Positions 1-50,240 of a DNA stretch of 50,240 nt are shown here, piece after piece. Numbering within the stretch: the first letter of the stretch is position 1; every line of letters starts with the position of its first letter. Both the position numbers and the translations under genes were made by a program. The notes beneath the pieces were generated by a model. That model was not told the DNA's origin, searched no databases, and saw only the letters and a program-made list of their open reading frames with translations. Location of the stretch: contig JAPSJC010000010.1 of the NCBI GenBank assembly GCA_031178355.1, positions 1 to 50,240 on the forward strand. Reading direction: 5' to 3'. The DNA comes from Ureibacillus sp. Lineage in GTDB: Bacteria; Bacillota; Bacilli; Bacillales_A; Planococcaceae.

Positions 1-1447
1 TAAACTTTCTTTCTGGTACAGGTTCACTAAATAAGTATCCTTGTATTTCTGAACATTCTTGTTGTTTTAAAAATTCTAATTGTTCATGAGTTTCAACTCC
101 TTCAGCTACTATATTCATATGAAGTCCTTTTGCCATAAATATAATTGATTTAATGATTACTTCAACATTTTCGTTGTGAGCAATTTGCTGAATAAACGAC
201 TTATCTAGTTTTATGGTATCTATTGAAAAATCTTTTATATGTGAAAGTGATGAATACCCAGTACCAAAATCATCTAGGGCAATACGAATGCCTAACTGCT
301 TTAAATATTGAAATGCACTTTCTACTACCTTTCCATGTTGTAAAAGGGTTGTTTCAGTGATTTCAAATTCAATTAAAGAAGGATCAACTTTGTGATTTTT
401 TAGTGAGTTCGTGAGTACTTCCTTCCAGTCACTTCTTACAAAACGATTTGATGTAATGTTTATTGAAATTGGTACAAGTTCTAATTTCTCATGTTTCCAT
501 TTCCCCATATACATACATACTTGTTCAGTGACCCAATCACTAATGTTATTTATAAAACCACTTTCTTCAGCAATCGGAATAAATTCACCAGGAGAAACTA
601 ACCCCCAAATCGGATGCTGCCATCTAATTAGCGCCTCAGCACCTATAATTCTACCGGTCTTCACTGCCACTCTTGGTTGAAAATACAATACCAATTCGTC
701 ATTATCAATTGATTTACGTAAATCTCTTTCGAGTTCGAACTGTTTAAGTGAATTGATGTTTGACTTAGAAGAGTATAAGTGATATTGATTACTTCCAAGG
801 GATTTTGCTCGATGAAGTGCTGAACTAGCGTTATTTAATATAGCTTCATATGATGAACCATCAGATGGGTAAATACTAATTCCTATAGTAAGATTTAAGT
901 ATAGTTCATATTCTTTTATGAATAGAGGCGTATTAAAACAGTCAATAATAGTCTTTGCCATGACTTCAGGATTTTCAATGTCCATATAATCAGTAATAAT
1001 AATGCCGAATTCATCTGAACTTAATCGAGCAAGCATACTCGAAAAAGGTAAAATCATTTGAATTCTTTCACTAAACTGAATTAATAACTGGTCCCCATTC
1101 GCACGACCAACTACATTATTAATATTCCTAAATTGGTCAATATCTAAATAAAATACTGTAAATCTTTCGTTAGTGTTTATGAGATCTTTCACTCGATTTG
1201 TAAAGAGAATTTCGTTCGGTAGCGATGTTAATGAGTCATAAAACGCAAGTTGGTGGATCCTTTCTTCATATACGTTCTTATACGAAATATCTTGCGTGTT
1301 TCCAATTAATTGAATGGGATTTTTGTCATTTGATTCTGGATGATTTTCAAATAATGTATGATTTACTATTTCATTTACTAAATTTTTATTTTTGGATACT
1401 GATAATTGATTTTTACCATTAATTATTAGCTTGGAAAGAAAGCCCAT
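1..1447 (-). CDS. EAL-domain c-di-GMP phosphodiesterase with degenerate GGDEF (C-terminus cut by window edge)
   Basis: I translated the minus strand by hand from ATG 1447; 482 codons stay open to the window edge, so only the last few residues are missing. The first 75 or so residues end in a PAC-like stretch (LIGNTQDIS), which suggests the tail of a PAS domain without its first half. A GGDEF-family domain follows (about 75-235), with its signature reading RLSSDEFG, so it is probably not an active cyclase and may instead bind GTP as a sensor. The EAL domain (about 245-482) keeps the catalytic signatures AEALIRW, EITET, DDFGTGYSSL, KLDKSF and EGVE, so it should hydrolyse c-di-GMP to pGpG in the cytoplasm. 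No membrane helix is seen. AAGGAG stands 9 nt before the ATG. The neighbour downstream of the promoter side, 1685-4471, is the opposite enzyme, a diguanylate cyclase. Confidence 0.88.
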   Translation of the reverse strand, partial: MGFLSKLIINGKNQLSVSKNKNLVNEIVNHTLFENHPESNDKNPIQLIGNTQDISYKNVYEERIHQLAFYDSLTSLPNEILFTNRVKDLINTNERFTVFYLDIDQFRNINNVVGRANGDQLLIQFSERIQMILPFSSMLARLSSDEFGIIITDYMDIENPEVMAKTIIDCFNTPLFIKEYELYLNLTIGISIYPSDGSSYEAILNNASSALHRAKSLGSNQYHLYSSKSNINSLKQFELERDLRKSIDNDELVLYFQPRVAVKTGRIIGAEALIRWQHPIWGLVSPGEFIPIAEESGFINNISDWVTEQVCMYMGKWKHEKLELVPISINITSNRFVRSDWKEVLTNSLKNHKVDPSLIEFEITETTLLQHGKVVESAFQYLKQLGIRIALDDFGTGYSSLSHIKDFSIDTIKLDKSFIQQIAHNENVEVIIKSIIFMAKGLHMNIVAEGVETHEQLEFLKQQECSEIQGYLFSEPVPERKF

Positions 1448-1573
1448 AAAATTACACTCCTTCATATAAGTTATTTAGCTAGTAAATACATCATCTTGTT
1501 ATGTGTTTATTTTCTGTTCGTTTACTATCTATCTAATATTCTAAAGATTTGCAGAAAAAGTCATATCGCCAGT

Positions 1574-1595
1574 CGTTCCTATTTATGTAGGAACG
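1574..1595. repeat. Inverted repeat in the leader of the EAL gene
   Basis: Perfect 8-bp arms, CGTTCCTA (1574-1581) and TAGGAACG (1588-1595), surround a 6-nt loop. Further AGGAA/TTCCT copies lie at 1597-1602 and 1619-1624. It sits about 125 bp upstream of the EAL start, so it could be an operator or a leader hairpin. No known riboswitch fits. Confidence 0.4.
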
Positions 1596-1640
1596 CATTC
1601 CTATTTATTTTTTAAAACTAGGAACAGACAAGAAAATACA

Positions 1641-1680
1641 AAAAAGACTAGTAGGAATCATGCTGATCCCTTACTAGTCT
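1641..1680 (-). terminator. Rho-independent terminator of the PAS-GGDEF gene
   Basis: Perfect 9-bp stem AGACTAGTA/TACTAGTCT (1672-1680 with 1645-1653), followed on the minus strand by a T run. It lies 5 bp after the stop codon of the cyclase gene. Confidence 0.85.
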
Positions 1681-1684
1681 GTGA

Positions 1685-4471
1685 TTAATCAATTGTATAC
1701 ATATTTCCGCCTATTTCTTTTGAACGATACAAACATTGGTCCGCTTTTTTAAATAATTCCTCAGTTGAATAAGAATAACTAGAATAGATAGTAATCCCGA
1801 TACTTGCGGTGAGTTGAATTTCATGGCCTTGCTTGTAGATAGGTTCACTCATTTTATTCAATAATTGTTCCGCTATACTTGTTACTTCTTCAACACTATT
1901 CATCTCAGGAAGGACAACTGTAAATTCATCTCCCCCAATTCTCGAAATCGTATCCTTATTTCGAAGTGATAATTTTAATCGATTTGCGAACTCTTTAATG
2001 ACTTCATCCCCAATATTATGGCCATATGTATCATTAATACTTTTAAATTTGTCGCAATCAACAATCATAAGAGCTGAAATTTTACTTGTTTTATCGGTCG
2101 TTAACATTGCTTGGTCTAGCTGCTTATAGAAAAGACGACGGTTTGGTAAGTTCGTTAAATAATCATAAAAAGCCATTTTTGTTAACTTGGATTCTTTTTG
2201 CTTCAATTCCGTAATGTCCGTACTAATTAACATGATTTTTTCTACATCTTCGTTTTCATTCAATATAGGAGTAATATGAGTGTTTAACCAAACTGCAAAA
2301 CCGTTCCTATGGATATAGCGGATTTCAACCTGAACCGTTTTCTTAGTAAAAATACATTGCTCTAACGAAGACTCGAATAATAAGATATCTTCAGTATGTA
2401 TGTTACTTGTTATACATTTCCCAATTTCATTGCAAACTGGGATACCTAGTATTTCTTCTATAGATGGTGAGCAATAAGTAACTTTCCCATTAGGAGCTAA
2501 TATCTTTATGAGACTATTCGTATTCTCGGCAATAATTCGGAATCGTTGTTCACTTTCTTTTAATGCTTTATCTGCCCTTCTCTTTTGTGTAACATCTCTT
2601 AACATCACTATTGCATATTGTTGGCCTTGTTCTTGGAATGAAGCGGTTGTAGTTTCTGCATAAATTGTTTCCCCATCAAGATTTATGAACCGTTGAATAA
2701 CAGGTTCTGATGCATCTATTTGGGTTGCGAGTTTTACTTTATTCAGAACAAATTCTTTTTCACTTGGAAATACAAAATTAACAATCGGCAGACCTAGCAC
2801 TAAAGAAGAATTTTTGGCTTTTGCTAAATTAAGAAGAGCTTTATTAGCATAGGTAATTATTTCACCATTATGGATTAACAATGGATCTGGTGATGAATCA
2901 AGAACTTTTCGATATTTCGATTCACTTTCTGCTAGTTCTTGTAATATTTGTTTCTCTTTTGTTATATCTTTATAAATACCAATTACAAATATGTTCCCAT
3001 CGTCCACCTTACGATAGGTAGCAAGCACATCTATTATTGTCCCGTCCTTACGCATACGCTTTGTTTCAAATTGTAGAAATTTCTTTTCATCTTTTAATAT
3101 ACGAAGAACTTCTTGTAAGTGATTTTTATGTTGAGTTAAATAAAAATCTGTTGCTGAAAGAGTATCTTGTTCGTTGTCTAAAAACATTTTCTTATACGTA
3201 GAGTTTACTTTTATAATTTCACCGTTATGATTAATCATCATCATGGCATCGGTTGCATACTTCCAAGCTAATTTTAACTCTTGATTTTCCTGATTAATTT
3301 GTAAGTCTTTTTGCTTTGCATCCGTTATATCTCTAGCTACGCTTGCAATTCCAGTAATCTCACCTAAGTGATCATAAATTGGAGATAACGTTACACTTAA
3401 GTCTATAAGATTTCCATTGGCTTTCTGTCTAACGACGTGAACGTCTTTTATGCTACGACCATCAAAAGCTGATTGATATAATTCGTATGTTTCTGCTGCT
3501 AACCAGTCAGGTATAGTAGGATTTAATGTGTTAAGAATATCTTCTCTATCGTATCCAAACGTTTTGACAAAAGAATCATTTACATATATGATTCTCCCCT
3601 CTAAATTTGTCGTGTAAATGGCATCCGCATTATGATCTATCAAAGATCTAAGTTGACTCTCAGACTTGCTAACTTTCTCGTAGTCTTTCATTTCTGCTGA
3701 AATATCTTTCATTATTCCATACACACCGCTTACTTTTCCTTGAATTGTTAGTGGTATAAATTTGAGTTGAATATACACTTTGTATCCATTTTTATGGTAT
3801 AAATGTGTTTTAAATTGAACTGGATTTTTCTCAAGTACAAATTGTAACTTATGACTTAAAAGCTCTTTTTCACTGTTTTGGAATAACTTTGTAATTTTTA
3901 GTCCGACAATTTCAAATTGTGTATAGCCTAATAGACGTTTGCAAGCCTTATTGGATTCTAAAATAAATCCTTCAGAGTCAATTGTCAAAACGACATCTTC
4001 ATCATTATGAATTAGTGAATATAAACGTTCTTCATTATTTTCAATGGATTCTTTATTGTGATTTAATTCCATAATTTTTTTGTTATATTCTGTTACATCT
4101 CGTACAACCGAAACAACAAATAATTGTTCTTTATAAGTAAAAGGTGTTAAAACAGATTCGTTAATATATCGTTGATCGTCAATAATTACTTCATCATTAA
4201 ATACAACGGTTTTCTTATGGTTAATACATTTACGATAATGTCGTGTTAAAAAATCCGCTTTCTCTTTTGGTAGTACATCATGAAATGTATTTCCAACCAG
4301 TTCTTTTCCGTAATCTAAATGCCCTCTACCAGCTTGATTTGCAAAGTAATAGTAAAATTCTTCGTTTCGTACCTCCATTATATAAAAAATATCCTGTACT
4401 GTATTAAACGCACTTTTTAATATATTTCCGAACTGAGAGATATCTTCAATTGTTTGAATATCTTTGTTCAT
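1685..4471 (-). CDS. Multi-PAS sensor diguanylate cyclase
   Basis: Predicted cytoplasmic protein of 928 residues that makes c-di-GMP from two GTP. By eye it has six consecutive PAS/PAC modules (about 15-135, 150-270, 275-390, 405-520, 525-645 and 650-770), then a GGDEF domain (about 770-928). The active-site motif is an intact RIGGDEF, and RNKD lies five residues before it, which matches the RxxD inhibitory site, so product inhibition is expected. There is no membrane segment or EAL domain. An in-frame ATG four codons upstream (4483) has no ribosome site; the ATG at 4471 has ATGGAG 6 nt before it and was chosen. The gene is monocistronic, with its own terminator, and lies next to an EAL protein with the opposite activity. 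The ligands of the PAS domains cannot be read from sequence. Confidence 0.9.
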   Translation of the reverse strand: MNKDIQTIEDISQFGNILKSAFNTVQDIFYIMEVRNEEFYYYFANQAGRGHLDYGKELVGNTFHDVLPKEKADFLTRHYRKCINHKKTVVFNDEVIIDDQRYINESVLTPFTYKEQLFVVSVVRDVTEYNKKIMELNHNKESIENNEERLYSLIHNDEDVVLTIDSEGFILESNKACKRLLGYTQFEIVGLKITKLFQNSEKELLSHKLQFVLEKNPVQFKTHLYHKNGYKVYIQLKFIPLTIQGKVSGVYGIMKDISAEMKDYEKVSKSESQLRSLIDHNADAIYTTNLEGRIIYVNDSFVKTFGYDREDILNTLNPTIPDWLAAETYELYQSAFDGRSIKDVHVVRQKANGNLIDLSVTLSPIYDHLGEITGIASVARDITDAKQKDLQINQENQELKLAWKYATDAMMMINHNGEIIKVNSTYKKMFLDNEQDTLSATDFYLTQHKNHLQEVLRILKDEKKFLQFETKRMRKDGTIIDVLATYRKVDDGNIFVIGIYKDITKEKQILQELAESESKYRKVLDSSPDPLLIHNGEIITYANKALLNLAKAKNSSLVLGLPIVNFVFPSEKEFVLNKVKLATQIDASEPVIQRFINLDGETIYAETTTASFQEQGQQYAIVMLRDVTQKRRADKALKESEQRFRIIAENTNSLIKILAPNGKVTYCSPSIEEILGIPVCNEIGKCITSNIHTEDILLFESSLEQCIFTKKTVQVEIRYIHRNGFAVWLNTHITPILNENEDVEKIMLISTDITELKQKESKLTKMAFYDYLTNLPNRRLFYKQLDQAMLTTDKTSKISALMIVDCDKFKSINDTYGHNIGDEVIKEFANRLKLSLRNKDTISRIGGDEFTVVLPEMNSVEEVTSIAEQLLNKMSEPIYKQGHEIQLTASIGITIYSSYSYSTEELFKKADQCLYRSKEIGGNMYTID

Positions 4472-4810
4472 ATATAACTCCATTCTAATTAGAAAGGTAC
4501 TAAATTAATAATTTTTTAATAAATTTACAAAAAATAAACATACTTTAAATATTTATTTTAATAGCATTATCTTTATATTTCCATAGAAAAAAAATAGAAA
4601 TCTCATATTTGAGAGTTTTTATTTGCGACTAATTTATTCGAGTAAATTAGTTTATTAATAACTTAATAAAGTTTCAAACATAATGTGTATATGAAATATA
4701 ATTGGAGTATTTAACTCGCCAAAGGATTTGTTATCGATAGACAATCCATTTAGCTGTTATCTTTGCAGGGGTGTTGCTGGTATAGGATTATTAACGATTA
4801 AATCAGTAAA
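4472..4810. other. AT-rich intergenic region with an inverted repeat and a possible decayed coding fragment
   Basis: There is no intact gene here. A 9-bp perfect inverted repeat (4628-4636 and 4643-4651, 6-nt spacer) could be an operator for the cyclase gene. On the plus strand, 4701-4816 reads as an open stretch without a start codon, containing GVAGIGLLTIKSVKK. A second frame over 4748-4783 reads as a hydrophobic LAVIFAGVLLV. The pattern could be a frameshifted remnant of a membrane protein, but it is too short to be sure. Confidence 0.3.
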
Positions 4811-4833
4811 GAAGTGCTCTAAGCGAGCACTTC
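4807..4833 (-). terminator. Terminator overlapping the stop codon of the hydrolase gene
   Basis: Perfect 9-bp stem GAAGTGCTC/GAGCACTTC (4825-4833 with 4811-4819) and a 5-nt loop. The TAG stop codon (4819-4821) lies at the loop edge, so the last codons form one arm. The T tract after it is short. Confidence 0.7.
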
Positions 4834-5709
4834 TTCTTCATTTGCAAGAAATTCTGTCGTAACTTCGAACCCTCTCATAAAGTCAGGAGACCCTGGGAAA
4901 CTTTGCATAAAACCGTGAATGTTACCATCAAACCGCACTAGTTTTACATTTGCACCAGCAGTTTTCATTTTATCCGCGTAGGATTCCCCTTCATCACTAA
5001 ATGGGTCATATTCAGCTGAATAAATAAGTGTATTTGGCATTTTTGCTAAGATAGAGTTTTCAATTGATAATGGTGAATTGAGATTAGATTGTATAAGTCC
5101 ATTGAGGTTTTTTAAATCTATACCGTACTTCCCGTTATACATTTTTCTTGAGAGGAAATCACTATCTTCAATTTTATTATTAAAGTCAGTTATTGGATAA
5201 AAAAGAATTTGTTTATTAATTTTGAAGTCATTTGTTTTGATGGATTCTACAGTTAATAATGTAGCGATGGTCCCACCTATACTTCCACCGCATATTGAAA
5301 TGTTTATATCTGAACTATTCCACTTTTCAGCTTGTTGGACAATCGACTTAGTTGCTTTATAACACATATCAAATGTATTTAAAAAATTATTCAAATCAGG
5401 TTGATAATCAATAGCAATGATTTTATATCCAGAAAATGATGAAATCATACGACAAGGTACATCGGACGCCTCTAAATTTCCATTCATAAATCTTCCTTCA
5501 TGGAAAAATACTAATAATGAATAATGTTCTTGTAAATTAGGTGTATAAATTCGAATGGGTAAGGAATATTCGTCAAATTTTAAAACTTGATCTTCTATTT
5601 TATGAATGGATGGTCGTCTTTCATTTGGAGGATTTTCTTGGCTGATTCCATCTGTTCTATCCTTTGGATGTTCTTCAAAATACTTCAAAATATATGAATG
5701 AATCGGCAA
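4819..5709 (-). CDS. Alpha/beta hydrolase, HSL-like esterase/lipase family
   Basis: Predicted soluble 296-residue esterase. The nucleophile elbow is GGSIGG, the acid is in AEYDPFSDE and the histidine is in the C-terminal HGF, so the Ser-Asp-His triad of hormone-sensitive-lipase-type hydrolases is complete. The oxyanion-hole motif, normally HGGG, reads HEGR, which is unusual and may change substrate range or weaken activity. The reading frame extends to a GTG at 5748, but that codon lies inside the terminator hairpin of the upstream gene. The TTG at 5709 is preceded by AAAGGAG with a 7-nt gap and was chosen. The natural substrate is unknown. Confidence 0.8.
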   Translation of the reverse strand: MPIHSYILKYFEEHPKDRTDGISQENPPNERRPSIHKIEDQVLKFDEYSLPIRIYTPNLQEHYSLLVFFHEGRFMNGNLEASDVPCRMISSFSGYKIIAIDYQPDLNNFLNTFDMCYKATKSIVQQAEKWNSSDINISICGGSIGGTIATLLTVESIKTNDFKINKQILFYPITDFNNKIEDSDFLSRKMYNGKYGIDLKNLNGLIQSNLNSPLSIENSILAKMPNTLIYSAEYDPFSDEGESYADKMKTAGANVKLVRFDGNIHGFMQSFPGSPDFMRGFEVTTEFLANEEEVLA

Positions 5710-5736
5710 TATAATTCTCCTTTCTTTTTTTGATTT

Positions 5737-5770
5737 AAAAAACTGCACCTCAAATTTATTAGAGGTGCAG
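5737..5770 (-). terminator. Terminator of the 61-residue gene
   Basis: Stem CTGCACCTC/GAGGTGCAG (5762-5770 with 5743-5751), loop of 10 nt, then a T6 run on the minus strand: a textbook intrinsic terminator. It covers an apparent GTG start of the next gene, which argues against that start. Confidence 0.88.
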
Positions 5771-5813
5771 TCGGAATATTGAAAACATTTTCTTTTAGGC
5801 TAAACGATTATTT

Positions 5814-5999
5814 TTAGTGATTTAAATTGTTTTTTATTTCTTCCTTATTGGTATCACTATAAATTGACGTACCTTTACCGCCCGTTTTTGCTAGAAGTTC
5901 ATATACTTCATTAAAAGAAAGACCTGATTGGGCGTTTAGTTTTTTCACCTCATCAATGTTCGTTCCTGCAACTGTAAATTTATTCTCATGTTGTTCCAC
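5814..5999 (-). CDS. Small protein resembling gamma-type small acid-soluble spore proteins
   Basis: A 61-residue hydrophilic protein with a GTG start and a strong GGAGG ribosome site 7 nt upstream, followed by its own terminator, so it is almost certainly expressed. Its halves contain AGTNIDEVKKLNAQSG and YSDTNKEEIKNNL. Their spacing and composition recall the repeated GT-xxx-VK-xxNxQS and SETN-xxx-VKxxN blocks of gamma-type SASP, the amino-acid reserve proteins of the spore core. The match is by eye and partial. It could equally be an unrelated conserved small protein. If it is a SASP, forespore (sigma-G) expression is expected; I did not recognise a sigma-G promoter. Confidence 0.6.
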   Translation of the reverse strand: MEQHENKFTVAGTNIDEVKKLNAQSGLSFNEVYELLAKTGGKGTSIYSDTNKEEIKNNLNH

Positions 6000-6113
6000 T
6001 TGAAGACCTCCAAATGAATTTGATATTATTTTGTCACAAACCGAGTGAATTATTAATGGTACATGTATTGAGGATTAACAATAAATACCAAAAATTTTAG
6101 TTGTTCACAATAA

Positions 6114-6144
6114 TAAAAAACACCAATTAATAATAACTTGGTGT
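6114..6144 (-). terminator. Terminator overlapping the 3' end of the CapA-like gene
   Basis: Stem ACACCAA/TTGGTGT (6138-6144 with 6120-6126) followed by T6 on the minus strand. The stop codon TAA lies in the loop and the upstream arm is coding. Confidence 0.8.
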
Positions 6145-7356
6145 AATGGATACTTGATTGTTTTTCATTGAAGAGATGCTTTCAACATATTGCATCTCTG
6201 GTACAAATTGTGACATATGAACCTTAATTTCATCATAGATCGTTTGGTAATTATTTAGGACGTTATTGTCTAATTGATACATTGGGATAATATTGTAATT
6301 TCTCCAGTTTGTAAAATTTACGTATGTTGGAAGAAGTGTTGGATTTGAAATTTCAATACTAATTGTTTGTTTCCCTTGATGATCGTGAGTAATTGTTTTT
6401 GTCACACTTAATTGCATAATTGCTCCAATTTGACGATACAATTCATCCTGCGCGGAAATAAAGTTGCCAAGTGAGTGGATAACAAATGTTTTATTACCAT
6501 TTACTCCTGTATACCATTTCGCGGGTTGTAATACATGTGGATGATGTCCAATAACAATACCAACCCCATTATCTGAAGCAAGTTGGGCAATATGTTCTTG
6601 GTATTCATTAAACATACGAGCATACTCATTTCCGTAATGAAGATTTAATATCACCACATCCGATATACTTTTTGCCTTGTTAATATCCTCGATTAGTTTT
6701 TCTTCATTAATATAATTAACTAAATACTCTTTTCCTTCTGGTGTTACTAAGCCATTCGTACCATAGGTATAACCTAAAAAAGAAAAAGTAATGTTGTTCA
6801 CTGTCATTGTTTTAACGATTTCTGCCTCTTCTTGGCTTGTTGCAGCTCCAACATAGGTAATCCCTAGCTTATTCCAATAGTTGGTTGCATTGATAATCGC
6901 TTTTTCACCACGATCTAAAGTATGGTTATTGGCCATCGTAACGACATCTACTCCAACTTCTTTCAAGACATCCCCAACTTCATATGGACTATTAAATTGA
7001 GGGTAACTGGATAAACCTATATCTTGTCCACCAATGATACTTTCTGAATTAGCTATCGTTATGTCCGCACTCTGCAGAAATGGTTTCACTTTTTCAAACA
7101 TTTTCGAAAAATTATATTGACCATTTCCAATTTGGGCATCTTCATAAACTGAATTATGAATTAATATATCGCCAATTGCAGCCACAGTAGCTGTAAATGT
7201 TTCAGGTTCCTTTGGAATAAGGATCTCTGATTCTTTAGTATACTTATTTTCATAACTATTAGATGTAGGTTCTGGAATAACTTCTTCTTGACTATCACTT
7301 GTGTTACATGATGTTAAAAATAAGAAAAATACAACTAAAATAACTTGCTTAGTAAT
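6127..7356 (-). CDS. CapA/PgsA-family metallophosphatase-like lipoprotein, apparent ATT start
   Basis: The protein carries a CapA-type fold: AAIGDILIHNSVY at the start, ANSESIIGG, MANNHTLDRG, LHYGNEY and IGHHPHVLQP, which supply the metal-binding Asp, Asn and His residues of calcineurin-like CapA proteins (linked to poly-gamma-glutamate in some bacilli). A GTG at 7185 would remove all secretion signals. The same frame runs upstream through a lipoprotein signal, QVILVVFFLFLTSC, with a lipobox cysteine. The only plausible start for that form is ATT at 7356: AAAGGAG (7366-7372) lies 9 nt before it, with an extended -10 (TGTTATAAT) at 7400-7408. No ATG, GTG or TTG occurs in frame between the ribosome site and the signal peptide. 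The full form has 409 residues, lipid-anchored outside the cell. A sequencing error or a mutated ATG is the alternative. No cap operon genes adjoin it. Confidence 0.78.
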   Translation of the reverse strand: MTKQVILVVFFLFLTSCNTSDSQEEVIPEPTSNSYENKYTKESEILIPKEPETFTATVAAIGDILIHNSVYEDAQIGNGQYNFSKMFEKVKPFLQSADITIANSESIIGGQDIGLSSYPQFNSPYEVGDVLKEVGVDVVTMANNHTLDRGEKAIINATNYWNKLGITYVGAATSQEEAEIVKTMTVNNITFSFLGYTYGTNGLVTPEGKEYLVNYINEEKLIEDINKAKSISDVVILNLHYGNEYARMFNEYQEHIAQLASDNGVGIVIGHHPHVLQPAKWYTGVNGNKTFVIHSLGNFISAQDELYRQIGAIMQLSVTKTITHDHQGKQTISIEISNPTLLPTYVNFTNWRNYNIIPMYQLDNNVLNNYQTIYDEIKVHMSQFVPEMQYVESISSMKNNQVSITPSYY

Positions 7357-7399
7357 ATAAATACACTCCTTTAATTATAGAGCATTATAAGTCATGTCT

Positions 7400-7408
7400 A
7401 TTATAACA
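7400..7408 (-). promoter_or_regulatory. Extended -10 promoter of the CapA-like gene
   Basis: TGTTATAAT (TGn plus consensus -10) on the minus strand. Transcription would start near 7393, giving a leader of about 37 nt before the proposed ATT start. The -35 region is weak, as is common for extended -10 promoters. Confidence 0.5.
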
Positions 7409-7500
7409 AATTATGACACTATTTAACATAAAAAATACATATATTGTAAATTTAAGTAAAATACACTTTTTTTGTTTGTCTCTACTGATTCTGTATAGAA

Positions 7501-7770
7501 AAAAAGAGAATTTTTAGTATTCCTCTAGTTTGGAGGAGATCCCACCTCCTATAGGTATAATATGACTAGGTTTTTTAAAATATAGGCAGTCATATTATTG
7601 GTATTTACTAATTAGTAATTACATATTCTAAATTTCAGTTATCTCAAAATATATAAGTAAAAACTGCAATCTAAAACTTACATCTTTCGTTACAGACTTA
7701 ATTTTTGTGCGCTCACCCATTAGTCTTTAACCTCATATTCTATTGCAAATGGACTGAGGAGGAGATTGAA
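7501..7770 (+). promoter_or_regulatory. Long structured leader/operator region of the permease gene
   Basis: The 270 bp before the permease start contain no gene but several symmetric elements: TCCTC (7521-7525) can pair with GAGGA (7533-7537), while the overlapping GGAGG (7532-7536) can pair with CCTCC (7545-7549), so the two hairpins exclude each other; TATAAT occurs at 7556-7561; 11-bp inverted repeat arms lie at 7557-7567 and 7588-7598; a perfect 14-bp palindrome spans 7605-7618. No known riboswitch class was recognised. Confidence 0.4.
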
Positions 7771-9159
7771 TTGATTGGGTTAAGCGCTCTTCATTGGATA
7801 TACGTCGTCTTTATTGTTTTAATTATTGGTTTTATGGTGAGACGTCGGGATACTACACTAATCAGTATTCTTGGGATATTTCTAATTGCAATTGTTGCAA
7901 CTGGGGATTTAACTGCTTCGGTTAGTGGTGTGTTTAAAAGCTTTGTGTTTGCCACGACAGAGTTATTGTCTACCATTCTCATCATTTGTATTATCGTTGC
8001 GATGAGTAAAGTTTTACAAAAAACTGGTATCAATGAAGTTATGGTTGCTCCCTTTACGAAAATTATTAAAACACCAACTTTAGCATACTGGACGATAGGT
8101 ATTTTAATGATGGTCATTTCTTGGTTTTTCTGGCCATCGCCAGCAGTTGCATTATTAGGTGCTGTTATGTTACCAGTAGCAATCCGCGCGGGACTTCCAG
8201 CGCTAGGAGTTGCAATGGCAATGAACTTGTTTGGTCATGGTATTGCATTATCAGGAGATTTTATTATTCAAGGGGCACCAAAACTTACAGCAGATGCTGC
8301 AGGCATACCTGTAACAGATGTAGTAACTGCAAGTATCCCACTCGTTATTACAATGGGAATAGTTACAACTGTAGTTGCATTTTTCTTATTACGACGTGAC
8401 ATGAAACGTGGGAATTTAGAAATGGTTGGAACTTTTGATGGTGAAAAAGAAGTAGAAACAGTAGATAATGCCTTATTATCTACAGGTCAAAAACGCTTTT
8501 TTGCGATTTTCATCCCAATTGCATTTGTCTTAGATGTAGTAGCCATGTCTGTATTCAAGCTATCTGGTGGCGATGCAACAGCAATTGTTGGAGGTACAGC
8601 CATAATCATACTACTGTTACTATCAATGTTTGCCCATAAAAATGCAGGGTTGGAGAAAACGACCAGTTATTTAATTGAAGGTTTTCAATTCGGATTTAAA
8701 GTATTTGGTCCCGTTATTCCTATCGCTGCCTTCTTCTACCTAGGTGACTCAGGGTACTTAACAATTATTGGTGATTTACCTGCTGGGTCACAAGGGATTG
8801 TTAATGATCTAGGAATTGCATTAGCATCCGTTGTACCATTAACGAAAGAAATAGCTGTCATTACATTAACTGGAGTAGGTGCTATTACAGGTTTAGACGG
8901 TTCTGGTTTCTCGGGTATCACACTTGCAGGATCTATAGCGAATCTATTTGGAACAGCCATTGAGTCTGGAACAGCAACGTTAACTGCAATGGGCCAAATT
9001 GCTGCTATCTGGGTTGGTGGAGGGACACTAGTGCCTTGGGCTTTAATTCCTGCAGCTGCAATTTGTAATGTCAGCCCATTTGAATTAGCACGTAAAAACT
9101 TTGTTCCTGTAGTAGTTGGTCTAGTTGTAACAACAATTGTAGCGATGTTCTTAATATAA
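7771..9159 (+). CDS. Polytopic permease of the ion-transporter / GntP-like type
   Basis: Predicted integral membrane protein of 462 residues with about 11-12 hydrophobic segments, a cytoplasmic loop near residue 215-245 (RRDMKRGNLEM to the acidic FDGEKEVET) and a second half rich in small residues (IASVVPLTKEIAV, GVGAITGLDGSG, GTAIESGTATL). The two-halves layout with Gly/Ser/Thr-rich hairpins resembles ion-transporter superfamily carriers (GntP, DcuC, CitMHS and others), but I cannot assign a family or substrate. Reading frame alone would begin at 7705; the TTG at 7771 has AGGAGG 8 nt upstream and fits a normal N-terminal helix, so it was chosen. The gene stands alone between a structured leader and a terminator, so it is probably controlled by substrate availability. 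Confidence 0.75.
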   Translation: MIGLSALHWIYVVFIVLIIGFMVRRRDTTLISILGIFLIAIVATGDLTASVSGVFKSFVFATTELLSTILIICIIVAMSKVLQKTGINEVMVAPFTKIIKTPTLAYWTIGILMMVISWFFWPSPAVALLGAVMLPVAIRAGLPALGVAMAMNLFGHGIALSGDFIIQGAPKLTADAAGIPVTDVVTASIPLVITMGIVTTVVAFFLLRRDMKRGNLEMVGTFDGEKEVETVDNALLSTGQKRFFAIFIPIAFVLDVVAMSVFKLSGGDATAIVGGTAIIILLLLSMFAHKNAGLEKTTSYLIEGFQFGFKVFGPVIPIAAFFYLGDSGYLTIIGDLPAGSQGIVNDLGIALASVVPLTKEIAVITLTGVGAITGLDGSGFSGITLAGSIANLFGTAIESGTATLTAMGQIAAIWVGGGTLVPWALIPAAAICNVSPFELARKNFVPVVVGLVVTTIVAMFLI

Positions 9160-9172
9160 AATAATTTAATAA

Positions 9173-9208
9173 AAAATGCATGACGAATAACTCTTCGCCA
9201 TGCATTTT
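9173..9208. terminator. Bidirectional terminator between the permease and anti-sigma genes
   Basis: Stem AAAATGCATG/CATGCATTTT (9173-9182 and 9199-9208) with an inner CGAA/TTCG extension. A and T runs on either side let it serve both convergent genes. Confidence 0.82.
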
Positions 9209-9214
9209 ATTTTG

Positions 9215-10462
9215 TTAATCATAAAGAATGATTTCATTCGTTGATTTGAAATCATAAAAACCACTTTTGGAACCATTTGCATCGGAATATGTCACTGTTG
9301 CGATAGAGCCAATTAATTCAACTGATAAAAATGGTTTAATCCATTCTGGACCACTTAAGTTATGTGCAATATTGGTAGCCTTCATGAAACCATCTTCGAT
9401 TTTAACAATTGACCCTAATCCGTCATCTAAAATAATTTCATATCGCCCATCCTCGTCCAAATCAATTATTAGGTCCGCAATTGTATTGTTTGATTCGTAA
9501 TATTGGTAGTTTTCTTTTGTTTTACTATAGTAAAAGAATAATCTCTTTTCATTTGTTGAGTTGTTTCTAGCTTCTACAAAACCAATATTTAATGGGTTAC
9601 TTTCTGACTGTAAATTTAACTCAGATATAAAATATTGTGGATCTTCGCCAACATAATAGTCAAAATAAGGAATGTAATGATACTTCCCATCTTTTTCAAT
9701 GATAAAATAGATTGTCTCATCACGCTGATATATCGTTGCTACACCACCATCTGAAAGTATAATTGGTTCGGAAATTGGTTTTAATTCTATACTTAGTGGC
9801 GTTAATTGTATTTCTGTTTCTCCAACATCACTGTAATTTAATCCAATTGTTTTCGGTAGCTCAAATGGTTCATATGGTTGCCATTTAGACTCAATGTAAT
9901 CGCCGACATAGACAGTTTCGTCAAAATCATTTGTTAATTGAATTATATGCATATACGATTGTCCGTCAACAATATTTTTATGAGTTAAATAGACAACATA
10001 CCCATGATGAGACATTGGGAAAACCTTTAATAACTGAATGGATTTAAAATCTACGTTTTTATATCTTTCAAAAATTACATCGTAATAATTACTTTGTTGA
10101 CCGAAGACCATTGTTTTTACCTTTTCATAGTCTTTCAATTCATGGGCTCGTAAATAATTAATAAGGATTTCTGCCGCTTCTTCGTCTTCAATAAAGTTAT
10201 AGAATTGTTTTGTATCAATTTGACCTACTGGCATTTCTTCACTATTTTCTTCTGCAATCTGTTTTTCGGGGTCTTTATTAAATTCAAAGAAAACTAAGAA
10301 CATTGCAATACAAGCAATGACAGCTGTCGCTAGAATTGGAGGAAGATTGTTTTTCTTTTTCGGCTTTTTCGGTAACATCATTTTATGAACTAATTCATCT
10401 GTGAGCCATTTTTCCTCACCAATTGCTTCATCGATTCCTTTTTTAATTTGAGAATCTTTCAT
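9215..10462 (-). CDS. Probable membrane-anchored anti-sigma factor partner of the ECF sigma
   Basis: A 415-residue protein whose gene overlaps the end of the ECF sigma gene by 20 bp. It has a short cytoplasmic N-terminus (about 1-40), one membrane helix (about 40-60, ILATAVIACIAMFLVFF) and a roughly 350-residue extracytoplasmic domain with no motif that I recognise. This topology and the overlap with a sigma gene are typical of anti-sigma factors that hold the sigma at the membrane until a signal is sensed outside. No zinc-binding HxxxCxxC is present, so if it is an anti-sigma it is not of the ZAS type. The frame opens at a TTG at 10480, but the ATG at 10462 has AAGGGAG 8 nt upstream. The function is inferred from context only. 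Confidence 0.7.
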   Translation of the reverse strand: MKDSQIKKGIDEAIGEEKWLTDELVHKMMLPKKPKKKNNLPPILATAVIACIAMFLVFFEFNKDPEKQIAEENSEEMPVGQIDTKQFYNFIEDEEAAEILINYLRAHELKDYEKVKTMVFGQQSNYYDVIFERYKNVDFKSIQLLKVFPMSHHGYVVYLTHKNIVDGQSYMHIIQLTNDFDETVYVGDYIESKWQPYEPFELPKTIGLNYSDVGETEIQLTPLSIELKPISEPIILSDGGVATIYQRDETIYFIIEKDGKYHYIPYFDYYVGEDPQYFISELNLQSESNPLNIGFVEARNNSTNEKRLFFYYSKTKENYQYYESNNTIADLIIDLDEDGRYEIILDDGLGSIVKIEDGFMKATNIAHNLSGPEWIKPFLSVELIGSIATVTYSDANGSKSGFYDFKSTNEIILYD

Positions 10463-10967
10463 GGAGGTCACTCCCTTCAAGCATAAGCTTTAGTTTTTCT
10501 CTACCTCTTTTTAACCTAGTTTTTACAGTATTGATTGAAAGTTCTAGTAGTATCGCAATCTCTTCAATTTTCAATTCCTTATAATAATAAAGAACAATGA
10601 CTTCCCGATATTTAATGGGAAGCTTAAGAACTGTTTCTCCTATTGCTTTTTCTGTACTTTTTTCAATTACAATGTTTTCTGTTCTAGATTCACTTTTCAA
10701 CACTTCTTGCATTTTTTGAGTGTAAATAATTCGTTTATAAGTCCAACTCCGTAAATAATCATAACTACGGTTTATGGTCATTCGAAATAAATAGGTTTTA
10801 TAGTTTGAATCGCCTCTGAATTCTTCCCTTTTTTCATAGGCTTTTATTAAAACGTCTTGCACGATGTCTTCAGAAGTTTGCTTATTTTTTACGTATGTGA
10901 AAGCTAATCGCAATAACTCTTCACCATGGGTTCGAATAAAATCTTCAAAGCTTGTTTGATCAATCAA
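10443..10967 (-). CDS. ECF-type RNA polymerase sigma factor
   Basis: A 174-residue group IV sigma factor. Region 2 lies at about 8-75, with the core-binding and -10 recognition helix around SEDIVQDVLIKAYEKREEF and FRMTINRSYDYLRSW. Region 4 lies at about 115-165, with the helix-turn-helix IEEIAILLELSINTVKTRL that reads the -35. Region 1.1 and region 3 are absent, as in the family. It starts with TTG after a long GGAGGAGGAG ribosome site. The promoter ahead of it has the ECF form, so it probably drives its own gene together with the overlapping anti-sigma gene. The stimulus is unknown; sigma-M, -W, -X or -V-like envelope roles are possible but not shown. Confidence 0.93.
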   Translation of the reverse strand: MIDQTSFEDFIRTHGEELLRLAFTYVKNKQTSEDIVQDVLIKAYEKREEFRGDSNYKTYLFRMTINRSYDYLRSWTYKRIIYTQKMQEVLKSESRTENIVIEKSTEKAIGETVLKLPIKYREVIVLYYYKELKIEEIAILLELSINTVKTRLKRGREKLKLMLEGSDLHERFSN

Positions 10968-10997
10968 AAACTCCTCCTCCTTTTGAATTTTTTATTT

Positions 10998-11024
10998 GAC
11001 GGGGCTCTTTGGAAAAAAGTTTCA
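10998..11024 (-). promoter_or_regulatory. Putative autoregulatory ECF promoter
   Basis: On the minus strand TGAAAC (11019-11024) is followed after 17 bp by CGTC (10998-11001), matching the GAAAC...CGT(C/A) signature of Bacillus ECF sigma promoters (usual spacer 16-17). It lies about 30 bp before the sigma start. Confidence 0.65.
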
Positions 11025-11087
11025 TTTTTTTCCATTATGCATTTTAAATTCTTATCCATTATTTCAATTATGACAATAATTTCCAAT

Positions 11088-11131
11088 AAAAAAAGGATAT
11101 ATTCGCTTCTTATCGAAACGAATATATCCTT
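11088..11131 (-). terminator. Terminator of the thiolase gene
   Basis: 13-bp stem AAGGATATATTCG/CGAATATATCCTT (11093-11105 and 11119-11131) followed by T7 on the minus strand, 10 bp after the thiolase stop. Confidence 0.9.
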
Positions 11132-11140
11132 AGGCCGATG

Positions 11141-12319
11141 TTAATTTACATTTTCTAATAAAATCGCAATACCTTGCCCGCCACCTATACATAGTGCAGC
11201 AATTCCAAACTTTTTGTTTTGTAATTGTAATTCTTTAGCTAATGAATAAGTGATTCGAGCACCGCTTGCACCAACAGGATGGCCTAATGCAATCGCCCCA
11301 CCATTTACATTTACTTTTTCTTGATTTAATTGCAATTCTTTTATCACCGCAAGACTTTGAGCAGCAAAAGCTTCATTTAACTCAAATACATCAATATCTT
11401 GTATTGTAAGATTAGCTTTACTTAATACTTTCTGTATTGCTGGAACCGGACCTATACCCATAATGGTTGGATCTACCCCAGCTACAGCCCAGGCAATAAT
11501 GCGACTTAGTGGTTTCAAGTTATTTTCTTGCACCGCTTTTTCAGAAGCAATGACAACTGCAGCTGCTCCATCATTGATTCCACTAGCATTTCCAGCTGTT
11601 ACTGTTCCATCTTTAAGAAAAGCAGGTTTTAATGTACTCATTTTTTCTACGCTTATAGTACTACGAACATGCTCGTCTCTTTCAACTACCATTTCTTTCC
11701 CTTTTGCCCCTTTTACAGTAACTGGTACGATTTCTATTGCAAATCTTCCAGATTCAATTGCATGTGTTGCTTTCAAGTGGGATTGAACCGAAAATTCATC
11801 TTGCTCTTCTCTACTAATCTCATATTTTTTTGCAAGATTTTCAGCAGTTATCCCCATACCACACCCTATATATTCATCCGTTAATGTACCCCATAACATA
11901 TCATCAATTACTGGTGCTTTATTTGGATTACTAAATCGAGTACCTCTTAATACATGTGGAGCACGTGACATATTTTCCGTACCACCTGTTACAACAAGTT
12001 GGGCATCATCTAAAAGAATTGTCTGTGCTCCATTAATAATTGCTTGTAAACCTGAACCACATAATCGGTTTACTGTTAGTGCAGCTGATGTGATAGATAG
12101 TCCACTCTTCAACCCTATGTGACGTGCTAAATAGGCAGAGTTTTTATTCGTGTGAATGATGTTCCCGAAGATAATTTCATCAATTTGTGATGCGTCAACA
12201 CCACTACGTGATAATGCCTCTTTTGTAACAGCTACTCCTAAATCAACATCCTCAGTTTGTAAAAACGAGCCGCCAAATGATCCAAATGCAGTTCGACTTC
12301 CTTCAATAATATATACCAT
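11141..12319 (-). CDS. Thiolase, probable acetyl-CoA C-acetyltransferase
   Basis: A 392-residue cytoplasmic thiolase, the usual family length. The nucleophile Cys is in NRLCGSGLQA (about residue 88), the catalytic His in GHPVGASGAR, and the second Cys in CIGGGQG. It catalyses either condensation of two acetyl-CoA to acetoacetyl-CoA or the last thiolytic step of beta-oxidation; sequence by eye cannot separate these. The frame is open up to 12430, but the ATG at 12319 (MVYIIEGSRTAFG, a standard thiolase start) has AAAGGGG 7 nt upstream. It follows an MBL-fold hydrolase on the same strand, but a terminator separates them, so it is probably transcribed alone. No beta-oxidation partner genes adjoin. 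Confidence 0.93.
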   Translation of the reverse strand: MVYIIEGSRTAFGSFGGSFLQTEDVDLGVAVTKEALSRSGVDASQIDEIIFGNIIHTNKNSAYLARHIGLKSGLSITSAALTVNRLCGSGLQAIINGAQTILLDDAQLVVTGGTENMSRAPHVLRGTRFSNPNKAPVIDDMLWGTLTDEYIGCGMGITAENLAKKYEISREEQDEFSVQSHLKATHAIESGRFAIEIVPVTVKGAKGKEMVVERDEHVRSTISVEKMSTLKPAFLKDGTVTAGNASGINDGAAAVVIASEKAVQENNLKPLSRIIAWAVAGVDPTIMGIGPVPAIQKVLSKANLTIQDIDVFELNEAFAAQSLAVIKELQLNQEKVNVNGGAIALGHPVGASGARITYSLAKELQLQNKKFGIAALCIGGGQGIAILLENVN

Positions 12320-12430
12320 ACTGATTCCCCTTTCGTTAATTATCCCCATACCAACATATTCAAAAAATAAGAATACATGTCTTGTGTAAGTTATTCTTTG
12401 TAATAAATTCATCCCCTTTTTATGCGACAA

Positions 12431-12466
12431 ATTAAAACACAGGTTTCCCTTTGGAATACCTGTGTT
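12431..12466 (-). terminator. Terminator of the MBL-fold gene
   Basis: Stem AACACAGGT/ACCTGTGTT (12436-12444 and 12458-12466) followed on the minus strand by TTAATTT. Confidence 0.72.
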
Positions 12467-12479
12467 AGGTTTAGTCTTA

Positions 12480-13319
12480 CTAATTTAAATATTTCCCATA
12501 TCTTGGCTTTGCGATTTCGTCAAAATTCTTAGCTAATTTTTCTAACTGTTGCTTCAATTCAGTATCTTTTACTGGCATACCATGTCCTGTGACCGCGACA
12601 GTTGGATTTAAAAATGCCAACTTATGGACTGATTCTCTTGCCAATTCCCAATCTGTTGTGAAGTACCTTGGTGGTCCTGTTACCTCTTTATCTTGAACGA
12701 TTACTTTAAATAGGGAATCTTGCCTCACAGTTATAAAAGCATCACCAGCAATAAGTGCACGATCTTCTTCTCTGAAGAACGAAACGTGTCCAGGAGAATG
12801 CCCTGGTGTATGAATCCATTTCCATCCTTCTAATGTTGGAATAGTTCGATCACTTGGTAAAGCGTTTATATGCGATCCTAATTGGATAGGTTCATTTGGG
12901 AAATAGGGGGATATTCTTGCAACGAGACCACCTTCAACTAAAGGATCCGCTTCAGGATATTTTTTTTGACCTGTTAAGTAAGGTATCTCCATTTCGTGTG
13001 CATAGACAGGTACATTCCAATGGTTAATTAATTCAATGATTGCACCTACATGGTCAAAATGACCGTGTGTTAAAATAATAGCATTTGGTCTAGCATTTGG
13101 ACCAAACCGATTCTCTGCCTCTTCAATAATTTTTTGTGCTGATTTTGGCATACCAGCATCAATTAATGACCAACCATCTTTATTTCCTACAAAACAAACG
13201 TTTACTACTTGAATAGTATAAGCATACAAATCATAGGTTACCTCGTGTCCGACTCCACTTAAAATGGATGTAAATGGAATATATTTGTAATCATCACCGT
13301 AATTTAATTCTTCATTCAT
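12480..13319 (-). CDS. Metallo-beta-lactamase-fold hydrolase
   Basis: A 279-residue soluble protein with the full zinc-site set of the MBL superfamily: THGHFDHVG (HxHxDH), HTPGHSPGHVSFF, AGDAF and a late GHGMPV. The glyoxalase II-like layout suggests hydrolysis of a thioester, lactone or similar ester; the exact substrate is not evident. AAGGAGG lies 8 nt before the ATG. No cognate pathway gene adjoins. The upstream segment carries a separate terminator (13372-13406), so transcription probably starts between 13320 and 13370. Confidence 0.88.
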   Translation of the reverse strand: MNEELNYGDDYKYIPFTSILSGVGHEVTYDLYAYTIQVVNVCFVGNKDGWSLIDAGMPKSAQKIIEEAENRFGPNARPNAIILTHGHFDHVGAIIELINHWNVPVYAHEMEIPYLTGQKKYPEADPLVEGGLVARISPYFPNEPIQLGSHINALPSDRTIPTLEGWKWIHTPGHSPGHVSFFREEDRALIAGDAFITVRQDSLFKVIVQDKEVTGPPRYFTTDWELARESVHKLAFLNPTVAVTGHGMPVKDTELKQQLEKLAKNFDEIAKPRYGKYLN

Positions 13320-13371
13320 CTAAAAAACCTCCTTATTAACGTATTTTTTCTAATATGAACGTCTTTATACA

Positions 13372-13406
13372 ATAAAAAGAAAACTCGACCAAAAATGGTC
13401 GAGTTT
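13372..13406 (-). terminator. Orphan terminator downstream of a gene remnant
   Basis: Stem AAACTCGACCA/TGGTCGAGTTT (13381-13391 and 13396-13406) with T-rich tail on the minus strand. No intact minus-strand gene precedes it, only the frameshifted remnant at 13417-13544. Confidence 0.78.
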
Positions 13407-13416
13407 GCGAAATCAT

Positions 13417-13544
13417 TTATTTATCTGCAACGTGTGGATTTGTTTCATTTGCTGATGTTAGTAAATCTATTATTAACTGGCTTTTTCATCATGGTAAGAA
13501 AATTCACCATTAACTGTAGCTTTATTCCATAACACCGTAAAATC
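13417..13544 (-). pseudogene. Frameshifted 3' remnant of an unidentified gene
   Basis: On the minus strand one frame reads DFTVLWNKATVNGEFSYHDE then KA and stops. One base shifted, the next frame continues as LIIDLLTSANETNPHVADK and stops at 13417. Restoring one missing base near 13477 gives one continuous, protein-like C-terminus that ends just before an intrinsic terminator. No start codon or 5' part is visible upstream, so it is probably the decayed tail of a deleted gene. I do not recognise the family. Confidence 0.45.
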
Positions 13545-13664
13545 AATTCAGCGAAACGAATTTTTGGGATAATTCTTAATTATTTTGAAATGTCTAGAAT
13601 AAGAGGGTTGGCACTATTTATCTAGAATATATATTTAATTAATCCAAAAAGGAGAATAATCCTA

Positions 13665-13955
13665 ATGATTGATTTATCAGATATTCAATTTGCTTATTTT
13701 GTTATATTAATTAGCGGGTTAAGTTTAACTAAATTGATATTAAGTTTTTTTTTCAAACAGTACGAACATCACCTAGGGATTTTTTTTAATACTTCAATTA
13801 CAATAATGTTTTTCGCCTTTTCTATCATTGATGTAGAGTATTTGTATAATAGCCCTGTAGCAATTACTACATTGATCATTGTTCTCTCACTATATATATT
13901 TAGTGTTTTAAAAGATTACAAGAAAATTAAATTGCAAAAGCCAAAAGAAAAATAG
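13665..13955 (+). CDS. Small three-helix membrane protein, unknown
   Basis: A 96-residue predicted membrane protein with three hydrophobic segments (about 9-30, 40-57 and 64-84) and a basic tail (KDYKKIKLQKPKEK), which should lie in the cytoplasm. AAAGGAG precedes the ATG by 10 nt. No family is recognised. It is a lone gene on the plus strand between minus-strand genes, beside the gene remnant at 13417-13544. The AT-rich codons and isolated position fit a poorly conserved accessory gene. Confidence 0.65.
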   Translation: MIDLSDIQFAYFVILISGLSLTKLILSFFFKQYEHHLGIFFNTSITIMFFAFSIIDVEYLYNSPVAITTLIIVLSLYIFSVLKDYKKIKLQKPKEK

Positions 13956-14058
13956 TCTTCATTCTCTAGAGATGTGCGGATTATATTCCCTAGAAGTAAA
14001 CAGTTAGACGGCATCATGATTATTTTATTTCTTAGTAAGAAGGACGGGTAATCAAATA

Positions 14059-14095
14059 AAAAAACGAATGATCCATAGAATGGAGCATTCGTTTT
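14059..14095. terminator. Bidirectional terminator at the 3' end of metA
   Basis: Stem AAAACGAATG/CATTCGTTTT (14061-14070 and 14086-14095), extended by CCAT/ATGG inside the loop, with a T7 run on the minus strand and a shorter T tract on the plus strand. Confidence 0.85.
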
Positions 14096-14099
14096 CCTT

Positions 14100-15053
14100 T
14101 TATATATGATATTCGATTCGATCTTCTTGGCTTTCTTCCTCAGCATAGTGCCAATCATAAGGTGTTTCTTGGTAAACATAGTAGTTTAACCAGTTGTAAA
14201 ATAATAGATGAGAGTGCGCTCTCCAAGTGTTTTTAGGTGTTTGTGATGTGTCATTATTTGGGAAGTAGTTTACTGGTATTTCAACAGGTTCACCTTTTTC
14301 AACGTCACGATTATATTCGTCTGCTAAAGTGGTAGCATCATATTCTAAGTGCCCTGTAACCATAATATGTTTCGTATTTTTAGATTGTATAATAAATGCA
14401 CCTGCATCTTCAGAGTAGCTAAGTAAACGTAGTTCGGGATGATTACGAATTTCATCAAGTGGTACGTCTGTATGTCGAGAGTGTGGTGCCAGAAACTCGT
14501 CACTAAATCCACGCACTAAATCTACAGTTAAATCTGTAATGACATGCGAATAGATCCCAGAACATTTCTTAGGTAATTCATATTTTCCAATACCAAATAG
14601 GTGATATAACGCCGCTTGTGCACCCCAGCAAATGTACATACATGATGTAACATTCACTTTTGCCCACTCCATTATTTGAGTTATTTCATCCCAATAGTTT
14701 ACTTCTTCGAATTCCATACGTTCAACAGGTGCACCTGTAATAATCATGCCATCAAAACGGCGGTTTTTGATTTCATCGAAGGTTTTATAGAACAGTTCTA
14801 GATGAGATTTTGATACGTTTTTTGAAGCATATGTAGCTGTGTTTAAAAATGTTACGTTCGTTTGTAATGGTGTGTTCCCTAAAAGTCTTAGTAGTTGTAA
14901 TTCTGTTTTCTCTTTTTCAGGCATTAAATTAAACACTAAAATATTCAATGGACGTATTTCTTGTGTTCGTGCACGGTCCTCTTCCATGACGAAAATTTTC
15001 TCTTGTCGTAAAACCTCTCCAGCAGGTAGATTTTTCGGTATGTTGATAGGCAA
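14100..15053 (-). CDS. metA: Homoserine O-acyltransferase MetA (probably acetyl-CoA dependent)
   Basis: A 317-residue enzyme that acylates L-homoserine, the first committed step of methionine synthesis. Catalytic residues fall at the canonical numbers: Lys47 (NLMPEKEK), Cys142 (MYICWGAQ), His235 and Glu237 (TGHLEYDA). Residue 111 is Glu (GAPVE), where E. coli MetA has Gly. Published work on Bacillus cereus MetA links Glu111 to acetyl-CoA use, so the product here should be O-acetylhomoserine, the substrate expected for the MetI-like enzyme at 47837. Expression is under an S-box riboswitch just upstream. A bidirectional terminator follows. Confidence 0.96.
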
Positions 15054-15109
15054 TTTATTTCCCCCATTTCTTAATAACGCATTTCATCCTAGTATAAAAA
15101 ATACTACAT

Positions 15110-15273
15110 AAAAAAACCCCTCATTCCTGTAGAGAATGAGAGGTTACGTATACATAATCGCGCTCTCTTATCTCTCAAGACAGAACTTGTCTTGCCGGAA
15201 TTAGCACCTTTCTAACATTGTTAGAGGTTGCTGAAGCTTCACAGGGCCATTTCCCTCTGCTTCTCTTGATAAG
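15110..15273 (-). promoter_or_regulatory. S-box (SAM-I) riboswitch with intrinsic terminator controlling metA
   Basis: On the minus strand the aptamer runs from CTTATCAAGAGAAGC (from 15273) through GGGAAATGGCCC, CAGCAACC and AAGGTGCTAATTCC to GAGAGATAAG (to 15167), closing P1. It is followed by a terminator stem AACCTCTCATTC/GAATGAGGGGTT plus T7 (15110-15145). When SAM is bound the terminator should form and metA transcription stop. Confidence 0.96.
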
Positions 15274-15292
15274 ATTTGATGAAATTAAGGTA

Positions 15293-15321
15293 ATGTTAAC
15301 ATGAATGAAAAAATTTTGCAA
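15293..15321 (-). promoter_or_regulatory. Putative metA promoter
   Basis: TTGCAA (15316-15321) and TAACAT (15293-15298) with a 17-bp spacer place the transcription start about 12 nt before the riboswitch P1 stem, the expected geometry. Each hexamer matches consensus at four of six positions. Confidence 0.5.
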
Positions 15322-15335
15322 TACGTTTAGTACTA

Positions 15336-16112
15336 CTATTTTTCCTCTAATAGAATTTCCTTCCAACTCGAACCTTCATATTGTGTAATTTGGCTCTCAA
15401 TTTCTTTATCCCACTTATTTAATAAAGTATTCCATACTCTACATTGAAATACACTTACTTTTTCATTATAGATTATTATTTCAATACAGGGAATATCATT
15501 AATTTGTTCAAATTCGATTTGATCAATGTTAGAAATTTGCATTTCATCTTCATGATCGCTTTCTACATCTTCTTGTTCTTTTGTATCCATTAATCGAATC
15601 TCATTGATTATTACTTCATGAGATATACTAGGTTGCTCTTCATTTTTGTAGTAACGGTATATAGGTTCAGGAAAATCTTCATATTCCAATACTTCATCCA
15701 AGTCACCAGATAAAAAACTTTCATGTATAGAACTATACAGCATGTGTAACGTAGTCACTTCTTGATCTTCTTCATATACTCCGCTTTCTAACTGTTTCTT
15801 ACCCTTTTCTGTTATTTGGTAAACTTCTTCATGACGTTCAATAAGTTGCATTCTCTCCATTTTAGATAATAAATCTTGAACAAAGAGTTGTTCTACGAGT
15901 AGAATTTCGCTTATTTGGAGTGGACTTTTAAATCGAGCCTTTTGTATAGAAATTAAAAGCATTTTCATCAAGATATCCATTTTCCTACGTAAAACGGGCT
16001 TATAAGAAACTTGAACAGTATGAACAGGTAAACACCAAAAACTTGACTGGACACACTTTTCGTTAGGATTTAATTGTGAATTGAGTGTTTCCAGTAATGA
16101 TTGTAGTTTCAT
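15336..16112 (-). CDS. Winged-helix-containing protein paired with the SF1 helicase, unknown function
   Basis: A 258-residue protein, probably cytoplasmic. Residues about 40-115 look like a winged helix: a helical KMDILMKMLLISIQ segment, LQISEILLVEQLFVQDLLSKM as helix-turn-helix, then ERHEEVYQITEKGKKQL as the wing. A very acidic linker follows (about 160-205). The C-terminal 60 residues alternate beta strands and end in WDKEIESQITQYEGSSW; no domain is recognised. The start has TAGGAG 5 nt upstream. The gene begins 22 bp after the helicase stop, so the two are surely cotranscribed. No terminator follows; the next one downstream is that of the metA riboswitch. A DNA- or helicase-binding partner role is inferred, not shown. 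Confidence 0.7.
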   Translation of the reverse strand: MKLQSLLETLNSQLNPNEKCVQSSFWCLPVHTVQVSYKPVLRRKMDILMKMLLISIQKARFKSPLQISEILLVEQLFVQDLLSKMERMQLIERHEEVYQITEKGKKQLESGVYEEDQEVTTLHMLYSSIHESFLSGDLDEVLEYEDFPEPIYRYYKNEEQPSISHEVIINEIRLMDTKEQEDVESDHEDEMQISNIDQIEFEQINDIPCIEIIIYNEKVSVFQCRVWNTLLNKWDKEIESQITQYEGSSWKEILLEEK

Positions 16113-16134
16113 AATAACTCCTAATCGCTTTTTA

Positions 16135-19100
16135 TTAGTTATTAATGTAATAACGGTATCCTTTTTGCTCTTTCACTGTTTCTAATAATTGTTGGTACAT
16201 CTCTTTTGTTTCCACTTTTTTAGGTCGTTTCGTAAACATATCTGTACTCCCAATTAAAATTAATAGTTCTCTTGCACGTGATAATGCAACATTTAAGCGT
16301 CTATAATCCTTTGCAAAACCGATATCACCGTGTTTGTTATCATTGTTGCGAACCATACTTACTAAGATGACGTCCATTTCCATCCCCTGGAATTTATCTA
16401 CAGATCCAGTTCTAATATGTAAATGTTCAAGATTTAATACATCTATTAAGCGATTTATCCGTTTCACTTGTTCAGCATAGAAACTAATTACACCAACAGA
16501 CTTATGTGTATCTTGTTCAAAGTCTCCTTCTAGCTTTGCATGGGCGATAGACTCGTTTAAATCAATTAGCATTTTTCGAATGACATTAAGCTCCGTTTCA
16601 TTAAATAAACTTGAGCCCTCTTTCATACGTTGTTCAAAATAAGGCGATTCGTTAGGGATATCAAACCATAATAAATGATCATTACGAGTAATAAATTTAC
16701 TTTCTAATTTATGATCTCGTAATGCATCTGAATCAGGTAAACCACATTTTAAAGAATCATTTTCATTTTGATAGAAGGGAGCGATGGTTTGCATAATTTT
16801 CTCATGCATTCTATATTGTATAGCCAACATCTGCTTGTTTGATCGAGGTAAATTTTTATATAATCTTTCAAATAATGATTCCTCTAATAATTTTTCAAGT
16901 TCTCGTTTTTGTTCAAAAGTATTACTTTCCTTTATCACTTCTTCTAATGTTTCCTCAAAAGTTTCATCCCCAATTAACGGTGGAAGTTGATGATGGTCTC
17001 CCACCAGGACGATTTTCTTACCCTTCAGCATCGGAAGTAATAGTTCTGGAGGTGTTGCTTTTGAAACTTCATCGATAATCACAACATCAAATATAGGATA
17101 GTTGTCCATAAATTCTTTATTTGCAGAGGCAACACAAGTTGTACCAATTACATTTGCATGTCTAACATACAATTTTCGAATTTCCTCTAAGTCATGTTCT
17201 GTAGACTGGTCTAATAAAGATTTCCACTCTTTTTGTAAATCTTGTGTAATCGGAAGCATCTCTATTTTTGTCGTTAATAACTCGATTTCGACTTGTAAAT
17301 CGTCCATTTTTTTTGTCGTTTTTTCTAATTCTGCTTCAGGATTTTGCTTTGTAATTTGTTCAACCTCAGTATATTTCTTTTCAAGTTGAATACCTGCAGA
17401 ATTTAACTTTTTTAATTCTTCAATCATGTCTGTTAGTATTTTTTGACCATTTGACAGCTCAGCACTTACCTGTTCTTCTTCAGATTGTTTTGCAGTTAGC
17501 TTTGATTGTAGTTCTGTAAGTTTTTCTTTATCACTAATCAGTTTCTCTATCCCTATTTTCACATCAGCAAGTGTTGATTCAAGCTCTTCAACAGATAATT
17601 CACTTTCAGCTGTAACAGAGAGTTTTGATCTTTCACTCATTGTTTGTTGATAGAGGTTAGTAATTTGAAGTTCTTTATCTTTTAGAGATTGAATGATTGT
17701 TTTATTACTGCCTTCTTGATTCGAAAGTTGGTCAATAACTTCTTCTTTTATTTTTTTAAAAACAACCATTGATTCTTCGATAAGCGCATTATATTTTTCT
17801 GTAACTTGATTAATGTAGAGTTTTCTTAAGTATAGACCTTGTATAGAACGAGTCCCATTTTCTTTATTAATTTTCTTTTGTGCAAAAGCATAGCTTAACT
17901 TTGATAAAAACTCGTTTATTTCTTGTAATGAATAGTGATGATTTGGTGGAATATTATCAATTTGAACAATAATTCCTAATGTTTGTTTTGCATATTCTAT
18001 GGCTTTGTTTAATCGGTTGGTAATATCTTTTAAAAATTGGAAACTTTGAATTTGAGTTTGAATCTTCTCAAGATCCGAGAATAATTGATTGATGACAAAT
18101 CCTCTTCGGATATTACGGCTATCGATAAAAGTTTCAATATCGTACACCTTTTTAATTGCGTTGACTTCATCGATAGTGTTATTTAAATTCGAAGTAGTGG
18201 AGTTATACTTTCCTAACTGATCATGTATTTCAGATAATTGTAATTCATATTGACGAAGCTGCTTCGTTAATTTTGAATATTGGATTGTTTGTAGTAATAA
18301 CTCAACTTGGTCATGTTTTCTTTGTATATTCGTCAGAATTTCATCAATAGAACCTATTTCATTAATTACTTGTTCCAATTCCTCGATTCTTGATGAAATC
18401 TTTTTTTTCGATTCTGTTAGTTTTTCTAGCGTTTGTTCTGTTTTTTCCCGTTCTTTTTTTAGTGGAATTATTTTCTTTTTCAATTCAGAAATATCTTCTG
18501 TTATGGTTATAAGTTCTTTTTTCGCCTGTTGTTTCTTTAATACAGCTTCTTGAAGTATTAATTCTTTCTCTTTTAGATTGTCAATTTGTTCATAGCAACT
18601 CGTTATTTCATCTTGTAATTGTTGTTCTTTACTTTGATGTTGATTAATTTCGCTTGTAACAGCTTCTAATGTTTGTGATTTCCAATAGTCCGCTACATTC
18701 TCTTCAATAAATTTCTTACCTTCTTCTTCAATACTTTCTGTACGACCATATCGAAGAATCCGAATATCTTTGTTTGATAATAATCGACCTAACGCATTGT
18801 CAACAGCTAAGTTTGATTGAGATGCGATTAAAGTCTTTAATCCTGCTTTTGAATTTTGATAGCAGATTTCAGAAATAACAGTTGTTTTACCTGTACCAGG
18901 AGGACCTTGAATGACATAAAGATCTTCCGCCTTTAGGGCTCCATGAACTGCTTCACGTTGATATTCATTTAAGTTATTGTGAAATTCTATTTCAATGTCT
19001 TTTTTACTCTCAATAATTTTCGGCTTGTCTTCAAAGAGGATATTTTCTAAGTTCGCATTCGCCGATAAACCGTCTTTTAATCTTTCAAATCCTTTTAACA

Positions 19101-19899
19101 AACGGTTTAATTGTGATTTTGTTGAGGCATTGCTAAATGTGATATATTCAGAAGTAAAGTCAACTTCGTTCTTTTTTGCTAGTTTCGAAACAAAAGGACT
19201 TAACTGAATATCAATCTGTCGATTACCACGATTTACTTTTGTAACTTCCCCAATCTCTTTTCTAAACCCTTTAATATATGCACTTAAACCTTTTATTTGC
19301 TTCCATTGTTTGTCGTCAATACCCTGACATCGTAGAGTAACAGCTGAATAATCGGACTGAAATTGTACAGAATCAAATGTTGCATCAATATCTTCTATAT
19401 CAGCATTTTTATTTAAAACTTTTAAATAACCTTCCCAGCTTGTGATTCGTTTATTGACGTAGTCAAATCGTTCCTGAGCTACTGGTAAATCAGCTAGTAA
19501 TTGAATAAATTCTTTCGGATATGTATGTCCACTTATACGAGATGCAACAAAGTGAATACGAATAGGTTTTCTGCGATTTGTTTCAACGGGTGTATTTCCA
19601 CCTCTTGTTCGAAAACTTTTTGCAACAAGTCCATTTTTAAGGTCAAATGCGCAATCCATAATGACTACTCGACCACCAAATTTTTTTGAAAGTATATTGT
19701 TACGTTTATTATCAAAATATATAGATAGTGATATTGATGTTTGGTCAATTGATTGTTTCTCTATATAAACTAGGTATGATTGTTGTAATTTGAAAAAGGC
19801 ATGTTCATCTTGAAAATGTTCGTTAATAGCAGTACGTGCGGTATTTGTTAAGACAATAAAACATTTTACTGTATCTATTTCTGTTAGTTTTTGTACCAT
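16135..19899 (-). CDS. UPF1/DNA2-like SF1 helicase with a long internal coiled coil
   Basis: A 1254-residue predicted cytoplasmic helicase. An N-terminal region of about 310 residues has no motif that I recognise. The helicase core then shows the Q-motif region LNEYQREAVHGAL, Walker A GPPGTGKTT (about 332-340), motif Ia LIASQSNLAVDNAL, Walker B IIDEVSKA (about 940), GDHHQLPP, QYRMHEKI, GVISFYAEQV, SVDKFQGME and NVALSRARELL. Between motif Ia and Walker B lie roughly 500 residues of Lys/Glu/Leu/Gln-rich heptad-like coiled coil, an SMC-like insertion. The family unwinds DNA or RNA by ATP hydrolysis; which one is unclear. The ATG at 19899 has AAAGGAGG 7 nt upstream; an in-frame TTG at 19929 lacks one. 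It is the first gene of a two-gene unit with the winged-helix protein. A repair or defence role is possible; no other defence gene adjoins. Confidence 0.85.
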   Translation of the reverse strand: MVQKLTEIDTVKCFIVLTNTARTAINEHFQDEHAFFKLQQSYLVYIEKQSIDQTSISLSIYFDNKRNNILSKKFGGRVVIMDCAFDLKNGLVAKSFRTRGGNTPVETNRRKPIRIHFVASRISGHTYPKEFIQLLADLPVAQERFDYVNKRITSWEGYLKVLNKNADIEDIDATFDSVQFQSDYSAVTLRCQGIDDKQWKQIKGLSAYIKGFRKEIGEVTKVNRGNRQIDIQLSPFVSKLAKKNEVDFTSEYITFSNASTKSQLNRLLKGFERLKDGLSANANLENILFEDKPKIIESKKDIEIEFHNNLNEYQREAVHGALKAEDLYVIQGPPGTGKTTVISEICYQNSKAGLKTLIASQSNLAVDNALGRLLSNKDIRILRYGRTESIEEEGKKFIEENVADYWKSQTLEAVTSEINQHQSKEQQLQDEITSCYEQIDNLKEKELILQEAVLKKQQAKKELITITEDISELKKKIIPLKKEREKTEQTLEKLTESKKKISSRIEELEQVINEIGSIDEILTNIQRKHDQVELLLQTIQYSKLTKQLRQYELQLSEIHDQLGKYNSTTSNLNNTIDEVNAIKKVYDIETFIDSRNIRRGFVINQLFSDLEKIQTQIQSFQFLKDITNRLNKAIEYAKQTLGIIVQIDNIPPNHHYSLQEINEFLSKLSYAFAQKKINKENGTRSIQGLYLRKLYINQVTEKYNALIEESMVVFKKIKEEVIDQLSNQEGSNKTIIQSLKDKELQITNLYQQTMSERSKLSVTAESELSVEELESTLADVKIGIEKLISDKEKLTELQSKLTAKQSEEEQVSAELSNGQKILTDMIEELKKLNSAGIQLEKKYTEVEQITKQNPEAELEKTTKKMDDLQVEIELLTTKIEMLPITQDLQKEWKSLLDQSTEHDLEEIRKLYVRHANVIGTTCVASANKEFMDNYPIFDVVIIDEVSKATPPELLLPMLKGKKIVLVGDHHQLPPLIGDETFEETLEEVIKESNTFEQKRELEKLLEESLFERLYKNLPRSNKQMLAIQYRMHEKIMQTIAPFYQNENDSLKCGLPDSDALRDHKLESKFITRNDHLLWFDIPNESPYFEQRMKEGSSLFNETELNVIRKMLIDLNESIAHAKLEGDFEQDTHKSVGVISFYAEQVKRINRLIDVLNLEHLHIRTGSVDKFQGMEMDVILVSMVRNNDNKHGDIGFAKDYRRLNVALSRARELLILIGSTDMFTKRPKKVETKEMYQQLLETVKEQKGYRYYINN

Positions 19900-19980
19900 G
19901 AACATACCTCCTTTCGTTAGTTTACACAAACGTCATTATAACAAGTTTCGACAGATGTTTGTAGTGAAGAAAATAAATTA

Positions 19981-20010
19981 AAATAAAAAGGACTAGCACT
20001 TGCGCTAGTC
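19981..20010 (-). terminator. Terminator of the thioesterase gene
   Basis: Stem GACTAGC/GCTAGTC (19991-19997 and 20004-20010), 6-nt loop, then CTTTTTATTTT on the minus strand. Confidence 0.85.
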
Positions 20011-20016
20011 AAAGTT

Positions 20017-20439
20017 CTACTTTTTATGAGTAATTTCAGCGTATTTCGCATCCCATTCTGGATCTACTTTACTCAATGGATAGGGTCTAAAATTGTCTTT
20101 CTTAACTAAAGTATGTAATGAAGTAGCGGTCGCTGCAATTGAACCATCTTCATGAAGAATTTCATAACCATATGTAGTCTTCAATTTTGAATGGGTTTCA
20201 ACCCATGTACGCACAGTAGCAACTTGCCCATATCGCATTGCCTTTTTATATTGGATAGAAAGATCGATTACAGGAGAAATGTATCCTTGATCTTCAAGTC
20301 TCGCATAGTTAAATCCGATATCTGATATAAGCTGTGTTCGGCCAATTTCCATCCAAACTAAATAGTTAGCATGGTACACAACACCCATTTGATCAGTTTC
20401 TGCATATCGAATTTCTACCTTTTTTTCACTTACAAACAT
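20017..20439 (-). CDS. Acyl-CoA thioesterase, YbgC/4HBT hotdog family
   Basis: A 140-residue single hotdog-fold protein. The signature RYAETDQMGVVYHANYLVWMEI matches the YbgC/4-hydroxybenzoyl-CoA thioesterase motif, with the catalytic Asp in TDQMG. It should hydrolyse acyl-CoA thioesters in the cytoplasm; chain length is not predictable. The ATG at 20439 has AAGAGGTG 6 nt upstream; a GTG three codons earlier overlaps that ribosome site and was rejected. It is transcribed alone, upstream of the helicase unit and separated from it by a terminator. Confidence 0.88.
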   Translation of the reverse strand: MFVSEKKVEIRYAETDQMGVVYHANYLVWMEIGRTQLISDIGFNYARLEDQGYISPVIDLSIQYKKAMRYGQVATVRTWVETHSKLKTTYGYEILHEDGSIAATATSLHTLVKKDNFRPYPLSKVDPEWDAKYAEITHKK

Positions 20440-20620
20440 CCTATTCACCTCTTATTTCATTATACATGAATAAAAATTAGCTGCAAAATGATTGATTTCT
20501 TTTAAAAGTTAAATAATAAGAGATAGTAATTACTTCATATTAGTTACCACATCATATATAATGATGAATGGCCTGAATTGGCAGACAGTCCAAATAAAAG
20601 CATAACAGGATGTGACTTTA

Positions 20621-20998
20621 ATGATAAAGATTGAATTACCAAAACCAGATGTCATTATTTATCAAAGAAAACAAGAACTTAAAGAAGGTGAGGCACCAAT
20701 TACACCTATTAATGGATTTATTGATTTTCATAAAATTACTCGAGATAAAGGCGGATTCTTCTTATTTTACAATAGAGAAAATGAAGTTTTATTTGTTGGG
20801 AAAGCACGTAAACTACGTCAAAGAATAAAAAAACATTTTGAAGATAACGTTTCACCAATTAAAAATCATCGAGATGAAGTTTATAAAATTGAAGTGTATG
20901 AAGTAGAAGATCAAATGGAACGTGAAATTTACGAGACATATGCTATTAATTTCCTTCGTGCAAAATATAATGTAGAGAAAGTTTTTTACCAAGACTAA
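20621..20998 (+). CDS. GIY-YIG nuclease-superfamily protein, YurQ-like
   Basis: A 125-residue protein with a UvrC N-domain-like GIY-YIG core: GGFFLFYNRENEVLFVGKA stands for the GIY...YIG pair (here GFF and FVG), followed by the conserved Arg in KLRQRIKKHF, and Glu in REIYETYAINFLRAKYN. It resembles the short Bacillus UvrC-related protein YurQ. The altered GIY/YIG tyrosines leave nuclease activity uncertain. The ATG at 20621 lies 10 nt after AGGA; a GTG at 20612 is too close to it. A TATAAT-like -10 occurs near 20557. A bidirectional terminator follows. Confidence 0.8.
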   Translation: MIKIELPKPDVIIYQRKQELKEGEAPITPINGFIDFHKITRDKGGFFLFYNRENEVLFVGKARKLRQRIKKHFEDNVSPIKNHRDEVYKIEVYEVEDQMEREIYETYAINFLRAKYNVEKVFYQD

Positions 20999-21001
20999 TT
21001 T

Positions 21002-21040
21002 AAAAGGCCGTTCCTCTTTTGAGGGAACCGGCCTTTTATA
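21002..21040. terminator. Bidirectional terminator
   Basis: Stem AAAAGGCC/GGCCTTTT (21002-21009 and 21030-21037), with an inner TTCCTC/GAGGGAA pairing. It serves the GIY-YIG gene on the plus strand and 21043-21627 on the minus strand. Confidence 0.88.
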
Positions 21041-21042
21041 AT

Positions 21043-21627
21043 TTACTGATTTAGTCCAATTAGAGTAGTAATTTGTTTAAAATCTTCCATGACATAGCCT
21101 TTATTATTCATAATATCGTTAAACCATGGTTCCACCTGCTTAGTAGCATGCTCTTCCGGTTGTTCGTCATGATGTAAAACAAAAACAATATAATCGATTA
21201 ATTTTGTTCTTTCTTTATAAAATTCTGTTCTCTTTTTGAAATCCTTATTTACCTCAATATTAAAAATCTCACCTAATCGAATAATGCCTTCATTTACATG
21301 TTGTTCTGCATATAATGAGGACCCAACTATTGCTAGTTTCTGGTTAAATGTTAAGGGTAATTGTTTGAAGTAAGTGGACATCAATTCTTCTGTTTTTTGA
21401 ACAATGATTTGTAATTGTATTTTTTGTGCCGTTGTTAATGAATGAGTTTCTTCAAAAATCGGCAAAATTGTATAAGCTTGATCCATTAAGGATTTTATTT
21501 GTTCGAAACGTTCAGAATTATAAGGCTCGTTTACTCGACGGTAGATTGTTTCTGCTACATATAATCGTTGTAGATATCCTGTTAATAAAATCATGCCATT
21601 ATATTGTTCAGTAACTTTGTTTGTCAT
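21043..21627 (-). CDS. Helical protein of unknown function
   Basis: A 194-residue soluble, mostly helical protein with no membrane segment or motif that I recognise. It carries clusters such as LQLQIIVQKTEELM-like amphipathic helices and LIDYIVFVLHHDEQPEEHA. AAGGAGG lies 9 nt before the ATG and the shared terminator follows, so it is a normal expressed gene. It stands alone on the minus strand, with no partner to hint at a role. Confidence 0.7.
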   Translation of the reverse strand: MTNKVTEQYNGMILLTGYLQRLYVAETIYRRVNEPYNSERFEQIKSLMDQAYTILPIFEETHSLTTAQKIQLQIIVQKTEELMSTYFKQLPLTFNQKLAIVGSSLYAEQHVNEGIIRLGEIFNIEVNKDFKKRTEFYKERTKLIDYIVFVLHHDEQPEEHATKQVEPWFNDIMNNKGYVMEDFKQITTLIGLNQ

Positions 21628-21921
21628 TTGAAATGACCTCCTTCTATATTTTTATGGCCATTCCTTCAAATATTAGTCTATTAGACACTACCATAAAAAA
21701 ATGAAAAAAGGTATAAATTTGCACTATACTCTAAATTGATACTTAATTGATTAGTTCTACTTGGAGTTTTTTTGAAACTTTTCACTCATAATAACCGTAT
21801 ATAAATTGAAACATGATCATTCTATGAAAATTAGTACCATTTCCCTTTTTATCGAAGATCATTTGTTATAATAAGTATTAGTACATAAACATTTGTGCTA
21901 ATAAAGGATGGAGGATTTAAA

Positions 21922-22395
21922 ATGAAAAAAATATCTATACTTCTATCAGCTACATTACTTGCCTTTACTTTAGCATTTTCAAGTGTAGGCTCTGTATTTC
22001 TTTTTGGTGATGATGTGGAAACTGCTGAGGCGAAATCTTACAAATCTGGAAAAAAGGGATTTTCGAGCACACCAGGGAGTAATAATACAAACATTCAAAA
22101 CAAAGATGCTGATACAACAAACACATCTACTGTAAACAAATCTACAAATAATACAAATACAACCAACAAAGGCGGCGGCTTTACTGCTGGAGGCTTGATG
22201 AAAGGTTTATTCGTAGGTGGATTAGCAGGTTTATTATTCGGTAGTCTATTCTCAGATATGGGAATGATCGGTAACATCTTAGGATTTGCCATTAACGCGA
22301 TTGCTATTGTGGTAATTATCGCGCTTTGCGTTAAAATCTTCCAAATGATTACACGTAGAAAAGATAAAGAGGTTACGGAAAATTGGAGAAAATAA
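21922..22395 (+). CDS. Secreted/membrane protein resembling the N-terminal part of Tim44-like proteins
   Basis: A 157-residue protein. Residues 1-36 form a signal peptide (KKISILLSATLLAFTLAF, cleavage likely after AEA). A low-complexity Asn/Thr/Ser linker follows (about 45-90), then a Gly-rich hydrophobic stretch (GGGFTAGGLMKGLFVGGLAG) and a membrane helix (about 120-145) with a basic end RRKDKEV. Signal, low-complexity linker, Gly-rich segment and helix is the layout seen before the Tim44 domain in bacterial Tim44-like proteins, but that domain is absent. The ATG at 21922 has GGAGG 7 nt upstream. It overlaps the next gene by 13 bp, so the two are translationally coupled. A TATAAT sits at 21867-21872. 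Confidence 0.72.
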   Translation: MKKISILLSATLLAFTLAFSSVGSVFLFGDDVETAEAKSYKSGKKGFSSTPGSNNTNIQNKDADTTNTSTVNKSTNNTNTTNKGGGFTAGGLMKGLFVGGLAGLLFGSLFSDMGMIGNILGFAINAIAIVVIIALCVKIFQMITRRKDKEVTENWRK

Positions 22396-22676
22396 CATTA
22401 AGTGAACAAGAAGTAGTAAATGCTTTATGTTTATTTCATGCAAAGTTTAGAAAAGTTGACCCCAGTGAGGTAGAAGTTGAGTTAATGTATGATGATATTG
22501 GTGGTTTTACTGCTGAGGCTTCTGTTAATGGTCAACTGGATGTATACAATACTGTGAATTTTATAACTGCAATCAGAGTTTACATTGATGAACAGTTACA
22601 ACGCGATTCAATGTCTGCAAGAATTGTACTCGATCTTCACGATGATGAAGGAATAATCGCAAATATTGAATGGTAA
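22383..22676 (+). CDS. DUF2653 / YxcD-like protein
   Basis: A 97-residue acidic soluble protein. Length and sequence (SEQEVVNALCLFHAKFR, VEVELMYDDIGGFTAEA, near-C-terminal DLHDDEGI) match my memory of the Bacillus YxcD family, DUF2653, whose function is unknown. It starts with TTG inside the end of the upstream membrane-protein gene, with GAGG about 10 nt before. The overlap implies coordinated expression with that gene. A strong terminator ends the unit. Confidence 0.75.
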   Translation: MEKITLSEQEVVNALCLFHAKFRKVDPSEVEVELMYDDIGGFTAEASVNGQLDVYNTVNFITAIRVYIDEQLQRDSMSARIVLDLHDDEGIIANIEW

Positions 22677-22683
22677 AAATCAA

Positions 22684-22716
22684 CGTGCAATCATTGTAAT
22701 ATGATTGCACGTTTTT
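22684..22716 (+). terminator. Terminator of the two-gene unit 21922-22676
   Basis: 11-bp stem CGTGCAATCAT/ATGATTGCACG (22684-22694 and 22701-22711) followed by T5. It may also serve the convergent minus-strand gene. Confidence 0.88.
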
Positions 22717-22984
22717 ATTGGTCCAATTCTTTTTTATCAAATACTACAGTGTTTTTAGTATTAGCAATGCGATCCATAATGTGATAATAAACTACATTGC
22801 CATTAATTAGTTCTAAGAAAAATTCTATCTCTGTTTCTTGATCGATTGGCCAATTTGCGATTGCTAATAAACCTTGTGCTGGCGGAACTTTTTCAAGACA
22901 TTCTAAAATTTCATGTTTATTAAAATTTAATAAATAAAACCGCCCATCACGAAATTTAGCAAAAATACAATATCTTTTCTCCAT
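22715..22984 (-). CDS. Small soluble protein, unknown
   Basis: An 89-residue protein without signal or membrane segment. It begins EKRYCIFAKFRDGRFYLLNF, ends acidic/basic and lacks a motif that I recognise. AGAGG lies 9 nt before the ATG. It is convergent with the YxcD-like gene and shares its terminator hairpin. Composition is typical of its neighbours. Confidence 0.6.
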   Translation of the reverse strand: MEKRYCIFAKFRDGRFYLLNFNKHEILECLEKVPPAQGLLAIANWPIDQETEIEFFLELINGNVVYYHIMDRIANTKNTVVFDKKELDQ

Positions 22985-23156
22985 ATTTACCGAACCTCTT
23001 TCAAAAAGTCAGAGATTAAAATTGTTAGTTTTTTCCCTATTATATTCTATTTTACAAATAATAATAACTGTTTTCAAGGTAAAATAAGTATATTCGATAA
23101 ACTTTACAATTAAAAACTTACTTAGTGTACTGTAATAAAAGAAAAGTCTATTAATA

Positions 23157-23197
23157 GAAAAACAGTATAGAGAGTTTTATCCACTCTCTATACTGTT
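23157..23197 (-). terminator. Terminator of the SLH 5'-nucleotidase gene
   Basis: 15-bp perfect stem AACAGTATAGAGAGT/ACTCTCTATACTGTT (23161-23175 and 23183-23197) with a short T tract on the minus strand. Confidence 0.82.
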
Positions 23198-23221
23198 CAT
23201 TTGTAAAGTTAGATTAATCGT

Positions 23222-25423
23222 TTATTTTACAGAAATGTCTACAATTCTTCCTTCTGTTTCAGTTGGAAGTGCATCTAATGATAGTAAATGTTCTTGTAGA
23301 TTTTCCCAGTCTGATAAGCCTAAATCAGTCACGCGACCTTCTACGTAAGCTTTAGAGAACATATCGTACCCATCTCCGCCTTTAGCAGTGAAAGCATTTG
23401 TTGCTATAGTATAAGTTTTTGAGTTTTCTAAAGCTACATAACTTCCAGAAGCATCTTTATACGTAATGCTAACTACTCTTTCCCCTGCTGGTTTAGTAGA
23501 GTCAAATTCTACTTTTGCGCCAGCAACGTGCAGGAATCCGCCATTTTCAGCTGGGTATTGACCTAAACTATGTTCAAATGCAGCTTTTAATTCTGCTCCA
23601 GTTACATCCATAAGTGCTAAAGTGTTACCAAATGGTAAAACAGTAATTACTTCAGAAACGGTGATCGCTCCAGCAGGAATGTTTGAACGAATTCCCCCAC
23701 CATTTTGGACAGCTAATACTACTTCTTTTTCTGTAAAGTTTTTAGCTTTAGCTAGCATACCATCCGTAATTAAGTTACCAAGAATCGTTTCGTTTTTACG
23801 TACACTTGGTTTAGTAGGGTCGTCACCTGTTCTAGGGTTTTCTAGTTCAGCTACAGCTGTTACACCAATTTCAGTTTCTCCAAATGCATTAACTTCATCT
23901 TGATATGGTTTTAACAATTTTAAAGCTGTTGGATCAGCTGTATAATCTCCAAGTTTAACTAGTTCTCCTTTATAGTCGACGATAACCCCTTTATCATCAA
24001 ACACAACGTCTAATGTACCTAAGAAATCACTATACTGATAAGCTTGGACAATTAAAGTAGCATCTTTTGCTAACCCTTTTGCATCTTCAGTAACTGCAAC
24101 AGGTCCATCTAGATTCGTATGACTGTGCCCTCCAACAATAATGTCAATACCATTAACAGCTTTAGCTAATTCAAGGTCATTATCAATTTCCGGGTTATCA
24201 TCATATCCAAGGTGAGAAAGTACAACGATTTTATCTACACCTAGATCTTCGAATGCCTTTACAGCTTTTTCAGCTTCTTCAATATAGTTTTCAAAAGTAA
24301 TTGCTCCTGGTGAAGAAATTGCTTCAGTTTCTTGTGTTGTTAAACCAAATATACCTACTTTTTCACCATTAACTTCTTTAACGATACCGTTATAAATTTT
24401 ACCATTTTCTGGTTCACTAGAAACTAAATCGGAGAATAAACCAGTGAATTTTTCGTCTTTAGAAAAGTCAATGTTTGCTGATACAAATGGGAAATCTGCA
24501 CCTTTAATATAATCAACTAATGGTTGGTGACCTTCTTGAGTAGATCCAGCATCAAACTCATGGTTACCAAATGTTACTGCATCATATTGCATATAGTTAA
24601 AGAATTCTAAATCAGCTTGTCCTTTAAACAAGTTATAATATAGTGTTCCGGTTGTCATATCCCCAGCATCTAATAATAATGCATCTGGTTTTTTTGCACG
24701 TATATCTTTCACAGCTGCCGCACGTTTAGGTGCATTTTCTACCCTTGAGTGTGTATCGTTGCTATGCATAATTGTTAGTTCAGTTGTAGTAGATTCAACA
24801 TTTAGTGCTTTGTAAATAAATAAAGCCGCTTGTTCTCTAGTTACAGCTTCTTTTGGAGCAAAAGTTGTAGCTGAAGTTCCTACTGTTACTTCGTTATCTA
24901 GTAATCTCTTAATATCATCTTTAGCAAAGTTATTAGATTCAACATCATTAAATGGTAATTCGCCAAAGTTTGCTTTATTTAAGTTAAATGCCTTAGCAAT
25001 AATTACTGCCAATTCAGCACGTGTAATGTTTTCATCTGGTTTAAATTTGTTATTTCCATGGCCTTTTACAATTCCTGCTGCTTTTAAAGCTGCAATTTCA
25101 TTATAAAAAATGTGATCATTTGAAACATCTGTGAAACCTGGGTTTACAATAGTTTCCGTTTTTAAATTTAAAGCATTAGCAATGATTTTAGCTATTTCTC
25201 CACGTGTAATATCATTTTGTGGTTTATATGTACCATTCGGATAACCATGAATTGCACCTAATTTTGCAAGTCCGCTAATCCCATTGTAATAAATACTATC
25301 TTTTTTAACATCTTTAAATGAAATTGATTCTGCTTGAACTGGAGCAACTAATAATCCAGATCCAACAATAACTGATGTAGCTAATGTTGCATTGAAAACT
25401 TTAGACACTGTTTTTTTCTTCAA
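23222..25423 (-). CDS. S-layer-anchored 5'-nucleotidase / metallophosphoesterase (UshA/YfkN-like)
   Basis: A 733-residue exported enzyme. Residues 1-31 are a signal peptide ending PVQA. Three SLH domains follow (about 33-80, 94-140 and 155-205; signatures TRGE, TRAE, TREQ), which anchor proteins to the pyruvylated cell-wall polymer. The metallophosphatase domain (about 213-480) has IMHSNDTHSRVE, LDAGDMTTG, FGNHEFDAG and GGHSHTN. The 5'-nucleotidase C-terminal domain (about 510-733) has NGGGIRSNIPAG and AFTAKGGDGYDMF. It should release phosphate and nucleosides from nucleotides outside the cell. It starts with TTG, with GGAGG 9 nt upstream. Two TTTACA repeats at 25501-25517 suggest phosphate control. 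It is monocistronic. Confidence 0.94.
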   Translation of the reverse strand: MKKKTVSKVFNATLATSVIVGSGLLVAPVQAESISFKDVKKDSIYYNGISGLAKLGAIHGYPNGTYKPQNDITRGEIAKIIANALNLKTETIVNPGFTDVSNDHIFYNEIAALKAAGIVKGHGNNKFKPDENITRAELAVIIAKAFNLNKANFGELPFNDVESNNFAKDDIKRLLDNEVTVGTSATTFAPKEAVTREQAALFIYKALNVESTTTELTIMHSNDTHSRVENAPKRAAAVKDIRAKKPDALLLDAGDMTTGTLYYNLFKGQADLEFFNYMQYDAVTFGNHEFDAGSTQEGHQPLVDYIKGADFPFVSANIDFSKDEKFTGLFSDLVSSEPENGKIYNGIVKEVNGEKVGIFGLTTQETEAISSPGAITFENYIEEAEKAVKAFEDLGVDKIVVLSHLGYDDNPEIDNDLELAKAVNGIDIIVGGHSHTNLDGPVAVTEDAKGLAKDATLIVQAYQYSDFLGTLDVVFDDKGVIVDYKGELVKLGDYTADPTALKLLKPYQDEVNAFGETEIGVTAVAELENPRTGDDPTKPSVRKNETILGNLITDGMLAKAKNFTEKEVVLAVQNGGGIRSNIPAGAITVSEVITVLPFGNTLALMDVTGAELKAAFEHSLGQYPAENGGFLHVAGAKVEFDSTKPAGERVVSITYKDASGSYVALENSKTYTIATNAFTAKGGDGYDMFSKAYVEGRVTDLGLSDWENLQEHLLSLDALPTETEGRIVDISVK

Positions 25424-25463
25424 ATTTAAAAACCTCCGAATTAGAATTTACAAATACAAACTT

Positions 25464-25517
25464 ACTATAATAAAAGATTATTTAAGTATTACTCTATAAA
25501 TGTAAAAAAATTGTAAA
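25464..25517 (-). promoter_or_regulatory. Candidate promoter with Pho-box-like repeats
   Basis: Minus strand: two exact TTTACA repeats with a 5-bp gap (25512-25517 and 25501-25506), the 11-bp periodicity of PhoP boxes, about 32 bp before a TATAGT -10 (25464-25469). Only two of the usual four repeats are exact. Confidence 0.4.
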
Positions 25518-25582
25518 TATTCTATCTAATTATTTTACAATAAAATTTTATAACTATTTTTATAGAATAACAATAGAAAATA

Positions 25583-25625
25583 TAAAAAAACGGTAAATAT
25601 CTCTAATTGAGATATTTACCGTTTT
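25583..25625. terminator. Bidirectional terminator at the 3' end of aconitase
   Basis: 17-bp perfect stem AAAACGGTAAATATCTC/GAGATATTTACCGTTTT (25587-25603 and 25609-25625) with flanking A/T runs. Confidence 0.9.
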
Positions 25626-25637
25626 ATATTACAAGAA

Positions 25638-28343
25638 TTAGTTCTCTAATGCTTTGTTACGAAGTACCATTTGTAAGATACCACCATGACGGTAGTAATC
25701 AACTTCTACTTCAGAGTCGAAACGAGCTAGAGCTTGGAATGTTTTTACTGTGCCATCTTCAGCTTTAGCAGTTACTGTTAGGATGTCACGTGGTTTAACA
25801 TCGTCTGTTAAGTTAACAGAGATTTCTTCTTTACCAGTTAGTCCTAAAGATTCTGCACTTTCACCTGGTAAGAATTGAAGTGGTAAAACACCCATCATTA
25901 CTAGGTTAGAACGGTGAATACGTTCGTAGCTTTGTGCGATTACAGTTTTAATTCCAAGTAGGAATGTACCTTTTGCAGCCCAGTCACGAGAAGATCCCAT
26001 ACCGTAGTCATTACCAGCAAGTACTACTAAACCAGTACCTTGTTCTTGGTATTTCATAGCTGCGTCATAAATGTACTCAACTTCTCCTGTTGGCCAGTAA
26101 GTAGTGAATCCACCCTCTGTACCAGGAGCAACTTGGTTACGAATACGGATGTTTGCAAATGTACCACGCATCATAACTTCGTGGTTACCACGACGAGAAC
26201 CATAAGAGTTGAAGTCACGGATTGCAACACCGTTTTCTTGTAGATATTTACCTGCAGGTGTATCTTTACCGATTGCACCAGCTGGAGAAATATGGTCAGT
26301 TGTAATTGAGTCACCAAATTTAGCGATTACACGTAATCCATCAAGACCTTTGATTGCTTCAGGCTCTTTAGAAAGACCAGTGAAGAATGGTGGGTTTTGG
26401 ATGTAAGTTGATTTTTCATCAAATGTGTATAGAGACTCAGTTGATGTTTCAATTGCATTCCATTTTTCATTTGCAGTAAATACAGTTTCATATTCTTTTT
26501 GGAATAATTCACGAGTAACTACTCTGTTTAATACTTCATTTACTTCTTCAGTTGAAGGCCAGATGTCAGCGAAGAATACATCGTTACCATCTTTGTCTTT
26601 ACCTAAAGAGTCTTTTTGTAGGTCGATATCTACTGTACCAGCTAATGCGTAAGCAACAACAAGTGGTGGTGATGCTAAGTAGTTTGCTTTTACAAGTGGG
26701 TGTACACGACCTTCGAAGTTACGGTTACCAGAAAGAACTGAAGTTACAAATAAATCGTTCCCTTTGATTGCTTCCTCGATTTCAGGAAGTAATGGACCTG
26801 AGTTTCCGATACATGTTGTACAACCGTAACCTACAGTGTTGAAACCGATTTGGTCAAGGTAAGATTGTAAACCTGATTCTTCTAAGTAACCAGTTACTAC
26901 TTTAGAACCTGGTGCTAAAGAAGTTTTAACCCATGCAGGTGGTTGAATACCTTTTTCAACTGCTTTTTTTGCAACTAAACCAGCAGCTAAAAGAACGTAT
27001 GGGTTAGATGTGTTTGTACAAGAAGTGATTGCAGCGATCGCTACAGCACCTGTTGGCATTTCCACATCGCCATCTGCAAATTTAACTGTAGCAGTTTTAG
27101 CGAATTCATCTTCTGTTAAACCAAAGCCTTGAACACCCATTGGAGCAGTTACTGCTTCATGGTAGCGAGCTTTCATATCAGAAAGAGGAATTAAATCTTG
27201 TGGACGTTTTGGACCAGATAGGTTTGGTTGAATGTCCTCTAATTTAATTTCTAAAACGTCAGTGTAAACAGGCTCTAAAGTTGGATCGAAGAACATGTTG
27301 TTAGCTTTTAAATAAGCTTCAACTACAGCGATATGCTCTTCTTCACGTCCTGTTAAACGCATGTAATTTAATGATTCTTCGTCAATAGCGAAGTAACCAC
27401 ATGTTGCACCATATTCAGGAGCCATGTTTGAAATTGTTGCACGGTCAGCTAATGGTAATTTAGATACGCCAGGACCGAAGAACTCAACGAATTTACCTAC
27501 TACGCCGCGTTGACGTAATACTTGAGTTACTTTTAATGCTAAGTCCATTGCAGTTGCACCGTTTGGAAGATCACCAGTTAATTTAACACCGATAACTTCT
27601 GGAATTGGGAAATATGAAGCTTGTCCAAGCATACCTGCTTCAGCTTCGATACCACCTACACCCCATCCAAGTACGCCGATACCATTAATCATTGTAGTAT
27701 GTGAGTCAGTACCTACTACTGAATCTGGGAAAGTTTCGAATGAACCATCTTCGTTTTCTTTAACGTGAACAACTGGAGCTAAATACTCTAAGTTAACTTG
27801 GTGCACGATACCTGTTGCTGGTGGTACAGCACGGAAGTTATCATAAGCTGTTTGAGCCCATTTTAAGAAATTGTAACGTTCTGCGTTACGTTCAAATTCT
27901 AAATCCATGTTCGCTTGTAATGCAGAAGAATTACCATATTTGTCAACTTGTACTGAGTGGTCAATTACAAGGTCAACTGGAATAGCTGGATTGATTTTTG
28001 CAGGATCTCCACCTAATTCTTTCATTGCTGAACGTAAAGAAGCTAAGTCAACTACTACTGGTACTCCAGTGAAGTCTTGTAATACTACACGAGAAGGTTT
28101 GAATGGTACTTCACCTTCTGGATCCGCTCCATTACCGAATTTTGCTAAATTGTTTACATGTTCGTCTTTGATTACGTAGTTATCATATTGACGTAATACA
28201 GATTCTAATAATACTTTGATTGAGTATGGAAGGCGTGATACGTTTGCGATACCAGCTTCTTCGATTGCACGTAAACGATAATAGTTATACGTTTTACCAT
28301 TTACTTCAAATGAAGCACGGCTGTTGTGTAAATTGCTTGCCAT
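25638..28343 (-). CDS. acnA: Aconitate hydratase (CitB/AcnA type)
   Basis: A 901-residue cytoplasmic aconitase, close to the 909 of B. subtilis CitB. It interconverts citrate and isocitrate in the TCA cycle. The three 4Fe-4S cysteines are in TSCTNTSNP and [11 protein letters not shown]; the substrate-binding SRRGNHE and [10 protein letters not shown] of the C-terminal swivel domain are present. CitB-type enzymes double as iron-dependent RNA-binding proteins when the cluster is lost. GGGGGAG lies before the ATG. The promoter carries a CcpC-like dyad at the expected distance, so citrate-responsive repression is likely. It is transcribed alone, with a strong terminator. Confidence 0.98.
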
Positions 28344-28408
28344 TTGTACTCCCCCTATTAATCTTTTTGAAAAGGCCAGTTTTTACTAAGCTTCTTTTCT
28401 CCAATGTT

Positions 28409-28476
28409 CATAATACATGATTTGTATTCATAAGTAAATTACATTAAAATTATGCTTTGTAATAAGTTATATTTAT
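28409..28476 (-). promoter_or_regulatory. Aconitase promoter with CcpC-like dyad
   Basis: Minus strand: -35 TTTACT (28432-28437), 17-bp spacer, -10 TATTAT (28409-28414), start near 28402. ATAA-N7-TTAT (28462-28476) is centred near -67, as for the B. subtilis citB CcpC box reported near -66. Confidence 0.6.
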
Positions 28477-28552
28477 GACCGTCAAATTGAACAAAAATGA
28501 GTAAATTCATGACAATTTTGAGTAATCACTATCTCAAAATTTATATTGAAGG

Positions 28553-29107
28553 TTAAATTACAAGTTCATTTAGAACCTCATCGTTAGTATTAAGGACTTT
28601 AATAGTATATGTTTCTTTATTATCGAGTTGAGATAAATCTATAAACCAAATGAAATAACCCTCTACATTATATAAATTTACAATATCATTTGCTAGATGA
28701 TTTAGGTGTAGAATTTCTGTTTCTACTCCGTTGACTGTAACTTTTATATCACCCATTGGTTTAATCAGACCATATAATATTTTACTATCAGAATATGCTT
28801 GAGAGATATTATTCTCAACTAATGTATTAGGCAATTTAGAATATACCCCATCTTCAGAGCTCCACCCGGTTAAATTTTTCGTCACAGTACCTGTCCCAAA
28901 ATAATTTCCATTTGATAGGAAGAAATAGCGATGTTCCTTATCTGTTTTTGGACCTTCAATCCATACATATTGTTGATCTGTTGGTAAAGCCTCTTCAGGT
29001 GTATTCTTTCTATCGCCTTCTATATGAGTAAAATAAAAATGAAATAGATATGCTAATGCAATTACTACTATTATAAATAAAAAAATTCTAGTTACACGTT
29101 TTCGCAA
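28553..29107 (-). CDS. Membrane-anchored protein of unknown function
   Basis: A 184-residue protein with one N-terminal membrane helix (about 8-26, IFLFIIVVIALAYLFHFYF) after a basic MRKRVTR start, so the remaining roughly 155 residues probably lie outside. That domain is rich in beta-type segments (YVWIEGPKTD, GNYFGTGTV, IKVTVNGVE) and has no recognised motif. It starts with TTG with GAGGTG 5 nt upstream. It begins 17 bp after the DUF2785-like gene ends, so the two form an operon. No terminator is obvious. Confidence 0.62.
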   Translation of the reverse strand: MRKRVTRIFLFIIVVIALAYLFHFYFTHIEGDRKNTPEEALPTDQQYVWIEGPKTDKEHRYFFLSNGNYFGTGTVTKNLTGWSSEDGVYSKLPNTLVENNISQAYSDSKILYGLIKPMGDIKVTVNGVETEILHLNHLANDIVNLYNVEGYFIWFIDLSQLDNKETYTIKVLNTNDEVLNELVI

Positions 29108-29124
29108 ATTTTCACCTCATTTAC

Positions 29125-29955
29125 TTACTGCTTCGCCCATTTTCCTATAAAAATTGAGACAATCCCCATTAGTTCTGGCATTTGACGCGTGAATTTTAAA
29201 AGAAAATAGAATTGTTTCATAAAATGAAGTGTATTTGTTCGAGCCGCAAAATATTGTGGTGTATAACCATGAGATAACAAATAATATTGTAGTTTATCAA
29301 ATATCTGTTCAACCCACTCGATTAAAATTTCTTCAGGAATATTTTTCGAGATTAATCGTTCAATGATTTTACAAAGGTTTTCTTCCTCATCATGAATATA
29401 TACAGAACCTTTCCAAAAACTCTCTTTTATTCCTTCTAATATTTTTGCAGAAAAATGGAGTTCGAAAGCTGGATGGCTAACTATGGCATTAGTAAGTTCT
29501 GCACCGTTTACAATTGCAAGGGCCCAACCTTTTTCACCTAGGAATCCACGAACGTCATTTTCACGGCTTAAATAAGGAGTTGTTTCCCTAAGGATGTTGG
29601 CAGCTTCCTCCAAAGTTAGGAAATGAATTTGAGAATCAACATGTAGAAGTCCTGTTAGCCATAGTGCGGAGAACGAACGAATAAAAACGTTATCGCCTTC
29701 CCTTTCTCCTATTGAATGAAACAAAAAATCTTTACCAGATAATTTAATGACGAGATCTGTCATTTGTTCTTTTGTAAGCATATTTGCTGATAACAGTTCA
29801 ATAAACAATCGATAATTTAATTTATCACGTAATTCATCTTCAGGGTATCCAATATACATAGTCATCTCGTCTAATAATTGAGTTCCATGAGAATTCATAT
29901 ATTGTTCTCGTTCTATTTGTTCCATTTGAATTAATAGTTCTAGTTTCTCTTTCAT
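29125..29955 (-). CDS. DUF2785-like protein
   Basis: A 276-residue soluble, mostly helical protein. The pattern YIGYPEDELRDKLNYRL near the N-terminus, GFLGEKGWALAIVNGAELTNA in the middle and a helical FLLKFTRQ end fit my memory of the DUF2785 family of Bacillales; the function of that family is unknown. AGGGGGA precedes the ATG by about 4 nt. It is the first gene of a two-gene unit with the membrane protein at 28553. Confidence 0.7.
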   Translation of the reverse strand: MKEKLELLIQMEQIEREQYMNSHGTQLLDEMTMYIGYPEDELRDKLNYRLFIELLSANMLTKEQMTDLVIKLSGKDFLFHSIGEREGDNVFIRSFSALWLTGLLHVDSQIHFLTLEEAANILRETTPYLSRENDVRGFLGEKGWALAIVNGAELTNAIVSHPAFELHFSAKILEGIKESFWKGSVYIHDEEENLCKIIERLISKNIPEEILIEWVEQIFDKLQYYLLSHGYTPQYFAARTNTLHFMKQFYFLLKFTRQMPELMGIVSIFIGKWAKQ

Positions 29956-30298
29956 GTTGTCCCCCTATAGTGATTGAAGCATTCGGGTACAATTTTAACC
30001 TTCATAATTTAGAAATGCTATTAATAAATAATTTTGACTAATTGACTTAAACTTTTTTAAACTTACAAAAAGCTTCAATATTTCCTCTAATTACTTCCAT
30101 AACTTTGCTAAAACTTACAAACGCGAGCGTTCTTTCGAGCTTACTCAATTGCATAAGTTCAAGTATGTAAAATTAATTCCCAACTGATTTGTTAAAAATG
30201 AATATTAATTAAAAATAGTTGTTAAGAAAACGATTAAATACCGTTTATTTTAGTAAAAATAGAAATATCAACCAGATTTACTGTGAAGGAGGGTTTCT
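29956..30298. other. AT-rich intergenic region with an 11-bp direct repeat
   Basis: No gene is seen. AAACTTACAAA occurs at 30059-30069 and again at 30111-30121 (52 bp apart), the second followed by ACGCGAGCGT, a GC-rich patch unlike its surroundings. The region must hold the promoters of the divergent genes at 29955 (minus) and 30299 (plus); I cannot place them with confidence. Confidence 0.3.
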
Positions 30299-32233
30299 AT
30301 GGCCATCTTGAAACTGTTTTCTACGTTCTTTTCAAATGTGAAAACAATGAGGCGTGCCATTCAGAGGTCTAAAAAAGGTGATCAAATTAAACTATCACCT
30401 AAAGTGTATAGAGAATCGATTCAATTTGATAAAGATGTTTTAATTTCTGCAAGTGGAGACGAGGAAACGGTAATGGAAGGAATTTTTATCATTCCGAATT
30501 CCGTCCAAGTGACACTTCAAAATGTTACAATTTCCCCTACTTCACAAATTTATGTTGAAGGAAATTTGAAATTAGAAAACTGTCGGTTAATAGGCAGTAA
30601 AACTGATACGCTTTTATCTGTAAATAAAGGCACTATTAATCTTGAAAAATGTGAGTTAACGAATGCAAAAGAAGTTGCAGTTGCATTATTAAATAACTCA
30701 AAAGCATATTTTAAAAACTGTATCTTCCATAGTAATGGAAAAATGCAAGTTCTTTTACAAGACTCTGAGGCAATAGTCGAACAATGTGAATTTACAAATA
30801 CGAAACATGGCTTTTGGCTCAAGAATCAATCAAAACTTTATTCTGATAAAAACCATTTTCATCAACATTATGGTACACAAATCATTGTAGACCATTCATC
30901 TTTTGAGGATTTTGGAAGTATTTTTGAACGTGGAGATGGAAATGGCATTTACGGGTTAAATCAGTCAGTAATTGCACTACAAAATAGCACAGTTCGCTAT
31001 CACAAATTACCTCAAATATGGATTGAAGAAAGTACTTTTAAAGGCCAACATTGTATGATTCAACACGGCAAAGAATCAGGAATTTATTTTAAAGATCTTA
31101 CTGAAGCAAGCCTTTCCTATTGTGAAGTATCACATCACCAAAAAGAAAACCTATTAATTTCAAATAAATCGAGGGTAAATATCGAACAGTGTCATATCCA
31201 TTCTGGAAACGAAATAGGCATTAAGATTAAGGAACAGTCTATTGTCAATTTTAATGAAACCATTATAAAATATCATAATTTATCTCAAGTTTATATTACA
31301 GATCACTCAATTTGTTCAATGTCTCAATGTATTATTAAGGATGGTTCTTATATTGGTCTGTTTATAGATAAAAAAGGAAGTGCATCCTTAGTTAAAAGCG
31401 AAATATCAAAACATGAAAGTTCCGCTTTTACCTTAATTGATGCAGAACTAAATATTTTCGAATGTGAGATTATGGAGAATAAAGGGAACGGAATATTAGC
31501 AATTGAAAAATCAATTGTTGATATTGAACTATCAAAATTCTTTGATAACTATATGCCTCATATTGCATGCAAAACGAATGTCATCATTACCTTGTCACAA
31601 AGTGAATTATTCAATGGGAAAAGTATTATTGCAGTAAATAAAAGTGAACTTTTTATTTTTGAAACTAAATTTTATAATTGTGATCAAGTACAGATTGAAG
31701 TAAGTGATCATTCGACCGCTATATTTGAGCATTGTCAAATTTTTAATGGTGGCTCCTATGGAATTAAAATAACTCGAAATTCAATTTCTAATTTCATAAA
31801 TAGTCATATTAGTCATCATGCGCTAGCGCAAATAGTAGTGAATGATAGTTCACTAATTATTAATAACAGTGAATTAGTTGACGGAAAACGAAATGGTTTA
31901 TTAATTCAAAATCATAGTGAAGTATTTATTCGCGATAGTTATATTGCAAAGCATTTAAAACCTCAAATTTGGCTCGATTATGAGTCAACAGTTGATTTAG
32001 ATGGAGTGCAAATGACGGATGGACATCAATCAGATTTACACGCACAAAATCGTTCTGCCATATATGTCTCAGATAGTATTATTCGAAATGATAAATACCG
32101 TTACAATGTGCAAGCAATGAATTTTTCAAAGATCAAATTGAAGAAAACGGTTATTGAAAATAAGTTAGGAGAAGTGTTTTACAGTGAAAATAATAGTCTA
32201 ATTACAACGACAATGGATGAAGTGGATTCATAA
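30299..32233 (+). CDS. Right-handed parallel beta-helix repeat protein
   Basis: A 644-residue protein built almost wholly of repeats. After about 45 residues, roughly 22-23-residue coils follow to the end, each with a strand-turn-strand pattern such as SIVNFNETIIKYHN or STAIFEHCQIFNGG, typical of pectate-lyase-like or NosD-type beta helices. Two coil types alternate: one containing xxGIxI and one containing xxQIxV, giving a 46-residue super-repeat of about ten copies. There is no signal peptide, lipobox or membrane helix, unusual for a fold often exported, so it may be cytoplasmic or spore-associated. No catalytic motif is seen. GGAGG lies 6 nt before the ATG. It stands alone; the substrate is unknown. 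Confidence 0.82.
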   Translation: MAILKLFSTFFSNVKTMRRAIQRSKKGDQIKLSPKVYRESIQFDKDVLISASGDEETVMEGIFIIPNSVQVTLQNVTISPTSQIYVEGNLKLENCRLIGSKTDTLLSVNKGTINLEKCELTNAKEVAVALLNNSKAYFKNCIFHSNGKMQVLLQDSEAIVEQCEFTNTKHGFWLKNQSKLYSDKNHFHQHYGTQIIVDHSSFEDFGSIFERGDGNGIYGLNQSVIALQNSTVRYHKLPQIWIEESTFKGQHCMIQHGKESGIYFKDLTEASLSYCEVSHHQKENLLISNKSRVNIEQCHIHSGNEIGIKIKEQSIVNFNETIIKYHNLSQVYITDHSICSMSQCIIKDGSYIGLFIDKKGSASLVKSEISKHESSAFTLIDAELNIFECEIMENKGNGILAIEKSIVDIELSKFFDNYMPHIACKTNVIITLSQSELFNGKSIIAVNKSELFIFETKFYNCDQVQIEVSDHSTAIFEHCQIFNGGSYGIKITRNSISNFINSHISHHALAQIVVNDSSLIINNSELVDGKRNGLLIQNHSEVFIRDSYIAKHLKPQIWLDYESTVDLDGVQMTDGHQSDLHAQNRSAIYVSDSIIRNDKYRYNVQAMNFSKIKLKKTVIENKLGEVFYSENNSLITTTMDEVDS

Positions 32234-32267
32234 TCTTATGATCCATTTCTTTTTATACATTCAGTTT

Positions 32268-32284
32268 ACATAATAATATTATGT
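32268..32284. repeat. Near-perfect palindrome upstream of yfkAB
   Basis: Arms ACATAATA and TATTATGT around a single central A. It lies 35 bp after the beta-helix stop and about 55 bp before a TTGACA (32336-32341) that could be the yfkAB -35. It may be an operator; it is not a terminator, since no T run follows. Confidence 0.35.
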
Positions 32285-32414
32285 GTTATGAATACCTATC
32301 ATTTTAGTATATTTTTTGACAAATTTGAATAAATTGCTCTAGTTAGGTCATTATTTAGTTTTCGAAACTAGAAATCTATGAGAGAATGTTTCTTTGAAAG
32401 GAAGATCGAAAACT

Positions 32415-33524
32415 ATGAATACGTTAGAAAAATTAACACCTCAATTTGACCCTTGGGAAGCCTATATGGATATAGAACAACACGGAAAATTAACGCTTTC
32501 CAATGTTGAATTTACGACAACAACATTATGTAATATGAGATGTGCTCATTGCGCAGTTGGATATACGCTACAATCTAAAGACCCACAAGCGTTACCTTTA
32601 GATGTTTTGATTAAAAGGCTCGATGAAATACCAAATCTAAGATCTATTAGTATTACTGGTGGAGAGCCGATGTTAAATAAAAAATCTGTTCAAAACTACG
32701 TTAAACCTTTATTAAAATATGCACATGAACGTGGCGTTCGAACTCAAATGAATTCAAACTTAACAGTAGATGGAGAACGTTACTTAGAGATAGCGCCTTA
32801 TTTAGATGTATTACATATATCGCATAACTGGGGTACAGTTGAAGAATTTGTAGAAACAGGTTTTGCGATGATGGAGAGAAAACCAACATTTGATCAACGT
32901 GCTAGCCTTTTTCAACGTATGATTGAAAACTCTAGAATGTTGGCTGAACAAGGAGTAATGGTTTCTGCTGAAACGATGCTTAATAAAAATACAGTTCCTT
33001 ATATTGAGCACATCCACCATCAAATTGTTCATGAAATGAAGTGCGCCCGTCATGAAATCCATCCAATGTACCCATCTGACTTTGCGTCTCAACTTTCTGC
33101 TCTTTCACTAGAGGAAACACGTACAGCGATTCATCGACTTCTTGATATTCGTGACGAAAATACATGGATGTTATTTGGTACACTCCCCTTCTATCCATGT
33201 AGTATAAAGGAAGAAGATCAAGTATTATTAAAACGATTACGTGAGTCGAAAAACGTAACTCTTAGAAATGATCCAGATGGAAGATCGCGTTTAAACGTTA
33301 ATATATTTACTGGGGAAGTTATTGTTACTGACTTTGGTGATACTCCAGCACTAGGGAATGTTCAAACAGACTCACTCCCTGAAATATTTGAAAAATGGCT
33401 TGAAGGTGATTTAGCTAAATCATTAAATTGTCATTGTCCGGCCGTTAAATGCTTAGGACCAAATGTCTTAGTTAAAAATATGTACTATAAAGATACAAAT
33501 TTTGTAAGTGGTAGTGCTAAATAA
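32415..33524 (+). CDS. yfkAB: Radical SAM protein of the YfkAB family
   Basis: A 369-residue cytoplasmic enzyme. The radical-SAM 4Fe-4S motif is TTTLCNMRCAHCA (CxxxCxxC, about residues 39-46) and SITGGEPML supplies the GGE motif of SAM binding. The C-terminus has CHCPAVKC, the CxCxxxxC motif that defines the YfkAB group and may bind a second cluster. Reaction and substrate are not established. The ATG at 32415 follows AAAGGAAG by about 10 nt; a TTG seven codons earlier overlaps that site. A TTGACA at 32336-32341 could be its -35. It may be transcribed alone; no terminator separates it clearly from the C39-type lipoprotein gene 140 bp further. Confidence 0.92.
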   Translation: MNTLEKLTPQFDPWEAYMDIEQHGKLTLSNVEFTTTTLCNMRCAHCAVGYTLQSKDPQALPLDVLIKRLDEIPNLRSISITGGEPMLNKKSVQNYVKPLLKYAHERGVRTQMNSNLTVDGERYLEIAPYLDVLHISHNWGTVEEFVETGFAMMERKPTFDQRASLFQRMIENSRMLAEQGVMVSAETMLNKNTVPYIEHIHHQIVHEMKCARHEIHPMYPSDFASQLSALSLEETRTAIHRLLDIRDENTWMLFGTLPFYPCSIKEEDQVLLKRLRESKNVTLRNDPDGRSRLNVNIFTGEVIVTDFGDTPALGNVQTDSLPEIFEKWLEGDLAKSLNCHCPAVKCLGPNVLVKNMYYKDTNFVSGSAK

Positions 33525-33666
33525 TGAGTTTATTGAATCCCTGCTGCCATTAAATAGTATTAAACTAATAAATATCTAGATTCTCTAAGTTGTACTAGTA
33601 TATATTTTTAACGTATGCAGACAATATGTTCAACAAACTATATTTTTTAGAAGGATGTGCATGTAT

Positions 33667-34698
33667 ATGATAGATAAAACTAATTTCACAAAAAAAATAC
33701 TAGTACCTCTATCTTGCACTGCCATTCTTTTTGGCTGTAGTTCTAAAGAATTTACGATGAATACTGAGCAGAAAAAAGTTTATAGTAAACAGGTATCAAC
33801 GGAAGCCGAAAAAAATAGCAATAAATTGACAGTACACACTGTTGAATTTTCAAGTACGACGAACGTTAAGAATGTAACTATTGCTCTAATAGATTTTGAA
33901 ACAAAAGAAAAAATAGCAATTGCAGAAGTTAATGATGATGGTAAAGCAGTTTTTGACATGGTTGAACCAGATGAACCATACGAAGTCATTGTATATAAAA
34001 ATGAATTAACTGGTGAATTATCGGAACAAACGAGAGAATTTGTCGTATTTGATCCGGAAAAACCGTACATTACAATCGAAACTTTTAATGCGTTTTCGAC
34101 AGAAAGTTTAGCGGTACCGATTGTGAAACAAAATCCAGAACTTCCAAATGGATGTGAGATCACTTCATTGACCGCTATTTTAAACTATTATGGAATTGAT
34201 GTTGATAAAATGACTTTAGTAGAAGATTATTTACCTACTTCTCCAGTGATATCTAAGGGCAACCAACTTTTTGGCCCCAACCCATATGAAGCATATGCAG
34301 GTGATCCATCAAAAAGAGAAGGTGGATATTATGTATTTGCTGATCCGATAGTGGAAGTTGCAAATCAAGTACTTTTTGAAAATAATAGTAATTATAAAGC
34401 CTTAAATTTAAGTGATGTTTCAAGGGAAGAAATTCTATCCTATGTAAATTCAGGTGTACCGGTATTAACTTGGACAACCATCGATTGGAAAGCACCAAGA
34501 ACAATGGGTCATTGGATTATTGAAGGTACCAATGAAAAACATCCAATTTTTATGAATTTACATGCAGTTGTACTAACGGGGTATGCTGATGGTAAAGTAA
34601 CAATAATGAACCCTATGTCAGGTTATCAAACAATCGATGAAAGAGTCTTCTTTAGCACGTTTAAAGCATTAGGTTCTCAAGCAATGGTTATATTATAA
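33667..34698 (+). CDS. Lipoprotein with C39-family cysteine peptidase domain
   Basis: A roughly 343-residue exported protein. The N-terminus ILVPLSCTAILFGCSS has a lipobox LFGC, so it should be lipid-anchored outside. Residues about 40-135 form a beta-rich stalk or Cna-B-like region (VTIALIDFETKEKIAIAEVNDDG). The C-terminal domain (about 150-343) has the catalytic Cys in LPNGCEITSLTAILNYYG, His in NLHAVVLTGYADG, and Asn/Asp in IMNPMSGYQ, as in Peptidase_C39_2 proteins. Its target is unknown, possibly peptide or wall processing. Start choice is uncertain: ATGs at 33655, 33661 and 33667 share one AAGGA site; the third was taken for spacing. A strong terminator follows. Confidence 0.82.
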   Translation: MIDKTNFTKKILVPLSCTAILFGCSSKEFTMNTEQKKVYSKQVSTEAEKNSNKLTVHTVEFSSTTNVKNVTIALIDFETKEKIAIAEVNDDGKAVFDMVEPDEPYEVIVYKNELTGELSEQTREFVVFDPEKPYITIETFNAFSTESLAVPIVKQNPELPNGCEITSLTAILNYYGIDVDKMTLVEDYLPTSPVISKGNQLFGPNPYEAYAGDPSKREGGYYVFADPIVEVANQVLFENNSNYKALNLSDVSREEILSYVNSGVPVLTWTTIDWKAPRTMGHWIIEGTNEKHPIFMNLHAVVLTGYADGKVTIMNPMSGYQTIDERVFFSTFKALGSQAMVIL

Positions 34699-34735
34699 AA
34701 AAGGATGCTCAATGATTGAGCATCCTTTTGTTTAT
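34699..34735 (+). terminator. Terminator of the C39-type lipoprotein gene
   Basis: 12-bp stem AAGGATGCTCAA/TTGAGCATCCTT (34701-34712 and 34716-34727) followed by TTGTTT; the A run upstream lets it also stop transcription coming from leuD. Confidence 0.88.
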
Positions 34736-34783
34736 TCATCACTTTAATGCTTAGTTGCATGATAGAGTCGTTAACTTTTTTAA

Positions 34784-35374
34784 TTAATAAGCAATTCGTT
34801 TCGCTTCATATTCAGAAATTTTATCATCATATTTAAATGTTAATGCAATTTCATCCCAACCATTTAATAACATTTCTTTGTAGTAAGGATCGATTGTAAA
34901 GTTGTATACTTTACCGTCTTCTCCACTAACTGTTTGCATTTCTAAGCTAACTTCTACTGAATATGGGTTTTCTTTTCCTTTAGCAAGAATTTCATCGCAT
35001 TCAGCTTCTGTTAATTTAATAGGTAAAATACCGTTTTTGAAACAGTTGTTATGGAAAATGTCCGCAAAGCTTGGTGCAATAACCACTCGGAATCCGTAAT
35101 CTAAAATTGCCCATGGTGCATGTTCACGAGAAGAACCACAACCAAAATTATCTTGTGCAACTAGTATTTGAGATCCCTTAAATTCTGGTTTATTTAATAC
35201 GAAGTCAGTAATTTCATTTCCTTGTTCATCAAAACGCCAGTGATAGAATAGGAAACGTCCAAAACCTGTACGTTCAATACGTTTTAAAAACTCTTTTGAA
35301 ATAATTTGGTCTGTATCTACATTTTTACGATCTAATGGTGTGATGACACTCGTTACTTGATTAATAGGTTCCAT
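34784..35374 (-). CDS. leuD: 3-isopropylmalate dehydratase small subunit LeuD
   Basis: A 196-residue swivel-domain subunit that pairs with LeuC to isomerise 2- and 3-isopropylmalate in leucine synthesis. The substrate-binding loop ILVAQDNFGCGSSREHAPWA and the start PLDRKNVDTDQIISKEFLK are typical. It follows leuC by 17 bp and is the last gene of the ilv-leu operon. Its terminator is probably the hairpin at 34701-34727, with which it converges. Confidence 0.97.
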   Translation of the reverse strand: MEPINQVTSVITPLDRKNVDTDQIISKEFLKRIERTGFGRFLFYHWRFDEQGNEITDFVLNKPEFKGSQILVAQDNFGCGSSREHAPWAILDYGFRVVIAPSFADIFHNNCFKNGILPIKLTEAECDEILAKGKENPYSVEVSLEMQTVSGEDGKVYNFTIDPYYKEMLLNGWDEIALTFKYDDKISEYEAKRIAY

Positions 35375-35391
35375 GATATTACCCTACCTTT

Positions 35392-36807
35392 CTAAACTTC
35401 TTGTGCTTGTTTAACGTATTTGCGTACGTCCACAAAGTGACCTTCGATTGCTGCAGCAGCTGCCATTGCCGGACTTACTAGATGTGTACGTGCTCCAGCA
35501 CCTTGTCGTCCTTCAAAGTTACGGTTAGATGTAGAAGCACAACGTTCTCCAGATGGTATTGTATCTTCATTCATCCCTAGACAAGCAGAGCATCCTGATT
35601 CACGCCATTCAAAACCTGATTCTAGGAAAATTTGATGCAAACCTTCCTCTTCAGCTGCTTTTTTCGTAGACCAAGAACCCGGTACAACAATACCACGAAC
35701 ACCCGGATGGATTTTTTTACCTTTTACAATACTTGCAGCACTTCTTAAATCAGAAAGACGTGAGTTTGTACATGAACCAATAAATACATGTTGAATCTCA
35801 ATTGATTCAATTGGTTGACCTTCTTCTAATCCCATATAAGCTAGTGCTTTCTTCAATGCTTGTTTATCAGATTCTGATTCATAGTCTTCTGAAGTAGGTA
35901 CTGTATTAGATATACCAGTACCCATTGATGGATTTGTTCCCCACGTTACAATTGGTTCGATTTCATCTGCATCGATTTCAAGAACAACATTGTATGATGC
36001 GTCTGAATCAGAAGCTAAACTTAACCAGTACTTAGCTGCTTCTTCGAATTTATCATCTTTCGGCGCGTGACGGCGACCACGTAAAAATTCTACAGTTTTT
36101 TCATCTGGAGATATTAATCCGGCTTTTGCACCAGCTTCAATTGACATATTACAGATTGTCATTCTTTCTTCCATAGTCAAAGAACGAATTGCTTCACCTG
36201 TAAATTCAACGATGTGTCCAGTACCGATACCAATTCCCCATTTGGCTATAATAGCTAAAATAATGTCTTTCGCTGTAACACCAACACCAAGTTGGCCATT
36301 TACTCGAATTTCCATTGTTTTAGGCTTATTTTGCCATAATGTTTGAGTGGATAATACATGTTCTACCTCAGATGTACCGATACCAAATGCTAATGCACCA
36401 AATGCACCATGTGTTGAAGTATGTGAATCACCACAAACAATCGTTTTACCAGGTTGCGTTAACCCTAATTCTGGTCCAATTACATGGACGATACCTTGAT
36501 CTGGATGACCAATATCAGCTAATTGGACACCAAATTCTTTTGCATTTTCTGCAAGAGTTGTGATTTGTTTCTTCGCAATTGGATCATTAATCGTTGGTAA
36601 GTTTTTTGTTGGTACATTATGATCCATTGTTGCAAAACATAAATCAGGACGGCGTACTTTACGACCAGCTAAACGTAATCCTTCAAAAGCTTGTGGTGAT
36701 GTTACTTCATGAATTAAATGAAGATCGATATAAAGTAAATCCGGTTTGCCCTCTTCTTGATGAACAACGTGTGTGTCCCAAATTTTTTCTATAATATTTT
36801 TTGCCAT
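35392..36807 (-). CDS. leuC: 3-isopropylmalate dehydratase large subunit LeuC
   Basis: A 471-residue aconitase-family subunit. The 4Fe-4S cysteines are in [13 protein letters not shown] and [11 protein letters not shown], with [13 protein letters not shown] and [11 protein letters not shown]. It forms the LeuCD heterodimer with the next gene. The ATG at 36807 was chosen over a GTG one codon earlier. It begins 17 bp after the leuB stop, in operon order. Confidence 0.98.
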
Positions 36808-36824
36808 CACTCTTCACCAATCCT

Positions 36825-37922
36825 TTAAATATAAGATTCTACTATACTATCAGCTACAAAATTTGTATTTATTTCAGCAATTACACGTTCAGTCCATTCG
36901 TCAGTAGTTAATGGACGGGAATCATGCATTGCTAAATCGGCAGTAAAGTAACCATCTTCAAATACAGTACTAACTGCTCTTTCAATTTCTGTAGCTTCTT
37001 CTTTTAAGCCAAATGAATAACGTAACATCATTGCTACAGATAGAATTGTTGCTGCTGGGTTTGCTTTTCCTTGACCAGCAATGTCAGGAGCTGAACCATG
37101 GATCGGTTCATATAGTCCGAAATTATCATTACGAATAGATGCAGAGGGTAATACTCCCAGTGAACCTGTAATAACAGAAGCTTCATCACTCAAAATATCA
37201 CCAAACATGTTGTCAGTAACTACTACATCATAGTGACCAGGGTTCGTAATAAGCTTCATAGCTACTGAGTCAACTAGATTGTGCTCCACTTCTATATCCG
37301 GATATTGTGCTTTCTTTTCTTCAACAACTTCACGCCATAATCGAGAGGTTTCTAAAACGTTTGCCTTATCAACTGAACAAAGTTTCCCTCTACGTAAACG
37401 AGCCATTTCAAAAGCGTTATCAACAATACGTTCAATTTCTTGTCGTGTATAAATATTTAAATCGCTCGCTTGATCAAAATCGCGATGTTTTTCTCCAAAG
37501 TAAATACCACCTGTTAATTCTCGAACAATCATTAAGTCTACGTTTTCCGCAACTTCGCGTTTCAATGGAGAAGCACCTAGTAAACTAGGAAATGCTTTTA
37601 CAGGGCGAAGGTTTGCAAATAAATCAAAAGTTTTACGAATTTTGAGCAATCCTATTTCAGGTCGTAATTCAGGTGGATTGTTATCCCATTTTGGCCCGCC
37701 TACTGCACCTAATAAAATTGCATCGCTTTCTTGACATAAAGCAATCGTTTCGTCTGGTAGTGGATTATTATATTGGTCGATTGCGGCTCCACCAATTGCT
37801 GCATAAGTTAAGTGAAATTCATGTTGATATCGTATCCCGATTGCTTGTAATACTCGAACAGCAGAATTAATTACTTCAGGACCAATTCCATCGCCAGGTA
37901 AAATTGTAATTTTCTTTTCCAT
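36825..37922 (-). CDS. leuB: 3-isopropylmalate dehydrogenase LeuB
   Basis: A 365-residue NAD-dependent enzyme that oxidises and decarboxylates 3-isopropylmalate. Seen are the start ILPGDGIGPEV, the substrate-binding VRELTGGIYFG, the VTDNMFGDILSDEAS metal site and NAD-binding PIHGSAPDIAGQGKANPAA. AAAGGTG lies 7 nt before the ATG. A 330-bp gap rich in hairpins separates it from leuA; such a gap is unusual inside this operon. Confidence 0.98.
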   Translation of the reverse strand: MEKKITILPGDGIGPEVINSAVRVLQAIGIRYQHEFHLTYAAIGGAAIDQYNNPLPDETIALCQESDAILLGAVGGPKWDNNPPELRPEIGLLKIRKTFDLFANLRPVKAFPSLLGASPLKREVAENVDLMIVRELTGGIYFGEKHRDFDQASDLNIYTRQEIERIVDNAFEMARLRRGKLCSVDKANVLETSRLWREVVEEKKAQYPDIEVEHNLVDSVAMKLITNPGHYDVVVTDNMFGDILSDEASVITGSLGVLPSASIRNDNFGLYEPIHGSAPDIAGQGKANPAATILSVAMMLRYSFGLKEEATEIERAVSTVFEDGYFTADLAMHDSRPLTTDEWTERVIAEINTNFVADSIVESYI

Positions 37923-38252
37923 TGTTATACACCTTTCTATTTATCAAATTGACTATGACGTAATTGCTGTTCAGAATTTCTTGAAATCTAAAAGATCTGA
38001 TGAAAATCTGATACAGCCGCCAGAGGCTTTTTTTACTTCATTCTTCACAACGTCTGTATTTTCCTTGATCTTTAAACGAAACCTTCTGTTTCGTAGTAAT
38101 AGTTGATGAATGAAGTAAAAAATCGAAGTGCGAAATCGCATTACCATATAATCTTTTGGAAGTAATCACAAGTTTCCAATTAAAGTTTATTCGTGTACTA
38201 ATTAGCTTTTATAGAAACGCCATCAAACGTAATCATTTGATGGCGTTTAATT
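37923..38252 (-). repeat. Hairpin-rich insert between leuA and leuB
   Basis: No gene. In transcript (minus) order there are: a 13-bp perfect hairpin directly after leuA (38215-38227/38236-38248, 8-nt loop, no T run); TTGGAA/TTCCAA (38174-38179/38156-38161); TGCG-CGCA (38129-38140); and a long-range perfect 15-bp inverted repeat (38108-38122 with 38029-38043) enclosing a 7-bp hairpin (38076-38082/38088-38094). AGCC-GGCT with T7 follows on the plus strand at 38015-38034. It may be an mRNA-processing or attenuation region, or a small inserted repeat element. Confidence 0.55.
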
Positions 38253-39796
38253 TTACACTTCAGCAGTTTGTTTCTGTCTAATGTTTTCGTGAATAATGTT
38301 ACGATTGATTGCGTCAATAAATGCATTAGCAGTAGCTTCAAGTACGTCTTGTGAAGAATCACGTCCTGTTGTGACAAAACCATTAATTCTTACATTTACT
38401 ACTGCATCAGCTAATGCATCCCGACCTTTGCTAACTGATTTCACTTGGAAATCAAGTACATTCACTTTAGAATTTACTAACTGTTCTAGCGTATTGAATA
38501 TCGCTTCCACTGAACCAGCACCAGTAGCTGCAATTGTTTTCACTTCTCCATCTGGAGTTAAAACAGAAGCTGTTGCTGTAGGGATGTTGTCAGTACCATA
38601 AGAAACCTGAACACTATTTAATTCATATAATGGTATATCTTCTATTAATACTTGTTGTTCAGTTAATAAAGTGATTAGATCGTCTTCAGTAATTTCTTTT
38701 TTACGGTCAGCTAACTTTTTAAATTCTTGGAACGCGTTGTTTAATTTTTCATCTGATAATTCATAACCCATTTTAATGGCACGGTCTTTAAATGCCGCAC
38801 GACCAGAGTGCTTACCTAATACTAAAGGTACTTCACCCTCACCTACTAATTCAGGAGAAATAATTTCATAAGTTTCTTTATGTTTTAATACCCCATCTTG
38901 GTGAATACCTGATTCATGAGCAAAGGCATTTTTCCCTACCACGGCTTTATTAGGTTGAATTAAAGAACCAGTTAAACGACTCACGAGTTGAGAAGTACGT
39001 TTAATTTCTTTTAAATTAATTCCTGTTTCAACTGGATAAAAATCATTACGAATATGAAGTGCTACTGCAATTTCCTCTAGTGCGGCATTTCCAGCACGTT
39101 CACCAAGACCATTGATTGTACATTCAATTTGGTCAGCGCCATTTTCCATTGCTGCTATTGAGTTAGCTACAGCTAACCCTAAGTCATCGTGACAGTGAGC
39201 TGAAAATTTTACATTTTCAGAACCACGAACGTTTTCACGTAAATATCTAAATAGATCACCGTATTCTTGTGGTGAAGCATATCCAACTGTATCAGGTACA
39301 TTAATCGTTGTAGCCCCAGCTTCAATAACTTTTTCGATGATACGAACTAAAAATTCGCGATCAGATCTGAAACCATCTTCAGCAGACCATTCTACCAATG
39401 GGAAGAATTTTCTTGCATATTTAACAGCATCAATTGCTTGTTCTAGTACTTGATCAGGTGTTTTTTTCAATTTATATTGCATGTGAATTGGGCTTGTAGC
39501 TAGGAATACGTGCACATGTGGCTGTTCAGCAATTTTTAATGCTTCCCAAGCACGGTCGATATCGCCTTGAACACAACGAGCAAGACCTGTAACGATTGAG
39601 TTTTTAACTGTGCCTGCAATTCGGTTAACAGCCTCAAAGTCACCAGGGCTTGAAGCAGGGAAGCCTGCTTCAATTACTGTAACTCCTAGTCGTTCTAGTT
39701 GCTTTGCGATCTCGATTTTTTCTTGGGTGTTCAAATTAATTCCAGGTGATTGTTCTCCATCACGCAACGTTGTATCAAAAATATCTATTTTACGCA

Positions 39797-39797
<1 letters not shown>
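38253..39797 (-). CDS. leuA: 2-isopropylmalate synthase LeuA
   Basis: A 514-residue enzyme that condenses acetyl-CoA with 2-oxoisovalerate, the first step of leucine synthesis. The catalytic N-domain has [29 protein letters not shown] and [13 protein letters not shown]. The C-terminal regulatory domain (about 390-514) binds leucine for feedback inhibition; length near 514 fits the full-length form. GTG start overlaps the ilvC stop by one base (TAGTG), so translation is coupled. It is followed by a strong hairpin and a 330-bp gap before leuB. Confidence 0.98.
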
Positions 39798-40822
<1,025 letters not shown>

Positions 40823-40853
40823 CTAATTTTTGTTTAAAATTTATTTTAATTAG

Positions 40854-40875
40854 TACGATAACTTGAATTATCGTA
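40854..40875 (-). repeat. Hairpin in the ilvN-ilvC gap
   Basis: Perfect 8-bp stem TACGATAA/TTATCGTA with loop CTTGAA, no T run. It lies 44 bp before ilvC. It could mark an mRNA end after processing and protect the ilvC transcript, as is known for B. subtilis ilv-leu mRNA segments. Confidence 0.4.
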
Positions 40876-40907
40876 ACTATATATACTAACTACCTTTGTA
40901 AGAGTAC

Positions 40908-41423
40908 TTACTTCAGAATAGAAAGTTGTGGTGTGTCTACTGGTTGTGTTTCACGGACAGAAGCCGTAACGCCAGTTCTAGTTAACTCTTTAATTCCGTA
41001 AGGACGGACTAGCTCGATAAATGCATCAATTTTGTCTGGATGACCAGTTACTTGGTAAGTAACGACATTCTTTGATGTATCAATAATTTGTGGCCTAAAT
41101 GGCTCAACAATTGCATTTATTTCTAACCTTAGATTAGCTGGAGAAACTACTTTTACTAAAGCTAATTCTCGAAGAACAATTGATTTATCAGTAATATCAT
41201 TTACTTTTAATACATCAATTTGTTTAGATAGTTGTTTAATTAGTTGTTCTAATTTCACTTCATCACTAATGTTTACAACGAATGTCATTTTAGATATATT
41301 AGATAATTCTGTATGACCAACTGTTATAGATTCAATATTAAATTGGCGTTTCATCAGTAAACCTGTAACTCGATTAAGTACGCCACTTTGATTGATTACC
41401 GAAACTGTTATTACTCGTTTCAC
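40908..41423 (-). CDS. ilvN: Acetolactate synthase small (regulatory) subunit
   Basis: A 171-residue ACT-domain regulator of IlvB (also called IlvH in Bacillus). The start [21 protein letters not shown] is the ACT domain (about 1-75) that binds valine; the C-domain ends in the TGVTASVRE region. GTG start overlaps the ilvB stop by 4 bases (GTGA), so subunit synthesis is coupled. Confidence 0.97.
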
Positions 41424-43171
41424 GGTTTTTTCACCCCTACCATTTCATGTAGTGCCTTACCAGATGCTACCATTGGATATACATTTTCTAATTGTTTAAC
41501 CCGTGCATCAATAACTGCTGGTTCATCCGAGTTAAGTGCTTCTTCTAAAATAGCTCCTGCCTCATCTAAAGATGTAATGCGATAACCTTTAATGCCAAAC
41601 GCATCTGCTAATTTAACAAAGTCTGGTTGAACAGGCATTAGACTTTGGGAGTAGCGGCCTTCATAAAATAGCTCTTGCCATTGGCGAACCATACCTAAAG
41701 CCGCATTATTAATGATCACAACTTTAACTGGTAGGTTAAATTCCTTTAATACAGCAAGCTCTTGATTTGTCATCTGGAATCCAGCGTCACCAACAATTGC
41801 AACTACTTTTTTATCTGGTTTAGCAAATTGTGCTCCAATCGCTGCTGGGAAACCAAATCCCATCGTTCCAAGCCCACCAGATGTAATCCAACCATGGTCA
41901 TTGTTTAACTTGTAATATTGAGCTGCCCACATTTGATGTTGACCTACGTCTGTAGATACGATTGCATCTCCGTTCGTAATTGCATGAACCATTTGAATGA
42001 TTTGTTGTGGAAGGATCTCTTGTTCGTCTTCCTCATACCAATATGGAAAGTCATTTTGTTTTTGATATAAGTAATCTAGCCATACCGTAGTATCCGGTGC
42101 TGGAATTTCTTTACTAAGGATAGCTTGTAATGCTTCTTTTGCATCAGCGACAATTGGTATATCAGTTGGAATAATTTTACCAATTTCAGCTGGATCGATA
42201 TCAATATGGATAATCGTTGCATTAGGAGCAAAACGCTTTGTATCTCCTGTTAATCGGTCATCAAAACGAGCACCAATATTGATAAGTAAGTCAGCGTTTT
42301 GAATCGCGTCATTTGCCACAACTGCACCATGCATTCCTGCCATACCAAAGAATAATTCATGATTACCGTGAATACTTCCTAAACCTAAAAGTGTATTAAT
42401 AACTGGTAATTTGTACTTTTCGACAAATTCAGTTAATTCTTTGCGTGCATCAGCGAATAATACACCAGCTCCAGCTAATACAAGAGGTTTCTTTGATTCC
42501 GAGATGGCTTGAATAGCTTTCTGAATTTGCAAATAATTCGGTTTGGTATTTGGTTGATAACCAGGTAAATAGATTGGAGCATCGTTTAATTCCGTTTCAT
42601 CAAAAATTTCTGCTGATATATTTTTAGGAAAGTCTATTAAAACAGGTCCTTTACGTCCAGTGTTTGCAATATGGAATGCCTCTTTAACAATTCGAGGAAT
42701 ATCACGAACGTCGTGAACTTGATAATTATGCTTTGTTATAGGAGTCGTAATACCAATAATATCCGCTTCTTGGAATGCATCGGAACCAATTACACTCGTT
42801 GCTACTTGACCTGTGAAAATAACTAAAGGGATTGAATCGATCATCGCATCAGTAATACCTGTAACGAGGTTGGTTGCTCCTGGTCCGGATGTAGCAATCA
42901 CCACACCTGGTTTATTTAGTACTCGAGCATATCCTTCCGCTGCATGAATTGCACCTTGCTCATGTCGTGTTAAAATATGTCGAATTGGATTTTTGTACAT
43001 CGCATCATAAACGTTTAAAACAGCTCCACCAGGATATCCGAAAACAGTATCAACATTTTGATCTTTTAATGCCTTAATAAGTAAGTCCGAACCATTTTTA
43101 GGTTTGAAATTTTCGTCTTCAGTTGAAGGTAAGGCATCTATCTTCACATTCGTTGATGTATTAGCAGTCAT
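41420..43171 (-). CDS. ilvB: Acetolactate synthase large subunit IlvB
   Basis: A 583-residue thiamine-diphosphate enzyme making acetolactate or acetohydroxybutyrate from pyruvate. The catalytic Glu is in [17 protein letters not shown], the ThDP motif is [15 protein letters not shown] with metal ligands in [15 protein letters not shown]. About 20 extra residues precede the family start. AGGAGG lies 10 nt before the ATG. It is the first gene after the T-box leader. Confidence 0.98.
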
Positions 43172-43196
43172 TTTTATTAATCCTCCTATTTAAAAA

Positions 43197-43535
43197 TAAA
43201 ATAAAAAAGCCTTTTTCTCCCACGCAAAAGAAAACCTTTGCGAAGGGATGAAAAAGACTTTCATGGTACCACCCTTGTTCGTAGCTAAAAGCTACCTCGT
43301 GAATAGTGATATTATTCATCTTCATCGAATGTTTCAAATAGTTTGAAAATTCAATGTAGAATAGATGAATACACTATTCATTAATAACGAGCATTTCGAA
43401 TTATGCCCGGAGCTATCTAATTGCAGAATGCGTTTAACAGCTCACTCCGAGGGGAAGTCGAATATAGTTGTATCGCCGGGTTCCAGCAATCCCGGCTCTC
43501 TGGTAGATACAATTCTCTATACTCTTTAACCTCAT
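43197..43535 (-). promoter_or_regulatory. T-box leader, leucine-specific (CUC specifier), of the ilv-leu operon
   Basis: Minus strand: Stem I begins near 43525, with the AGAGAGC motif. CTC (43449-43451) directly precedes GGAGTGAGC, the specifier position, and matches the Leu codon used by B. subtilis ilv-leu. The T-box AAGGGTGGTACC lies at 43265-43276. A terminator stem CTTTTTC...GAGAAAAAGG followed by T6 occupies about 43202-43260. Uncharged tRNA-Leu should allow antitermination. Confidence 0.95.
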
Positions 43536-43540
43536 CATCG

Positions 43541-43546
43541 ATTATA
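43541..43546 (-). promoter_or_regulatory. -10 element ahead of the T-box leader
   Basis: TATAAT on the minus strand, about 10 bp before the leader; the -35 region, overlapping the ilvD end, is poor. No terminator separates ilvD from it, so read-through from ilvD into the T-box is also likely. Confidence 0.45.
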
Positions 43547-43559
43547 AATTATTAAATTT

Positions 43560-45230
43560 TTATATTTTCATAATGCCGCCCATAGAGGCATTTGTTACAA
43601 GTTTAGAATATCTAGCTAACCAACCGGTTTTAATCTTCGGTTCGAATGGTTGTAAGTTTTGACGACGGTTATCTAAAATTTCTTGGGATACTTGAAGATT
43701 AATGGTACGGTTCGGTAAATCTATTTCAATTATATCGCCATTTTCAATTAATGCAATAGGTCCACCTTCTGCTGCTTCTGGAGAGATGTGACCAATAGAT
43801 ATACCTCGTGACGCCCCACTAAATCTACCGTCTGTAATCAAAGCAACTTTTGTACCTAATCCACGCCCCATAATTGCAGACGTAGGTGCTAGCATTTCCG
43901 GCATACCCGGTCCACCTTTTGGACCTTCGTAGCGAATAACGACTACATGGCCTTCCCTTACACTTCCGTTATCAATTGCTTCTTGAGCTTCATCTTGAGA
44001 ATCAAAAACAATTGCTTCACCGATAAATGTTTTGATAGAAGGATCCACAGCGCCCACTTTAATGACAGAACCTTCAGGTGCAATGTTACCAAATAATACT
44101 GATAAACCACCTACAGGACTATATGGATTATCTTTTGTACGTATTACTTTTTCATTTGTAATTTCGTGACCTTTTACTAAGTCACCCATTGTTTTACCTG
44201 TAACGGTAATTCGATCAGGATGAATCGCACCAGGGATTTTTGTTAACTCGTTGATGATTGCTTCTACGCCACCAGCTTTATTGATATCATCCATTGAATA
44301 ATCAGATGCTGGCATAATTTTCGCTAAATAAGGAACCTTTTCAGCGATTTTGTTTATATCTTCTAAGTTATACTCGATTCCAGCTTCATTTGCAATAGCT
44401 AATGTATGAAGGACAGTATTCGTTGAACCACCCATTGCCATATCTAATGCAAAAGCATCATCTATAGCTTCTTTCGTAATAATATCACGAGGTTTAATGT
44501 CCTCTTCAATCATACGAACTAAATGTTTTGCAGCTTCACGTATTAATTCTTTGCGTCTTTCACTTGTTGCTACAATTGTTCCGTTACCTGGTAAAGCAAC
44601 ACCTAACATTTCCATTAAGCAGTTCATAGAGTTTGCAGTAAACATACCTGAACAAGAACCACAAGTAGGACATGCGTTGTTTTCAATATCTAATAACTCT
44701 TCTGCTGACATGTTACCAGATTTATGTGCACCAACACCCTCAAAAACTGAAGTTAATGATAGTTGTTTTCCAGAAGATGAAACCCCTGCTTCCATAGGTC
44801 CACCAGAAACAAATACTGAAGGTACGTTTGTACGAGCAGCTGCCATTAACATACCCGGTGTAATTTTGTCACAGTTTGGAATATAAAATACTCCATCAAA
44901 CCAGTGTGCATTTATAACTGTTTCAGCTGAATCTGCAATTAACTCTCTACTTGGTAATGAATAACGCATACCAATGTGACCCATAGCAATTCCATCATCA
45001 ACACCAATAGTATTAAACTCGAATGGAATACCGCCCGCTTCAATAATTGCTGCTTTTACTTCTTTAGCAAACTCTTGTAAGTGTACATGACCTGGAATTA
45101 TATCGATATAAGAATTACATACACCGATAAAAGGTTTCCCTAAATCTTTAGCTTTTACTTTTCCCGTAGCATATAAAAGACTACGGTGAGGAGCACGATC
45201 AACTCCTAATTTAATCATATCACTTCTCAT
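43560..45230 (-). CDS. ilvD: Dihydroxy-acid dehydratase IlvD
   Basis: A 556-residue Fe-S dehydratase that acts on the product of IlvC, in valine and isoleucine synthesis. Cysteines are in [23 protein letters not shown] and [30 protein letters not shown] and SANTGG-like C-terminus [10 protein letters not shown] are typical. An in-frame TTG at 45248 is possible, but the ATG at 45230 fits family starts, with GGGG 10 nt upstream. It has its own promoter and a CodY-like box; it lies upstream of, not inside, the T-box-controlled transcript. Confidence 0.97.
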
Positions 45231-45268
45231 TATTGATACGCCCCACAATTTCTATTAAGTAATTAAGT

Positions 45269-45283
45269 AATTTTCACAAAAAA
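45269..45283. promoter_or_regulatory. CodY-like box in the ilvD leader
   Basis: AATTTTCACAAAAAA matches the CodY consensus AATTTTCWGAAAATT at 12 of 15 positions (counted by eye). It lies between the promoter and the ilvD start, where bound CodY could block transcription. ilvD is a CodY target in B. subtilis. Confidence 0.5.
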
Positions 45284-45376
45284 TTATTAAACTTATCAAT
45301 ACATTATGCGAATTAACTTGGTTAAAAACTAACGCTAGTATGTTCGAAAGAGAATAATAATTTTTAAATTGTTGTC

Positions 45377-45406
45377 ATCATAGTACAAAATAGCAGGTTA
45401 AGTCAA
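45377..45406 (-). promoter_or_regulatory. ilvD promoter
   Basis: TTGACT (45401-45406), 18-bp spacer, TATGAT (45377-45382): five of six at each hexamer. The leader to the start codon is about 140 nt. Confidence 0.7.
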
Positions 45407-45723
45407 CAGTATTTTTCAAACAATTTGTATAATTTAGAATTATATTTCCCTTTGAAATCGTTTACAACCTATTAAAATGCGGAATTTTCTGCTTGAGTGA
45501 AATTATAAAAAAATCTGACAACTTTTTCTCGACGTTCATTTAAGGAAGGCTATTTGACCAATCACTGTTTTTACATACAAAGGACAATTTTAAAAGTATA
45601 TGCAATTTTTAAAATTAAATTAATCTATGTAAATATTACATTTTAATGTTAGATAGAACTTATCTGAAACCTTTTAGCTAATTAAAATTACGCTCGTACA
45701 ATTAATATACCGAAATTTTATTA

Positions 45724-45758
45724 GAGATGTTTTGAAAGTTGGACTTTCAAAACATCTC
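45724..45758 (-). terminator. Strong hairpin after the 35-residue ORF
   Basis: 16-bp perfect stem GAGATGTTTTGAAAGT/ACTTTCAAAACATCTC (45724-45739 and 45743-45758), 3-nt loop. On the minus strand it is followed by TAATAAAATTT, so the T tract is weak. Confidence 0.55.
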
Positions 45759-45769
45759 CAAAAGAATTA

Positions 45770-45877
45770 TTAATAAAGATATAGTAAATCCAATGATAAG
45801 TTAAGTAAAATCACGGTGTGAAGTACTGCAAATACGAATGCTTGGCGATTTAATTTAATATGATTGTTCTTCTCCAT
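45770..45877 (-). CDS. Predicted 35-residue membrane protein
   Basis: A short ORF read by hand on the minus strand. It starts EKNNHIKLNRQAFVFA and continues into a single hydrophobic segment (VLHTVILLNLSLDLLYLY). The start ATG (45877) has GGATGG 9 nt upstream; three in-frame ATGs lie just before it. It is framed by a good promoter (45922-45950) and a 16-bp hairpin 11 bp after the stop, so the transcript has the layout of a real gene. The role is unknown; a basic/polar N-terminus and one helix fit a small regulator of a membrane protein. Homologues would be needed to prove it. Confidence 0.5.
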   Translation of the reverse strand: MEKNNHIKLNRQAFVFAVLHTVILLNLSLDLLYLY

Positions 45878-45921
45878 TGTAAGCATCCATCCCATCATTA
45901 ATTTTTGTCTAACTTGTGAAC

Positions 45922-45964
45922 ATTATATAATATTTATGTAAATATTGCAAATTTTCTGAATAAA
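45922..45964 (-). promoter_or_regulatory. Promoter of the 35-residue ORF with overlapping CodY-like box
   Basis: Minus strand: TTGCAA (45945-45950), 17-bp spacer, TATAAT (45922-45927). A CodY-like sequence (45950-45964; TTTATTCAGAAAATT, 12 of 15 matches) touches the -35. Confidence 0.5.
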
Positions 45965-46119
45965 TTACGCTTAATTAATTTGTGATAAATTTTCAAAAAA
46001 TATAAACATCCAATGTATACTTTTCTGTTTTTGATAAAAAATGTATAGTACAAACACTTAATCATTTGTTTTATTGTGTTAGAAATGAAGAACTTACTTT
46101 CAGAAGGGGTTGGACAACT

Positions 46120-46377
46120 ATGATGAGCTTCATTTGGTTTTTAATTATTGGTGGTGTTTTAGGATGGCTTGCAGGAGTTATTCTTGGGAGAGATGTACCT
46201 GGAGGTGTTTTTGGGAACATCGTTGCCGGGATAATTGGTTCATGGATTGGAAGTGCTCTACTTGGAAATTGGGGTTGGGAAGTTTCTGATTTTCACATCT
46301 TCCCCGCTTTAATAGGCGCTCTTATTTTGATCTTTATTGTTACATTTATTATGCGAGCATTTAGAAAAGCAACTTAA
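46120..46377 (+). CDS. GlsB/YeaQ/YmgE-family stress-response membrane protein
   Basis: An 85-residue protein with three hydrophobic segments and the Gly-rich pattern FLIIGGVLGWLAGVILGRD, FGNIVAGIIGSWIGSALLG, typical of the transglycosylase-associated/GlsB family (around 80-90 residues). Often induced by general stress; the biochemical role is unknown. AAGGGG lies 10 nt before the ATG pair at 46120/46123. It is a lone gene with its own strong terminator. Confidence 0.9.
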   Translation: MMSFIWFLIIGGVLGWLAGVILGRDVPGGVFGNIVAGIIGSWIGSALLGNWGWEVSDFHIFPALIGALILIFIVTFIMRAFRKAT

Positions 46378-46388
46378 AACATTTAAAT

Positions 46389-46426
46389 AATCGGGTGTTG
46401 TCGTTCGACAACACCCGATTTTTATT
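46389..46426 (+). terminator. Terminator of the GlsB-like gene
   Basis: 15-bp stem AATCGGGTGTTGTCG/CGACAACACCCGATT (46389-46403 and 46406-46420) followed by T3ATT. Also at the end of the convergent transglycosylase gene. Confidence 0.9.
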
Positions 46427-46437
46427 ACTCGTTTTCA

Positions 46438-47142
46438 CTATTCATTATCTGACCAAATTAAGTTTTCTAGTTCACGACTGACACTTTCATATTGATGGTA
46501 AAAGTTAAGTACTTCTTCCACGTACTCTTCACTATGATTGTAATGATAAATTGCTGTTTCCAGATCACCATTAGAAGCACCAGAGGCAGATAAATAGTTT
46601 GCTGCGCTATATATCGCATCTTCTAGTTGAAAAGGGTCAGCTTTCCCATCTCGATTTGCATCAACACCATAACCACCATAAGTATAAATTATTTCGGGAT
46701 TTGTTTTTTCTGATTCAGGAATATCACCTTCCCCTAATCCGCTACAAGTTGGATGACTCCACCCTACGAAAGTACAAGGCATAAATTGCATATGGCCCTC
46801 TGCACCGACTGGAGAAATTAGAGTATTCATCGTTGAAAAACGAGTTTCCACACGATGATGAGCTGCAAGTAACGTCCACGGAACATTATACTCTTTACCT
46901 GCTGCAATATAGATTGGTATATATTCATCTGGTATTTTCAAGTCAAAGTTAGCTTGTAATTTTTCTGTTTCAGTTAATGACAAGCCAGCCAACAACGGGA
47001 TCTTACTTATTTGTTGCCAAACTATGTACGATGAATAATAGATTATAAAACATATCGGTATTAAAATGATGATTAAAAATAGTTTAAAACCGGCACTAAA
47101 CCATGGTTTCTTTTTATAGTTCTTTTTCTTTTTCTTTCCCAT
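46438..47142 (-). CDS. Membrane-anchored lytic transglycosylase-like protein
   Basis: A 234-residue protein. A lysine-rich start (KKKKKNYKKK) and one membrane helix (about 18-40) leave a catalytic domain outside. It has the SLT-type layout: the catalytic Glu probably in AAHHRVETRFS, then SPVGAEGHMQFMP, GGYGVDANRDGKADPF and LEDAIYSAANYLS, and AIYHYNHSEEYVEEVL. It resembles the MltB/CwlT-like transglycosylase domain that cleaves peptidoglycan glycan strands. AAGGTGG lies 6 nt before the ATG. It is divergent from mscL, with 129 bp shared. Confidence 0.88.
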   Translation of the reverse strand: MGKKKKKNYKKKPWFSAGFKLFLIIILIPICFIIYYSSYIVWQQISKIPLLAGLSLTETEKLQANFDLKIPDEYIPIYIAAGKEYNVPWTLLAAHHRVETRFSTMNTLISPVGAEGHMQFMPCTFVGWSHPTCSGLGEGDIPESEKTNPEIIYTYGGYGVDANRDGKADPFQLEDAIYSAANYLSASGASNGDLETAIYHYNHSEEYVEEVLNFYHQYESVSRELENLIWSDNE

Positions 47143-47271
47143 AGTTTTCCACCTTATACCTTTTTATTTGAAATAATTCATAAACCTTGAGATATTTTAA
47201 AAATAAAAAAAATTAGTTGGAACATTACAATTTTATACTAATTTACTTGTAAAAACCAAGGAGGTATATTT

Positions 47272-47664
47272 ATGTGGAAAGAATTTAAAGCGTTTGCCAT
47301 GAAAGGAAATATTATCGATTTAGCTGTAGCTGTAGTTATTGGTGCTGCATTCGGTAAAATCGTTACATCATTGGTGGATAATATTATCATGCCACTAGTA
47401 GGTATTATACTTGGTGGTATAGATTTAAAGCAGAGATTTGTAATAGCCTTGGGAGAAGCACAAATTTCATTAGGTATATTCTTACAATCTATTATCGATT
47501 TCTTACTCATTGCATTCTCAATTTTTATGGCATTGCGTTTAATCAATAAATTAAACCGTAAAAAGATAGAAAAAGAAGAAGCAAAACCAGCACCTGTAGT
47601 CGATACAAAAGAACAATTATTAAAAGAAATACGAGATCTATTAAAAGAAAAGGATAGTATTTAA
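47272..47664 (+). CDS. mscL: Large-conductance mechanosensitive channel MscL
   Basis: A 130-residue homopentameric channel that opens on membrane tension in hypo-osmotic shock. The start [31 protein letters not shown] is the family signature (TM1); TM2 is [24 protein letters not shown], followed by a charged C-terminal helix. AAGGAGG lies 7 nt before the ATG. Confidence 0.97.
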
Positions 47665-47744
47665 TGATACTTCCCTGTTAAATTAGAGCAAAACTTTTAT
47701 ATTTACCCGAAAACTTCCGAAATTGTTTCTTAAAGCAGGTTGTT

Positions 47745-47775
47745 TTGCATAATTTATCATGATAAATTGTATAAA
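47745..47775 (+). promoter_or_regulatory. Promoter of the MetI-like gene with a palindrome filling a 19-bp spacer
   Basis: TTGCAT (47745-47750) and TATAAA (47770-47775) are 19 bp apart. Between them lies a perfect 18-bp palindrome AATTTATCATGATAAATT (47751-47768). The leader to the start is about 55 nt and holds no S-box. Confidence 0.5.
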
Positions 47776-47836
47776 TAAAAAGAATTATTCATATTTTCTA
47801 AATGTGAATGATTGAAAGAAATGAGTGAAACAACCA

Positions 47837-48946
47837 ATGGCAAATAAAGCAATCGAAACAAAGTTAGTTCAATTAGGTAATCAAAGTGATGCAAAAACTG
47901 GTGCAGTAAATCCACCGATCTATATGTCAACAGCGTATAAACATGCAGGAATTGGTCAATCAACTGGTTATGATTATACACGTACTAAAAACCCTACACG
48001 TGAAATACTTGAAAAAGGAATCGCGGATTTAGAATCAGGAGATGCAGGGTTCGCCTGTAGTTCAGGAATGGCAGCTGTACAATTAGTATTATCATTATTT
48101 AGACCAGGAGATGAAGTTATTGTACCCGATGATATCTACGGTGGAACTTATCGATTATTAAAAACATTTAGTGAATCGTATAATATTACGACAAAATACT
48201 TTAAACCTGAAGAAGATGTAGAAGGTTTAATTACAGAAAATACAAAAGCTATCTTCCTTGAAACACCAACAAACCCGCTAATGTTAGAGTTTGATTTAGA
48301 TCAGTTTGCTTCTATCTGTAAAAAACATAATATTTTATTTATAGTCGATAATACTTTCTATACACCTTATTTCCAGCGTCCAATTGAGCATGGAGCGGAT
48401 ATTGTTCTACATAGTGCAACAAAATATATCGCTGGTCACAATGATGTACTAGCAGGTTTAGTTGTTGCAAAAGGACAAGAACTATCTGAAAAGCTTGCAT
48501 TTGCGCATAATGGAATGGGACTTGTATTATCCCCTATGGATAGCTGGTTAGTTATTCGAGGTTTAAAAACGATGCATTTACGATTAAAACAACATGATGC
48601 AAACGCAAAAAAAGTGGCAACATATCTAGAAAGTGAGCCATTAGTTACAGATGTATTATATACAGGAAAAGGTGGAATGCTTTCATTCCGCGTTAAGCAT
48701 TCAGAAATGGTGAATCCTTTCCTACAAAAAATTCAATTAATTACCTTTGCGGAAAGTTTAGGTGGTGTTGAAAGTTTTATTACCTACCCAGCAACACAAA
48801 CTCATGCTGATATTCCTTATGAGGAAAGAGTTGCCCGAGGTGTGGATGATCGTCTACTACGTTTTTCAGTAGGTATTGAAGAGGCAGACGATATCATCGC
48901 TGATTTAAAACAAGTATTTGAACAATTGAAAAAAGAATTTAATTAA
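47837..48946 (+). CDS. metI: Cystathionine gamma-synthase / O-acetylhomoserine thiolyase (MetI-like)
   Basis: A 369-residue PLP enzyme of the trans-sulfuration family, collinear with B. subtilis MetI (373 residues). The PLP lysine is in HSATKYIAGHND; YDYTRTKNPTRE, SSGMAAVQ, TPTNPL and ESFITYPATQTH are family motifs. It joins O-acylhomoserine with cysteine (or sulfide). The MetA at 14100 probably supplies O-acetylhomoserine. The ATG at 47837 was chosen by alignment with MetI; its ribosome site is weak (GAGTG). Unlike the B. subtilis metIC operon, no S-box is present and no metC follows. Confidence 0.92.
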   Translation: MANKAIETKLVQLGNQSDAKTGAVNPPIYMSTAYKHAGIGQSTGYDYTRTKNPTREILEKGIADLESGDAGFACSSGMAAVQLVLSLFRPGDEVIVPDDIYGGTYRLLKTFSESYNITTKYFKPEEDVEGLITENTKAIFLETPTNPLMLEFDLDQFASICKKHNILFIVDNTFYTPYFQRPIEHGADIVLHSATKYIAGHNDVLAGLVVAKGQELSEKLAFAHNGMGLVLSPMDSWLVIRGLKTMHLRLKQHDANAKKVATYLESEPLVTDVLYTGKGGMLSFRVKHSEMVNPFLQKIQLITFAESLGGVESFITYPATQTHADIPYEERVARGVDDRLLRFSVGIEEADDIIADLKQVFEQLKKEFN

Positions 48947-48950
48947 AAGA

Positions 48951-48988
48951 AACGCTTGGTGCTAGTGCGCCAAGCGTTGTTTATTTTA
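48951..48988 (+). terminator. Terminator of the MetI-like gene
   Basis: Stem AACGCTTGG/CCAAGCGTT (48951-48959 and 48970-48978) followed by GTTTATTTT. Confidence 0.85.
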
Positions 48989-49420
48989 GTGGCTATAATG
49001 ATCTGGTTCTGAGATTTCGCTTAAAGCTTCCCCTGCTTCATTGACAAATATATTCTCTCTAGCTAAATCCCCTATTGCACAAATACCCATTAATTCACCT
49101 TTGTCGTTTACTACAGGTATTCGGCGAATTTGATTTTTCGCCATTAATTGAGCACATTCATGAACATCCATTTCCGGAGAACATGTAATCACATCGTGCG
49201 TCATGACGTCATGACAATGCACTTGATTTGCATCATTCCCGTCAGCTATACATTTAATGACAATATCTCGGTCAGTAATCATCCCAATTACTCTTTTAGC
49301 ATCACATACTGGAACAGATCCACAATCAACATCACGCATTATTTTTGCAGCAGTTATTAGTGATTCATGAGGTGTACAAAACTGAACATCTTTTGTCATA
49401 ATTTCTGATACTGTTTTCAT
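48986..49420 (-). CDS. Two-CBS-domain protein (YhcV-like)
   Basis: A 144-residue cytoplasmic protein formed of one CBS pair (about 7-62 and 72-125), with MTKDVQFCTPHESLITAAKIM, IGMITDRDIVIK, CSPEMDVHECAQLM and RRIPVVNDKGELMGI. CBS pairs bind adenine nucleotides and act as sensors, often in larger proteins; here the pair stands alone, like Bacillus YhcV. The target is unknown. AGGAGG lies 8 nt before the ATG. Its stop lies 8 bp after the MetI terminator stem (convergent). Confidence 0.9.
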   Translation of the reverse strand: MKTVSEIMTKDVQFCTPHESLITAAKIMRDVDCGSVPVCDAKRVIGMITDRDIVIKCIADGNDANQVHCHDVMTHDVITCSPEMDVHECAQLMAKNQIRRIPVVNDKGELMGICAIGDLARENIFVNEAGEALSEISEPDHYSH

Positions 49421-49540
49421 ATAAATTTCCTCCTAATGTTTAATCGATTTTATTATTTGTTAAAACCATTAATTTATAATTGAAAATGTAAATGAATTCA
49501 TGTAGCTGATGAGAAAATTTTTCCATGACTATAAATTTAC

Positions 49541-49578
49541 GAAAAAAAAATACTAACAAGGAATCAACCCTGTTAGTA
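49541..49578 (-). terminator. Terminator of the Sco1-like gene
   Basis: Stem TACTAACA/TGTTAGTA (49551-49558 and 49571-49578) followed by T9 on the minus strand. Confidence 0.85.
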
Positions 49579-49582
49579 TTTG

Positions 49583-50197
49583 TTATTTTTCTAATCTTTC
49601 TCCAATTAGAGTTTTCAAATCAATGGCAATAGTTTCGAATTGTACTCCACCTTCTGTTTCAGAATAACCATCATAAGTTTTCACTGAATTACCTTTTTCA
49701 TCAACTATATAATAATAGATTTGATGAATTACTTGGTCACCTTCTTCTGGTTTTTTAACAAAAGATTTAAAAGAGTTCAGTGCAAACTGTTCAATGAATT
49801 TCTGATCGTAGCCAGTTAAAAGGTGCCATTTTGATTCATCTGGTACGGGATAGTTACTTAAGTATTCTGTTAAAACTTCTGGTGTGTCTGTTTCAGGATC
49901 TACTGAAAAGGCAACAATTTTATAATCCTCCACACCAAGATCAACTAATTCTTCTTGAAGAACGGTCATATTATATGTCAACGGTGGACAAACCGTAACA
50001 CATTTTGTAAATATGAACATAGCAATCCATGGTTCGCCTTTCAAATCTTCTAAAGTAACAGTCTCTCCACGTTGGTCAGTCATTTTAAAATCCTCAACTG
50101 GGTAACTATGATCTTCTTTAAATTTGTAATTGCTACATGCACCAAGTATTGTACTAATCATCACGATTCCGATTAGACCTAGTATTTTAGTTTTCAA
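49583..50197 (-). CDS. Sco1/SenC-family copper chaperone lipoprotein (YpmQ-like)
   Basis: A 204-residue thioredoxin-fold lipoprotein. The signal ILGLIGIVMISTILGAC has a lipobox LGAC. The copper/redox site is TKCVTVCPP (CxxxC) and the third ligand His is in QVIHQIYYYIVDEKG; FSVDPETDTPEVL is typical of Sco proteins. Role: assembly of the CuA centre of cytochrome c oxidase on the outer face of the membrane. Resembles B. subtilis YpmQ. TTG start with AGGGAG 10 nt upstream. No cytochrome oxidase genes are in view. Confidence 0.93.
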   Translation of the reverse strand: MKTKILGLIGIVMISTILGACSNYKFKEDHSYPVEDFKMTDQRGETVTLEDLKGEPWIAMFIFTKCVTVCPPLTYNMTVLQEELVDLGVEDYKIVAFSVDPETDTPEVLTEYLSNYPVPDESKWHLLTGYDQKFIEQFALNSFKSFVKKPEEGDQVIHQIYYYIVDEKGNSVKTYDGYSETEGGVQFETIAIDLKTLIGERLEK

Positions 50198-50240
50198 TAT
50201 CTATCAACTCCCTACTAATACCTCCATCTTAACGAAAAAC

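Follow-up and report, generated by a model that had tools for sequence, protein, structure and literature searches.

Gene structure and domains

The window analysed, a stretch of 50,240 nucleotides from a Ureibacillus sp. contig, carries a two-gene unit comprising a helicase gene and a smaller gene for an acidic winged-helix partner (Table 1). Both ORFs lie on the minus strand at the positions given in the earlier note, and its description of a UPF1/DNA2-like helicase of 1254 residues with intact motifs, separated by 22 bp from a 258-residue winged-helix protein, was confirmed. The mechanical helicase ORF begins at TTG 19929, which gives the 1264-residue numbering used below. Because AAAGGAGG was found at 19914-19907, 7 nt ahead of ATG 19899, and because one relative (L003, the only one) has a stop codon just 5' of the equivalent start, we took the 1254-residue protein starting at this ATG as correct. 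The 22 nt gap extends from the helicase stop (16137-16135) to the partner ATG (16112), which has AGGAG ahead of it at 16122-16118. The terminator-like hairpin upstream of the pair came from a consensus scan that found 6 such sites in the region vs 2.8 expected. The candidate -10 box was noticed by eye, is accompanied by no good -35 element and was absent from the promoter scanner output.

Table 1. Features of the helicase-partner locus (positions in the window; helicase residues in the 1264-residue numbering)
Feature	Position	Strand	Basis
Terminator-like hairpin, between upstream thioesterase gene and helicase	19991..20010	-	consensus scan
TATAAT, candidate -10 box of a promoter belonging to the pair	19935..19940	-	by eye
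UPF1/IGHMBP2-like SF1B helicase (1254 aa), 1C enlarged to a giant coiled coil	16135..19899	-	ORF, AAAGGAGG, Pfam, PADLOC
Helicase N-terminal alpha/beta domain, residues 21-147	19489..19869	-	AlphaFold2 model residues 1-127
Helicase subdomain 1B, stalk helices and beta barrel, residues 151-285	19075..19479	-	model residues 131-265
RecA1 first part, residues 319-396, Walker A GPPGTGKT 342-349, SQSNLAVDNA	18742..18975	-	Pfam AAA_11, alignment
Coiled-coil insertion at subdomain 1C place, residues 397-907	17209..18741	-	AlphaFold2 helices, relatives, Sen1 comparison
RecA1 second part and RecA2, residues 908-1233, motifs II-VI	16231..17208	-	Pfam AAA_12, alignment
Winged-helix partner, 258 aa, acidic (net -24, pI 4.6)	15336..16112	-	ORF, AGGAG, AlphaFold2, charge
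27-residue beta strand ahead of wHTH, residues 18-44, within MkoB-aligned stretch	15981..16061	-	model, hhalign
MarR-type wHTH of partner, residues 47-110	15783..15974	-	VIA-align
Partner C-terminal beta/alpha half, residues 112-257	15342..15779	-	model

As judged from its motifs and predicted fold, the helicase is a UPF1-like SF1B enzyme bearing a 1B stalk and barrel and a 1C prong on RecA1. Pfam identified AAA_11 (1.6e-41) and AAA_12 (3.7e-46, at 1015-1229), and the SF1 motifs, including the DE and QxR elements, are intact. Across 21 aligned relatives GPPGTGKT 342-349, DEVSKA 953-958, GDHHQLPP 977-984 and QYRMH 1038-1042 were invariant, as were all five residues of WEGYL in 1B (W165, E166, G167, Y168, L169); VDKFQGMEMD 1177-1186 varied at 1179, 1183 and 1186, and RRLNVALSRA 1210-1219 at 1216. 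The AlphaFold2 model of the helicase was mediocre (pLDDT 75.0, pTM 0.45), with poor stretches within the motor, and its VIA alignment to 4b3f covered 455 residues (Z 14.8, rmsd 7.5). Alignments to IGHMBP2 and UPF1 start at model residue 130-133. The fold matches included UPF1, IGHMBP2, Dna2, Sen1 and senataxin (SETX), together with SMC/Rad50-like proteins for the coiled coil.

The long coiled coil placed by the earlier note between motif Ia and Walker B is real. AlphaFold2 modelled about 510 residues as an antiparallel coiled coil with an arm out (397-591), a helical tip (about 595-683) and an arm back (693-907); the helices lie at 377-505, 508-571, 575-663, 673-748, 760-841 and 844-887 in model numbering, and from the helical rise we calculated an arm length of about 29 nm. 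Walker A and DEVSKA are separated by 599-642 residues in all but one of the 79 helicases (78), and the remaining one (L175) is a fragment. The Sen1 subdomain 1C, or 'prong', is a 120-residue insertion (PMC5452015); the insertion studied here occupies the same place and is therefore an enlarged version of a known part. Insertions of such size had been called rare, which holds against five MkoA-type comparators (Walker A and B 163-312 residues apart) but not against three helicases from cyanobacterial plasmids (L242, L243 and L244; about 576-789 residues). A coiled coil this long is thus unusual, yet it is an overgrown 1C prong and not unique to the family.

The partner, which the earlier note could not assign, turned out to be partly assignable: sequence and model suggest a MarR-type wHTH set between long beta strands, with an MkoB-like N-terminal sequence. 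Its AlphaFold2 model had a mean pLDDT of 93.1, and VIA-align superposed 67 residues of the wHTH on 2x4h_A (Z 11.9, rmsd 1.5). The MarR match is confined to residues 43-112, and the model shows long beta strands on both flanks in place of dimerising helices, so a whole MarR-family repressor fold was rejected. Foldseek with the whole fold against PDB and viral models returned nothing at E 0.001, the wHTH alone being matched, and the C-terminal half had no sequence match beyond the family (hhalign against the MkoB set, probability 0.1). In addition, partners are acidic across the family (median net charge -20, pI 4.7, n=77) and the recognition helix is neutral, both of which disfavour a DNA-binding repressor.

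Distribution, adjacency and constraint

The two genes occur together. Strong matches to both were found in 179 of 200 genomes of the organism's own (Planococcaceae-like) family and to neither in the other 21, where a strong helicase match means E <= 5.5e-154 and the partner matches fall in the identical 179 genomes. Among the 21 genomes without the partner, 17 had no helicase match and 4 had weak ones (E 0.001, 2.3e-4, 3.3e-18 and 2.1e-41); the joint absence comprises three whole genera, as sampled, and three single genomes. A class survey of 398 genomes placed both genes in the same 38, and only two genomes with strong matches lay outside the family. Helicase and partner were adjacent in all 21 regions taken from 15 genera and in 79 of 80 named loci. 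In 76 of these 79 the intergenic gap ranges from -41 to +29 nt; at the single exception both genes are kept, apart. The fixed partner asserted by the earlier note was thereby borne out, and it fits a dedicated complex.

The surroundings of the pair change, with 43 upstream and 42 downstream neighbour clusters that are varied and mostly metabolic or transport-related, and repair genes are not neighbours in most loci. A mobile defence island was rejected for the family by its near-universal joint presence and varied neighbours. We scanned 116 neighbour proteins from 11 loci with PADLOC at 1e-10 (the 18 chosen loci had 205 such ORFs) and obtained matches to eight families, with 10 members for mad3, 4 for mad8, 2 for subtilase, 2 and 1 for AriA, 1 for DpdF, and 1 and 1 for RT-Protease_XI. 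Most of the eight are, in our view, generic models of the ATPase, regulator, subtilase or RecQ type. The partner had no match on plasmids at 1e-5; the helicase matched 4 phage and 289 plasmid records, none reaching 80% coverage, and viral contigs scanned with a Nostoc-plasmid helicase as query gave no match. Estimates of dN/dS for the 14 closest of 45 pairs indicated purifying selection on the C-terminal motor (0.021-0.080), the partner (0.060-0.315) and the coiled coil (0.088-0.372).

The near-universal, single-locus and non-island distribution fits the housekeeping role that the earlier note had allowed for. The note had set a universal, syntenic housekeeping module with a named function against its own reading, and only half of this applies: the pair is near-universal in the family, yet its loci lack synteny and the searches gave it no named function. 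A literature search of papers outside subscription found no description of the pair; a paper on Caryophanaceae signatures names an 'AAA family ATPase' and does not specify which.

Relationship to Mokosh and other helicases

The best-scoring named family for the helicase was Mokosh MkoA (PADLOC, 2.9e-115), and the partner matched PADLOC MkoB at 2.3e-6 over residues 27-120. With hhalign, the partner aligned to an MkoB profile at 95.0% (E 3.7e-8, 126 columns, partner columns 1-131) vs at best 5.2% for 30 unrelated clusters, 46.4% for six MarR proteins (E 2e-4, 57 columns) and 37.1% for the three cyanobacterial adaptors alone (E 3.5e-4); the MkoB set itself aligned to MarR at 89.8% (E 1.8e-6). The N-terminal resemblance between partner and MkoB therefore appears only moderately above the generic winged-helix background. 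A search of 386 phylum genomes for MkoB gave a match at 1e-8 in 10; L229 and L230 were used, and L232 and L240 were left out of the MkoB set. The helicase N-terminal domain matched MkoA weakly (17.6%, E 0.0014).

As in Mokosh type I, the gene directly after an AAA_11/AAA_12 (COG1112-type) helicase encodes an N-terminal wHTH region, here putatively MkoB-like. Unlike type I, the pair has no Pkinase in the helicase and no PLD in the partner, its insertion is far longer and its distribution is core-like. At E 0.1, Pfam found no kinase family in either protein and no PLD match in the partner, and a helicase joined to PLD in one protein, the type II feature, was likewise not found with Pfam. Plain Mokosh membership was consequently rejected. 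Pkinase was present in both Bacilli MkoA proteins checked with Pfam (L212 and L213), and two of the four Bacilli MkoB-type genes examined (L212 and L214) likewise lacked a PLD match in Pfam. Across the 398 class genomes, only 3 had MkoA matches above 600 bits, and one of these (G033) has the present pair as well.

The cyanobacterial plasmids offer a close parallel, which is not a named system: in L242, L243 and L244 a long-insertion helicase overlaps a directly downstream gene with an MkoB-like N-terminal part. Unlike the present partner, these adaptors end in PLD (two) or DarT (one) and sit in a mobile setting; L242 adjoins restriction and toxin-antitoxin genes and L244 lies inside a BREX cluster. 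A helicase from Aliarcobacter has no long insertion and adjoins a Qat gene. In the motor tree, helicases with MkoB-like overlapping genes grouped with the present family (100/99), and the Aliarcobacter helicase fell in that group; the tree gave no branching order among planococcal, cyanobacterial and Aliarcobacter helicases, and some of its rows are long. Overall, kinship of the present helicases with a Mokosh-like stock is well supported by these sequence comparisons.

Other motors were also compared. UPF1, IGHMBP2, Sen1 and senataxin share the motor motifs, the 1B stalk and barrel and the place of 1C with the present helicase, which differs in its 1C of about 510 residues vs 120 in Sen1, its extra N-terminal domain and its dedicated wHTH partner; the NCBIfam IGHMBP2 family matched at 275.1 bits, below the cut-off of 348.9. 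HelD likewise has a helicase-like motor with a long helical insertion in the first motor domain, but it is UvrD-like with a Gre-like N-terminal arm, whereas the present helicase matches UPF1-like motors and is modelled with an alpha/beta N-terminal domain. No HelD family appeared among the NCBIfam matches, and the listed fold matches were UPF1, IGHMBP2, Dna2 and SETX. ABC-type ATPase heads of the SMC/Rad50 kind are absent, the motor consisting of SF1 motifs with AAA_11 and AAA_12, and the SMC matches in NCBIfam cover the coiled coil only.

Candidate functions and their implications

Phage defence, suggested in the earlier note, draws on the fact that the closest families are Mokosh defence proteins. 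The pair might be a chromosomal anti-phage module that the family has fixed as a core defence: on sensing nucleic acid or transcripts of a phage, the helicase would act by itself or bring in an effector from another locus. The defence genes beside the cyanobacterial and Aliarcobacter relatives would agree with this. A defence module can be fixed in a clade too, as in the B. cereus group, where Mokosh calls are near-core and cover 93.8% of genomes (PMC11811056). Against this stand the missing kinase and PLD or other nuclease, a distribution that is near-universal, single-locus and unlike that of mobile defence, the strong constraint, the lack of plasmid matches to the partner, phage and plasmid helicase matches all below 80% coverage, and the mere eight PADLOC families among the neighbours. 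We consider such a module unlikely, though worth keeping in view. It is more doubtful still that the pair recycles transcription complexes, the motor running along nascent RNA while the arm enters or pries stalled RNA polymerase. Removal of the Sen1 prong, which occupies the same place as the arm, abolishes unwinding and transcription termination in vitro (PMC5452015), the fold matches include structures of Sen1 and senataxin, and HelD provides the precedent of a helicase-like motor whose arms reach into RNA polymerase channels (PMC7749165). However, HelD is built from UvrD-like domains with a 152-residue bumper (PMC7749165) vs a UPF1-like motor here, no polymerase-binding feature was identified in the pair, and the arm would be far longer than channel entry needs. 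We give the least credence to a helper in DNA end-processing or recombination whose coiled coil bridges DNA as in SMC/Rad50-like proteins: the motor resembles Dna2 and the fold matches include such coiled coils, but these matches are unspecific, no nuclease domain or ABC head was found, and in most loci the neighbours are not repair genes.

The explanation we prefer, with a confidence a little short of even, is that the pair belongs to the Mokosh-like helicase-adaptor stock but lacks an effector, and that one family has kept it as a core chromosomal nucleoprotein remodeller. In the UPF1/IGHMBP2-type SF1B motor the 1C prong would have lengthened to a coiled-coil arm, about 30 nm long and helical at its tip, and the acidic partner would be an adaptor docked on the helicase, not a DNA-binding repressor. 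This adaptor would bear neither the nuclease nor the ADP-ribosyltransferase domain seen on such adaptors in relatives. The complex presumably moves 5'-3' along single-stranded RNA or DNA, and the arm may reach large bound complexes and dislodge or reorganise them, so that the pair would serve as a routine nucleoprotein quality-control machine.

If this is right, the family holds a natural effector-free Mokosh-like helicase, in which the work of motor and adaptor could be studied apart from the toxic part, and a test of how immune and housekeeping helicases interconvert. The length of the prong would make the effect of 1C on nucleoprotein complexes ahead of UPF1-like motors testable, and profile searches may label such core genes as defence genes, which calls for caution. 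With greater reserve, we suggest a further reading of this core pair, which is under strong constraint, has an arm of about 30 nm and lacks the interchangeable killing domains (PLD, DarT) that the adaptor bears elsewhere. It could represent either immune machinery that was domesticated to remodel nucleoproteins routinely or the bare machine that gave rise to such defence systems.

Architecture of the helicase-partner unit

The earlier note described a two-gene unit here, and both genes are present as open reading frames, as it had stated. Because a terminator-like hairpin follows the upstream thioesterase gene and a TATAAT precedes the helicase gene, the helicase and its partner are probably carried on their own two-gene transcript; the promoter scan itself gave 33 sites against 37.9 expected by chance, i.e., no excess. 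The SAM riboswitch belongs to metA, in front of which it lies, and represents ordinary regulation of methionine synthesis. The small GIY-YIG gene was seen in 4 of 21 aligned regions.

Positions of features in the window and, where a locus is named, in that locus
Feature	Positions	Strand	Remarks
Helicase gene	16135-19899	-	Start ATG 19899; 1254 residues
Partner gene	15336-16112	-	258 residues
Terminator-like hairpin	20010-19991		3' of upstream thioesterase gene
TATAAT	19940-19935		Spotted by eye; absent from promoter-scan list
SAM riboswitch	15165-15275	-	Rfam RF00162, 100.4 bits; downstream of the pair
GIY-YIG domain protein, small	20612-20998	+	E 3.6e-10; divergent from thioesterase gene
MkoB-type gene (locus L212)	4864-6621	-	No Pfam PLD; adjoins MkoA
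MkoB-type gene (locus L214)	4235-6001	-	No Pfam PLD; adjoins MkoA
DarT-bearing unit (locus L244)	5563-12311		Nostoc sp. C052 plasmid pC052_C; helicase, MkoB-like/DarT gene, ADP-ribosylglycohydrolase gene

Pfam assigned to the helicase AAA_11 and AAA_12 only, besides weaker overlapping P-loop families, and sequence comparison relates it to solved structures of IGHMBP2, DNA2, UPF1, Sen1, senataxin, aquarius and ZNFX1. The AlphaFold2 model covers residues 21-1220 at a mean pLDDT of 75.0 and a pTM of 0.45, and parts of the motor are poorly modelled. It starts with an N-terminal alpha/beta domain, continues through the 1B stalk and barrel and RecA1 to a pair of long helical arms (397-591 and 693-907, with a helical tip), and closes with the remainder of the motor. 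Its top Foldseek matches were senataxin (E 2.2e-13) and IGHMBP2 (E 7.6e-13), and VIA-align superposed 455 residues on IGHMBP2 4b3f (Z 14.8, rmsd 7.5). In the predicted structure, the coiled-coil insertion occupies the place of subdomain 1C, which in Sen1, according to an excerpt of PMC5452015, is a 120-residue insertion required for unwinding and transcription termination.

The partner was modelled with confidence (mean pLDDT 93.1, pTM 0.80) as a short helix, a 27-residue strand and a winged helix-turn-helix (wHTH, 47-110), followed by strands, a helix, a second 27-residue strand and a C-terminal helix. The wHTH was the sole part with a known fold match (VIA Z 11.9, rmsd 1.5, 67 residues, 2x4h_A), a score tied by many MarR-type rows, and Foldseek returned no match to the partner model at E 0.001. 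All 77 aligned relatives are acidic (pI 4.2-5.9, median net charge -20) with a neutral recognition helix (median 0); for comparison, six MarR-type proteins of the same genome span pI 4.8 to 9.7. By inference, the acidity of the protein and its neutral recognition helix speak for an adaptor that binds protein rather than a repressor that binds DNA.

Linkage, distribution and constraint of the pair

All 21 regions compared, drawn from 15 genera, have the two genes side by side in one orientation, separated by -20 to 33 nt, and metA and a menI-like gene flank them in nine of these regions. The named-genome scan found 169 loci with partner relatives, and the pair is adjacent and co-oriented in 79 of the best 80 of them, 76 with gaps within -41 to +29 nt; the three outlying gaps (-131, 257 and 272) probably stem partly from start-codon choices. 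The exception, L173, has its helicase on a separate contig of the same genome and is the only split pair seen. Around the 79 loci, neighbouring genes formed 43 clusters upstream and 42 downstream. Pairwise identities of helicase and partner were correlated (Pearson 0.905; 2850 pairs from 76 loci, three with fragments or doubtful ORFs being left out), as common descent alone would also yield. Among 45 pairs at 80-99% identity, the 14 closest gave dN/dS values of 0.021-0.080 for the C-terminal motor, 0.060-0.315 for the partner and 0.088-0.372 for the coiled coil; these pairs share members, and one of them had an identical N-terminal part.

Helicase matches at E 0.001 occurred in 183 of 200 family genomes, comprising 179 strong (5.5e-154 or better) and four weak ones (0.001 to 2.1e-41), and the partner in 179. 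The same genomes carry both genes: the 21 without the partner (20 listed directly, the last, G100, by elimination) are the 17 with no helicase match and the four with a weak one. Joint absence follows lineage, including all genomes of genera g4 (8/8), g9 (2/2) and g10 (8/8), and is also found in single genomes of g11, g12 and g16. Strong partner matches were found in 38 of 398 class genomes, 36 within the family and two outside it (G289 and G511), with one more weak match; a helicase of the pair's type is present in the same 38. In the phylum sample of 388 genomes, matches were confined to the window's own genome and G001. Genera among the best 80 of 169 loci include Ureibacillus, Lysinibacillus, Psychrobacillus, Sporosarcina, Planococcus, Rummeliibacillus and Caryophanon, together with some Bacillaceae such as Domibacillus, Halalkalibacter and Salipaludibacillus.

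Two further labels concern naming. A genome labelled Arthrobacter beigongshangensis (partner at L173 and L221, helicase at L220) has planococcal-type genes, coincides with G140, placed in the window's family, and is probably misnamed. A contig labelled Planctomycetes bacterium (L175) holds a fragment of the pair with planococcal similarity and likely reflects contamination or mislabelling.

Kinship with Mokosh and the proposed role of the pair

The top-scoring defence family for the helicase was MkoA (2.9e-115) of the anti-phage system Mokosh, and the partner's sole defence-family hint was MkoB (2.3e-6, residues 27-120). In Bacilli, however, the MkoA proteins of L212 and L213 bear an N-terminal protein kinase, which the window helicase lacks, and the genes after MkoA encode 461-588 residues, whereas the partner has 258 and no PLD domain. 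Mokosh MkoA and the pair's helicase are separate genes, since G033 holds both. Among four MkoB-type genes of Bacilli, Pfam detected a weak PLD domain in L213 and L215 and none in L212 and L214, which suggests that in the latter two the shared N-terminal region carries different effector domains.

Profile comparison matched the partner to four MkoB-type proteins at 77.8% (E 1.9e-5) and to ten MkoB-type N-terminal regions at 95.0% (E 3.7e-8, columns 1-131). The best of 30 unrelated families reached 5.2%, six MarR proteins matched the partner at 46.4% (E 2e-4) through the wHTH alone, and MkoB matched MarR at 89.8%. Set against these controls, the partner-MkoB match extends past the wHTH to include the strand and helix that precede it, but it is not conclusive by sequence alone; operon position is the stronger argument.

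Three cyanobacterial plasmids carry long-insertion helicases with overlapping MkoB-like genes. Two of these genes end in PLD (E 3.1e-6 and 1.8e-6, barely past the Pfam cut-off) and the third in a DarT domain (9.2e-16); the latter is followed by an ADP-ribosylglycohydrolase gene, the unit sits in a BREX cluster, flanked by pglX and pglZ, and it is possibly a helicase-aimed DarT toxin-antitoxin unit. In a motor tree of 26 sequences, the planococcal (100/100) and three cyanobacterial (100/99) helicases formed one group (100/99) with an Aliarcobacter helicase that has no long insertion, apart from kinase-bearing MkoA; branching order among the three is not settled in this tree, which contains several long rows. 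According to an excerpt of PMC11811056, 93.8% of B. cereus group genomes received a Mokosh call, in most cases of type II and in most cases from PADLOC alone; there too, a core helicase gene has possibly been labelled as defence.

The simplest fitting reading takes the two proteins as a motor-adaptor complex: the helicase would bind the partner, move 5'-3' and make contacts through its arm. An adaptor with an effector would aim it, and one without an effector would regulate or couple the motor. A fixed defence role of the pair and RNA polymerase recycling by it are less likely alternatives. Because the effector is absent, joint inheritance is near-universal and the genes are under constraint, the pair is most likely used by the family for nucleoprotein remodelling in normal life.
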